Shown: piece after piece, positions 1-46,050 of the stretch
Layout: each line of letters starts with the position of its first letter
How positions within the stretch are numbered: the first letter of the stretch is position 1
NCBI GenBank assembly: GCA_020353235.1
Contig: CP070693.1
Span: 410,322-456,371 of the forward strand
From: Dehalococcoidia bacterium
Lineage (GTDB): Bacteria > Chloroflexota > Dehalococcoidia > Dehalococcoidales > JAUYDJ01
Direction: 5' to 3'
Length of the DNA stretch: 46,050 nucleotides
Made by a program: the position numbers and the translations under genes
The notes under the pieces: model-generated
The model's database searches: none
The model's input: the letters and a program-made list of their open reading frames with translations, nothing else
Told to the model about the DNA's origin: nothing

Positions 1-1355
1 GCCGCGGCCAGTGCTTGGGCATTGTCATCCAATGTGTAACCCGAGGAAGCATCGCGCCTGGTCAGTTTGGCAAACCTGACTATGCCGAAATTATCCGTGA
101 GACGAAAGAGGTGATTCAGCTTTATTTTGGGAAGACATTTCTGCTTGCTTATCACAGCTAAGCTCGGGGCATGCTCTGAGAAGACCCTTGCGTACTGCAC
201 GGCAACATTGGGCCAAACCATGTAACGAGTTCGGAAATAGGCGTTCTCCCCGAGTTGCAGTCGCCGATTCTCATCCTCTAGAAGCTGAAGTATGGCCTCG
301 GTATATGCCTGGGGATTTCGGAAGTCAACCAGAATACCAACGTCATCGGTCACCAATTCTTTGGCCTGGGAGAAAGCGGTTGAGATAACCGACCGGCCCG
401 TACCAAGGGCGTAGGAAAGGGTACCCGAAACCGCCTGGTTAGGGTCAAGCCCGGGGGAGATATAGATGTCCGTTGCTTTCAAGAAATGGAGTAGCTCACC
501 CAAGGGAAAATATTTGTTATACATCTTCACGTGGTCATAGAGTCCTAGGTTCCATATCCTTTCGATGATGAAATTCCGATAACTCTCACCTTCATTGAGC
601 AGAACGACTGGATGAGTAGCACCGAATATGATGTAAACAAAATTAGGAAATACCTTAATGACCTCCGGCAAAGCATCGATGACGTATTCCAATCCCTTTT
701 TCTTATGCAGGAGCCCAAAGGTCGACAGTACCACCCGGTCGGAATAGCCCAGTGTCATTTTAGCCTGCTCGCTTGAAGTATATGGCTGGGGGTGTATCCC
801 GTGGGGAATCACCTTAATTTTTCTTGCGGCAATGCCATACTCTTGGGAAAGAATCTTTTTTGAGTTATTGGTCATCACAGTGACGGACTTCACGCTTTCT
901 GAGAGGGATCTCACGACCTGAGCTGTCTTTTTATTGGGATTAGGTAAAGCCGTGTGAAAGCTGATCACCACTGGTTTTTTCAGCGTCTCCACAAAACTAA
1001 TCAAGTGTGAGCCCCATTCACCGCCGAAGATGCCGAATTCGTGCTGGATGTTGACCAGCTGGACTTCATCCATTTGATTTATTCTTTGCGCAACTTGGAC
1101 GTATTCCTCTTTGTTCCCCTGAATTATCTGCGAGATTACCTTTCGCGGGTAGTGATAACTCACCACATCGTCGGGGTTCATAGCTACAATCTTGGACTTG
1201 ATGAGCGGTGCAAGCATATCGTCCATAGCATTGGTAATATCCTCTGTGAATGTGGCGATTCCGCACTTTCGGGGTGGGAAGGTGGAGAGGTAAACTACGC
1301 AGAGTTCCCCCGTTTCTTGTGAGTGGGGCAATCCCTCTTTCTCCAGGTTATACAT
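1..1355 (-). CDS. Glycosyltransferase (GT4-like) with C-terminal helical domain, 3'-cut by window edge
   Basis: An open frame of 451 codons runs from ATG at 1355 off the left edge, so the C-terminus is missing. The start is preceded by AAGAAGG. Visible parts include an N-terminal Rossmann-like segment (VVYLSTFPPRKCGIATF), VNIQHEFGIFGGEWG near residue 100, FGLLHKKKGLEYVIDALP as the start of the second domain, and SPGLDPNQAVSGTLSYALG, the sugar-nucleotide loop of GT4 enzymes. At about residues 415-450 comes HLFRLTDNFGIVRFAK followed by SGYTLDDNAQAL. This motif is known from glycosyltransferases fused to an alpha/alpha-barrel glycosidase-like domain. The likely role is cytoplasmic sugar transfer to a polysaccharide or glycolipid; the substrate is unknown. 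It is divergent from the ATPase gene. A 10-bp palindrome (TCATGCATGA, 1411-1420) sits about 55 bp upstream. Confidence 0.85.
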   Translation of the reverse strand, partial: MYNLEKEGLPHSQETGELCVVYLSTFPPRKCGIATFTEDITNAMDDMLAPLIKSKIVAMNPDDVVSYHYPRKVISQIIQGNKEEYVQVAQRINQMDEVQLVNIQHEFGIFGGEWGSHLISFVETLKKPVVISFHTALPNPNKKTAQVVRSLSESVKSVTVMTNNSKKILSQEYGIAARKIKVIPHGIHPQPYTSSEQAKMTLGYSDRVVLSTFGLLHKKKGLEYVIDALPEVIKVFPNFVYIIFGATHPVVLLNEGESYRNFIIERIWNLGLYDHVKMYNKYFPLGELLHFLKATDIYISPGLDPNQAVSGTLSYALGTGRSVISTAFSQAKELVTDDVGILVDFRNPQAYTEAILQLLEDENRRLQLGENAYFRTRYMVWPNVAVQYARVFSEHAPSLAVISKQKCLPKIKLNHLFRLTDNFGIVRFAKLTRRDASSGYTLDDNAQALAA

Positions 1356-1460
1356 GGTAAATACCTTCTTGTGCTTTGTCCGATTCTAGAACTGCCAAGT
1401 TGGAAATGCTTCATGCATGAGTAATTGATTGTAGCCCTTACTTGTATGTTTGTCTACTCT

Positions 1461-1645
1461 AAAAAGGAACCTTATTTAGCTCTCCTTAGAGGTTACTGGC
1501 TGAGGCAGCTCAGGCGGTAGAACAATGAGCTAAAAATCCTCGGCAGCCTGAACCGAGAGAGCACGCAGTTTCATATATCTGCTCGTCTGAGCTGCCTCAG
1601 CGTAGAACTTTAAATCCGTTGCGAAACCATAAAGGTTCCCTTTTT
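1461..1645. repeat. Nested inverted-repeat element (MITE-like or structured RNA)
   Basis: The outer arms are 1461-1475 (AAAAAGGAACCTTAT) and 1629-1645, which are complementary apart from two single-base insertions. The inner arms are 1500-1513 (CTGAGGCAGCTCAG) and 1587-1600, a perfect 14-bp inverted repeat that extends to 15 bp with G1499-C1601. A small hairpin, CTCGG/CCGAG at 1539-1543 and 1553-1557, lies in the central loop. It occupies most of the 476-bp gap between the divergent glycosyltransferase and ATPase genes. No ORF is credible here. It could be a miniature transposable element, a structured non-coding RNA, or a termination/insulator structure. Confidence 0.5.
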
Positions 1646-1766
1646 GCCTCGTAGTTTTACGCTCATCTTTTACGCGTGAAATTCGGTGCACCTTTTTAGA
1701 TAAACATGCTGTAATACTGTAGTAGCTATTAACTAAAGTACGCCACTTATAAGAAACGCGTTTTGT

Positions 1767-1772
1767 TATAAT
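1767..1772 (+). promoter_or_regulatory. Probable -10 element for the P-type ATPase gene
   Basis: A perfect TATAAT lies 60 bp before the GTG start, but no good -35 hexamer is seen 16-18 bp upstream. AAGAAGG (about 1818-1824) is the ribosome-binding site for the GTG at 1832. Confidence 0.35.
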
Positions 1773-1831
1773 GTTGTTGTAAGCTACTAATGCTTATATA
1801 ACCTTAAAACAGCAGATAAGAAGGTCCCCCA

Positions 1832-4567
1832 GTGTCAAATGGAGCCGAGTGGTACCAGTTATCGTTTGTAGAAGTCAAACAAGCCCTAGCCTCAGATAAA
1901 AGTGGCCTTACCTCAGCTGAGGCAAAATTAAGACTGACAAAATATGGCTACAACGAACTGAAATTCAAGAGGCGGAGTCCATTTGTCCGATTTTTACTGC
2001 AATTTCACAACCCGCTAGTCTACATCCTGCTAGTGGCAGCTCTGGTGACTGCTTTTCTTGATATGTGGATAGATACCTCAGTCATTCTTGCCGTAGTTCT
2101 AGCCAATACTGCTATAGGGTTCATTCAGGAGGGACGGACCGAGGCCTCAATGGAGGCACTAACAAGACTGATGGTACCACAGTGTACTGTATTGCGGGAC
2201 GGAGAACAGAAGGATATCCCAGCCCGGGAACTTGTTCCAGGTGATGTAGTCCTACTCGGAGAAGGTAACCGCATACCGGCTGATTTACGCCTTTTTTACA
2301 CCAAAAACCTCAGTGTTGACGAAGCTGCACTTACCGGGGAATCGATGCCGGTGGAGAAAGGTACCGAGCCACTTGCTCAGCCGAATCTACCCCCTGGAGA
2401 CCAGCTTTGCATGGCTTTCAGTAGTACTTTCATCGTACGAGGTTCAGCGCGTGGAAGCGTGGTGGAAACAGGCGAGCGGACCGAGGTAGGAAAAATTGCC
2501 CGGCTAATGAAAGAGACCCCGAGAGCCACTGCTGCCCCCTTGATCAGGAAGATAGCCCAGTTCACCAGATTTCTGGTAATAGCTGTTCTATCTCTAGCCG
2601 CTCTTAATCTTCTGCTGGGGATACTTATTGGCGGCTATGACTTGGCTTATTCATTCCTTGCTTCGGTCTCGCTCGCTGTTGCAGCTATACCTGAAGGACT
2701 AGCGGCTATAGTGACTATCGCCTTGGCCCTGGGTGCCAGGACAATGTCGCACCGGAATGCACTCATAAGGAGACTACCCGCGGTAGAAACACTCGGGTCA
2801 GCCACTGTTATATGCTCGGACAAGACAGGCACGCTCACCAGAAGCGAAATGACCATAGTTAGAATATACTGTGGCCGAAAACAGTACAGTGTAACCGGCA
2901 CAGGATATGAACCAAAAGGTCAGTTTTTACTGAATAACATTAATGTCGACCCGATACAGGAGAGCGATTTAAGGGAAATACTTAGGGCTGGGCTGTTGTG
3001 CAATAATGCATCATTGGAAAAAGTGGATGAGGGATATAAGTTGTCTGGAGACCCCACCGAAGGTGCATTGTTGGTCTCGGCACTCAAGGCTGGTATGACT
3101 AAAGAGTTCCCCAGAATAGATGAGGTGCCTTTTGATACCGAACATAAGTATATGGCTACCTTGAATCAAGCTAATGGGCAAAACCTGATATATGTCAAAG
3201 GTTCACCAGAGAAGATCCTAGTAATGTGCCATGACCAGCTAGTCAATGGAGCGACTGAGGACCTAGATTATGCCGAGATGCTGAACAAGGTGAGCGATAT
3301 GGCGAAAGAAGCCTTAAGGGTTCTGGGTCTGGCTTACAAGAGTGTTCCCAAAGATAAGACTTCAATCTCTTCAGAAGATTTAGAAGGTATGACCTTCCTA
3401 GGACTCCAAGGGATGATAGACCCACCAAGGGAGGAAGCAATCGAGGCTGTCGACAAGTGTAAGAGAGCTGGCATAAGAGTTCTGATGGTAACCGGCGACC
3501 ACCCGCGAACGGCAGAGGCGATTGCTGGTCAACTAGGTATACAGACAAGTGATGGAGTTCTTACTGGTGAGGAGCTAGCGAGGATGAGTGATGACGAACT
3601 GTATGAGGTCGTAGAGAAAGTCTCAGTGTATGCCAGGGTCTCTCCAGCGCATAAGTTTAGGGTGGCAACACAACTGCAAAAGAGAGGTCATATTGTCGCC
3701 ATGACTGGTGATGGTGTAAACGATGCTCCAGCACTAAAAGCTGCCGACTTGGGAATAGCCATGGGAATAAAGGGCACTGATGTTGCCAAAGAAGCTTCCG
3801 ATATGGTTCTCGTTGATGACAATTTTGCCAGCATTGTGACCGCGGTAGAGGAAGGCAGGCACACCTTTGAGAATATCAGCAAGGTTATCCTCTATACATT
3901 ACCAACCAATGGAGGGCAGGCTCTTCTGGTGATAGGGGCAATATTGCTACTGCCTTTTATACCGCTTTTTGCAATGCGTCTACCACTTGAGCCGATACAG
4001 ATTCTCTGGATTAACCTTTATGATGCCGTAGTCCTAGCTTTACCACTACTCTGGGAGCCGCGTGAAGTAGGTCTACTGGATAGACCGCCCCGCAATCCAA
4101 AGGAGCCGATAGCCAACCGTCTATTCTTCAGGAAAGTCGGACTTGTATCTTTAGTGATGGCTATCTCCGCGTTCATTATGTTCTATCACTACGGGATGCC
4201 GGCTGTTTCGAGTTCTGGAGTAGACGAGCTACATTTGACCCAAGCACAAACAGCGGCTTTCATGACAGTAATGATGGTACACATCTTCTATCTACTTACC
4301 GCTCGATCCTTGACGAAATCGGTATTCAAGATGAATCCGTTTTCGAACAGCTGGGTAACTATTGGTATTGCTGTAACCGTAATATTCCATTTGATGATTG
4401 TATATCTGCTTCCCCAAATTGGATTCAATCCATTTAGAGTAGCGCCCTTCCCAGCACAGTGGTGGATAATGATAGTTTTACTCGGCTTGCCAGGGCTTTT
4501 TGTGATTGAGCTGGAAGAGTTCCTCACTGGATATTTAAAAAAGTCCGATAAAAAGTCTAACAAATAA
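1832..4567 (+). CDS. Cation-transporting P-type ATPase (type II, PacL/SERCA-like)
   Basis: A complete 911-residue P2-type ATPase, a normal length for the family, expected to move cations across the cytoplasmic membrane at the cost of ATP. It has the N-terminal cation ATPase domain ([19 protein letters not shown]), the actuator motif TGES at 168-171, the M4 motif PEGL at 287-290, the phosphorylation motif DKTGTLT with the acceptor Asp330, and the hinge GDGVNDAP at 626-633. It ends with a C-terminal bundle of about six membrane segments. M6 reads [16 protein letters not shown]. This keeps the N and D of Ca/Na-K pumps but differs from the usual DGLPA pattern, so the transported ion (Ca, Na, K or Mg) cannot be read off. 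The start is GTG with a good ribosome-binding site; an ATG alternative was not seen. It appears monocistronic. Confidence 0.95.
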
Positions 4568-4574
4568 TATTTGA

Positions 4575-4700
4575 ATGGGTAAGTGCTTTTTTAAATGCAG
4601 AAACGAATTCAAAGTTCCAGTTTCGATATTCTTGCTAATAGCAGTACTAATCGTCTCATTAATCCAAGCGCCGATAACCGTTTACTTGCTTCTAGTCTAA
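4575..4700 (+). CDS. Possible small hydrophobic membrane peptide (41 aa)
   Basis: A 41-codon frame starts 7 bp after the ATPase stop. The N-terminus is basic and Cys-containing (MGKCFFKCRNEFKVP), followed by about 24 hydrophobic residues (ISIFLLIAVL-type run) with one Pro, which would make a single membrane helix. No clear Shine-Dalgarno sequence is seen, so it would need translational coupling to the ATPase. It could be a regulatory micropeptide of the pump or a chance frame. I do not recognise a family. Confidence 0.25.
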   Translation: MGKCFFKCRNEFKVPVSIFLLIAVLIVSLIQAPITVYLLLV

Positions 4701-4713
4701 GGATGTTTCAATC

Positions 4714-5268
4714 ATGAATATTAGATACCCCGAAATTGGTGTTTGTGGGCTTTCTTGTCGACTCTGTCCCACTTATCACACTGAAGCTGCCAGTAGGTGT
4801 GGAGGGTGTAAGAGTGAAATGAGGATGGCTGTTGGTTGTCCTTTCATCACGTGTGCAGTCAAGAAAAAGGGTATCGAGTTTTGCTGGGATTGCGAAGAAA
4901 GCACAACTTGCGAGAAATGGGGAAAGCATAGAGCTGCTGGTAAGCAGCACGATTCATTCAAATGTTATCAGAAGCTTGAAGATGACATTCATTTCATTCA
5001 AGAGAACGGAGTTGAGAAGTTTGAAGAAATACAAAAGTTACGAGAGCACCTTCTAGCCCAGATATTGCATGAATTCAATGAGGGACGCTCTAAAAGCTAT
5101 TACTGCATAGCGGCAACGGTCTTAGAAATTGAGGAATTGCGAGAGGCAATAGACAGAGCACGTAAAGAATCAACTGGTCTGGATATACGAGTTAAGTCCA
5201 AGATGATGCATTCAATACTTGATGCTATTGCAGGGAAGAATAATTACCATCTGAAACTGAGAAAATAA
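4714..5268 (+). CDS. DUF3795 cysteine-rich protein
   Basis: 184 residues. The N-terminal 75 residues carry the DUF3795 cysteine pattern: CGLSCRLCPTYH, then CGGCKSE, CPFITCAVKKKGIEFCWDC, and a last cluster around CEKWGKH and FKCYQKL. These Cys residues probably bind zinc or an Fe-S cluster. The remainder is helical and charged. DUF3795 proteins are common in anaerobes and have no assigned reaction. The start ATG follows TAAGGATGTTTC, a modest ribosome-binding site. The gene is convergent with the small minus-strand gene, with 17 bp between the two stops. Confidence 0.8.
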   Translation: MNIRYPEIGVCGLSCRLCPTYHTEAASRCGGCKSEMRMAVGCPFITCAVKKKGIEFCWDCEESTTCEKWGKHRAAGKQHDSFKCYQKLEDDIHFIQENGVEKFEEIQKLREHLLAQILHEFNEGRSKSYYCIAATVLEIEELREAIDRARKESTGLDIRVKSKMMHSILDAIAGKNNYHLKLRK

Positions 5269-5285
5269 TCCACCAGCGGTTACTG

Positions 5286-5591
5286 TCAGCCTTTGGCAGT
5301 CATAGCTTTGGCCGCTTTTCTCTTGACTTCCCACGCTTGTTCCGCATCTACCAGAGGGTAGATCTCTGTTTCTCCGAATGGACCCATAGGAAACTCAGTC
5401 ATAATCACATCCAACTCGTCAACGGACTCCACCTCAGCAATTCCACCTCCAGCTTGTAATCCAGCAAAAGCCCATGCATCCTTAATTTTGCTTTGGTATT
5501 TCTTCTTCCAAGCCAGTGCGGCATCAAAGAGTTTGACCGCAACCTCTGGCGGTACCGGGTGTCTGTTCTTGGAAATAATTAAAAACCTCAT
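5286..5591 (-). CDS. Small muconolactone-isomerase-like protein (dimeric alpha/beta-barrel fold)
   Basis: 101 residues. The order of elements (beta strand MRFLIIS, helix, GGGIAEVESVDELDVIM, then FPMGPFGETEIYPL) resembles the muconolactone delta-isomerase / YciI-like ferredoxin-like fold. No aromatic degradation genes are nearby, so the reaction is unknown and the family call is by pattern only. The ATG has AAGGGAG eight bases upstream. Its promoter region is shared with the divergent DOMON gene, and a terminator-like hairpin lies in between. Confidence 0.6.
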   Translation of the reverse strand: MRFLIISKNRHPVPPEVAVKLFDAALAWKKKYQSKIKDAWAFAGLQAGGGIAEVESVDELDVIMTEFPMGPFGETEIYPLVDAEQAWEVKRKAAKAMTAKG

Positions 5592-5624
5592 TTAAATTTC
5601 TCCCTTATTTTCCTCCAATCGTGA

Positions 5625-5652
5625 AAAAGGGAGACTCGTATATCTCCCTTTT
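5625..5652. terminator. Terminator-like hairpin between divergent genes
   Basis: The stem AAAAGGGAGA (5625-5634) pairs perfectly with TCTCCCTTTT (5643-5652) around an 8-base loop, with T-rich sequence on both exits. It lies 34 bp upstream of the start of a minus-strand gene, so on that strand it would sit in a leader as an attenuator or act as an insulator. Confidence 0.55.
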
Positions 5653-5683
5653 CTTTTATGGTGACTGAATTTCACGGTAGCGT

Positions 5684-5711
5684 TTGACAAAACACCAAGG
5701 TTGTGTATACT
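5684..5711 (+). promoter_or_regulatory. Sigma70-type promoter of the DOMON lipoprotein gene
   Basis: TTGACA (5684-5689), a 16-bp spacer, and TATACT (5706-5711). Transcription should start near 5718, which excludes translation starts upstream of that point and supports ATG 5734. Confidence 0.75.
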
Positions 5712-5733
5712 TTCACTACATTCGGTGAAGGTA

Positions 5734-6351
5734 ATGAGTATTCAGTGTCGGAAATGGATGTATATTGCACTACTTCCTATCTGTTGCTTGCTTCTCATAA
5801 TCCCTGAGATTAGCGGTTGTACTAAACAAGAACGGGTATCACCGCCTGCCCCCAAGCCAACACCACCTTTAGTCGAGGAGTGGTCGGCTGATGGTGTAAT
5901 CAAAGCAAATGAGTACCATTCATCTAATAAATATGATGACTACGAATTATATTGGCGCAGTGATGAACAGTATTTATATATTGGAATAAACGCCAAGACC
6001 AATGGCTGGGTATCGATAGGTATACAGCCAAGTTCAAAAATGAAGGATGCAGATATGATTTTTGGTTTTGTAGAGGATGGGCAGGTTACTGTTATGGATT
6101 TATTCAGTACCGGTAATTTCGGCCCGCATCCTCCTGATGTAGAGTTAGGTGGTACAGATGACATTCTGGTGTTTGGGGGTGGGGAAGAGGGTGAGTTCAC
6201 TACAATCGAGTTTAAGCGAGCACTAAGCACAAATGATAATTATGACATTCCAATCTCAGCAGGTGTTAACAAGATAATATGGTCTTTTGGTTCAAATGAT
6301 AGCTTTACACAAAAACATGCCAAGCGTGGTTACGGTGAAATAAATATCTAA
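5734..6351 (+). CDS. DOMON-domain lipoprotein
   Basis: 205 residues from ATG 5734 (an in-frame ATG at 5758 is the alternative). A hydrophobic signal segment ends in a lipobox (EISGC), so the protein should be anchored outside the membrane. The rest matches a DOMON beta-sandwich: EWSADGVIKANEY, then ELYWRSDEQYLYIGI, then GWVSIGIQPS, MKDADMIFGFVEDG, and a C-terminal KHAKRGYGEINI. DOMON domains bind b-type haem or sugars. The Met in the MKDADM segment and the His in KHAKRG are plausible axial haem ligands by analogy with cellobiose dehydrogenase cytochromes; this is inference. It is followed 26 bp later by a small membrane protein, probably in the same operon, which suggests an extracytoplasmic electron-transfer pair. 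Confidence 0.75.
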   Translation: MSIQCRKWMYIALLPICCLLLIIPEISGCTKQERVSPPAPKPTPPLVEEWSADGVIKANEYHSSNKYDDYELYWRSDEQYLYIGINAKTNGWVSIGIQPSSKMKDADMIFGFVEDGQVTVMDLFSTGNFGPHPPDVELGGTDDILVFGGGEEGEFTTIEFKRALSTNDNYDIPISAGVNKIIWSFGSNDSFTQKHAKRGYGEINI

Positions 6352-6377
6352 AGAACTGGTGAATAGGATAGAAATAA

Positions 6378-6623
6378 ATGGATGTATTTTACTCTGTAGC
6401 TCAATGGCTTATATACATCTTGGGGATAGTGAATCTGGTATTGGGTTCGTTGATATTTTTTACCTGCCGTTGTATTCCTGGCTGGAAATTAACTAGTGGC
6501 CTTATGCAATACCAAGCATATAAACGTTTTTTTAGAGCACACTGTTATTTGTGGTGGATATTCTGGCCTTCAGTAATTGTGCACGCAATCGTTGCCATTA
6601 TATATTTCGGCACACCTTACTGA
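6378..6623 (+). CDS. Small two-helix membrane protein, partner of DOMON lipoprotein
   Basis: 81 residues with two predicted membrane helices: about residues 8-30 (LIYILGIVNLVLGSLIFF) and 56-77 (YLWWIFWPSVIVHAIVAIIYF). His residues lie at the start of and within helix 2 (RAHCYLWW and VIVHAI) and could be haem ligands. AGGATAG precedes the ATG. No family is recognised. The operon arrangement with the DOMON gene suggests a membrane anchor or quinol-side cytochrome subunit, which is speculative. Confidence 0.6.
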   Translation: MDVFYSVAQWLIYILGIVNLVLGSLIFFTCRCIPGWKLTSGLMQYQAYKRFFRAHCYLWWIFWPSVIVHAIVAIIYFGTPY

Positions 6624-6737
6624 TGGGAATTTTCACTAAATAGAAAAAGCAAACCTTATTTAAAACAGCACCTGCCAATATATAAAGAGATTAATACTTA
6701 TTTTAAAAGATGATACAATAGCGAAAATTAAAAAACA

Positions 6738-6808
6738 CAGCGGACTTCAAATCCGCTGGGGGGCACTAAAATGTCCCCGGTGGGTTCGACTGCCATACGA
6801 TCCTGCCA
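6738..6808 (+). pseudogene. 3' fragment of a selenocysteine tRNA (anticodon TCA); candidate att site
   Basis: Reading 5' to 3': a 7-bp anticodon stem (6738-6744 with 6752-6758) and loop CTTCAAA holding TCA at 6747-6749; a 7-bp variable arm (6759-6765 with 6772-6778) typical of long-armed tRNAs; T arm GTGGG-TTCGACT-GCCAT with one G-G mismatch; an 8-nt acceptor strand ACGATCCT; G73; and encoded CCA ending at 6808. An 8-nt acceptor strand, G73 and the TCA anticodon are tRNA-Sec traits. The D arm and 5' acceptor strand (expected AGGATCGT) are absent from the AT-rich DNA upstream. It is therefore a truncated tRNA, as left behind when an element integrates into a tRNA gene. The surrounding 6624-6969 gap holds no credible gene. 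Confidence 0.75.
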
Positions 6809-6893
6809 GAATACCACTATTCTACCAATCAATTTACCTACAACCGTTCCTTTATTGAACAATATGAAGAAATGTCGAATATATTCAGAACCT

Positions 6894-6922
6894 TTGACAA
6901 TAAAAACCCCTATACTTACCAT
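6894..6922 (+). promoter_or_regulatory. Probable promoter of the rubredoxin-TPP enzyme gene
   Basis: A perfect TTGACA at 6894-6899 is followed after 17 bp by a weak -10, TACCAT (6917-6922). A better TATACT at 6911-6916 is only 11 bp away, too close for the same -35. Confidence 0.4.
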
Positions 6923-6969
6923 TAATAATTGAACACCATAAATTACTCGATAAAAAGAGAGGCTTAACA

Positions 6970-8727
6970 ATGAAAAAGTTTAGATGCACCGTTTGTAATT
7001 ATATTTATGATGAAAATAAGGAAATCAAGAAATTCTCCGAATTACCTGTCGACTGGACATGTCCCGTATGTAATGCTTCTAAGAGCGCTTTTGTTTCCAT
7101 AGTCGAAGAAGGTAGAGAGAAACCGAAAGAAAGAACAACCGTTTCCGATGTATTAGTCGCACAAATGGCTGAATGGGGTATAAAGTATGTTTTCGGCATA
7201 CCAGGAACATCTGCCTTGGGTATTGTAAATGCAATTAGAAAAAATGAGAAGCTTAAATATATTCAGGTGCGCCATGAACAAACAGCGGCTTTTATGGCCT
7301 CTGCCTATGGTAAGTTGACGGGGCATATAGCTGCCTGTTTGACTGTTGCCGGACCCGGTGCAACTAATCTAGCCACCGGTTTATATGACGCTAAGCTGGA
7401 TCATTCTCCAGTTCTAGCTCTAACTGGGTTAGTAAAGCGGCAGCTGATTGGCCCAGGTTCGTTCCAAGAAATCGACCAGCATTCCTTTTTTGAACCAATC
7501 TGTGTCTTTAACAAGACCTTGATGTCGGAAGAGCAAACAATTACCTTAATAACATTGGCAATCAAGCACGCACTAATTGAACGAGGTGTTTCCCATATTA
7601 GCGTTCCTAATGACTTACAGAAACTACCATATGATGCTGATATAGTGCCAATGGAGGGCAGAATAACCAACAGGAATATCTCACCTTGCCAGCCGCTTAT
7701 CAGAAAAGCAGCTTCAATTATTGATAAAGCAAGAAAACCGGTAATTATAGCTGGATTTGGTGCCATGGGACAGGGTGCCGAGTTAATAAAACTTGCCCAA
7801 AAAGTCACTTCACCGATAGTAACAACATTCAGAGGAAAGGGAGTAATCGATGAAGCCAACCCACTTTATGTTGGTAGCCACGGGACAATTGGATCAACGG
7901 CAGCCTCTAAGTTGGTACGACAAAGTGACCTTTTAATTGTAGTAGGGTCTTCTTTTTCAGACATGACCCAAATACCCATGAAACAGATAATCCAGATTGA
8001 TATTGACCCGATGATGATATCTAAGAATTATCCCGTGGAAGTCGGTTTGTGGGGTAATAGTGCTGAGATATTACCCAGATTAACCAATGCCGTAAAAGAA
8101 AAAAAGGACGAAGTACACTTAGCTGAGATAACAGAACTAAAGAAGCAGTGGATCGATTTGTTAAGGCGAGAAGCAGATTCATCTCGCAAACCAATAAGGC
8201 CACAGTATATAATCGAGGTACTGAATAACAAAATTGCAAGTGATGCTATTATTTCCTTAGATGTTGGAGAAAATGGCTGGTGGTTTGGTAGAAACTTCTG
8301 GATGAAGCACACTCAAAAAATGGTAATGTCCGGTTATTTAGCTTCAATGGGCACCGGCTTGCCGGGGGCGATGGCAGCCCAACTCGCCTATCCAAAAAAT
8401 CAGGTAGTATGTATTACGGGGGACGGTGGTTTTTCGATGGTTATGGGTGACTTCCTAACCGCAATTAAATACCAATTGCCGGTTAAAGTCTTTGTTTTCA
8501 ATAACAAGCAGCTTGGCATGATCATGCAGGAGCAAAAAGTGGAACACTACCCCAACTGGCAGACCGAACTGCATAATTGCGATTTTGCTGAATATGCCAA
8601 TAATTGTGGAGGTATAGGCATCAAAGTTACCGATCCCCGAGAATTAAACGGTGCCGTCGATAAAGCTTTGTCTTCAGAAAAAGCGGTTGTAGTAGATGTC
8701 GATACAGACCCAAGGAGATTTGTATAA
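6970..8727 (+). CDS. Rubredoxin-like domain fused to a thiamine-pyrophosphate enzyme (acetolactate synthase / pyruvate oxidase-like)
   Basis: 585 residues. Residues 1-41 form a short rubredoxin/rubrerythrin-type iron site: C6-x2-C9 and C31-P-x-C34. From about 57 a full TPP enzyme follows. The N-terminal PYR domain has the catalytic Glu103 in [15 protein letters not shown], then [12 protein letters not shown]; the central domain contains [14 protein letters not shown]; and the C-terminal PP domain has the TPP/Mg motif from GDGG (484-487) to NN (511-512). The expected chemistry is decarboxylation of a 2-oxo acid with transfer to an acceptor. The iron site suggests that electrons from the TPP intermediate go to a one-electron carrier, but the substrate is unknown. 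The gene is AT-rich compared with the genes to its right and lies directly beside the tRNA-Sec fragment, so it may have been acquired by transfer. No regulatory small subunit lies next to it. Confidence 0.85.
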
Positions 8728-8790
8728 AAATGATGACTCGGTAAGCATTGTGATGAACGTTGGTTTATTAAAAATTCTTCCTTTTTTACA

Positions 8791-8819
8791 TTGACAGTCA
8801 ATACGCGGGGTTATAGTAT
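8791..8819 (+). promoter_or_regulatory. Promoter of the osmoprotectant transporter operon
   Basis: TTGACA (8791-8796) and TAGTAT (8814-8819) with 17-bp spacing; an overlapping TATAGT (8812-8817) gives 15 bp. The leader before the first gene is about 115 nt. Confidence 0.6.
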
Positions 8820-8850
8820 AGGCGTGCTAATTGGGAGACTGAAAACATGA

Positions 8851-8895
8851 AGTAGTTTCCTAAAGTAGGAAATACTCGGTAAAATTCGGTAAAAT
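8851..8895 (+). promoter_or_regulatory. Hairpin plus tandem 10-bp repeats in the transporter leader (operator candidate)
   Basis: TTTCCTA (8856-8862) pairs with TAGGAAA (8866-8872), and AGTA/TACT extends the stem past one bulged G. Directly after it come two exact head-to-tail copies of TCGGTAAAAT (8876-8885, 8886-8895). The position between promoter and gene suggests binding of an osmotic or other regulator. Confidence 0.4.
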
Positions 8896-8942
8896 ATTGT
8901 TATTTCAACCCAATTTTAACTACGGAGGCAGTGGGATAAAAA

Positions 8943-9878
8943 ATGAGAAGGCTTTTACATTTACTATGCTTGTTCACCGTCATGCTTACACTGATAATTA
9001 CCGGCTGTGCCCCGGAGGCCGAGGTAAGCAAGGGGCCTATCGTGGTTGGTTCAAAGATCGACACTGAAGGCTCACTTTTATCGCAGATGATAATACTGAT
9101 GCTGAGGGACAACGGATTTGAGGTAGTTGACAAATCGCAGTTCGGTCCAACCAGTGTGGTGAAAAGGGCTCTGGAAACTGGCGAACTTGATATTTACCCA
9201 GAATATACCGGGAACGGCGCCTTCTTCTTTGATGAGGCTGAGTCAGATGTCTGGAAGGACGCCCAAGCAGGCTATGAGCGAGTGAAAGAACTGGATATGG
9301 CCGCTCACAATATTGTATGGCTCAAATCGGCGCCAGCCAATAACACCTGGGCGATTGCCATACCGCAAAGCCTTGCCGAAAAGGAAGGGTTGGAGACCCT
9401 TGATGACTTTGCTGCCTACGTTAACCGAGGAGGCTATGTTAAGCTTATCGGTTCTGAGGAATTTGTCAACAGCCCGGCTGCCCTACCCGCATTTCAAGAA
9501 GCCTATGGTTTCACACTGAGTGAGGAGCAGCTCCTAACGGTATCAAGCGGCGATACCACCCAGACGGAAAAGGCGGCTGCCGAGGGAACGGATGGCGTGA
9601 ATACGGCCATGGCCTACGGCACCGATGGCGCCCTTGATGCCTTCGACCTTGTTGTCTTAGCGGATCCACGCGGCGTACAGCCGGTCTACGAACCGGCACC
9701 GAGAGTCCGCGGGGAGGTGTTTGAAAATTACCCCGAGATTGCTACCATCCTTGACCCGGTCTTTGCCAGTCTTAATCTAGAAACCCTGCAAGAACTTAAT
9801 GCCAAGATTGGTGTTGAAGGCCAAAACCCGACCGATGTAGCCCGAGAATATCTTGTTGCCCAGGGATTTTTAGAGTAG
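8943..9878 (+). CDS. Glycine betaine/choline-type substrate-binding lipoprotein (OsmF/YehZ-like)
   Basis: 311 residues with a lipoprotein signal ending LIITGC, so it is anchored outside the membrane. The mature part starts VVGSKIDTEGSLLSQMIILML and contains the family hallmark ELDIYPEYTGNGAFFF. It continues with NNTWAIAIPQSLAEKEGLETLDDF and DGALDAFDLVVLADPRGVQP, typical of OpuC/OsmF binding proteins for quaternary ammonium compounds. It is the first gene of a four-gene transporter in the same order as the Enterobacterial yehZYXW (osmU) operon. The exact ligand (glycine betaine, choline-O-sulfate or other) is not readable. Confidence 0.9.
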   Translation: MRRLLHLLCLFTVMLTLIITGCAPEAEVSKGPIVVGSKIDTEGSLLSQMIILMLRDNGFEVVDKSQFGPTSVVKRALETGELDIYPEYTGNGAFFFDEAESDVWKDAQAGYERVKELDMAAHNIVWLKSAPANNTWAIAIPQSLAEKEGLETLDDFAAYVNRGGYVKLIGSEEFVNSPAALPAFQEAYGFTLSEEQLLTVSSGDTTQTEKAAAEGTDGVNTAMAYGTDGALDAFDLVVLADPRGVQPVYEPAPRVRGEVFENYPEIATILDPVFASLNLETLQELNAKIGVEGQNPTDVAREYLVAQGFLE

Positions 9879-9904
9879 CGCCGTTTTACTCAAAGAAGCA
9901 GAAA

Positions 9905-11083
9905 ATGGGACGATTGGTCACCCGCGATAGTGTGGCTATTTCCGGGTCGTTAATCGGTCTCGCCTCGCTCTTAATCGGGTGGTTGACCCTCAAGCCCAGC
10001 CGAATAGCCGCCGGAACTAGCCTCAACCTGTTTGAAAGTATTGGGTGGGTCGGCGGCTTAACCGTCCTGGGACTGTGGCTGGCCTGTTTGATCCTCAGCC
10101 TGACAGGGAAAAAAGAACGTTCCGCAGTGACCCTGGGCATTTTGGCCAATCTTATTGTCATTGCCAGCTTTCTATTGGTCGGGCTTTTTTCAGGCAAACT
10201 CCTTGAAGGGGAAGCACAAATTGCCCGCGTGTCACTGGGTGCTGGGGTTTGGATTACTTTGGCCGGGGCGTATGTGGTTATATTCAGTGCCCGCCAAACC
10301 CTGCGAGGCTCAACCATCTGGAGAAATGTCGTTTCGTGGGCGGGATTAGCCGTTTTAGTATTTCTTCTCATCGAGGGCTGGTTTCAAGATATTTCTATCA
10401 TGACCGAATTTAGCGGTCGTGAAGAGCGCTTCTTACAGGAGTTAATGCAGCATATATTCCTGTTTGGCGGAAGCGTCGCGGTCGGTACCCTGCTCGGTAT
10501 ATCACTGGGCATCTGGGCAACCCGAAGCCGACGTGCCGAAGCGCCGATATTCTTCACCACCAACATTACCCAGACAATACCGAGCTTGGCCCTCTTTGGC
10601 TTGCTGATTGCCCCCCTCTCCGCGCTGTCCTTTGCCTTCCCGGTACTGCGGGAGTTTGGTATCCGGGGTGTGGGGGTGGCCCCGGCAGTTATTGCTTTGG
10701 TTATTTATTCATTGCTACCTATCGTTCGGAACACCTATGTCGGTCTACGCCAGTTGGATCCGGCCGTTATTGATGCTGGGCGTGGCATGGGAATGAGCCG
10801 CGCCCAGATATTCCGTAAAATAGAAGTGCCTCTAGCCGCACCGCTTGTTCTGGAGGGGGTCCGAACCGCATCAGTTCAGTCGGTAGGGTTGGCTGCGATA
10901 GCCGCCCTTATCGGGGCGGGTGGTCTCGGCTGGTTTATCTTCCAGGGACTGGGGCAGGCGGCAGCTGACCTCATTCTGCTGGGTGCCATTCCGGTAATTG
11001 TCCTAGCTTTGCTGGTGGATGCCATTATGCGAACCATAGTCAGGGTAGCTACACCTAAAGGACTGGGGAAGGGAAACCAATGA
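9905..11083 (+). CDS. Osmoprotectant ABC transporter permease (YehY-like, long form)
   Basis: 392 residues, close to the 385 of E. coli YehY. It has an N-terminal extension with about four membrane helices (to residue 160), then the binding-protein-dependent permease domain with helices and the coupling-helix region VIDAGRGMGMSRAQIFRKIEVPLA near residue 290. It pairs with the short permease downstream to form the membrane channel. The ATG is preceded by AAGAAGCAG. Its last codons overlap the ATPase start by 4 bp (ATGA), indicating translational coupling. Confidence 0.88.
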   Translation: MGRLVTRDSVAISGSLIGLASLLIGWLTLKPSRIAAGTSLNLFESIGWVGGLTVLGLWLACLILSLTGKKERSAVTLGILANLIVIASFLLVGLFSGKLLEGEAQIARVSLGAGVWITLAGAYVVIFSARQTLRGSTIWRNVVSWAGLAVLVFLLIEGWFQDISIMTEFSGREERFLQELMQHIFLFGGSVAVGTLLGISLGIWATRSRRAEAPIFFTTNITQTIPSLALFGLLIAPLSALSFAFPVLREFGIRGVGVAPAVIALVIYSLLPIVRNTYVGLRQLDPAVIDAGRGMGMSRAQIFRKIEVPLAAPLVLEGVRTASVQSVGLAAIAALIGAGGLGWFIFQGLGQAAADLILLGAIPVIVLALLVDAIMRTIVRVATPKGLGKGNQ

Positions 11084-12177
11084 TACGCCTAGTGAAGGTA
11101 AGCAAAAGCTACGGAGATACGATTGCGGTAAGGCAACTTTCCCTGGTGGTGAATCAAGGGGAAGTCTGCGTACTCATCGGTCCCTCCGGCTGTGGCAAGA
11201 CAACGACACTAAGAATGGTAAACCGGCTTATTGAGCCAACCGCGGGACGCATTTTTATTAACGGAAAGGAAATCAGCCGGGTCAAACCGGAGCAACTGCG
11301 CCGCTCCATTGGCTACGCTATTCAAAGTGTTGGCCTGTTTCCCCACATGACAGTAGCCGACAACATTGCCGTGGTGCCCGAGCTCCTGCACTGGGCGAAG
11401 AGCCGAGTTGCCCACCGAATTGATGAACTGTTGAGGCTGGTCGGGCTCGATCCTCTGGAATACGCGTCAAAATACCCTAATCAACTCTCCGGAGGAGAAG
11501 CACAGCGCATCGGGGTAGCTCGAGCCCTGGCCGCTAACCCGCCAATTTTACTTATGGATGAACCCTTTGGCGCAGTCGACCCCCTTACCCGCGAGAAGCT
11601 CCAGGCCCAGTTCCTCCGCATCCAACAGGAGCTGAAGAAGACGGTCCTTCTGGTAACCCACGACCTTGACGAGGCGATTCGGTTAGCCGACCGAATCGCC
11701 ATCATGGCGTCTGGCAGGCTGGTACAGCATGCCACACCTGAAGAAATCCTTTCGCGACCGACCAATAAGTTCGTTCATGACTTTGTCGGCACTGACCGAG
11801 CCCTCAAACGATTGTCCCGCATTGGTGTAGCCAGCTTCATCAGACCCACCCATTCAGTTAAATTAAGCACACCGATGAAGGAGGTGGCTTCAGTGTGTGA
11901 GCGCTGTCACTGGGTCTGGGTAGTAGATGATGACGGTAAATTTACCGGTTGGTTAGATCGAACCAGTTTACCCGCGGCCAACTCGGTGAGACAGGCGATG
12001 GTGGTGGGCGACAGGGATGAGATTACCATAACCAAGAATGCCACATTGCGGGAAGCACTCTCGCGGATGCTGGGTCAAGGTTTTAACAGTATTCCGGTAG
12101 TTGATGAAGAGGGGCGTCTAATTGGCGAGGTAAGCCTGGGTGATGTTGAAGCGGCCACAGCCAAGATGGAGCCATAA
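11080..12177 (+). CDS. Osmoprotectant ABC transporter ATPase with C-terminal CBS domains (YehX/OpuCA-like)
   Basis: 365 residues. Walker A is GPSGCGKTT at 34-42, the Q-loop lies in GYAIQSVGLFPHMTV, the signature is LSGGEAQR, Walker B is ILLMDEPFGAVD, and the switch His is in LLVTHDLDEA. Residues from about 245 to the end form a CBS pair (VDDDGKFTGWLDR and FNSIPVVDEEGRLIGEVSLGDV). In OpuA-type transporters such a pair senses ionic strength or cyclic di-AMP and gates transport. It energises uptake on the cytoplasmic side. Confidence 0.92.
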   Translation: MIRLVKVSKSYGDTIAVRQLSLVVNQGEVCVLIGPSGCGKTTTLRMVNRLIEPTAGRIFINGKEISRVKPEQLRRSIGYAIQSVGLFPHMTVADNIAVVPELLHWAKSRVAHRIDELLRLVGLDPLEYASKYPNQLSGGEAQRIGVARALAANPPILLMDEPFGAVDPLTREKLQAQFLRIQQELKKTVLLVTHDLDEAIRLADRIAIMASGRLVQHATPEEILSRPTNKFVHDFVGTDRALKRLSRIGVASFIRPTHSVKLSTPMKEVASVCERCHWVWVVDDDGKFTGWLDRTSLPAANSVRQAMVVGDRDEITITKNATLREALSRMLGQGFNSIPVVDEEGRLIGEVSLGDVEAATAKMEP

Positions 12178-12180
12178 GCA

Positions 12181-12933
12181 ATGCTTAGACGGCAGCTTAA
12201 TCTCTGGATTCTGCTAACCGTACTGACTGGTTTATTCGTCTGGCTCATTGCCAGTACGGGATTGTGGGAGGCAACCCTCAGATTTCTCTTCCCCCAGGAA
12301 AGTCAAGTGCTGCATCCCCGGGCCAGTCTGCTTGTTCTGGTTTGGGAGCACGTTAAGCTGGTCATCTTATCAAGCAGTCTGACTGTTCTAGTTGGAGTGC
12401 CACTAGGTATTTGGGTAACCCGTCCCAGCGGGAGAAACTTTCTACCCATAGTCTATTACCTAACCTCATTTGGGCAAACGTTTCCCCCGGTGGCAGTACT
12501 GGCACTCGCTGTGCCCATGATTGGATTTGGCGTAATACCCACGGTAATTGCCCTTTTTCTATATGGATTGCTCCCGGTAGTTCGTAATACCATTGCCGGA
12601 CTGAGGGCGGTTTCCCAGGATGTCCTCGACGCGGCCTACGGGATGGGAATGAGTCGCTGGCAGGCACTAATACGCGTGGAAATGCCACTGGCGGCTCGGG
12701 TTATCCTCGCCGGCATACATATATCGGTAATCATCAACATCGGAACTGCCATGATTGGGGCTGTTATCGGCGCCGGCGGACTGGGCTCACCGATAATTGC
12801 GGGACTGGTTCAGGATAACCTGGCCTACATTATTGAAGGGGCAGTACCGGCAGCGATGCTGGCCGTATTGGCCGACCGGTTACTGGCTAATCTGGAGCGA
12901 TTATTCGCCTACTCGGCTGAGAAGGCAAGATAG
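12181..12933 (+). CDS. Osmoprotectant ABC transporter permease (YehW-like, short form)
   Basis: 250 residues, about six membrane helices, a single permease domain with the coupling motif VLDAAYGMGMSRWQALIRVEMPLA. It starts 3 bp after the ATPase stop. Together with the YehY-like subunit it makes a heterodimeric channel. The gene order (binding protein, long permease, ATPase, short permease) matches the E. coli osmU operon. Confidence 0.9.
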   Translation: MLRRQLNLWILLTVLTGLFVWLIASTGLWEATLRFLFPQESQVLHPRASLLVLVWEHVKLVILSSSLTVLVGVPLGIWVTRPSGRNFLPIVYYLTSFGQTFPPVAVLALAVPMIGFGVIPTVIALFLYGLLPVVRNTIAGLRAVSQDVLDAAYGMGMSRWQALIRVEMPLAARVILAGIHISVIINIGTAMIGAVIGAGGLGSPIIAGLVQDNLAYIIEGAVPAAMLAVLADRLLANLERLFAYSAEKAR

Positions 12934-12943
12934 GGAGAGGGAT

Positions 12944-13963
12944 ATGTTTAAGATAAAACGGTCGCACAGTTTGCTTCTTGTAGTATTATGCATCTCCCTG
13001 GCGGGCTTATTGGGGCTTACCGCCTGTACTGTCCCCGCCCGACCGCCCGAACAGGGACCCAGCCCGTTCGATAGACCCGGCTTCCCGACACCACCCAGCC
13101 CGATACCGCCGCCACAACCCTCCTACCTATTGCCAACAAATGAGGGTGAATGGGTACCGCCAAAGTCTCACGTCGGCCGCAAACCAACTGACACCGGCAA
13201 GGTAAACATCGAAGGTATTGGTGATTTCACCTTCAATTCAGAGCAGGTTGAGACCCTTCGTCCTGACATTTTTCGGCCGGGGCACTTCTCCATTTTTGAT
13301 GCCCTGGCTCACCTGGATGGCCGAGGTGATATTGAAATGGATTACCATTATGACAGCCACATGAACACGCACTTCATTGATGCCATTGATGGGGAGCCCA
13401 ACTGGTGGTATCAGGTCAAGTATTCCGGTGGCTGGTTTGAGAGCAACGCTTTCCGCATGGACATGTACCCCTACAAGAATAACACCGAAATAAAGGTTTA
13501 CCGTCAGGACGAAAACTACCTGGCACGAATCTGCGGTACCTTCCGGGCAGAAGCGATGCGATTAACGCAAAACGGCGGGCAGGTCATCATCCCCGAAGTC
13601 ACTATCAGCACTTTTAGTGGTCGCACTACTTTTACCAACGTAGTGGTGACTGCCCATAATGTGCGGAGCGATGTGCTGCAACCAGACATGATTACTGCCC
13701 TAGACGTGTTACTCAGCTTAGGCGAGCAGGGGCAACTGAACCAACTTAAGCTTACCTGGTACGAACGCATCGGCGATGCTGACCCCGTTGACAGCTATTG
13801 GGTGGAACAAATTGATGTCCACGAGGCATATAATGGTTGCGGCTTCGTCTACGAGGCCGGTGCGGAAGAATTCTCTTTTCAGGGAAACCACATTCATGTT
13901 CCCTTAGATGTGCGAATCATCATATCGCCAGAGTATGCCCTGTGGTATTGGATATGCCTGTAA
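12944..13963 (+). CDS. Lipoprotein with DUF4430-like repeats, function unknown
   Basis: 339 residues from ATG 12944, preceded by GGGAGAGGG 10 bp after the permease stop; a longer upstream reading would lie inside the permease gene and is rejected. The signal peptide ends in the lipobox LTAC, followed by a Pro-rich linker to about residue 60. Two similar segments follow: one with HFSIFDALAHL then NWWYQVKYSGGWFESN, the other with ITALDVLLSLGEQ then DSYWVEQIDV and CGFVYEAGAEEF. This layout resembles DUF4430/transcobalamin-C-type domains. Its place at the end of the transporter operon suggests an extracytoplasmic accessory, perhaps ligand capture, but I cannot assign a function. Confidence 0.6.
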   Translation: MFKIKRSHSLLLVVLCISLAGLLGLTACTVPARPPEQGPSPFDRPGFPTPPSPIPPPQPSYLLPTNEGEWVPPKSHVGRKPTDTGKVNIEGIGDFTFNSEQVETLRPDIFRPGHFSIFDALAHLDGRGDIEMDYHYDSHMNTHFIDAIDGEPNWWYQVKYSGGWFESNAFRMDMYPYKNNTEIKVYRQDENYLARICGTFRAEAMRLTQNGGQVIIPEVTISTFSGRTTFTNVVVTAHNVRSDVLQPDMITALDVLLSLGEQGQLNQLKLTWYERIGDADPVDSYWVEQIDVHEAYNGCGFVYEAGAEEFSFQGNHIHVPLDVRIIISPEYALWYWICL

Positions 13964-14016
13964 GATAATAGAAAGATTCTTCATAGCCGTAATAAAAATA
14001 ATGGGAGGTAATCAAA

Positions 14017-14064
14017 ATGAATGCGCTGGAAGAAAGGTTGCTAAATTATGGTTTTAGCATCTGA
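14017..14064 (+). CDS. 15-residue leader-like ORF with strong ribosome-binding site
   Basis: ATG 14017 is preceded by GGGAGGT at 14003-14009 and encodes MNALEERLLNYGFSI before TGA. The downstream flavoprotein has its own strong site (AGGAGGT) 27 bp later. It may be a leader peptide or the N-terminal stub of a lost gene. Confidence 0.35.
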   Translation: MNALEERLLNYGFSI

Positions 14065-14090
14065 GTATAAGTTATAGGAGGTGCTCAACA

Positions 14091-15461
14091 ATGAAGAATT
14101 ACGACGTCATAGTCATTGGATCTGGAGCTGGGGCAATCATTTCCGATGAAGCCGCGGCGCAAGGTCTTACGACGGCACTCATAGATAAGGGGCCATTAAT
14201 AGGCGGAACCTGCATTAATTGGGGATGTATACCATCCAAAATGCTTATTTACACGGCTGACCGGATAGTAGAAATCGAGGAAGCCCGGAAATTAGGTATT
14301 GAAGCAGAGATAAAGAATATAGACTTTCATTCAATAATGAAAAGGATGAGAAATAGCAGACAGGAAAGCCAGGTTCATATTATAGAGGGCATTAAACAGT
14401 CCAAGAATCTGGATTTCTATGAGGGCGAAGGATATTTTGTCGACGACTATCTGCTTGAGGTAAACGGAAAGAGGTTTAAAGGGAAAAGGATTTTCATTGC
14501 GTCCGGATCACGCCCTTTCATACCTCCGATTAAAGGCTTGGAAAATGTAGACTACCTCACCAACGAATCAGTGTTGGAACTGAAGGACAGACCGGATAGT
14601 CTTATCATCATCGGCGGTGGCTACATCGCTGTCGAATACGGCCATTTCTTTGCGGCTATGGGCACCAAAGTTACCATTCTTGAAATGGCTGATAGGTTGG
14701 TGCTCTCCGAGGAAGTAGAAATCTCTAATCTCCTGAAGGGTGAGTTGAGTAAGCGCATGGGAGTCCATACAAACACCTTGGCGGAGGAAGTCAAAGGTAG
14801 CGAGAATGGCATTGTGGTTATTACCAAGGATACTAAAACCGGCAAACGAAGAGAATTCGCTGCACAAAGAATTATGATGGCCGTGGGCAGAAGGTCTAAT
14901 GCAGATAAACTAAAGGTAGAAAACACTGGAGTGGAGACTGATAAGAAGGGTTTCATCAAAGTTAACGAATATCTTGAGACAAATCGGCAGGACATTTTTG
15001 CCATCGGAGATGCTAACGGCCAGCAAATGTTCAGGCACATGGCTAACAGAGAAGCTGAGATAGTTGTGCAGAACGCCTTTTATGGCACAAATATCAAGGT
15101 TGATTACAGTGCTGTTCCTCACGCGGTATACTCGCATCCTCAGGTTGCATCAGTGGGTATGACCGAGGCGCAGGCCCGGGAAGGCCATGATGTTCTCCTC
15201 GGTAGGATGAAATACCTTGACATCGCCAAGGGTAAAGCTATGATAGAAAAAGAGGGCTTTGCCAAGGTCATCGTAGAAAAGGGGAGTAACCAAATACTGG
15301 GTTTCCATATCATAGGGCCGTATGCCCCCGAACTAATTCAAGAAGTTGTCAATGCGATGACATCTGGTGGCGGTATGGAAGAGCTAGGGCAAGGAATTCA
15401 TATTCACCCGAGTCTTTCAGAATTAATACAGTACACACTGAGCAATATTGGAGAGTCTTAG
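14091..15461 (+). CDS. Dihydrolipoyl dehydrogenase-like pyridine nucleotide-disulfide oxidoreductase
   Basis: 456 residues, the normal length for class I flavoprotein disulfide reductases. FAD site VIVIGSGAGA (6-15); redox-active disulfide GGTCINWGCIPSK with C41 and C46; NAD(P) site LIIIGGGYIAVEYG; second FAD motif DIFAIGDAN; and the C-terminal catalytic His-Glu motif HIHPSLSE on the dimer interface. No lipoyl enzyme complexes (E1/E2, GcvH) are nearby, so the substrate could be another disulfide such as a low-molecular-weight thiol or a metal (mercuric-reductase-like), although no HMA domain or C-terminal Cys pair is present. AGGAGGT precedes the ATG. Confidence 0.85.
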   Translation: MKNYDVIVIGSGAGAIISDEAAAQGLTTALIDKGPLIGGTCINWGCIPSKMLIYTADRIVEIEEARKLGIEAEIKNIDFHSIMKRMRNSRQESQVHIIEGIKQSKNLDFYEGEGYFVDDYLLEVNGKRFKGKRIFIASGSRPFIPPIKGLENVDYLTNESVLELKDRPDSLIIIGGGYIAVEYGHFFAAMGTKVTILEMADRLVLSEEVEISNLLKGELSKRMGVHTNTLAEEVKGSENGIVVITKDTKTGKRREFAAQRIMMAVGRRSNADKLKVENTGVETDKKGFIKVNEYLETNRQDIFAIGDANGQQMFRHMANREAEIVVQNAFYGTNIKVDYSAVPHAVYSHPQVASVGMTEAQAREGHDVLLGRMKYLDIAKGKAMIEKEGFAKVIVEKGSNQILGFHIIGPYAPELIQEVVNAMTSGGGMEELGQGIHIHPSLSELIQYTLSNIGES

Positions 15462-15538
15462 ACTCAATACATAACGGGCATAGATGATATAATCAATACC
15501 GATCAATGGATAAAATAGGCAGGTGCTATCATATTTGA

Positions 15539-15685
15539 GGTTTTATTCTGGCTAGCCTGGTCATTTTTCTGCCTTTGTATCTGCTTAGGGTCAGGCGTGA
15601 AGAACAAATGATGCTTGAACAATTTGGAGAAGAGTATCGCTTATATATGAGGCGGACTGGCCGAGTTATTCCCCGCCTTTTATAA
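15539..15685 (+). pseudogene. Remnant of an isoprenylcysteine/phospholipid methyltransferase (C-terminal end)
   Basis: Directly after an in-frame TGA (15536) there are 48 codons encoding a hydrophobic helix (ILASLVIFLPLYLLR) and then RREEQMMLEQFGEEY and YMRRTGRVIPRLL. This is the typical C-terminal signature of ICMT/PEMT-family membrane methyltransferases. No start codon or upstream part of the protein is visible, so it is a decayed 3' end. Confidence 0.65.
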
Positions 15686-15797
15686 TAATCCTTAATCCTT
15701 CCTTTTTTACCTTATTATCCCACGCTGAGTATTTGGGCGTGAGCTTTAGCGCACCTTTTTACAAAATAGCATTAGGCTGTCATTTCATGTAATAAAA

Positions 15798-15821
15798 AGG
15801 GGGAGTCTAGAAACTCCCCCT
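15798..15821. terminator. Strong hairpin with A/T flank
   Basis: GGGGGAGT (15799-15806) pairs with ACTCCCCC (15813-15820) around loop CTAGAA, plus A15798-T15821. Five A residues precede it, so a minus-strand transcript would have the classic T-run. Plus-strand readthrough from the flavoprotein gene also meets it. The left half carries the recurring G5-AGTCTAG motif seen elsewhere in the window. The rest of the 15462-15908 gap holds only the methyltransferase remnant. Confidence 0.6.
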
Positions 15822-15908
15822 ACCCTGTTTTGAAAGGCATTCGCTCCCATTACACGAACATTGCATCATTGTTCCGCTGTAGGTATAGTTATATCGAGCA
15901 TTAAAAGG

Positions 15909-16595
15909 ATGGAACATATCCCATTGCTAGCCGCCTTCAGTGCCGGACTGCTGTCTTTCCTGCAACCCTGCATACTGCCTCTAGTGCCGGTATACCTGGC
16001 CAGTTTAGCCGGCCCGGAAATATTCACCACCGAGAGCAACCGGCCTCGCCTGCCCCTCTTTCTGCACTCGCTCAGCTTTGTCATCGGCTTTGCTCTAGTT
16101 TTCACCCTTACCGGCGCCGGTGCCGGCCTGCTCGGCCTTGTTTTAAGCGCTTACCTCAGGCTGGTGCGTCAGGTAGCCGGTATCTTGCTCATCGTCTTCG
16201 GTGTTTTCATGCTGGCAGCGCTGAAGATACCCTGGCTCAACTACGAGAAACGCCTGGCCCTGCCCCAGAGCATCGCCAGCGGCTATCTTCGCTCCTTTCT
16301 GACCGGAGCCATCTTCTGCCTGGCTTGGACGCCCTGCGTCGCCCCGCTGCTGGGCAGTATTCTGGCGCTGGCTTCCGCCTCAGGGACCGTCAGTCAGGGC
16401 GCCTACCTGCTGGCTCTCTACTCGCTGGGGCTGGGGATACCCTTTCTGATTATCGGCGCTACCTTTGACCTTACCCTGCCACTGCTCAAGCGTATCTACC
16501 GATACTCCACGGCTATCTATATTTTCAGCGGTACCTTACTCATTATTATCGGTGTTCTAACCCTGACCAACAAGCTGATTTGGCTTCAACCATAG
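15909..16595 (+). CDS. ccdA: CcdA-family thiol-disulfide transmembrane carrier
   Basis: 228 residues from ATG 15909; a TTG at 15861 would add 16 residues, and the ATG has AAAAGG immediately abutting, so the start is uncertain. There are six membrane helices. The two conserved cysteines lie in LQPCILPLVPVYL (first helix) and CLAWTPCVAPLLGSIL (fourth helix), the pair that relays reducing equivalents from cytoplasmic thioredoxin to the outside. It is followed by a TlpA/ResA-like lipoprotein, its expected acceptor. Cytochrome c maturation or extracytoplasmic disulfide reduction is the likely pathway. Confidence 0.88.
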   Translation: MEHIPLLAAFSAGLLSFLQPCILPLVPVYLASLAGPEIFTTESNRPRLPLFLHSLSFVIGFALVFTLTGAGAGLLGLVLSAYLRLVRQVAGILLIVFGVFMLAALKIPWLNYEKRLALPQSIASGYLRSFLTGAIFCLAWTPCVAPLLGSILALASASGTVSQGAYLLALYSLGLGIPFLIIGATFDLTLPLLKRIYRYSTAIYIFSGTLLIIIGVLTLTNKLIWLQP

Positions 16596-16616
16596 TTTAG
16601 CGGTAAAATCTAATTA

Positions 16617-17165
16617 ATGAGCTTAACCAAGCCGGAAAGATTGCTGAAGATATTAATATATTTTGTCCCCGTAGCTATTCTGGGATTGTTAGTGACTAGC
16701 TGCTCGGCTCCAGTTGTCGTGGTGGGTAAGCCAGCACCCAATTTTCAATTGCCCGACCTAGACGGGGAAGAAGTTAATCTCAACGATTTCCGGGGTAAGC
16801 CGGTATTGCTCAACTTCTGGGCAGGCTGGTGCCGCCCCTGCGAGGAGGAGATGCCCTACCTGCAACAGGTCTATGAGGAGTGGTCAGACCAAGGGTTGGT
16901 GGTGCTGACCGTTAATCTAGGTGATAGTCGTTCTGAAGTGAATCGGTTCATGCAAAGTAACCAGCTTTCCCTGCCGGTGCTGCTTGACACCAAACAGAGC
17001 CTGACTCAAAAATATAATGTGGTTGGTATACCGACCACCTTCTTTATTGATAAAGACGGCATAGCCCGAGCCCGAAAAATCGGTAGCTTCCGAAGTAAAC
17101 AGGCAATAGAAACCGAGCTCAGTCAGATTTTCCCTAGTCACCCGGAAGAAGGAGGCTTGAGATGA
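16617..17165 (+). CDS. TlpA/ResA-like thioredoxin-fold lipoprotein
   Basis: 182 residues. An N-terminal helix ends in the lipobox LVTSC (C29), giving surface anchoring. The mature protein begins GKPAPNFQLPDLDGEEVNL, followed by the active site FWAGWCRPCEEEMP with C72 and C75, and the cis-Pro loop GIPTTFFIDKDG. It probably receives electrons from CcdA and reduces disulfides outside the membrane. It starts 21 bp after ccdA and overlaps the next gene by 4 bp. Confidence 0.92.
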   Translation: MSLTKPERLLKILIYFVPVAILGLLVTSCSAPVVVVGKPAPNFQLPDLDGEEVNLNDFRGKPVLLNFWAGWCRPCEEEMPYLQQVYEEWSDQGLVVLTVNLGDSRSEVNRFMQSNQLSLPVLLDTKQSLTQKYNVVGIPTTFFIDKDGIARARKIGSFRSKQAIETELSQIFPSHPEEGGLR

Positions 17166-17476
17166 GTGATATTTTGGATGAAGTCCATGGTATCGTCCAG
17201 TGCAAGGAATGCCCGTGGTATAAAACTTGTGTCATGCCGATGAGGTTCACCGCCGATGACATCCGCCGACAGCTGGAGTCATCAACACCCGGCGCCAGTT
17301 TTGCACCACAGATGGACATTAGCCTGCAGAACCTGCTCTCCAGCATGGCTACCGCCGCCCAGAACTCACTGCTGGAGGGCTGCCCGATTTTCATTGAGCG
17401 ACTGCGCTCCAGCCCCAAACTCGCCCAGCGCATCCGGGAAATGATGCAGAGCTGGGGCAAAGAAGACGAAGAGTAG
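17162..17476 (+). CDS. Small Cys-containing protein coupled to tlpA, function unknown
   Basis: 104 residues. The start ATG overlaps the stop of the thioredoxin-like gene (ATGA), so the frame is real and co-translated. Cysteines lie in QCKECPWYKTC near the N-terminus and in LLEGCPIFIERL. The pattern C-x2-C-x6-C plus a fourth Cys suggests metal or cluster binding. The middle is Ser/Thr/Gln-rich and the C-terminus is charged and helical. I do not recognise the family. Confidence 0.7.
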   Translation: MSDILDEVHGIVQCKECPWYKTCVMPMRFTADDIRRQLESSTPGASFAPQMDISLQNLLSSMATAAQNSLLEGCPIFIERLRSSPKLAQRIREMMQSWGKEDEE

Positions 17477-17577
17477 GCCAACACCAAGCCAGCGGCGTAA
17501 GTGCATCCGATAGAATTCAGCACAACCAGCGCCTTTCTATCTGCCGCCAGCAAAATTTTAGCTAAATTTCATTCTAT

Positions 17578-17631
17578 CTTAATGTAGATTTAATCTATTT
17601 TAACGAAGATTTAACCCCACTCCGCTACAAT
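17578..17631 (+). promoter_or_regulatory. PhoB/PhoP-box-like direct repeats plus -10 element
   Basis: Four copies of PyTTAAPy start at 17578, 17589, 17599 and 17610 (CTTAAT, TTTAAT, TTTAAC, TTTAAC), at 11, 10 and 11-bp intervals on one helix face. A -10-like TACAAT follows at 17626-17631, with no normal -35. This is the layout of promoters activated by OmpR/PhoB-family regulators. The start would fall near 17638, at the foot of a possible AAAAAGC/GCTTTTT hairpin (17638-17677). The 332-bp gap otherwise holds only the second promoter. Confidence 0.5.
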
Positions 17632-17728
17632 GAAGGTAAAAAGCTCACCGGTAAAGCCTCATCCTCGAGTGCTTTTTGGCAAATAATAATGGCTGACAGT
17701 GGACAACTTGACAAACTGGCCTACCTAG

Positions 17729-17757
17729 TTGACATTTGCCGAGTGGCGAATTATGAT
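17729..17757 (+). promoter_or_regulatory. Strong promoter of type IV pilus locus A
   Basis: TTGACA (17729-17734), exactly 17 bp, TATGAT (17752-17757). A second TTGACA lies at 17708-17713. It sits 51 bp before the first ATG of the pilus operon, which has AGGAAGG as ribosome-binding site. Confidence 0.8.
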
Positions 17758-17808
17758 TTTAGAATGAGAAAAAGTATTTTTAGGTGACTACCAACAGGAA
17801 GGTAACCT

Positions 17809-18720
17809 ATGAGTGCCGAAACGCCGAAAAGAAGAGTCGTCATGCCCTGGATGGTGAAGCGAAAGAGAAAGCCAGCCAAGGAGCGAGATGAGGACCAGAT
17901 AATCAGCGTCACCAATGAGCTTGCGGCAGAGCCCCGTACGCCAACTAAACCACCGGCTGAGTCGGTAGTGAACAAGGCGAAACAGATAGCCGCCCTAGAA
18001 GAGGCTAACGCGGAGGCGGAGAAAATCGTCAGCCAGGCTAAAAAAGAAGCCGAGGAAATGAAGAAGAACGCCGAGGCTAGCGTTAGCGAAGAGGCCAAGG
18101 CAGAAGCAGAGAAAATCGTCAGCCAGGCCAAAAAGGAAGCCGAGGAAATGAAGAAGAACGCCGAGGCCAGCGTTAGCGAAGAGGCCAAGGCAGAAGCAGA
18201 GAAAATCGTCAGCCAAGCCAAGTTGGAAGCCGAGGAAATGAAGAAGAACGCCGAGACTGCCGTTAAAGAGGTGGCAGCCGAAGAGAAGATAGAGACACCA
18301 GCCGAGCCTGAAGAGACAGCGGCTGAAGAGAAGAAAGAAGAGCCGGCGGAGTCACCCCCTCCTGAAAAAGTCACCACTCAAGTGAAGATCAGCGGTGACC
18401 AGACCCTTTATACCGGCGAAATAGAGCTAATCATCGCCTCGCCCGTAGACCCCAAGATGATGGCTGCATTGTTCGCCTACCTGCAAACCACACCGGAGGC
18501 AAAGCTAGTCCATAGTACTGGCTCTCTGGACCGGGGCACCACGATAACGGTGGCGCTAGATAAGCCAGTCCCCATCATTAGCGCTTTATCATCCCGGCTA
18601 CCTGAAGTAGAACCAGTAGTGGAGCGAGGTGACAAGGACATCTCGGCAAAAGGGAAAAAGAGGATGCTCCGAATCAGGCTAGCACCCAAAAAGGCTAGCA
18701 AGGAGGAGAGGAGAAAGTGA
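17809..18720 (+). CDS. Coiled-coil protein with 30-residue tandem repeats, first gene of pilus locus A
   Basis: 303 residues. There is a basic N-terminus, then from about 70 to 157 three near-identical 30-residue repeats beginning AEKIVSQAK and containing EAEEMKKNAEASVSEEAKA, which must form a long charged coiled coil. A Glu/Pro-rich linker runs to about 190, followed by a compact C-terminal domain (VKISGDQTLYTGEIELIIASP to VLRIRLAP-type ending). No membrane segment or signal is seen, so it is probably cytoplasmic. The stop overlaps the pilB start (GTGA). A scaffold role for the pilus assembly ATPase is plausible by position only. I recognise no named family. Confidence 0.75.
   Translation: MSAETPKRRVVMPWMVKRKRKPAKERDEDQIISVTNELAAEPRTPTKPPAESVVNKAKQIAALEEANAEAEKIVSQAKKEAEEMKKNAEASVSEEAKAEAEKIVSQAKKEAEEMKKNAEASVSEEAKAEAEKIVSQAKLEAEEMKKNAETAVKEVAAEEKIETPAEPEETAAEEKKEEPAESPPPEKVTTQVKISGDQTLYTGEIELIIASPVDPKMMAALFAYLQTTPEAKLVHSTGSLDRGTTITVALDKPVPIISALSSRLPEVEPVVERGDKDISAKGKKRMLRIRLAPKKASKEERRK
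18016..18279 (+). repeat. 90-bp tandem repeat within the coiled-coil gene (2.9 copies)
   Basis: The marker GAAAATCGTC recurs at 18021, 18111 and 18201, an exact 90-bp period, with the units nearly identical in DNA. This indicates recent in-frame duplication, and copy number may vary between strains. Confidence 0.9.
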
Positions 18721-20426
18721 AGTCATCGGAGAACAAAATAGCCAAGAAAGAGCTGGGGCAGCTACTGGTTGAAGGCGGGTTGATCAGCGATGAGCAGCTA
18801 TCCCACATCCAAGATCTGCAGCGTAAGAGTGGTGAACGGTTAGAGCAAATCCTGCTCCAACAGCACTTAATCACCAGCCAGCAACTTGCTTTCTTCGTCA
18901 GCCTTCAGATGGGGATTCCCTTCGTCAATCTGAAGAAAGAGGGAGTCGAAGCACAAGCCCTGAAGCTAATTCCAGAAGCAATCGCCCGAAAATACGGCGT
19001 TATCCCGGTACGTATGCTGGATGGTGCTGTCATGGTTGCCATGGAAGACCCGAGGGATATTCACACCATTGAGCAGCTAACTTCCTTAACCATGAAACGG
19101 ATTGAGCCGGTAATCAGCACCTTTCAGGATATCCAGGAGATGATTGACCTCAACTACCGGATTGGTGGTGAGATTGAAGAACAGCTCAGCCAGATTCCGC
19201 TTCGTTATCGAGGCGGCGCCGGGGCGAGAGAGTCACGGGTCTCCGCCGAAACCATTGCTCAAGCCCCGGTGGTACGTGCCATCGACCTGCTTATCAAGCA
19301 GGCGGTAAGAGACCGGGCCTCAGATGTCCACGTTGAGCCCCAGGAGGACAAGCTACGCATCCGCTACCGCATTGATGGTATCTTGAGCGAAGTTATGGCC
19401 CTCCCCTTGAATGTCCACGAGCCGCTGATCTCCAGAGTAAAGATTATGGCCGGGCTCAATATTGCCGAGCGTCGCCGCCCTCAGGACGGTCAAATCACCT
19501 TTGACATGGATGATAGAGAAGTTGACATTCGGGTGGCTACCTCCAATACGGTATATGGGGAAATGTCAGTGCTTCGAATTCTGGACAAAACCTTCGCCTT
19601 TCTGCCCTTAGCCGATATCGGCTTTTTACCCGAGATTCTGAAACGATACACGCAAATGGTAAAGACCCCCTTTGGCATGATTTTAATCAGTGGTCCCACC
19701 GGCTCTGGCAAGACCACCACCCAGTACGCCACGGTCAACCAGCTTGATGCCATCGGACGCAATATTCTCACCATTGAAGACCCGGTAGAGTACCGCTTTA
19801 CCAATATTAATCAAATGCAGGTCAACCCCGCCGCCGGGGTAAGCTTTGCCACCGGACTTAGAGCCTGCATGAGACTTGACCCGGATGTCATTCTGGTCGG
19901 CGAGATACGTGATGCGGAGACGGCTCAGATAGCCACCCAGGCCGCCCTGACCGGCCACTTGGTGCTTTCTTCAGTCCACGCCAATGATGCCGTAGCCACC
20001 ATTTACCGGATGATAGACCTGGGGGTAGAGCCCTTCCTGATTACCTCGGCATTAATCGGCGTGGTCGCCCAGAGAATGGTGCGCAAGGTCTGCCCCTATT
20101 GCTCCGGACCGATGCCGGTCGCCGATGATGAACGGCAAGCCTACGAGAAGGAACTTAAAGAGAAGCGCACTGAATTCATCATCGGCAGCGGTTGCACTTT
20201 CTGTGCCCACACCGGCTTTCAGGGTCGAACTGGCATCTTTGAGGTCCTGACCATGAGCGAGAACCTGGACCGGCTGATCCTGAGCGGTGCCAGCGCTAAT
20301 GAAATTCGCGCCGTCGCCAATGAAGAAGGTATGCTCTCCCTGTGGCATGATGGCATGCTGAAAACAAAAATGGGTATCACCACCCCCAGCGAAGTCATTC
20401 GCAATGTCTTCTCCATAAGCTATTAG
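18717..20426 (+). CDS. pilB: Type IV pilus assembly ATPase PilB (locus A)
   Basis: 569 residues, full length. An N-terminal MshEN-type domain (LGQLLVEGGLISDEQL to about 150) is followed by the T2SE ATPase: VHVEPQEDKLRIRYRIDG, Walker A GPTGSGKTT at 326-334, Asp box ILTIEDPVEYRF, Walker B DPDVILVGEIRD, His box LSSVHANDA, and a tetracysteine zinc site (CPYC, CTFC). It is the cytoplasmic hexameric motor for pilin polymerisation. The GTG start is embedded in the upstream stop codon. The N-terminal fold in some relatives binds cyclic di-GMP, relevant to the GGDEF/HD-GYP protein in this window. Confidence 0.95.
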   Translation: MKSSENKIAKKELGQLLVEGGLISDEQLSHIQDLQRKSGERLEQILLQQHLITSQQLAFFVSLQMGIPFVNLKKEGVEAQALKLIPEAIARKYGVIPVRMLDGAVMVAMEDPRDIHTIEQLTSLTMKRIEPVISTFQDIQEMIDLNYRIGGEIEEQLSQIPLRYRGGAGARESRVSAETIAQAPVVRAIDLLIKQAVRDRASDVHVEPQEDKLRIRYRIDGILSEVMALPLNVHEPLISRVKIMAGLNIAERRRPQDGQITFDMDDREVDIRVATSNTVYGEMSVLRILDKTFAFLPLADIGFLPEILKRYTQMVKTPFGMILISGPTGSGKTTTQYATVNQLDAIGRNILTIEDPVEYRFTNINQMQVNPAAGVSFATGLRACMRLDPDVILVGEIRDAETAQIATQAALTGHLVLSSVHANDAVATIYRMIDLGVEPFLITSALIGVVAQRMVRKVCPYCSGPMPVADDERQAYEKELKEKRTEFIIGSGCTFCAHTGFQGRTGIFEVLTMSENLDRLILSGASANEIRAVANEEGMLSLWHDGMLKTKMGITTPSEVIRNVFSISY

Positions 20427-20435
20427 AGGCTAAAA

Positions 20436-21686
20436 ATGACCAGCAGTATTGAGAGCATTAAAAAGCCAAGAGAGGCAACCTTCCGCTATGAAGCCTATGA
20501 CCGACAGGGGAAACTAGTAAAGGGCAAAGTAAAGGCGCCCAATGAACTGGCTGCGGAGCGGCTTATCGTCGCTAAGGGCTATAACCCAATAGAGGTACAG
20601 GTCGCCCCTTCCATGTTTAGCCTGGAAGAGGCACTGCCGACCTTTTTCAAGGTCAAGCCGCATGATGTCATCGTCTTTTCCCGCCAGCTGGCGACACTGC
20701 TCCGGTCAGGCATCTCCCTGCTACCGGCACTGGAAATTCTTCAGAACCAGGTAGCCGCCAGCCGCGCCTTCAGGAAGGTTCTAGAAGCCATCATTTTAGA
20801 CATCCGTGGTGGAATTTCATTCTCCCAGGCCCTGAGCAAACACCCAAAGGCCTTTAGCGAGATTTACTGCCGGACCATTTCCATTGGCGAACAATCGGGA
20901 GAGCTGGAGGGTGTGCTGAAGCGAATGGCTGACTATCTGGAAAAACAGAACATGCTGGCCAAAAAGATAAGCAGGGCCCTGATCTACCCAGTGATAGTCA
21001 TCGGCGCCGGCGTGGTGGTCATCATAATTCTTCTCACCGTGGTCATGCCTAACCTGCTGGACATATTCATCACCATGAATGTGGAGCTACCCCTGCCCAC
21101 CCGAATCTTAATCGGACTGACCGAATTTGCCACCGGTAACACGCTTTATCTCATCATCAGCGGGGCAATATTGGCGGCGGCGATACTGTGGATGATCAAG
21201 CAGCCGACCGGAAGGCGGATACTTAACCTCATCCAGCTCCGTGCACCGCTAATCGGGACGACGACTCTGATGTCAGAGCTAGGCCGTTTCAGCCGAACGG
21301 TATCGGTACTGATAAGCTCCGGAATGAACCTGCAGGAGATAATGGAGATGGCACCCTACTCCACCAATAATTCTATCTTCCGTAGCGCCTTGGATGAGCT
21401 CAGGGACAAGCTTTACTTAGGTGAGGGACTATCGGCACCGATGTCCCGTATTAACCTGTTCCCACCACTACTCATCCAGATGGTAGCCGTCGGTGAGGAA
21501 AGCAACACCCTTGACTTCACTTTGGGGGTGGTGGCTGATTTCTGTGAATCCACCGCCGACGAAAAGGCAAGCACCATTGTCAGCTTGATAGGCCCACTGG
21601 CTACCATCAGCATTGCCCTGCTAGTTGGTTTTATCGCCATCTCGGTACTAATGCCAATGTATACCCTCACCGGCGCCTTTGGTTAA
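20436..21686 (+). CDS. pilC: Type IV pilus inner-membrane platform protein PilC (locus A)
   Basis: 416 residues with two GspF/T2SF domains (about 70-195 and 275-400) and three or four membrane helices. Typical motifs are FSRQLATLLRSGISLLPALE and its repeat FSRTVSVLISSGMNLQEIME. It couples PilB rotation to pilin extraction from the membrane. It starts 10 bp after pilB. Confidence 0.95.
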   Translation: MTSSIESIKKPREATFRYEAYDRQGKLVKGKVKAPNELAAERLIVAKGYNPIEVQVAPSMFSLEEALPTFFKVKPHDVIVFSRQLATLLRSGISLLPALEILQNQVAASRAFRKVLEAIILDIRGGISFSQALSKHPKAFSEIYCRTISIGEQSGELEGVLKRMADYLEKQNMLAKKISRALIYPVIVIGAGVVVIIILLTVVMPNLLDIFITMNVELPLPTRILIGLTEFATGNTLYLIISGAILAAAILWMIKQPTGRRILNLIQLRAPLIGTTTLMSELGRFSRTVSVLISSGMNLQEIMEMAPYSTNNSIFRSALDELRDKLYLGEGLSAPMSRINLFPPLLIQMVAVGEESNTLDFTLGVVADFCESTADEKASTIVSLIGPLATISIALLVGFIAISVLMPMYTLTGAFG

Positions 21687-21742
21687 TCAAAAGTGATGGT
21701 AGCTAATGAGATAGCAGGCATCTAACTATATTGATAATAACG

Positions 21743-21769
21743 CTTGGTGAGTGTATAGTACTCACCAAG
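21743..21769. terminator. Perfect 10-bp hairpin downstream of pilC
   Basis: CTTGGTGAGT (21743-21752) pairs with ACTCACCAAG (21760-21769) around loop GTATAGT. No T-run follows on either strand, so it may be an RNA-processing or mRNA-stability element within the operon rather than a full terminator. The next gene starts 27 bp later. Confidence 0.45.
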
Positions 21770-21795
21770 TACATCAAAAGACAAGGAGAAAAGGT

Positions 21796-22173
21796 ATGGA
21801 AGAAACCAAAACTCCCGAGGAAGCCACTGATAAAATCGAGGAAATGAAAGCGCTGGCGGCGGCCGGAGCCAGAGTAAAATCCCGAAATGCGCGGTGGGAC
21901 CTTAACTGTGCTATCTTTCTGTTTGCCATCTTAATCCTAGTTATTATCCTGCTCTTTCAAGGCTTTGGCATTGAGTGGGTGGGGCCGATTGCCATCTTCG
22001 GCCTGGCTATGGTCTGGCTGGTGGGGTGGCGGCGGGGGAGACAACTATACTCCTTCTTCTATGATGAGGAACTATCCAGGCTGGAGCGAGAATCACAAAA
22101 GCCGATTGAACAGACGCTAGAGGAAACGGTAGAAGAGAGGGTTCAGAAGGCACTGCGGGACAGGTGGAAATAG
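21796..22173 (+). CDS. Two-helix membrane protein of pilus locus A, function unknown
   Basis: 125 residues from ATG 21796 (AAGGAGAAAAGG upstream); a longer in-frame reading from 21751 would run through the hairpin and is rejected. The acidic N-terminus is followed by two adjacent membrane helices (LNCAIFLFAILILVIILLF and IEWVGPIAIFGLAMVWLVG), then WRRGRQLYSFFYDEEL and a charged helical tail. It lies inside the pilus operon between pilC and the PilO-like gene, so an accessory assembly role is likely. No family is recognised. Confidence 0.7.
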   Translation: MEETKTPEEATDKIEEMKALAAAGARVKSRNARWDLNCAIFLFAILILVIILLFQGFGIEWVGPIAIFGLAMVWLVGWRRGRQLYSFFYDEELSRLERESQKPIEQTLEETVEERVQKALRDRWK

Positions 22174-22232
22174 GCAAAAGGAAGCAGTTCTCCCAGTAAG
22201 TAATAGATACAGCAGCTAGGAAAGACTGAAGA

Positions 22233-23618
22233 ATGGATCGACTAAAAGCTCTGCTACATAGATTTTGGCCAACCGGCTCCCTATTTTTATTTGGTTTCTT
22301 CCTAATTCTCTATGCCGCCATGGGCATCCTTTATTTTCAGCAGAACTCAAAGCAGGACGAACTTCAAGAACGAATCAGCGGAATAAGTATTGTCATTGAC
22401 AAGCCATTACCCTCAGCGGAGAAGTTACAGGCGGAGTACGATGCGGTTAACCAAGCCCTGATTCCATTAGCCGCCGAGGAAGTTCTTGATATCATCGTTA
22501 AACTGGCTGAGGAGAGCGGGATTGATGTCGACCCCGATGTTGGTGAATTTACCATCCCACCACTAAATCCAGCCCAACATAAGAAGGTGGGTGAAGGCGC
22601 CTACCACGTCCTGACCATCAGCAATATCCGGGCGCAGGGTGACTATGATAATGTGATGGCATTAGTCACCAAGCTCGACTCCAAGGAGATACTGAAGACT
22701 ATGGTGCTTACGGACGCCCGTATTAGCCAGTTTGAATTTGCGGGCACCACGGAAGAGGAAACCAGACAGGAGGAATTTTACACTATATTCCTGGCGGTGC
22801 AGGACCTGATGGCGGATAATGACCTGTCCGAGATACCCTATCCGATGGACTTTATCGGTGGCTCGGCTACCCATCAGATGGGCGATGACCCGGATACCAG
22901 GGACAAAATAGAAGGCTTCCCCGATATTACCAGCACCATAGACCAGAAAGGCTATACCGGTGAGGAGTCGCCGCGGAATGGATATGTGCTCTTTGAGCAT
23001 GACAAAATAGATACGGACACGGACAATTTTAATAGAGTCAGCTACTTAGATGAGGATGAGCTGGAAACAGAATACTACTACACCTGTGAGGCTGATGGAA
23101 CCATACGGCAGTTTGACGGTCCCGATGTAACCACCGCCACCGAGTATCCCATCAGTGAGCGGGAAGCGAGACGGAGAGAGCTGTACCTCGTCTCCCAAGC
23201 CGTCGTTAAGATGATGGAGGATAATAATGAAATGAAAGTGATACCCAGCCCGCTGAACTTTATCAGCGGTGTGGCCACTAATTTTATGGGCGATAACCCC
23301 AACACCAAGATAGCCAAAGAAGGCTTCCCCGATATCATCACCACCACCGAAGAAAAAGGCTACACTGGGAACAGATTCCCACGAAATGGATATGTGCTTT
23401 ATGACCACGATAAGACCGTCAGTACTAATACCACCGAGTTTGAAACCATAAGCTATTTCCCCTACCTGAGCACCGAGTACTACTATACCTGCGAGCGGGA
23501 GGGGACGGTACGGCAATTTGACGGTCCAGATGTATTAAACGCAACTGAGTACCTGAACGTTGATACCGTGGCAACTTTGACTGTTGAAATCTATACCACA
23601 CCCCAGGAGAGTGAATAG
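22233..23618 (+). CDS. PilO-like membrane protein carrying two tandem pilin-head-like domains
   Basis: 461 residues. Residues 1-175 look PilO-like: a short cytoplasmic tail, one membrane helix (about 16-36), a helical linker, and a ferredoxin-like domain (AYHVLTISNIRAQGDYDNVMALVTKL). From about 186 to 305 and 321 to 440 come two copies of a 135-residue unit. Matching landmarks are GFPDI (228 and 364), RNGYVL (248 and 384), YYYTC (281 and 416) and RQFDGPDV (292 and 427). The same order of landmarks occurs in the head of the major pilin encoded at 25519-25986 (AVLSMMVDN, SATSDMGAFPDS, GYILYQHE, GTVNQ). PilO normally ends near residue 200, so this is an unusual fusion. It should face the outside of the membrane, next to the PilM-PilN fusion encoded downstream. 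Confidence 0.75.
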   Translation: MDRLKALLHRFWPTGSLFLFGFFLILYAAMGILYFQQNSKQDELQERISGISIVIDKPLPSAEKLQAEYDAVNQALIPLAAEEVLDIIVKLAEESGIDVDPDVGEFTIPPLNPAQHKKVGEGAYHVLTISNIRAQGDYDNVMALVTKLDSKEILKTMVLTDARISQFEFAGTTEEETRQEEFYTIFLAVQDLMADNDLSEIPYPMDFIGGSATHQMGDDPDTRDKIEGFPDITSTIDQKGYTGEESPRNGYVLFEHDKIDTDTDNFNRVSYLDEDELETEYYYTCEADGTIRQFDGPDVTTATEYPISEREARRRELYLVSQAVVKMMEDNNEMKVIPSPLNFISGVATNFMGDNPNTKIAKEGFPDIITTTEEKGYTGNRFPRNGYVLYDHDKTVSTNTTEFETISYFPYLSTEYYYTCEREGTVRQFDGPDVLNATEYLNVDTVATLTVEIYTTPQESE

Positions 23619-23619
23619 C

Positions 23620-25137
23620 ATGGCTAAGGGCCTCTTACAGCTTGATATAAGTACAGCAGGGCAAAGGCTCCAGAAGGCGATAGCCAGGTCCACCAAGAGG
23701 TGGAAAACCGGCGGAGGAGTGGTAACCCTTGACATTGATAGCACCACCATCAGGCTCCTAGAGACCAAGGGAAAAGCAATCAAAACCTGGGCCAGTGCTT
23801 CCCTCGAATCCAGTGAGGTAGCTTCCAAAGAGAAGGCAAGCCGCGAAGCACAACCTATGGGCGTGGTAGTTAAGGAGTTAATGAATTCAAGTGGTATCAA
23901 GGCACGGCATATCACCGCCAGTGTCAGCGGTCTTTATTCGGTAAGCCGCATCGTGCCCACACCAACACCAGCACCGGGGTCAACCATAGAGGAAGCTTTT
24001 GAAGATTTGACCCAGGATACAATACCCCTAGTGGAGGAAAGGCTATATTTTGCCTGGCAAACTATTTCTGCCGGTGAGGGTGAGCCAAATGCCCTTCTCA
24101 TCGGGGTACCCAGAGACACAATTGATAATGAAGTACAGTCTTTGAAGGCGGTTGGCATCAATCCAAGCATACTGGAACTCAAGGCGATCGCCCTAACCAG
24201 GGTAGTCAATAGAGAACAGGCTCTTATCCTCAATACCGAACCGGCCAGCTTTGATATCGTTGTCGTGGTTAACAGTATACCTGAAATCATACGTACTTTA
24301 CCCTGGCAACCGGAAAAACTCACTCCAGAAGAAAAGGCAGAGCATCTGGCGATGACCGTAGAGCTGACGGTAGACTTTCATAATGCCCGCCATCCGAATA
24401 CCCCTCTCAACCCAAAGATCCCCCTCTTCATTACCGGGCAGATACCTGATGAAGCTATCTCGAGAGATAAACTAGAAGCAAAGTCAGGCTACCTCATTGA
24501 GCCGCTGGCACCACCCCTGGAATACCCCACCGAATTCCCTGTCTCTCAATATGCGGTCAACATCGGACTTGCCCTAAGGCAAGTTACGCTGTCTGAAGAT
24601 CGCCGAAATGAGGGGCTTTTACCACTTGATATTAATCTCCTGCCCAGAATCTACCGCCCCTGGCGACCCTCTGCCAAGCAAGTATACACCGTTACTTCGT
24701 TGATTGCGGCTACTGTCATGCTATTACCGATATATCAAGTTACCTCCGACACTATGTTGAAAACGACTCAGTTGGAATCTAAGTTTGATTTATTTAATAA
24801 ACAGCTGGAACAGAGGAAGCTCGAAATTGCCCAGCGCGAACCACTGCAAAAGGCCATTAACAACTATAATACCATTGTCAATATGGGCGGTAGCTTTACC
24901 GAAGACTTAGCGCTGATTCAGGACGAAGCTGATAAGCTTGGTGTTCAGGTGCAGGATGTCGCTCACCAAGGCGACAAAATAAGCATTACCTGTAAGGCCG
25001 ACAGTTACCTCATCTTTAGAAATTACCTCACCGCTCTGGAGGAAAGCGGGCGATTTTTAACCCCCATCCCACCCCCTGAGGGCTACCCCTACACCAAAGC
25101 CGGTGAAATCATTGTTGATACCAAGACTGGTGAGTGA
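23620..25137 (+). CDS. Fused PilM-PilN type IV pilus alignment protein (locus A)
   Basis: 505 residues from ATG 23620, which has CAGGAGAG upstream and follows the previous stop by 1 bp; a longer reading from 23584 would overlap that gene. The N-terminal 320 residues resemble the actin-like PilM (VVTLDIDSTTIRLLETKG, ITASVSGLYSVSRIVPTP, ALILNTEPASFDIVVVV). A DINLLPRIYRP motif, the PilN signature, is followed by one membrane helix (about 365-385) and a PilN-like extracytoplasmic domain with a coiled coil. In most bacteria these are two proteins. The fusion is repeated in locus B, so it is a lineage feature. It links PilB/PilC to PilO. Confidence 0.85.
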   Translation: MAKGLLQLDISTAGQRLQKAIARSTKRWKTGGGVVTLDIDSTTIRLLETKGKAIKTWASASLESSEVASKEKASREAQPMGVVVKELMNSSGIKARHITASVSGLYSVSRIVPTPTPAPGSTIEEAFEDLTQDTIPLVEERLYFAWQTISAGEGEPNALLIGVPRDTIDNEVQSLKAVGINPSILELKAIALTRVVNREQALILNTEPASFDIVVVVNSIPEIIRTLPWQPEKLTPEEKAEHLAMTVELTVDFHNARHPNTPLNPKIPLFITGQIPDEAISRDKLEAKSGYLIEPLAPPLEYPTEFPVSQYAVNIGLALRQVTLSEDRRNEGLLPLDINLLPRIYRPWRPSAKQVYTVTSLIAATVMLLPIYQVTSDTMLKTTQLESKFDLFNKQLEQRKLEIAQREPLQKAINNYNTIVNMGGSFTEDLALIQDEADKLGVQVQDVAHQGDKISITCKADSYLIFRNYLTALEESGRFLTPIPPPEGYPYTKAGEIIVDTKTGE

Positions 25138-25155
25138 TAGGGCTACTTCTAACAA

Positions 25156-25344
25156 TCAGAGGCGACCCACTACCTTTAGGTTATAAAGTTCAATAAAACC
25201 ACATTGCGGGCAGTAATACAGCGAAACGGGAAGCCTCGCCGATTCTGAAGAGCTTGGCACTCCCCTCCTAGAGAGTTCAAAGGCGCCTTCTCCCGATCTT
25301 AATGGCACCTTACAGTGAGGACAGGTTTTAGCCAGATAATCCAT
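25156..25344 (-). CDS. Small zinc-ribbon protein
   Basis: 62 residues with two CxxC pairs: CPHCKVPLRSGEG near residue 9 and YYCPQCGFIELYNL near residue 44. This matches short zinc ribbons of uncharacterised nucleic-acid-binding type. The ATG is preceded by AGTAGGGAG. It lies convergent to the pilus operon, between it and the pilin gene; no functional link is evident. Confidence 0.65.
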   Translation of the reverse strand: MDYLAKTCPHCKVPLRSGEGAFELSRRGVPSSSESARLPVSLYYCPQCGFIELYNLKVVGRL

Positions 25345-25400
25345 AAATTTACTCCCTACTACTACCTCTTTAATCCTTGCGTTTAGCTAACCAAAACAGA

Positions 25401-25431
25401 GCAGGTGCCCTGTTATCTCCCGGACACCTGC
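25401..25431 (-). terminator. Terminator downstream of the pilin gene
   Basis: On the minus strand GCAGGTG-T-CC pairs with GG-G-CACCTGC (arms 25401-25410 and 25422-25431, one mismatch), followed by TCTGTTTTGG. It lies about 90 bp beyond the pilin stop. Confidence 0.6.
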
Positions 25432-25518
25432 CTTTAGACTCCACCTCCCCCCCATCGCTACCCCACTCAATTAACATTTTAACTCAGATACTGCTGAAAG
25501 CACTCAACCTAAGGACTA

Positions 25519-25986
25519 TTAGTAGCCGGTGGTCGTCTGGTTCACCGTTCCAGCCGAGTTAACCGTGTAGGTACCTTTGGTGGTCGAGGTGGCAACATAG
25601 TTGACCAGCTGGACATCATCAAGGGTGCCATTACCATCAGAATCATAGGCTATCTCGTGTTGATAGAGTATGTAGCCTGCCTTGGTTCCGCCGTAAGTAG
25701 ACGTGCCCTTAGCCGTAGCATTGGTCGTTGAATCCGGGAAAGCACCCATATCACTGGTGGCACTGCCCACTGGATTGGGCAACGTACTGAGTCCGTTATC
25801 CACCATCATAGACAATACCGCTGACTGGATGTTCTCCAGCTCGGTAGCTGCTGCCTCGGTTTCACCCCGGCCAATGAACCGGCCTACATTGGGGATAACT
25901 ATCGCTGCCAGTACACCCAGAATGGCAACCACAATCAAAAGCTCAATCAGGGTAAAACCTTTCTCCCCTCGTTTAGGCATTCTCAT
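25519..25986 (-). CDS. pilA: Major type IV pilin
   Basis: 155 residues. The class III signal is MRMPKRGEKG with cleavage before F11, giving mature FTLIELLIVVAILGVLAAIVIP with Glu at +5. After the N-terminal helix the head shows AVLSMMVDNGL, SATSDMGAFPDS, GYILYQHEIAYDSDGNGTLDD and GTVNQTT. The DSDGNGTLDD loop looks like a calcium-binding site. No disulfide loop is present. The Shine-Dalgarno sequence AAAGGAGGT is very strong, fitting an abundant product. It is convergent to the locus A operon with its own promoter and terminator. Confidence 0.93.
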   Translation of the reverse strand: MRMPKRGEKGFTLIELLIVVAILGVLAAIVIPNVGRFIGRGETEAAATELENIQSAVLSMMVDNGLSTLPNPVGSATSDMGAFPDSTTNATAKGTSTYGGTKAGYILYQHEIAYDSDGNGTLDDVQLVNYVATSTTKGTYTVNSAGTVNQTTTGY

Positions 25987-26059
25987 TCAGTGACCTCCTT
26001 TCCGCTGTATTTTCTTAAGAAATAACCGAAGCTAGCTCTTCTACTGTCGGCTACACTTA

Positions 26060-26088
26060 ATATTAGGCGATGAAGCTGGTGTTGACAA
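26060..26088 (-). promoter_or_regulatory. Promoter of the pilin gene
   Basis: On the minus strand TTGTCA (26083-26088), 17-bp spacer, TAATAT (26060-26065). It gives a leader of about 65 nt. Upstream of it lie two C-rich copies of the recurrent CTAG-pyrimidine motif (26095-26130). Confidence 0.7.
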
Positions 26089-26182
26089 TCCTACAAGGGG
26101 GTGATTTTAGTACGGGGGGAGACTAGCACTTTTGGGTGAGTAAGTAACTTTCCGTAGCTGATGGTAAGCCCCGCTGGCTCGC

Positions 26183-26851
26183 TTAGTCTTTATTTGGAAC
26201 CAGCCCCTTCTTAGCCGCGTAAGCCGCCGCCTGACTCCGGTTGGCCAGGTGTAGCTTCTCCATAATACTCTTCAGGTGGGTCTTTACCGTGTTCTCAGAG
26301 ATAAACAGGGCGTCAGCGATTTCCCGATTGGTCGCCCCCTGCGCTATCTGGCGCAGCACTTCATCCTCCCGCGGGCTCAGGTCAGCTTCAGCTTCCCTGC
26401 TCGGTCCCTTTTTCACTCCGGCGCTGAGTGCCTTGAACTCAGTAAGCAGCTTGGCCGCCATCAGGGGTGAAATTATCACTTCACCCTGGGCAATATGAAT
26501 GATGGCGTGAATTAGCTCTTCTGGCTCCGCTTTCTTCAGTAGGTAGCCGCGGGCACCATATTTTACGGCGGCGAGTAGGTCAGCTTCCGTCTCCGAAACA
26601 GTCAGGACCAGAACATTAACCTGGGGCATCTCGGTCTGGATGGCTTGAATTGCTTCCAGCCCACTGCAGCGTGGCATACTAAGGTCCATCAGAACCACAT
26701 CCGGGACGATTTGTTCCGCTTTTTCAATCGCCTCCAGCCCATCAGCCGCCTCCCCAACTACCTTCAGGCTTTTTTCATTACTTAAGACACTGGCGATGCC
26801 ACGGCGGAACAGGCTATGGTCATCCACAATCAGCACTCTAACCGCTTCCAC
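26183..26851 (-). CDS. NarL/FixJ-family response regulator
   Basis: 222 residues. The receiver has an intact acidic pair D10-D11 in VLIVDDHSLFRRG, the phosphoacceptor D56 (VVLMDLSMP), Thr in VLVLTVSE, and Lys in YLLKKAEP. The LuxR-type HTH occupies about 160-215 (LSPREDEVLRQIAQGATNRE, VKTHLKSIMEKL). It starts 1 bp after the upstream kinase gene, so the two form a two-component pair. Its position next to the pilin promoter makes pilus control plausible; this is inference. Confidence 0.93.
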   Translation of the reverse strand: MEAVRVLIVDDHSLFRRGIASVLSNEKSLKVVGEAADGLEAIEKAEQIVPDVVLMDLSMPRCSGLEAIQAIQTEMPQVNVLVLTVSETEADLLAAVKYGARGYLLKKAEPEELIHAIIHIAQGEVIISPLMAAKLLTEFKALSAGVKKGPSREAEADLSPREDEVLRQIAQGATNREIADALFISENTVKTHLKSIMEKLHLANRSQAAAYAAKKGLVPNKD

Positions 26852-26852
26852 T

Positions 26853-28028
26853 TCACAGCCTCACTTTCTCCAGAGGCAGGGTAACTTTCAGCTCCGTCCC
26901 CTTCTGAGGAGTAGAGGTAATCTCCAGACTACCACCCAGCCCCTCCGCCCTCTCCTTGATGATGGCCAGCCCGTGGTAGCCGGGCGGGGCTTTTTCCAAG
27001 TCGGACAGGACGAAGCCCTGCCCGTTGTCTTTGATTTTCATTATCACCGTCTCACGGGTATTCTCCAGCTTAAACCCTACCTCACTGGCCAGGGCGTGTC
27101 GCCTGACATTGGTCAGCGCCTCCTGGGCGATGCGCAGTAACTGCAGTTCCGCCACCGGGGAAAGGTTGGGAAAGCCCTTGGTGGTTTTAAACTGAACCTT
27201 GATGCCATTATTGCTGCCGAATTCACTGGTATAGCTGGACAGGGCGGGTATTATGGGCAGATTTTTTATCTCAGCGCTCAACTGGTCAATGGATTCCCGG
27301 ATATCCTCATAGGTATCCTGCACTATTTTCCTGACATCGCCCAGCTCGTTAAGCGCTTTCACGGTCTCTTGGGAAGTAACCAAATCACTTACCTGCTTGG
27401 TCTTCAGATTGAGGTAACCGAGTGACTGGGCAACGCCATCGTGTATCTCTCGGGCAATTCGGCGGCGCTCCTGAATAATTGCCTCTCTCTCGATACGCCG
27501 ACGTATGTTCAGGTTAATGCGATAAGGCACCACCGCCGCCACAAAACAGAAAAGGGTGTAGACAATGAGCAGGGTGAGGTTATGCCCCTGCATAATCCAG
27601 GCAATTGTCTTCAAATACGGGCTCAGTACCAGGTGAGTGATGGAGAGGGAGAAGGAGGCAACGGCGGCCAGAGAGAGGGAGATTGACTCCTCAAAGAGAA
27701 GGGCGGCAGTCATAATGGGTGTAAGCGAATAGAGCAGGAAGCTACTGTTCAGTCCATTGGTGGCGATAACGAGAGAGATGCAGAGCACAAAATCCCCGAT
27801 TAGAATCAGATAGGTCATCGGGGTCCTCTCCCGCCAGCGCAGAGGAGAGAAAACCTTTAAAATAGTATAAACGCCCAGTATAGCCAGGACTATGTAGAGC
27901 TGAAACTCGGTTATTGCCGGTCTACTGAGTGCCGGCACCACCTGGGTGAACATACCCGCCAGAGCGTAAGACAAAAAACGATAGGCAGCCAGAAACTGGT
28001 AGGCTTCTTTTTCATAAGTGCTCGGCAT
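26853..28028 (-). CDS. NarX/DesK-type membrane sensor histidine kinase
   Basis: 391 residues. About five or six membrane helices (15-170) form a compact sensor with little extracytoplasmic sequence. The HisKA_3 dimerisation helix has RRIAREIHDGVAQSLGYLN with phosphoacceptor His196, followed by a HATPase_c domain (LLRIAQEALTNVRRHA, IKDNGQGF, GLAIIKERAEGLGGSL). It should phosphorylate the regulator encoded next to it. GGAGAAAG precedes the ATG. Confidence 0.93.
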   Translation of the reverse strand: MPSTYEKEAYQFLAAYRFLSYALAGMFTQVVPALSRPAITEFQLYIVLAILGVYTILKVFSPLRWRERTPMTYLILIGDFVLCISLVIATNGLNSSFLLYSLTPIMTAALLFEESISLSLAAVASFSLSITHLVLSPYLKTIAWIMQGHNLTLLIVYTLFCFVAAVVPYRINLNIRRRIEREAIIQERRRIAREIHDGVAQSLGYLNLKTKQVSDLVTSQETVKALNELGDVRKIVQDTYEDIRESIDQLSAEIKNLPIIPALSSYTSEFGSNNGIKVQFKTTKGFPNLSPVAELQLLRIAQEALTNVRRHALASEVGFKLENTRETVIMKIKDNGQGFVLSDLEKAPPGYHGLAIIKERAEGLGGSLEITSTPQKGTELKVTLPLEKVRL

Positions 28029-28045
28029 TTTCTTTCTCCGCTATA

Positions 28046-28074
28046 AAACTAAGCCATCTTGCTATATATGTCAA
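28046..28074 (-). promoter_or_regulatory. Promoter of the kinase-regulator operon
   Basis: On the minus strand TTGACA (28069-28074), 17 bp, TAGTTT (28046-28051). A perfect -35 and a weak -10 suit a low-level or regulated operon. Confidence 0.55.
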
Positions 28075-28161
28075 GTAGAATGAGCCTGAAAGCAGCTCCA
28101 CTATTTGCTGACGGGAGCCGGTTTTGGGTAGAATTAGTCAAAGAGGCTAAAGGACATAAAG

Positions 28162-28989
28162 TTGCTCAGTAACCGCTACAAGCTTTTAGTAGTCGATGTT
28201 GATGGCACGCTGGTAAACAAGTACGGTAAGATTTCTGCCGAGGACAGAACCGCCCTAGCTAAAGCTCAGGATCTAGGAATAGGCGTTTCCCTGTCCACTG
28301 GGCGGGTGCTCAAAGCCTGCCTCAATATTATCCGACAGCTATCCCTGAATAGCTATCACATATCCTTTGATGGCGCGCTGGTAAGCAGCCCCGACCACAG
28401 CGAGGAGCTCTACGTGCAGCCGATTGCCAAAACGGTGGTGAAAAAAATGGTAGAACTGGCTCATGCCCATTATCTGGACCTTGAGCTTTTTACGGTGACC
28501 GACTACTTTACCGAAAGAGAGACATGGTCAACCGAAGCCCACCGCCAGTTCTTTGATGTCGAGGCGACCATAGTTGATTTCACGAACCTCTGGGAGAAGG
28601 CAAGAATCATTAAAGGGGGACTGGTGACCATCACTCCGGAAGAGGCAGCAAGGGCGCAGCATTTCTGCCAGCAGTTTGGGGATAGCCTCCACTTTTCCTG
28701 GGCAAGAACACCGGCTTATCCTAGCGTTGATTTCATCAACCTGCTCGCCCCTAAAGTATCCAAAGGGAAAGCCCTGAAAACACTGGCTTCACACCTGGGA
28801 ATATCCCTCACTGAGGTCATTGCCATCGGGGATGGCAGCAATGATATCTCTTTACTTGCCGCCGCCGGTCTGGCGATTGCCATGGGCAACGCCCCTGATG
28901 AGGTCAAAAAAGTAGCTGACTACACTACTCTTGATATTGACCACAGCGGGGTGGCGGCCGCCATAAATAGAGTCCTGCTGCAGGGATAA
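28162..28989 (+). CDS. HAD-superfamily (Cof/YidA-type) phosphatase
   Basis: 275 residues from TTG 28162, preceded by AAAGGA at seven bases. Motif I is VVDVDGTLVNKYG, motif II is SLSTGR, the C2 cap covers about 85-190, motif III is the Lys in KGKALKTLA, and motif IV is IAIGDGSNDISLLAAAGLAIAMGNAPDEVK. It probably dephosphorylates a sugar phosphate or a flavin/nucleotide metabolite in the cytoplasm; the substrate is unknown. It stands alone between two minus-strand signalling operons. Confidence 0.9.
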   Translation: MLSNRYKLLVVDVDGTLVNKYGKISAEDRTALAKAQDLGIGVSLSTGRVLKACLNIIRQLSLNSYHISFDGALVSSPDHSEELYVQPIAKTVVKKMVELAHAHYLDLELFTVTDYFTERETWSTEAHRQFFDVEATIVDFTNLWEKARIIKGGLVTITPEEAARAQHFCQQFGDSLHFSWARTPAYPSVDFINLLAPKVSKGKALKTLASHLGISLTEVIAIGDGSNDISLLAAAGLAIAMGNAPDEVKKVADYTTLDIDHSGVAAAINRVLLQG

Positions 28990-29009
28990 GCGCCTTAAGG
29001 CGGGGGAGT

Positions 29010-29690
29010 CTAGGTAATAGAGATTAAGCCCTGCTTGATAGCGACCACTACGGCCTCGGTGCGGGCATTAGCATTCAGCTTGCGCAGGATTGAGGTAACG
29101 TGATTCTTAATAGTCTGCTCGCTGATATCCAGTTCAGCCGCAATCTGCTTGTTAGGATATCCCTGAGCGATATAACTGAGAATTTCCCGCTCCCGCGGGG
29201 TGAGCGGTGAAATAAAGCCCTCGGCCTCGGTTCGCCAGGAGAGCTCCTGAAACTGGTGCAGCACCTGTTCCGCCACTTTGGGCCGGTTGGTAAGGCTTTC
29301 ATTGATGGGATGCTCACCGTAAGACACGCGCCTGATGATGTTGGCCAGCTCATTAGCAGTGACTTCTTTGTTCAAATAGGCAACCGCCTGGGCTTTCAGC
29401 GCCTGAAAGAGCTGGGCATCGCTCGGGTTAGAGGTAAGCACCACCACCGCAATGCTTGGTGAACGCTGTTTTATCTGCCGGGCCAGAGTCAGCCCATTAT
29501 CCGATGGCCCATCAATGTCTACCAGGGCTACATCAGGCGGTAGGTTATCTATCTCAGAGAGCAGTTTGTCATTGACTTCAGCCGCCTCTGAAATCATGAT
29601 ATCCCTCATTTCAGCTAGGGAATGCTCTATCCCCTGCCGGAAAAGGGATTGCGGGCTAACTATAATGATTCTTATCTTGTTCATAATCAA
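29010..29690 (-). CDS. Atypical NarL-type response regulator lacking the receiver acidic pair
   Basis: 226 residues. The receiver keeps the phosphoacceptor-position Asp58 (VALVDIDGP), Thr (VVVLTSNPS) and Lys (AYLNKEVT), but the Mg-binding Asp pair is replaced: IIIVSPQSLF with Ser12-Pro13. The LuxR HTH is intact (LTPREREILSYIAQG, IKNHVTSILRKLNANARTE). Without the pair, normal phosphorylation is unlikely, so activity may depend on binding of a ligand or partner. The start overlaps the stop of the GGDEF/HD-GYP gene by 4 bp, so the two are translationally coupled. Confidence 0.9.
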   Translation of the reverse strand: MIMNKIRIIIVSPQSLFRQGIEHSLAEMRDIMISEAAEVNDKLLSEIDNLPPDVALVDIDGPSDNGLTLARQIKQRSPSIAVVVLTSNPSDAQLFQALKAQAVAYLNKEVTANELANIIRRVSYGEHPINESLTNRPKVAEQVLHQFQELSWRTEAEGFISPLTPREREILSYIAQGYPNKQIAAELDISEQTIKNHVTSILRKLNANARTEAVVVAIKQGLISIT

Positions 29691-32600
29691 CGGCTTACCT
29701 CCTCCCCCTTAGTCGCCCCGACGCGCTCCTGAATAATGCCCAAGAATACCTCAACCAACCCAGGGTCAAACTGCTTGCCGGCACCTCGCTTCATCTCCTC
29801 GGTGGCTTCCTCATTGGACAGGGCTCGGGAGTAAGGACGAGGCGAGGTCATGGCGACAAAGGCATCAGCGACAGCTAATATACGCGCCGGCAAGGGTATA
29901 TTCTCACCCTTCAGTCCTTCCGGGTAGCCACTGCCGTCATACCTCTCATGGTGATATAAAACCGCCTCGATACACGGCGTCAACTGCAAGGCATGACTGA
30001 CGATGGCCGCCCCTATCTCAGGGTGAGTCTTGACCGCTATCCATTCCTCCTCGGTCAATTTATCCCATTTATTCAGTATCTCGTCGCTAACACCAATCTT
30101 ACCAACATCATGCAGTAAAGCACAAGTCTCTAGTCTACTGATTACCTTTGGCTGCAGATTAAGCGCCTCCGCCAGGGCGACCGCATATTCACCTACCCTT
30201 TTGGAGTGATTCCGAGAATGGTGCTCCCGCGAATCTACGGTTGCCGCCAGAGAATAAATAGTGCTTAAGGCGCCATCACCTTCAGCGCGGGTATCACCCC
30301 GCCGGCCTTCTGCCGGAGGCAGTGGTGCCACTGAAGCTCGCTTAGCCTGATTTCCCCCGCTTCGCTTGGCGTGATAAAGGGCATCATCAGCGGCGGCAAT
30401 AATTCCATCAGCCACCACCGCATCAATCGGCCAGGTAGCCAGACCAAGGCTGACGGTAATGGGGACATCACCAGTGCCCACTGCGGAAGCAACCCGATGG
30501 CGAAGTCGCTCGGCTACTTCAAGGGCAGCCTTACCACCGGTATGCGGCAAGAGAACGGCAAATTCGTCGCCACCATAGCGAAAAGCCTGGTCCGCGCTTC
30601 TTATCGCCCTTTTCATGATACTGCCAACTTGCTGGAGAACCCGGTCGCCGGCTAAATGTCCGTATTTGTCATTAAATACTTTGAAAGAATCAAGGTCAAG
30701 AATGATCAGAGAGAAAATACCGCCGTAACGGGAGTGCCGGTTAATTTCACTGGTAATCAATTCACCCAGAGCACGGCGATTCAGTAACCCGGTAACTTCA
30801 TCAGTTCGAGCCCTCTCCTCAGCTTCAGCATAGAGCTGGGAGTTCTCCACCGGCATGGCAATCTGGGAAGCCAGCTGCTCAAGAAGCGCCACCTGGCGCG
30901 GATTATAGGCGTTCGGTCGGCAGCTAGCCACAATTAGACTGCCGATAACCCTGCCTTTAGCGATTAACGGTAGATACACAATGGAGCGCACTCCCTGCTG
31001 GAGGTGGTAGCTACCGGTGGCAAAACGGCGTTCCTGGGCTAAATCCGGCTCAACGACAACCTTTCGGTGCTTGGCTACCCATTCCGTAGCTGAACCCTTA
31101 ATTGGTATGTGCTCCCCTACCTGCCAGGCTGAGCCTATCTCAGAGGACAGTGCCACAAAATAAAGGTCATTCGGTTCAATCAGGACAATGGCCGCCCAGC
31201 TAACGTCGACCACCTTCTTCAGTTCCTCAATAAAGCTGCCGTATATTCCCTGGATATCCAGACTGGAGGTCATGATGACACTGGAACGGTTAATTATGGA
31301 CAGCTCTTCCTCACGCTCGTGAAGCTGTTCCCGCAGGTATTCTTTCTCAATGCTTACCGCAACCCGACTGGTAATCTCCTCAAGCAGATTCAGGTCTTCC
31401 AGGGAATACTTGCCCACTTGCTTTTTGCCCAGCACCAGAATACCGATTAACCGGTCACGACTCACCAGAGGCACAAACAGCTCTATTTCCTTGGCGGTGA
31501 TTTCTCCCTTTTCCGACTCCCACAAACTGCGGAACTCAGCTAAAATAGTGAGACTTTCCCTAGTTAACAGCTTCTGCTCCCGTGCCAGATACTCCACAAT
31601 GGGGTTGGTGCCGGTCAGCCTCAGGCCAGACAGCGGATTGTCGGGCCCCTGGGGCTCAACGAACTGAGTGGTGAAATGCTGGCTGCCAATCTCAACAAAT
31701 AAGAGCGATGCCCATTTAGAGCCAACCGCCTTGGTAACCAGGTCAAGCAACTCACTGCCCTGCTCCCTGAGGCTAAAAACATGGTGTATCTTCTTATCGG
31801 CAAAACCGGCTAACTTCTGGCGGTAATCATAGCTCCGCCCCAGAAAAGCCTTGCTTACCGTGATAAAGAGATGGCCACGCAGTTTAGAGACAAAGAGAGC
31901 CACCAGTACGGCCAGCAGGGTAGCGATAAAGGTGGCCGTCAAGCTAAGGTCAAAGTGGAAGACAATATGGAGGGAAACCAGCAACATCACGTAACTGCCA
32001 ACGCCAATAATGCCCAGGATGACCCACTCCAAACCCCGCCGCAAAACAACCCTGATGTCCACCAGTTGGTGCCTGATGACGGCGTAACTGAGTATCAAGG
32101 CGTTGATTAGGTTGCCGAAGTGACTTACCGGAAATTCCCTTCCCCAGGGAAGGACGGCGCCTAAAATAAATACCGTCAGTACGGAGATGCCAAGCATCAG
32201 CGATAAGACCTGATTATATAGCACCGGGTTATCTAAAGTCTTTAATCTCCTCCCGAAAAGATACAGATTCCGGGCAACAAAGGTCAGCAGTGGTATAGCC
32301 AAGAAAATGGCTCCCATACCGTAATCAACATGAAGCTTGTCGCCGTTAGCCGGAACCACCTCATTGCCGACATAACCCAGCGCCACCAGAACAATAAATC
32401 CCGCCAGTGAAGCGTAGGCGAAGGGTAGCCACCGCCCCTCACCGGGGGCAAAGAAAGAAGTCGTAAAGCAGTGGAATTGCACCCCCATCCACATGACCAT
32501 CACTAGAAGTACTCTAAGCAAAAGGAGACTATATTCTGGGAAGAGATTACTACGCAGAAAGACATCACTGAGGCTCCACAGCATGGCTGGAATGAGAAAC

Positions 32601-32710
32601 AGGACAAAGAGCCTATGCCGCCTCTGCCAGGGACGACTGCTAATGGTAATGATTAGCAGTGGGATATAGGCAATGGTAGCAATTAACGGGAAAAGGGTGT
32701 AGATATTCAT
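29687..32710 (-). CDS. 7TM-GAF-GAF-GGDEF-HD-GYP cyclic di-GMP signalling protein
   Basis: 1007 residues from ATG 32710. The longer TTG frame at 32758 is rejected because the promoter lies inside it. About eight or nine membrane helices cover 1-290. Two GAF domains lie at about 315-460 and 470-625. The GGDEF domain covers 632-785, with an intact active site GGDEF (713-717) and an inhibitory RSAD I-site five residues before it. The HD-GYP domain covers about 815-1000, with HDVGKIG and HHERYDGSGYP. Both synthase and hydrolase halves look catalytically complete, so the protein could make or destroy cyclic di-GMP in response to membrane and GAF signals. Neighbouring pilus ATPases are plausible targets. 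Confidence 0.93.
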   Translation of the reverse strand: MNIYTLFPLIATIAYIPLLIITISSRPWQRRHRLFVLFLIPAMLWSLSDVFLRSNLFPEYSLLLLRVLLVMVMWMGVQFHCFTTSFFAPGEGRWLPFAYASLAGFIVLVALGYVGNEVVPANGDKLHVDYGMGAIFLAIPLLTFVARNLYLFGRRLKTLDNPVLYNQVLSLMLGISVLTVFILGAVLPWGREFPVSHFGNLINALILSYAVIRHQLVDIRVVLRRGLEWVILGIIGVGSYVMLLVSLHIVFHFDLSLTATFIATLLAVLVALFVSKLRGHLFITVSKAFLGRSYDYRQKLAGFADKKIHHVFSLREQGSELLDLVTKAVGSKWASLLFVEIGSQHFTTQFVEPQGPDNPLSGLRLTGTNPIVEYLAREQKLLTRESLTILAEFRSLWESEKGEITAKEIELFVPLVSRDRLIGILVLGKKQVGKYSLEDLNLLEEITSRVAVSIEKEYLREQLHEREEELSIINRSSVIMTSSLDIQGIYGSFIEELKKVVDVSWAAIVLIEPNDLYFVALSSEIGSAWQVGEHIPIKGSATEWVAKHRKVVVEPDLAQERRFATGSYHLQQGVRSIVYLPLIAKGRVIGSLIVASCRPNAYNPRQVALLEQLASQIAMPVENSQLYAEAEERARTDEVTGLLNRRALGELITSEINRHSRYGGIFSLIILDLDSFKVFNDKYGHLAGDRVLQQVGSIMKRAIRSADQAFRYGGDEFAVLLPHTGGKAALEVAERLRHRVASAVGTGDVPITVSLGLATWPIDAVVADGIIAAADDALYHAKRSGGNQAKRASVAPLPPAEGRRGDTRAEGDGALSTIYSLAATVDSREHHSRNHSKRVGEYAVALAEALNLQPKVISRLETCALLHDVGKIGVSDEILNKWDKLTEEEWIAVKTHPEIGAAIVSHALQLTPCIEAVLYHHERYDGSGYPEGLKGENIPLPARILAVADAFVAMTSPRPYSRALSNEEATEEMKRGAGKQFDPGLVEVFLGIIQERVGATKGEEVSR

Positions 32711-32719
32711 TGCCAGGCA

Positions 32720-32748
32720 ATTATCGCCCCAATTTGGACAAGTGTCAA
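32720..32748 (-). promoter_or_regulatory. Strong promoter giving a nearly leaderless transcript
   Basis: On the minus strand TTGACA (32743-32748), 17 bp, GATAAT (32720-32725). The predicted start, about 32712-32714, is only 2-4 bases before ATG 32710, and no ribosome-binding site is present there. Confidence 0.7.
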
Positions 32749-32791
32749 GTGAAACCAAGGTAAGCAGACTAAAAGGGGGTAGACTAAAGTA

Positions 32792-34447
32792 CTAGCGAAC
32801 TGCCCTGGCTCCAGCCTCAACTTTGGGTGCCACTTCGGGCTTGGCTCTCAGCAGAGAGAGCACTTTTGCCGAGGGGTTAATGTGGGGCGGCTTGAGATGA
32901 GCCAGGTCAGCACCCTCAGCCTGCCTCTGGGCAGTATAATTGGCAAAAGTACCACGCGGCAGCAAGGTGACCTCTACACCGAAGTTAATCATGCTGACCA
33001 GGTCATCATGACGCTCGGAAGTAGTATAAGCATCGTTGTCGGAGTGCATAATCTGGTCATAAACGGCGGTGGCTACATCCTCAGCACTGGCTCGGTAGTC
33101 ATCTTTAAGTTCAATAAGGAGATTTAGCACCGCCTCCCCGGGCTTCTTGTAAGCCGTCCAGTCTACATAAGGGATGCCGGCATGCTCTATTGCCTGCCAG
33201 ATATTCTTTTCCGTTAGCCGAATGACCACGAAATCGAGCAGGTCGTCCGCCCGTCGCTCAAAGACCATCTGCGGGATATCAATGTCCAAGTTCTCATTCC
33301 GCAGGGAGACTATTCTTATCATATCGCCCGGCCGGTATCTGACCATAGCCCCACCGTGAAAGTTGGTGATAACTATCTCATAGTTCTCGCCGGCTTTTAC
33401 CTCATCAAGCAAGAGTACCCTAGGCTGATAGCTATGGTCTAGCTGCCACTTCAGATGCTCCTCTTCCGGGATAAACTCTAGGAAATTGAGGTGGGGAACA
33501 AAGGTCATACCGTCATAGTCCCAGGTCTGGGTAGCCACGATACCACCTTCGGTACCGGTATAAGTATCGAGGGGATATCTGCCCCAGAGTTCTTTTATCC
33601 GGTCTTTGTACACCCCACTATCCAGACCGCCACTCATAATCCCTTTCACCGACCACAGGTCCCGGGGCAGCAACGGACGCCGGGCTAATTTGCTCTTGGT
33701 CAGTCCCTTGGCCAGGCGGAACAGCGCTCTGGGCTGGGAAAGGAGGGGGCGGATGTCTATCTTGCTGCCGGCAGGCTGGCTGAACTTGTCCCCCACCGCA
33801 ACCAGCACCAGAGATAAGCCGAAGAAGTAATCAAGCCCCTGGGATAGCGCCTGCTTAAAACCGAGCCTTACCCTCTCCTCAAAAGACAGCGCTTCGGCCT
33901 CTTCCAAAGCCGGTAGATAGGCAATGGGGGTCTGTTGCTCCAGCAGGCTCGCCATGGCACCGGTCACGTAGGGTCGGGGGGCTACCGTGTAGATAAGCCG
34001 GGGACACGTCGGAAACCCGTCGGTATCACCCCACTCCCGGGAGCAGGAGAGCATACCGATACCGTACATTATGGTGCTCATCTCCCGGCAGAAGGTGGAC
34101 GTGAACGGCACCCATTTACAGGTATATTCACCCGACCTGCCTGAGGTATGTACCCACAGAGCCGGCTTGGCCGGCAGTCCGTTTTCTCTCTTTTCGGCAA
34201 GTTCCGGGCAGTAGTCAGCATAGTCAGTCAGCGGCACTTCCTCGCGGAACTCCTCGACACTATCCGGTCTCGCCCCCCGCATAACCTTCTTACCCAGTTT
34301 TGACCGGTGCAATAGCTCCAGCTGCTCCACCAGCAGGCGCTTCTGGATGGTCATAAATTGCTCCAGGTTAAGGGTAAGATAGCCACAGCACATCTGCCAT
34401 AACTCTTCACCCCTACCCTGCCGCAAAAGCTCGACCGCTTGGGGCAT
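32792..34447 (-). CDS. GH3-family-like acyl-adenylating ligase
   Basis: 551 residues. The overall pattern follows plant-type GH3 acyl-acid-amido synthetases, which are known from Chloroflexota genomes: a helical N-terminus with VEEFREEVPLTDYADY, the nucleotide P-loop-like HTSGRSGEYTCKWVPFT near 100-116, GTEGGIVATQ in the acyl-binding region, and YEIVITNFHGGAMVRYRPGDMIRI as the adenylate-binding motif. It would activate a carboxylic acid with ATP and join it to an amine or thiol; the substrate is unknown. GGGAGG precedes the ATG. It is divergent from the HTH-FabF pair across a palindromic operator. Confidence 0.75.
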   Translation of the reverse strand: MPQAVELLRQGRGEELWQMCCGYLTLNLEQFMTIQKRLLVEQLELLHRSKLGKKVMRGARPDSVEEFREEVPLTDYADYCPELAEKRENGLPAKPALWVHTSGRSGEYTCKWVPFTSTFCREMSTIMYGIGMLSCSREWGDTDGFPTCPRLIYTVAPRPYVTGAMASLLEQQTPIAYLPALEEAEALSFEERVRLGFKQALSQGLDYFFGLSLVLVAVGDKFSQPAGSKIDIRPLLSQPRALFRLAKGLTKSKLARRPLLPRDLWSVKGIMSGGLDSGVYKDRIKELWGRYPLDTYTGTEGGIVATQTWDYDGMTFVPHLNFLEFIPEEEHLKWQLDHSYQPRVLLLDEVKAGENYEIVITNFHGGAMVRYRPGDMIRIVSLRNENLDIDIPQMVFERRADDLLDFVVIRLTEKNIWQAIEHAGIPYVDWTAYKKPGEAVLNLLIELKDDYRASAEDVATAVYDQIMHSDNDAYTTSERHDDLVSMINFGVEVTLLPRGTFANYTAQRQAEGADLAHLKPPHINPSAKVLSLLRAKPEVAPKVEAGARAVR

Positions 34448-34536
34448 CTAAATACCTCCCAAACTGACTTGCCAGATGTCCAATTCCGGGTAAGAAAAAC
34501 TATGGCAGGTCTCCGTCAGCTTGGGAAGTGATTGTA

Positions 34537-34557
34537 TTCTAGAACAATGTTCTAGAA
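34537..34557. promoter_or_regulatory. 21-bp perfect palindromic operator candidate
   Basis: TTCTAGAACA (34537-34546) is repeated inverted at 34548-34557 around a single A; each arm contains the palindrome TTCTAGAA. On the minus strand it abuts a -10-like TACAAT (34531-34536), as a repressor site would. It lies between the GH3-like gene and the HTH gene. Confidence 0.55.
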
Positions 34558-34651
34558 CCTAAACGCTTTACCCCATATAGCCGTTTATGCTTAAACTAAC
34601 TGGACTAAATTCAACTTGACCGAGATATAAGAGGGCTAAGGCAAGTATGCT

Positions 34652-34876
34652 ATGAAAGACAACAACTTACTCACTCCGAAACAGGTAGCCGAAATTCTTC
34701 AGATGCATACCCTGACCATATACCACTACATCCGTCAGGGTGAGCTTGATGCCATCCGTTTGGGTCGAAGCTACCGCGTTACGCCCGAAGACCTGGCCCG
34801 CTTCATCGAAGCACACCGTACCAACAATACCGGCAAATTCACCGGCCAACGGAGGAAAATCAGGCATGCTTTCTAA
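34652..34876 (+). CDS. Excisionase/BldC-type helix-turn-helix protein
   Basis: 74 residues: LLTPKQVAEILQMHTLTIYHYIRQGELDAIRLGRSYRV is a MerR-like winged HTH of the excisionase family, followed by VTPEDLARFIEAH and a basic tail (GQRRKIRH). The ATG has CTAAGG upstream. It overlaps the FabF-like gene by 11 bp, so the two are coupled. It may bind the nearby palindrome and regulate the FabF-like gene, or be a remnant of a mobile element; there is no integrase here. Confidence 0.85.
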   Translation: MKDNNLLTPKQVAEILQMHTLTIYHYIRQGELDAIRLGRSYRVTPEDLARFIEAHRTNNTGKFTGQRRKIRHAF

Positions 34877-36116
34877 TTCTCGCCGGGTGGTAATTACCGG
34901 CATGGGCATGGTCAGTCCGATTGGTCTGACCGTGGCTGATACCTGGCAAGCCCTCATCGCCGGGAAATCGGGAATTGACTATATCAGCCACTTTGACGCT
35001 GCGTCTTTTGTCACCAGGTTCGCCGCTGAAGTCAAGGGGTTTGACCCGTTAGCCTATTTTGACCAGAAGGAAGCCCACCGCATGGATAGGTTTACCCAGT
35101 TTGCCGTTGCCACTAGCCTGCAGGCAGTCGAGTCCGCCGGGCTGAGCATAGACGATAGCAACGCCGAGGAGACCGGTGTTATCATTGGCAACAGCGTCTG
35201 CGGCCTGCTTGAGGTTACCGAACAGATAAAAGTACTGCGTGAAGCCGGCCCGAGAAGGATAAGCCCGCTGCTGGCACCGACCATGACCGGCGATGCCGCC
35301 CCGGTACAGGTCTCATTAACATTGGGTGCCAAGGGGCCAAGCTACGCCCCATCCTCAACCTGCTCCAGCAGCAGCGATAGCATCGGTCACGCCTATGAGC
35401 TGATTCGGCATGAAGAGGCGAAGGTAATGGTCGCCGGTGGCACCGAAGCGCCCATAATGCCCATCTGTGTCGCCGCCTTCAATGCCGCCCGGGCTTTATC
35501 CACCCGGAATGACGACCCCCAGAGCGCCTGCCGGCCCTTTGACGCTGAGCGCGATGGCTTTGTCCTCGGTGAGGGGGCGGCTATTCTGGTGCTGGAAGAC
35601 CTCAACCACGCCCTTAAGCGGGGCGCCCCTATCCTGGCAGAGCTTGCCGCTTACAGTGCCACCAGTGATGCCTTTCACCTTACCCAGCCCTCGCCTGATG
35701 GTGCCGGTGCCACCAAAGCGCTAAACCGAGCCCTGGAGAAAGCCGGCGTCAGCCCCAATGAGGTTGACTACATCAATGCTCACGGCACTTCGACACGATT
35801 TAACGACAAGGCCGAAACCCACACCGTCAAAAGCACGTTTGGCGAATTCGCCTACCGCATCCCGATGTCAGCCACCAAGTCCATGACCGGGCATCTTCTC
35901 GGCGCCGCCGGGGCTATTGAAGCTATAATATGTATTCTGGCCATCAATCACGGCGTGATACCCCCCACCCTAAACCTTACCCACCCTGACCCTGATTGTG
36001 ACCTGGACTATGTGCCCCTTAAAGCCCGCCCAGCCAAAGTGAATACGGCCATATCAAATTCCTTCGGCTTCGGTGGGCACAACTCCGTGCTCATCTTCCG
36101 GCGGTACAATGAGTGA
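34866..36116 (+). CDS. fabF: Beta-ketoacyl-ACP synthase II (FabF-like)
   Basis: 416 residues from ATG 34866, with GGAGG 12 bases upstream inside the HTH gene; a longer reading from 34740 is just the HTH region in another frame. The N-terminus VVITGMGMVSPIG is typical. Catalytic residues C166, H306 (INAHGTST) and H343 (KSMTGHLLGAAGA) sit within three positions of E. coli FabF C163/H303/H340. The nucleophile loop reads APSSTCSSSSDSIGHA instead of the usual ACATG/ACATS form, so substrate range may differ. No acyl carrier protein or other fab genes are adjacent. It probably elongates a fatty or specialised acyl chain; a link with the GH3-like ligase is possible. Confidence 0.9.
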   Translation: MLSNSRRVVITGMGMVSPIGLTVADTWQALIAGKSGIDYISHFDAASFVTRFAAEVKGFDPLAYFDQKEAHRMDRFTQFAVATSLQAVESAGLSIDDSNAEETGVIIGNSVCGLLEVTEQIKVLREAGPRRISPLLAPTMTGDAAPVQVSLTLGAKGPSYAPSSTCSSSSDSIGHAYELIRHEEAKVMVAGGTEAPIMPICVAAFNAARALSTRNDDPQSACRPFDAERDGFVLGEGAAILVLEDLNHALKRGAPILAELAAYSATSDAFHLTQPSPDGAGATKALNRALEKAGVSPNEVDYINAHGTSTRFNDKAETHTVKSTFGEFAYRIPMSATKSMTGHLLGAAGAIEAIICILAINHGVIPPTLNLTHPDPDCDLDYVPLKARPAKVNTAISNSFGFGGHNSVLIFRRYNE

Positions 36117-36162
36117 TTGTCTTCCGGTGGAAGCAGCAAGTGAGGCACTAAAAAGGGGGTGA

Positions 36163-36492
36163 CTAGAGTTTTTTGGCTTTGCCGGCGTTGCTGTCCAGAG
36201 ACTGTAACTTCTGGCTCAGCTCGTCAAAGGTCTTGTCCTGCGGTTCCTTACCCAACTCCAGTCCATAGCTCAAGAAAAACTCGAGGAAATTGCGTAGCAG
36301 TTCCTTCATACCCTCGGCAAAATGCTGAAATTCCTTTTTGGTCACGTAGTCGGTCTGATTTCCCCTTTCCTCTTCTTTCAACTGGCTATCAATGAGAAAG
36401 TTAAGAAACTCGGAGCGGCTCATATCGCCGCGGTTCTGGTCTATCTTCCCGGCCACCTCAGCATCTATAATCAGCATTCTCTTATCTGCCAC
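36163..36492 (-). CDS. Ribbon-helix-helix-like small regulator, function unknown
   Basis: 109 residues from GTG 36492 with AAGGAGAG upstream. The N-terminus (KRMLIIDAEVAGKIDQ, then MSRSEFLNFLIDSQL) resembles a ribbon-helix-helix DNA-binding domain: a beta strand, helix A, and a Ser-Arg-Ser-Glu-Phe helix B. The rest is charged and helical (KKEFQHFAEGMKELLRNFLEFFL), possibly for oligomerisation. The stop codon sits in a copy of the recurrent CTAGTCACCCCC motif. Confidence 0.6.
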   Translation of the reverse strand: MADKRMLIIDAEVAGKIDQNRGDMSRSEFLNFLIDSQLKEEERGNQTDYVTKKEFQHFAEGMKELLRNFLEFFLSYGLELGKEPQDKTFDELSQKLQSLDSNAGKAKKL

Positions 36493-36521
36493 GCTACTCT
36501 CCTTGGTTATAACTTAAAAAG

Positions 36522-36555
36522 AATAACCTGAAGACCCTGTTATCCTCAGGTTATT
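36522..36555 (-). terminator. Intrinsic terminator of the winged-helix gene
   Basis: AATAACCTGA (36522-36531) pairs perfectly with TCAGGTTATT (36546-36555). On the minus strand it is followed by CTTTTT. It lies 27 bp after the stop of the gene at 36582-36863. Confidence 0.7.
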
Positions 36556-36581
36556 TCCCACAGACCCTACCCCTGAAGTGG

Positions 36582-36863
36582 CTAAAGGTTAGTCTGCTCA
36601 TCCAGTCCCAGCATTTCCTCTATTCTGTTCAGTAGCTCAAGCAGCTTTAAGCCACTGTCGGTCACCTGATAGGTCACCGATGGATTGCCCATCTTCATCT
36701 GGTCAATAAAGCCCTGAGCCATCAAATAGCCAAGGTACTTCTGTATCTGCCGATAGCTCATGTTGACGCTGTACATAATCTCGGTCTTGCCCGCGCCATT
36801 TTCGCCGACCTTGAGCATCTCGGCAATTATCTCAATATCAGATCGCCGTCTATTTACCCTCAT
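36582..36863 (-). CDS. Archaeal-type winged-helix transcriptional regulator (HTH_45-like)
   Basis: 93 residues from ATG 36863, chosen because GGAGGTAGGGAG lies directly before it and the promoter excludes longer readings. RRRSDIEIIAEMLKV, KTEIMYSVNMSYRQIQKYL, and ALMAQGFI-like to VTYQVTDSGLKLLELL match the winged-helix family common in Archaea and found in Chloroflexota. It has its own promoter and terminator and lies just downstream of pilus locus B. Confidence 0.8.
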   Translation of the reverse strand: MRVNRRRSDIEIIAEMLKVGENGAGKTEIMYSVNMSYRQIQKYLGYLMAQGFIDQMKMGNPSVTYQVTDSGLKLLELLNRIEEMLGLDEQTNL

Positions 36864-36903
36864 CTCCCTACCTCCGCATCTACCCTTATTTTTAGGCAGG
36901 ACT

Positions 36904-36932
36904 ATTGTACTAGTCAATATGTAATCTGTCAA
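36904..36932 (-). promoter_or_regulatory. Promoter of the winged-helix regulator
   Basis: On the minus strand TTGACA (36927-36932), 17 bp, TACAAT (36904-36909); near-consensus. Confidence 0.8.
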
Positions 36933-36960
36933 GAGCCACTGAATTTGCCCACGATAAGGG

Positions 36961-37752
36961 TTAAAAGAACAGCCCCAGATACCAGTTGATAATATCACTG
37001 CTCCAGAGCAGTATGGCAATAGTGCCTACTGAGAGGAAGGGGCCGAAGGGGATAGCCTCCCGCCACCGCCTTACTTTGAGCAAGAGCAGAACTCCCGCCA
37101 CCAGCCCGCCCAGAATTATACCGATAAGCAAAGCGAAAAGCACCAGCCCCGAGCCGACCACCAGACCAATAAGGCCAGCCATCTTAATATCCCCCCACCC
37201 CATTCCCTCGGGGTAAATTAAAGCGGGCAGCAAAAAGAAGATGAGGCCGATAGCCCCGCCGGTAATGCTATTGACCAATCCGAACCAGGGCCAGGGTAAA
37301 GCGAGGTCAACAATGCCCGACGGGGGATAAAAGGCACTGATTATCAGCGCCACCACCACCGCCGGGTAGACTATCTTGTTCAGGATAAGCCCGTGCTCCA
37401 GGTCAATGACGGCGAGCACGATAAAGAGACAGCAGTAAAAGATGATAACGGCCAAATCAATACTCAGACCGTAATACCAGTAACCAAAAGCAAATAGACC
37501 AGCGCTGCCCAGCTCCACCCAGAAGGGGCGGCGGGGGAGGAGGGCCTGACAGTAGCGGCAGCGGCGGCGCAGCCACAGGTAGCTGAATATCGGCACGAGG
37601 TCGCTTACCGCTAGCGGGTGCTGGCAGCTATCACAGTGAGAGGTGGGACGGAGCAGTGAGCGGTCGGTAGGCAGACGGTCCATGCAGACATTGAGGAAAC
37701 TGCCCACTGCCGAACCGAGTATAAAAAAAAGTATAACTAACGCAACTTCCAC
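36961..37752 (-). CDS. pilD: Prepilin peptidase / methyltransferase PilD
   Basis: 263 residues, normal length. The N-terminal zinc-binding methyltransferase domain has C40-x2-C43 and C65-x2-C68. The aspartyl protease residues are D117 (AVIDLEHGLILN) and D188 (GWGDIKMAG). There are about seven membrane helices. It cleaves and N-methylates the pilins, and is the only such enzyme in the window, so it should serve both pilus loci. The start is GTG 37752 with a weak ribosome-binding site, 83 bp after the pilT stop. Confidence 0.95.
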   Translation of the reverse strand: MEVALVILFFILGSAVGSFLNVCMDRLPTDRSLLRPTSHCDSCQHPLAVSDLVPIFSYLWLRRRCRYCQALLPRRPFWVELGSAGLFAFGYWYYGLSIDLAVIIFYCCLFIVLAVIDLEHGLILNKIVYPAVVVALIISAFYPPSGIVDLALPWPWFGLVNSITGGAIGLIFFLLPALIYPEGMGWGDIKMAGLIGLVVGSGLVLFALLIGIILGGLVAGVLLLLKVRRWREAIPFGPFLSVGTIAILLWSSDIINWYLGLFF

Positions 37753-37835
37753 TGGCTACATTTTGCCTGCTGTTGTCCAGCCCGTCAATAGGGGTAAATA
37801 ACAAACCGGGTGATTTAGCCAGGGAGTAAGGGTAA

Positions 37836-38906
37836 CTACGCCTGAGGTACTTTGCCCACCAGCTTGACCACTTCCTCCGGGTCATTACCGAAGGCGAGCA
37901 GCGTTTCACGGCTGATTACTTTCTCCCGGTAGAGCTTGACCAGGGCGTGGTCGAGCAAGACCATCCCCAGCCGCGCCTGTGTCAGAATGGTGGTCGGTAA
38001 TTGATGAATCCTGCCCTCGCGGATGGTATTTCTCACCGCCGGGCTGGCCAGCATTACCTCAACCGCCGCCACCCGCCCCGAACCATCGGCTTTGGGGACA
38101 AGCACCTGGCACAGGACCGCCAGCAGCAGCGAAGCCAGCCGCGACTGGGCCAGGTGACGCTCGTGAGGCGGAAACAGGTCTATTATCCGTTCCACCGCCT
38201 GGGGGGCGGCCGGGGCATGGCCGGTGGTCAGTACCAGATGACCGGTCTCGGCGATGGTAAGCACCGCCGCCGCCGTCTCCAAGTCCCTCATCTCACCGAC
38301 CAGGATAACATCCGGATCCTGCCGCAAAACATGCTTTAGCGCCCCGGCAAAAGAGAGGGTATCACTGCCCAGCTCCCGCTGGGTTATGGTGCACCCCAGA
38401 TTGGCATAGACATACTCAATGGGGTCTTCCACGGTGACCACACGGCGTTTCTGGCTGCTGTTGAGATGGTTGACCATTGCCGCCAGCGTGGTCGTTTTGC
38501 CGCTCCCGGTGGGGCCGCTAACCACCACCAGACCGCGGGGCTTGAGAATCAGCTCCTTGCATATTTCAGGCAATCCCAGTTCATCAATATCGGGAAGCTG
38601 GAGGGGCACGATGCGGATGGTGAGGCTAATCGTGCCGCGCTGATGAGCCGCGTTACAGCGGAGCCGGCAGACATGGGGAATGGTGTAGCCAAAATCAAGC
38701 TCAAGACAGCGCTCAAAGTCAGCCCTTTCCCGGTCCGAGGTCAGTTGGTGGAAAGCCTGAGCAATATCATCTGCCGTCAGCGGTGGCATATCGTCTAGCG
38801 GGCTAAGCTCACCATTGATGCGCAGCAGCGGCGGGTTGTCGGCAATGAGGTGCAAGTCAGAAGCAAACCGGGTTCCCGCCAGATTAATCAACGAGGAAAT
38901 GTCCAT
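37836..38906 (-). CDS. pilT: Pilus retraction ATPase PilT
   Basis: 356 residues. SDLHLIADNPPLLRINGEL is the PilT N-terminal signature. Walker A is GPTGSGKTT at 131-139, the Asp box VVTVEDPIEY, Walker B DPDVILVGEMRD, and the retraction motif near the C-terminus AVRNTIREGRIHQLP (AIRNLIRE in other PilTs). The His box reads HLVLTTGHAPAAPQAVERIID in place of the usual GTLHTTSA. The ATG overlaps the PilM-PilN stop by 1 bp (TAATG). It powers pilus retraction and twitching. Confidence 0.93.
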   Translation of the reverse strand: MDISSLINLAGTRFASDLHLIADNPPLLRINGELSPLDDMPPLTADDIAQAFHQLTSDRERADFERCLELDFGYTIPHVCRLRCNAAHQRGTISLTIRIVPLQLPDIDELGLPEICKELILKPRGLVVVSGPTGSGKTTTLAAMVNHLNSSQKRRVVTVEDPIEYVYANLGCTITQRELGSDTLSFAGALKHVLRQDPDVILVGEMRDLETAAAVLTIAETGHLVLTTGHAPAAPQAVERIIDLFPPHERHLAQSRLASLLLAVLCQVLVPKADGSGRVAAVEVMLASPAVRNTIREGRIHQLPTTILTQARLGMVLLDHALVKLYREKVISRETLLAFGNDPEEVVKLVGKVPQA

Positions 38907-40366
38907 TATTCGCCTCCGCCCGTCCTGAGCACCAGGGTGAAGTCCATCCCCCCACTGGCAACCCTCCTGATATGGGAGACAATAATCTCGGCAAAGCGAC
39001 CGCTGTTATCCAGACTGCTTAAATAGGCCAGTATCTCGGCTTCGCCGGGGGAACTGCCATTCAGGGTCAGGGTCTGGCTGGCATGGGTGATACTGGTCAA
39101 ATTGGCAGTGCTCGGCAGACAGCTGACGGCTAATCCCAGATCACCGTTAATGCCATTGTTCTGCCTCTCCAGACTGTCCATAGCTACCGTGAAGTTAGCC
39201 TGGGATGCTTCCGCCACCGCCAGTTCCGCCTCCAGCGCGGCAACATCAGCCGCTAGCCCCTCTCGCTGCGACAGCCTCTGCTGAGTCATCTGGTTGGTGT
39301 TATCTATTTTGGCCCGCGTTACGGCAATATCAACTGATGTTTCCTGGATGAACATTACCAGGGGAATGAGCAGACCGATAAAAAGGGCGGCACTAGGCAG
39401 AGCCAAGACCCTGGTCAGCGAAATAGGCTTGGGCCGGTAATCCTCAGGCAGAACATTCAAATCGGCTACGGCAAGCCCGGTTTCCCTTACCAGAGGCAGT
39501 TCTTTCAACACCATACCAATGTTAATTAGATAACGCCCCGACGGCATTGACTCGGGACACTCCAGCGGTGATGACAGTGGCAAGACCGGATGGCCCAGCT
39601 CGTCGGACAGAGCTTGGCACGGCTCCGACTCATCAGCCAACTCTCCGGTGACGAAAATAGTGACACTGCCGTCAAGCGGCTTCTCCTGATTATTAGAATT
39701 ATAGAACTTGATGGTTCTATCCAGCTCTTTCTTTATCATCGGCAGCTTATCCGGTAAAGACACCGCTTCAGCGGGGAAGGGCACGGTGCGGATGGGCTGG
39801 GGAATCCCTTCCGCCATAATCACAATGTCAAATTCAGTTGACTGGACGTCAACGATGATGGCCGTCCCTTCGCTGACCACTCGCGCCAGAGCCAGCGGCT
39901 TCAGGTCCATGAACTCTACCTTCAACCCGGCCTGCTGCACCGTCTTGACCAGGGCATCAGCCGTTTTACGGGGCACCGCCACCATAAAGACCTCGGTCTT
40001 GTCCTCGGCGGTCAGGGTAGTCTGCCAGGAAATATAAAGCTGCTCCGGGGGCACCGGCAGTACACTCCTCGCCTCCCGTACCACCGCCTCAGCCAGCATC
40101 GCCTTGGGTAACGGGGGCAAGGCAACCGGCCGGGTCAAACAGTGAAGCCCGCTCAAGCCAAGGATGACCTTCTTTGTTTTCATCCTCTGGGCTTTGAGGA
40201 GCTGCTTAATCTTGGTGGCAACCTCTGCCTTTTTGATGACGACGTTGTTCTGCACCATCTCCGGCTCCAGAGGCGCCTCCGCCCACTTTCTCACCTGCTG
40301 ACCGCGGGTAACCATCAGCCGGAGACTAGCGTCGTCAATATATAGCGTAAGCAACTTCTCTGCCAT
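38906..40366 (-). CDS. Fused PilM-PilN alignment protein (locus B)
   Basis: 486 residues from ATG 40366 (a GTG at 40375 is the alternative; CAGGG suits the ATG). The N-terminal PilM-like part has LTLYIDDASLRLMVTRG, VILGLSGLHCLTRPVALP and IIVDVQSTEFDIVIM. Then the PilN signature ADLNVLPEDYRP is followed by a membrane helix near 325-345, a coiled coil (AADVAALEAELAVAEASQ), and a PilN-type domain. It follows the PilO stop by 1 bp. The same fusion occurs in locus A with only moderate similarity, so the two loci are old duplicates. Confidence 0.85.
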   Translation of the reverse strand: MAEKLLTLYIDDASLRLMVTRGQQVRKWAEAPLEPEMVQNNVVIKKAEVATKIKQLLKAQRMKTKKVILGLSGLHCLTRPVALPPLPKAMLAEAVVREARSVLPVPPEQLYISWQTTLTAEDKTEVFMVAVPRKTADALVKTVQQAGLKVEFMDLKPLALARVVSEGTAIIVDVQSTEFDIVIMAEGIPQPIRTVPFPAEAVSLPDKLPMIKKELDRTIKFYNSNNQEKPLDGSVTIFVTGELADESEPCQALSDELGHPVLPLSSPLECPESMPSGRYLINIGMVLKELPLVRETGLAVADLNVLPEDYRPKPISLTRVLALPSAALFIGLLIPLVMFIQETSVDIAVTRAKIDNTNQMTQQRLSQREGLAADVAALEAELAVAEASQANFTVAMDSLERQNNGINGDLGLAVSCLPSTANLTSITHASQTLTLNGSSPGEAEILAYLSSLDNSGRFAEIIVSHIRRVASGGMDFTLVLRTGGGE

Positions 40367-40367
40367 C

Positions 40368-40925
40368 TTAGTCACCCTGATAACTGTAAACCACCAGCGT
40401 CAGGCTGGCGGTTGAGTTCTCGCCGTTAGGCGTTGGCGGGACATTAATTGCCACCGACCTGACCACACCGGTGATCAGATCATTGTTGAGCCTGACCACA
40501 AAATTAACGATATCAGATAAATCTCCCTCCACCCGACCAGTAAAGGATAGCGCCGAGCAGGTAACCCCCTCCAGCTCTTCCGCCGCCAGGCCGGTGGAGC
40601 TTAACTCAGTTATGGTCACATCATAGGTGGCCGCAATATCAAACAGGGTATCGCTGACGGCAGTGCTGGTAACTGTCTGCGAAAGGGCTGCCTTGGCATC
40701 CTCAGACTCAGTTATGATTTCATTCAGCTGCTCCTCCAGCCCGGCCCGCTGCTGGGAAAGTGGCTCAAGCTGAACGACGTTCAGCTTCTGCTGGGCCAGC
40801 TTGAGCTCATCCTCCAGATGGCTCTGCTGGTCAAGCCGCTGGTACAAAACCACGCCCAGGCTGGCGAAGACGATAACAAACACACCAACCGTCAGCAGTA
40901 TCCAGCTCGTTTTAGTCAGCTTCAA
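40368..40925 (-). CDS. pilO: PilO-like alignment protein (locus B)
   Basis: 185 residues, normal length. It has a cytoplasmic stub, one membrane helix (WILLTVGVFVIVFASLGVVLY), a coiled coil (HLEDELKLAQQKLNVVQLE), then a ferredoxin-like domain (ALSFTGRVEGDLSDIVNFVVRLNND). Unlike its locus A counterpart it has no pilin-head repeats. Confidence 0.75.
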   Translation of the reverse strand: MKLTKTSWILLTVGVFVIVFASLGVVLYQRLDQQSHLEDELKLAQQKLNVVQLEPLSQQRAGLEEQLNEIITESEDAKAALSQTVTSTAVSDTLFDIAATYDVTITELSSTGLAAEELEGVTCSALSFTGRVEGDLSDIVNFVVRLNNDLITGVVRSVAINVPPTPNGENSTASLTLVVYSYQGD

Positions 40926-40946
40926 TGCCAGCTCCTGTATCTTTAA

Positions 40947-41801
40947 CTATTTTGATATCAACCAAGAGGTGATATAGGTTGTTACCTCGCTTATCATTAC
41001 CTCAGCCACTATTCGGGCGGTAATTTTGCCATCTCCGGGGCGTATTGCCGTCGCCGTGATTCGATATGAGGTGCCCGTAATCTCGCCCACCGCCCCGATA
41101 TCCTCCCGGTCGGCTACCACCCAGGTGTAATCACCCTCCAGGTCTCCGCTTCCGGTGATATAAAAGGTCTGGGTCTTTACTGGCTCACCTTCGGAAACAC
41201 TAGGGGCAGGGGTGCCCAATTCCCAGTTGAACAGGTAAGCCCCCAAGGTATCCAGCGTCTCATCCGGCTCATCGGTGGACAGGTTGCCGGCAAAGCCAGC
41301 CGCCGACCCCGATTGATAGCTATAACCCAACGGAAGTCTGAGGCCGACCTCTTCCAGGTGTATCACCGGTATCCCCGAGTCAGGCTCCCAGACAACGGTA
41401 ATAACATATTTATAAGCCCCTTCTTCATCATCCCAGGTTATCTCCCCGTCAACACTCAGGTATTCATTGTGTTCACCGGGGCTGATGAACTCACCCAGAT
41501 AGAAGGTATAGTCCCCCTTATCTTCGGTCTGGATGGCGACCGCCTGCTGGTTAATATTTTCCGTCAGCTGCTCGGGCAGCGAAGTACCCTCCCCCAGACA
41601 CCACAGCGCCTTTTCCACGCCGGCATCAGCGGCATAAATCCCGTGCACGTTTTCCTGAAGAATGCGGCCAAAATTAAGGCTGGTGCTGGCATGACTGAGG
41701 GTGGGGGCAATGGTCAGCCCGCCCAAAGCGAGCAGAGCCAGAACGGTCGGTAGGGCCTGCCCTTTCTCATTTCTTATTATTTGCCTTAAAAAGCTCAGCA
41801 T
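40947..41801 (-). CDS. PilX-like pilus assembly protein with pilin-type N-terminus
   Basis: 284 residues. IIRNEKGQALPTVLALLALGGLTIAPTLSHAS looks like a PilX/GspK-type N-terminal helix: a G before the hydrophobic stretch but no Glu at +5. GIYAADAGVEKALWCLG is the typical following motif of PilX_N proteins. The large beta-rich remainder (GDYTFYLGEF, YKYVITVVWEPDSGIPVIHLEEVG, YRITATAIRPGDGKITARIV) is unassigned. It is likely a pilus tip or priming subunit with the two minor pilins encoded upstream. Confidence 0.75.
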   Translation of the reverse strand: MLSFLRQIIRNEKGQALPTVLALLALGGLTIAPTLSHASTSLNFGRILQENVHGIYAADAGVEKALWCLGEGTSLPEQLTENINQQAVAIQTEDKGDYTFYLGEFISPGEHNEYLSVDGEITWDDEEGAYKYVITVVWEPDSGIPVIHLEEVGLRLPLGYSYQSGSAAGFAGNLSTDEPDETLDTLGAYLFNWELGTPAPSVSEGEPVKTQTFYITGSGDLEGDYTWVVADREDIGAVGEITGTSYRITATAIRPGDGKITARIVAEVMISEVTTYITSWLISK

Positions 41802-41815
41802 TGTTCCCTCATCAG

Positions 41816-42346
41816 CTAAAAGTTGGGACGGCGGCTAATCTGGTACTCTCTTGTCTCCCTTGACTCCCCCGAGAGCGCTGTTATCTGAAGCGTCAGCACC
41901 GGGTTCTGATAACTGGCTTCACTGGTATAATCAAGGTCGGTCGGATCATAATAGATATGTCGGGCGACCAGCGTCTGCTCGTTGACGCCAGCGCTGCTCC
42001 AGTGGCTCCGCTTCAGCTTGCCGATGCCGCCGCTCAGGTCTTCCCAAAAGTAGGTCGCCGAATGATAGACCGGGTTATCTTCAGCATCCCACTCCGTCCA
42101 GTTCAGGACCAGAAAGTCAGGTGATGTCAGGTTTTCCGTGGTTATACTCTGCGCCATCTGGGCATCATGGCTAATCCAGTAAGCGGCATTCTGCACCTGG
42201 TTCAACGCGGTCATATACTCGCTATTGCGCTCGGTGCACTTGAAAACCTGAAATGTGGCTGCCGTGGCCGCGCCACTTACCAGCGCCATAATGGTGATAG
42301 CCACCACTAGCTCAATAATAGTCGCGCCTCTCTCACCTCGTCTCAT
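41816..42346 (-). CDS. Minor pilin, PilW/GspJ-like
   Basis: 176 residues. The short leader MRRGERG is cut before A8, giving mature ATIIELVVAITIMALVSGAA with Glu at +5. The head contains ALNQVQNAAYWISHDAQMAQ, the common PilW/GspJ pattern, then beta strands. It overlaps the preceding minor pilin gene by 4 bp (ATGA). Confidence 0.85.
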   Translation of the reverse strand: MRRGERGATIIELVVAITIMALVSGAATAATFQVFKCTERNSEYMTALNQVQNAAYWISHDAQMAQSITTENLTSPDFLVLNWTEWDAEDNPVYHSATYFWEDLSGGIGKLKRSHWSSAGVNEQTLVARHIYYDPTDLDYTSEASYQNPVLTLQITALSGESRETREYQISRRPNF

Positions 42347-42738
42347 CGGTCCACCTTGTAACCTTCCAGTTCCATTACCACTTCCCCCAGACGCCTGACG
42401 GTAACCGTTATCTTCTGAATACCGTCATCGGGGGTATGCAAAGGCTCAGCGGTGATGTTCGCCGAATAACCGGTATAGTCCAGGCCGGCTGGTATTGGTG
42501 CCGGGGAATACCCGCTGGCTTCATAGACATAGTCAGCCCCTTTGACCCACTCCAACTGACTCTGCGCCAGACTCTCCACGGTAGTCTGCTCATCGGCGAT
42601 GAGCACGGCTTTAGAGCTGATCGCCAGACCGCTCAGAAAGACGATGGCAATCGTGCCCAGAACAGCCAGCGCTACTGCTGTCTCAACCAGAGTCATCCCT
42701 GACTCAGTCGGTAGCAATTTGCCCGGTTTGCTCTTCAT
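42343..42738 (-). CDS. Minor pilin, PilV/GspI-like
   Basis: 131 residues. The leader ends TESG, cut before M15, giving mature MTLVETAVALAVLGTIAIVFL with Glu at +5. LAQSQLEWVKGADY is typical of PilV/GspI heads. It overlaps the PilC stop by 1 bp (TGATG). With the PilW-like and PilX-like products it should form the tip complex. Confidence 0.85.
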   Translation of the reverse strand: MKSKPGKLLPTESGMTLVETAVALAVLGTIAIVFLSGLAISSKAVLIADEQTTVESLAQSQLEWVKGADYVYEASGYSPAPIPAGLDYTGYSANITAEPLHTPDDGIQKITVTVRRLGEVVMELEGYKVDR

Positions 42739-43946
42739 CAGAAACCCTGCCCGTAGATAGAATATAGAGCTGAGCTCAACGACATGGCGATGAGCCCGAT
42801 TATCAGACCGACGATTAATGTCATTGCCGGCTGGATAAGGGTAATAAGAGAACGGGTCTTGTCCTCAGCTTCCGTCTCGTAGCTCCGGGCGACGGCCAGT
42901 AAAGTAGTATCAAGGTTGCCGGTCTCCTCACCGACCTTTATCATCTGCACCATCATGGGCAGGAAAAGGGCATTCTTGGCCATGGGCAGAGACAGGCCTT
43001 CACCCTTGACCATATCCTGCTGGACATCCTTGAGCGCCCTAGCCACCGCCTGATTGCTGGTGCCCTGAACTACCAGCGGCATCACTTCCGTCAGCGACAG
43101 ACCGGCGCCGAGTAGCAGCGACATGCTGCGACAATAGCGGGCCAGCTGATTGAGGTGGTTTATGCGCCCCAGCACCGGCAACCTGAGCGAAAGCTTATCC
43201 CAGCGGTATCTCCCGTCGGAACTCTTGAGATAGATATAGACTGAGCCGGCTAAAGCCAGCGACGCCAGCATGAAATAAGCCCAGTGGCTCTGCAGAGTGC
43301 CACTGACCGCAAGCATCAGCCGCGCCGCCAGCGGTAATTCCACACCGAGTGAGCCATAGAGAGCGGCAAAGGTGGGCAGGACAAAGGTGACCAGCACCCC
43401 GATGACCACCATAGCCACCACAAAGGTAATCAAGGGATAGGTCATGGCGCTCTTGATACTCTTGGCGGCAGCAATCTCTTTTTCCATATAATCAGCAATC
43501 TGCCTCAGCACCGTCTCCAGGTCGCCACTCTGCTCCCCCATACCCAGCAGACGGCAGTAGATTGGCGGGAAGACGCCGGGGTGCTTGCCCAGGGCTACCG
43601 AGAGCTGATTTCCACTGCGCAGATCAGCGATTACCTCACCCCATACCTTCTTTAGATTACGGTTGGAGGTCTGCTCCCGCAGCAACTCCAGAGAGGTAAT
43701 GATATCCATGCCCGATTCAAGGAGCAAGGCCAGCTTGCGAAAGATGAGTATTATCTCAGCTGGCTTTACCGGGAAGAGGTGGGGCCACAGCCTGTCCAGG
43801 CTGAGAAAGGGGACAAAGCGCTTGAGGTTGATTGCCTGATAGCCAGCATAGCTGAGTAGCTCAGTGGCTACTTCTTCACTTCTCGCGGTAAGCTTACCCT
43901 TGATAACCTTCCCGCTCTCATTATGGGCAACGTACTGATATATCAT
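42738..43946 (-). CDS. pilC: Type IV pilus platform protein PilC (locus B)
   Basis: 402 residues with two T2SF domains: FRKLALLLESGMDIITSLELL and its repeat YCRSMSLLLGAGLSLTEVMPL, each followed by membrane helices. YCRLLGMGEQSGDLETVLRQIADYMEKE is the conserved loop. GGGAG precedes the ATG. It starts 36 bp after the PilB stop. Confidence 0.95.
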   Translation of the reverse strand: MIYQYVAHNESGKVIKGKLTARSEEVATELLSYAGYQAINLKRFVPFLSLDRLWPHLFPVKPAEIILIFRKLALLLESGMDIITSLELLREQTSNRNLKKVWGEVIADLRSGNQLSVALGKHPGVFPPIYCRLLGMGEQSGDLETVLRQIADYMEKEIAAAKSIKSAMTYPLITFVVAMVVIGVLVTFVLPTFAALYGSLGVELPLAARLMLAVSGTLQSHWAYFMLASLALAGSVYIYLKSSDGRYRWDKLSLRLPVLGRINHLNQLARYCRSMSLLLGAGLSLTEVMPLVVQGTSNQAVARALKDVQQDMVKGEGLSLPMAKNALFLPMMVQMIKVGEETGNLDTTLLAVARSYETEAEDKTRSLITLIQPAMTLIVGLIIGLIAMSLSSALYSIYGQGF

Positions 43947-43982
43947 TTCACTCCCGGGGGCTCTTCAGGCAGTAACCGGTGG

Positions 43983-45503
43983 CTACTCGATAGAATAGGC
44001 GTTGCGCAAGACTTCAGCAGGAGTGGTGATATCGGCTTTCACCTTCAACATGCCGTCTTTCAACAGAGGTATCATCCCCTCCTTGATTGCCTGAGTCCGC
44101 AGTTGCACCGCGGTAGTGCCACCGAGCACCATCATCCTTATCTGGTCGCTCATATGCAGTATCTCAAAGATACCGGTCCGCCCTCGGTAGCCGGTGTGGG
44201 CACACGACTGGCAACCGCTACCATAGAGAAACTCAGCCCTCTTGCCACCAATTTCCCGGCCGTAAGCCATCTGCTCAATAATGGGAGCGCTCACCGGCTG
44301 AGCACAATCGGGGCAAACCCGCCGCACCATGCGCTGGGCGACGACGCCAATCAACGCCGATGAGACCAGAAAGGGCTCGACACCGAGGTCGAGAAGGCGT
44401 AGCACCACACCCACCGCATCATTGGCATGGATTGAAGATAGCACCAGGTGCCCGGTAAGCGCCGCCTGGACAGCGATATTGGCCGTTTCGGCATCACGTA
44501 TCTCACCAACCAATACCACATCGGGGTCAAGGCGCAGTATCGAGCGCAGTCCGCTGGCAAAGGTAATACCGGCCCGCGGATTAACCTGAATCTGGTTAAT
44601 ATTTTTAAACCGATACTCTACTGGGTCCTCGGTGGTAACTATGTTCCGTGCACTGTGGTCAAGACAATTGACCGAGGCATAAAGGGTGGTCGTCTTACCG
44701 GCACCAGTCGGCCCGCTGACCAGAATCATGCCATGGGGAACCTTGAGCATCTCTTCGTACTTGGCCAGACTTTCGGGCAAAAGACCAAGGTCGGTCAGCT
44801 TCATGATTGCCCTGGCCTTGTCCAGCAGGCGCAGGGTTGCCATCTCACCATAGACATTGCCAATGGTGGCTACCCTGATATCGATGGCACGACGACCCTT
44901 GGTTTTGATGGAAAACTGACCATCTTGAGGGCGATGGTGGTCAGCAATATTCATGTTGGCCAGAATCTTAATCCGGGAGATAAGCAGGCTGGCAGTGGCT
45001 GAAGGCAGGGAGAGCACATCGTGCAGGGCACCATCAATACGATAGCGCACCCGCAGGTTATCTTCCTGGGGTTGAAGGTGAATATCAGAGGCACCTGCCT
45101 TTACCGCCTCATCAATGAGCAGTGTCAACGCCTGAGCCACCGGGGCATCGGTAACCGTATCCAGCTTGAGCTGCTCCTCTTTGGCCTGGCTGGGCAAAGA
45201 GATGCTGGATATCTGCCTCTCTATTTCGTCATAGGCCTTGTAATTGAAATCAATGGCTTCCTGGATTTCTTCAGCCGTGGCTTCTTCCGGCTCAATACGC
45301 ATCTGAGTACGGCTGGCCAGAGCCTCCAGGGCCAGGATATCCGTCGGGTTAGCCATGGCTACCTGCAGCACATTGCCACTCACTCCCAGAGGGATGACGG
45401 TGTACTTTCTCGCCATCGCTTCTGGAATCAACTGCAAGGCTGACGGCTCAGGCAGGTGCTTGCGCAGCCGGCACCGAGCCTCTTCCAAGGGCAATTTGGT
45501 CAA
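43983..45503 (-). CDS. pilB: Type IV pilus assembly ATPase PilB (locus B)
   Basis: 506 residues from TTG 45503 with AGGGGGAG upstream. The ATPase core is complete: IHLQPQEDNLRVRYRIDG, Walker A GPTGAGKTT, Asp box NIVTTEDPVEYRF, Walker B DPDVVLVGEIRD, LSSIHANDA, and a tetracysteine site (CPDC, CQSC). The N-terminal region is shorter than in locus A: only the second half of the MshEN-like fold (LQLIPEAMARKYTVIPLGVSG) remains. If the N-terminus senses cyclic di-GMP in locus A, this copy may not. It is the first gene of a nine-gene minus-strand pilus operon. Confidence 0.94.
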   Translation of the reverse strand: MTKLPLEEARCRLRKHLPEPSALQLIPEAMARKYTVIPLGVSGNVLQVAMANPTDILALEALASRTQMRIEPEEATAEEIQEAIDFNYKAYDEIERQISSISLPSQAKEEQLKLDTVTDAPVAQALTLLIDEAVKAGASDIHLQPQEDNLRVRYRIDGALHDVLSLPSATASLLISRIKILANMNIADHHRPQDGQFSIKTKGRRAIDIRVATIGNVYGEMATLRLLDKARAIMKLTDLGLLPESLAKYEEMLKVPHGMILVSGPTGAGKTTTLYASVNCLDHSARNIVTTEDPVEYRFKNINQIQVNPRAGITFASGLRSILRLDPDVVLVGEIRDAETANIAVQAALTGHLVLSSIHANDAVGVVLRLLDLGVEPFLVSSALIGVVAQRMVRRVCPDCAQPVSAPIIEQMAYGREIGGKRAEFLYGSGCQSCAHTGYRGRTGIFEILHMSDQIRMMVLGGTTAVQLRTQAIKEGMIPLLKDGMLKVKADITTPAEVLRNAYSIE

Positions 45504-45545
45504 ATTGCTCCCCCTCTCTATAAATGAGGCTTAAACGGTAATACT

Positions 45546-45574
45546 ATCTTATCCAGTCACCCCTCCCCGAACAA
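45546..45574 (-). promoter_or_regulatory. Probable promoter of pilus locus B
   Basis: On the minus strand TTGTTC (45569-45574), 17 bp, TAAGAT (45546-45551). The spacer is G-rich. Confidence 0.5.
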
Positions 45575-45696
45575 TAGCGCTTTGGTCATGCAACCAGTAG
45601 TACTTTTAACTCAGTCTTCAGCACAGATTTGATACCTGTTATTTTGCGGGCTAAACCGAGTTAATCCACGACCCGAAACGGGGCTTACTAAAACAA

Positions 45697-45727
45697 AAAA
45701 GGCACAGACCTAAAATCTGTGCCTTTT
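45697..45727. terminator. Strong bidirectional intrinsic terminator, probably of the former tRNA-Val gene
   Basis: AAAAGGCACAGA (45697-45708) pairs perfectly with TCTGTGCCTTTT (45716-45727) around a 7-base loop, with extra A residues to the left. On the minus strand it ends in a T-run and lies 18 bp after the 3' end of the tRNA-Val fragment. Confidence 0.8.
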
Positions 45728-45744
45728 GATTTCTTAGTAGGAGG

Positions 45745-45789
45745 TGGGGGGCGGTAGAGGACTTGAACCTCTGACCTCCTGCGTGTAAA
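45745..45789 (-). pseudogene. 3' half of tRNA-Val (anticodon TAC); candidate att site
   Basis: On the minus strand: anticodon loop TTTACAC (45789-45783) with TAC, 3' anticodon stem GCAGG, variable loop AGGTC, a perfect T arm AGAGG-TTCAAGT-CCTCT, then ACCGCCC and a CCA-like end. The 5' stem that should read CCTGC is TATAC, and no D arm or 5' acceptor strand (GGGCGGT) follows upstream, although a short TAGAGCG resembles the end of a D stem. The break falls at the anticodon loop, a favoured integrase crossover site. Confidence 0.75.
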
Positions 45790-46050
45790 GTATATCGCTC
45801 TAAGCAGTGTGGCACAGGCTCAAGAGTTTGAGCGAAAGTTGTTCAGTTATCATCTGGAAAATAATGTATTTTCTGAGTAAATAACGCTAGCGGTAAAAAG
45901 CTGGCGTCTACAATTATTATAATTGGTGGAGACGAGATAGGCCCCAGCTACATCTCGCCGAAATCAATTCTTCGCATTCTACGTCAACCAAGGGCCTTGG
46001 CGGTTGTGTTTTAGTCATCTAGTAGTATAATAAGTGAGAAGCTATGAGGA
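45790..46050. other. Non-coding, hairpin-rich stretch at right window edge
   Basis: No credible ORF is seen. There are three hairpins in a row: GCTCAA/TTGAGC (45818-45833), GAAAATA/TATTTTC (45857-45873) and CGCTAGC/GCTGGCG (45885-45906). A further inverted pair CGAGA/TCTCG follows near 45933-45958. It may be the end (attachment arm region) of an element that continues to the right. Confidence 0.4.

Follow-up and report, generated by a model that had tools for sequence, protein, structure and literature searches.

One gene in the window (the whole stretch of 46,050 nucleotides analysed here, from a single-contig genome of 1.12 Mb that is 95% complete) encodes a protein that we describe, with high confidence, as a PilO-like variant carrying pilin-derived heads. 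In studied systems, PilO forms a dimer with PilN and belongs to a ring at the pilus base; in the 461-residue protein considered here, the sequence alignments place two pilin heads, one after the other, as an insertion in the last beta-hairpin, between the final two strands of the PilO ferredoxin-like core. In a literature search of incomplete coverage, no description of a pilin head within PilO turned up, and the arrangement, which is real, is apparently an undescribed variant of the pilus machine. How did such a head come to sit there, and what might it be doing?

The gene belongs to a type IV pilus cluster, locus A (17809-25986), in which the pilin gene (25519-25986) is convergent with the rest. 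The genes in their order, with the parts of the PilO-like protein, are these:

17809..18720, plus strand: coiled-coil protein, first gene of locus A (open reading frame; similar genes in relatives).
18717..20426, plus strand: PilB extension ATPase (T2SSE, 1.1e-121).
20436..21686, plus strand: PilC platform protein (T2SSF, 1.3e-55).
21751..22173, plus strand: small two-TM protein (open reading frame; neighbour of pilO in every A-type locus seen).
22233..23618, plus strand: PilO-like protein with two inserted pilin-head modules, 461 aa (open reading frame; relatives).
22233..22742, plus strand: PilO core, comprising membrane helix, coiled coil and ferredoxin-like domain to strand 157-168 (alignments; Foldseek).
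22272..22343, plus strand: single N-terminal membrane helix, about residues 14-37 (hydropathy peak; AF2 helix 2-55).
22743..23150, plus strand: pilin-head module 1, residues 171-306 (module profile; AF2 pLDDT 93, pTM 0.87; hhalign).
23151..23555, plus strand: pilin-head module 2, residues ~306/307-441 (module profile; second copy in the window genome only).
23556..23615, plus strand: final PilO-core beta strand, after the insertion (alignment to the closing strand of moduleless PilOs; AF2 strand 443-455).
23620..25137, plus strand: PilM-PilN fusion (PilM_2, 5.9e-8).
25519..25986, minus strand: pilin of locus A, same family as the module source (N_methyl, 1.3e-9; head alignment).

The small two-TM protein has a charged C-terminal helix and lies directly before pilO in all A-type loci seen; a family search gave no match for it. 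Beside the pilin gene stand a NarL-type response regulator and a membrane histidine kinase (26183-28028), a pair that also adjoins the pilin in relatives G117, G100, G028, G141, G090 and G136. A second type IV pilus locus in the window (locus B, 36961-45503) encodes a prepilin peptidase, PilT-like and PilB ATPases, PilC and PilM-PilN, together with a conventional PilO of 185 residues (40368-40925) and minor pilins of its own; no major pilin was found nearby. A search of the genome for a secretin found none.

Is the host protein really a PilO? It is laid out as a PilO-like part (residues 1-170), module 1, module 2 and a last strand (442-461). Like P. aeruginosa PilO and Akkermansia Amuc_1100, it has a short cytoplasmic tail, one membrane helix, a coiled coil and a ferredoxin-like core, and it resembles members of the PilO family (PF04350) in gene context as well, with a single N-terminal membrane helix and a gene adjoining the PilM-PilN fusion. 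An earlier sequence-only reading of this DNA had taken the N-terminal part to be PilO-like, and Foldseek bears this out, the best matches being P. aeruginosa PilO 2rjz (prob 0.96, E 0.11), 5uvr and the PilO-like Amuc_1100; these E-values are weak because the AF2 model of the full-length protein is poor: its pLDDT is 61, most of module 2 falls under 50, and it does not serve to place the modules. The protein differs from PilO in having pilin heads in its last hairpin and in a sequence too distant for the Pfam profile: PF04350 gave no match in the genome at E 0.1, nor in the aligned PilOs at E 1. That profile also misses the conventional PilO of locus B, so it falls short of reach here, and we use the name "PilO-like." Pfam and NCBIfam gave no family for either the module or the PilO part, and PDB sequence profiles returned nothing relevant for them.

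The place of the insertion is given by the strand that follows it. Short moduleless PilOs have a final strand such as ATLDVDLY, and in the alignment the same strand stands after the module in the module-bearing PilOs; in the window protein it is TVATLTVEIY, at residues 443-455. The statement that a normal PilO ends near residue 200 had overlooked this strand, and because it comes after the repeats, they are an internal insertion and not a C-terminal extension. The insertion point is identical in all 15 module-bearing genomes in the PilO alignment, and in the full-length AF2 model (weak, as noted) strands 157-168 and 443-455 flank the insert.

The same reading had recognised two repeats in this open reading frame, and its coordinates and landmarks (GFPDI, RNGYVL, YYYTC and RQFDGPDV) are all correct, as are the repeats themselves; their bounds, given as 186-305 and 321-440, are really 171-306 and about 306-441, each repeat opening with a helix. 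The two copies are 54% identical in amino acids and 65% in nucleotides, with a local score of 379 against a shuffle maximum of 60, and this divergence, together with the score, points to an old duplication rather than an assembly artefact. Their resemblance to the head of the locus A pilin, which had been noticed by eye, is upheld by scores of 126 and 120 (shuffles average about 30, with maxima of 55 and 54), whereas the PilO core, used as a control, scores 25 against the same head, which is its own shuffle mean. The whole protein finds the pilin of its own genome by tblastn at 1.4e-5 and pilins of relatives down to 1.8e-8. A profile-profile comparison with pilin heads, which had been suggested as a check, was highly significant: hhalign aligned a profile of 17 modules with one of 13 pilin heads at probability 99.9 and E=2.1e-31. 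Judged by these comparisons of sequence, both the repeat and the homology to pilin are well beyond chance.

What has been inserted is a pilin head minus its membrane helix, corresponding to pilin residues 39-155, which is close to the soluble truncated pilin that crystallographers make. The PilO-like protein has no N_methyl match, and the prepilin signal and N-terminal methylation that mark a type IV pilin were not found in it; the modules are pilin-derived heads, not pilins. The AF2 model of module 1, built with 30 relatives (pLDDT 93, pTM 0.87), shows a helix of 22 residues, then a long loop together with a small sheet, and this predicted order of helix plus strands is compatible with a pilin head. 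Foldseek of the module model against the PDB gave no pilin among its matches (best E 4.3). The test by profile and fold on which the sequence-only reading had staked its claim thus comes out divided: the profile match to the pilin head is there, but a match of the confident module model to solved pilin structures is not. The pilin assignment accordingly rests on sequence homology to the pilins of the same organisms, and the head type is remote from solved pilins.

How widespread is the arrangement? When 156 genomes of the order Dehalococcoidales were searched with a profile, 14 in addition to that of the window proved to encode a single-module PilO (316-350 aa), and 4 a moduleless short PilO of the same type (G139, with 188 aa, and G028, G019 and G015, with 192-194); two modules in one PilO were seen in the window only. 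The named module-bearing relatives are Dehalococcoidales, Dehalococcoidia and Chloroflexi MAGs. Among 393 genomes of the class, no module-bearing PilO turned up outside the order, the matches there being pilins and a few other fusions; the module was not found outside the class among the phylum genomes sampled, and phages and viral contigs gave no match.

On a tree of heads, 15 of the 16 PilO modules fall in one clade (98/94), and the G090 module stands apart, with a single origin not rejected (AU p 0.064). A machinery tree built on PilO core, PilC, PilMN and PilB tells a different story: the module bearers as one clade are rejected (AU p 1.6e-23), and at least three changes are needed. A single gain followed by strictly vertical inheritance is therefore rejected, even though the modules form essentially one clade, and losses, transfers or a second gain must have occurred. 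Pilins of several families in the class carry this type of head (e.g., L082, L084 and L093); because such pilins span the class while PilO modules stay within the order, the donor was likely a pilin, with the direction of transfer from pilin to PilO.

The head has travelled elsewhere too, and by its sequence matches it behaves as a portable domain in Dehalococcoidia. G015, a genome with a moduleless PilO, encodes a fusion of a TIR_2 domain (E 3.5e-13) to the same kind of pilin-head module (L009:1288-2130, the same as L046:10010-10852, JACQON010000021.1), without an obvious signal peptide and 8 kb from the G015 pilin. On the tree, the PilO modules are the sister group of this module, which ends in the same residues as the pilin (SDAAMTTEYTD); the fusion might serve as a sensor with a pilin decoy as its base. 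Putative lipoproteins ending in a pilin head are encoded at L083:1090-1875, L085:1474-2262 and L089:1486-2100, two with a preceding NTF2-like or similar domain (MecA_N, 2e-4, in L085) and one with a TSP3 repeat (1.6e-6), and L094 holds a further short pilin-head fusion. A putative lipoprotein in G141 (L131:4079-4894), lying beside an apparent pilin fragment, joins PilN-like and PilO-like core segments and is putatively another chimera of pilus parts.

Once inside PilO, the head has been retained and remodelled under selection. Mean identity between genomes is 56% for the module and 45% for the PilO core, with the module higher in 102 of 105 genome pairs, which argues against a neutral passenger. 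The positions conserved in modules and pilins alike (A, V, M, M, N, P, FPD, G, L, Y, H, D, Y, YT, G-T and Q) look, from the alignment, like a shared core. The helix has changed: pilin-invariant residues on its polar, exposed side (E44, T48, N52 and Q54) are replaced in the modules, where R178 is conserved in all 15 rows and R179 in 14 of them. Absent from pilins, a new conserved set is found in the modules (YTG, P247, YY281-282 of YYY, R292 of RQFDG, FDG294-296 and E304). In pilus filaments generally, it is this polar side that would lie against adjoining subunits, and from the loss of the exposed residues together with the gain of the new set, we infer that the module gave up filament packing and probably gained another contact. 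Module distances follow those of PilC (r 0.85) and the PilO core (r 0.89); against pilin distances, r is 0.09 and the partial correlation -0.26, so that no module-pilin co-evolution is seen in what is a low-power comparison of seven genomes.

An enlarged PilO with an extra domain is known from a bacterium with one membrane, namely the PilO (formerly PilH) of Streptococcus sanguinis, and enlarged PilOs of monoderms have been proposed to play a second part connected with the wall or envelope (PMC6916266). The likeness to our protein, drawn here by description, is that of a PilO with an extra part (PMC6916266); the difference is that only the N-terminal portion of S. sanguinis PilO is PilO-like, with the rest unassigned, whereas the extra part in the window protein is a pilin head inside the PilO core. 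The modular pilins PilB and PilC of S. sanguinis, in which foreign domains are grafted onto pilins (PMC10191384), likewise show grafting between pilins and other domains. There, the direction is the reverse of ours, in which a pilin head is grafted onto a machine part.

What, then, would the heads do? We propose, tentatively and as a joint claim about identity and role, that the assembly platform has taken over a non-polymerising pilin head for use as an adaptor, or collar. Such a head would no longer be able to enter the filament, because it has neither the membrane helix nor the conserved exposed residues of the pilin helix. In studied systems of other bacteria, PilN and PilO form a ring at the machine base (PMC6916266), and by analogy one or two heads per PilO would be displayed outside the membrane at the base of the pilus, making a fixed collar round its exit. 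The adaptor might hold together the platform of a cell without a secretin, and set the pilins or the base of the pilus in position. The module is not essential to this type of machine, since four relatives have otherwise similar loci without it.

The main rivals of the adaptor or collar are direct docking of pilins and a pure spacer. Under the former, which had also been put forward in the sequence-only reading, the head on PilO is a fixed pseudo-subunit that makes pilin-pilin contacts with the base of the pilus or with the head of an arriving pilin and so lowers the barrier to each addition. The homology of the module to its cognate pilin and its encoding in the pilus operon speak for this, and P. 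aeruginosa TfpY offers a precedent: in the part of the account available to us, it is an accessory protein, undetected in the pilus, that likely binds pilins and for which a part in priming assembly is proposed (PMC11841053). TfpY is thus like our module in being a proposed helper outside the filament and unlike it in being a separate protein, for which that part of the account claims no PilO or pilin homology (PMC11841053). Docking or templating through the packing helix is weakened, however, by the replacement of the very exposed residues that pilins keep invariant and by module distances that do not track those of the pilin (over the seven genomes compared); docking by another face is conceivable, and we consider the docking model as a whole unlikely. 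Nor are we much inclined to the spacer, in which the heads are rigid beads that extend PilO through an S-layer or wall and guide or anchor the machine in cells that lack an outer membrane. The missing secretin, the wall-related role proposed for enlarged monoderm PilOs (PMC6916266) and a module copy number ranging from one to two all fit; yet a pure spacer has no need of a strongly conserved new surface, and moduleless relatives exist. It is very improbable that the insertion is a functionless accident, in which a piece of a pilin entered a tolerant loop of PilO by recombination. The fusions of the same head to other proteins (TIR, lipoproteins), which suggest that capture by recombination is recurrent, and the losses implied on the machinery tree would suit an accident, but across genera and families the module has changed less than the domain that hosts it, and it has many near-invariant positions.

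There is also the minor-pilin substitute, which the earlier reading had raised on the ground that locus A has no minor pilins; here the heads on PilO would do the priming of the pilus that minor pilins otherwise do. The premise holds for the locus, where no minor pilin lies between pilC and the small TM gene (a linked V/W/X-like triad occupies that position in G015, G028, G117, G138, G141, G090 and G136). It does not hold for the genome: an orthologous V/W/X triad, not linked to locus A, is encoded some 145 kb away (G000:C1:578209-580544, or L129:5209-7544), its V and W 41-43% and its X 37-43% identical to those of the linked triads of G015 and G138. Once this triad was found, the substitute idea lost its main premise and was rejected. 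Related X-like genes are also found away from the locus in other relatives without a linked triad, with strong matches in G098, G056 and G109 and weak ones in G100, G099 and G102, and five relatives have both linked triad and module. The module is indeed present in all seven loci without a linked triad, as against five of the nine with one, but the association is not significant (Fisher p 0.088) and there are no informative independent pairs. A priming minor pilin is a processed prepilin built into the pilus; the module has no prepilin signal and is fused inside PilO. For the window, we regard the substitute role as largely refuted, with hardly any chance of being right. As a separate observation, one X-like minor pilin in G117 (L047:2896-5961), 1021 residues long, carries a CBM96 carbohydrate-binding module (1.6e-18) and is likely a tip adhesin.

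A bolder form of the collar, and to our minds a rather improbable one, is that the ring of PilO-borne heads makes a permanent false layer of the pilus, at which the filament docks with each subunit addition, the second copy in the window protein making a second layer. If this were true, pilus assembly would be templated by a fixed mimic of pilin.

More widely, the protein shows that a pilin head is transferable as a domain by itself, a traffic opposite to the grafting already known, in which pilins receive foreign domains. A pilin head held in PilO under selection is a natural experiment on the contacts that PilO makes at the base of the pilus, and similar loci with zero, one and two modules make the question of those contacts directly testable.
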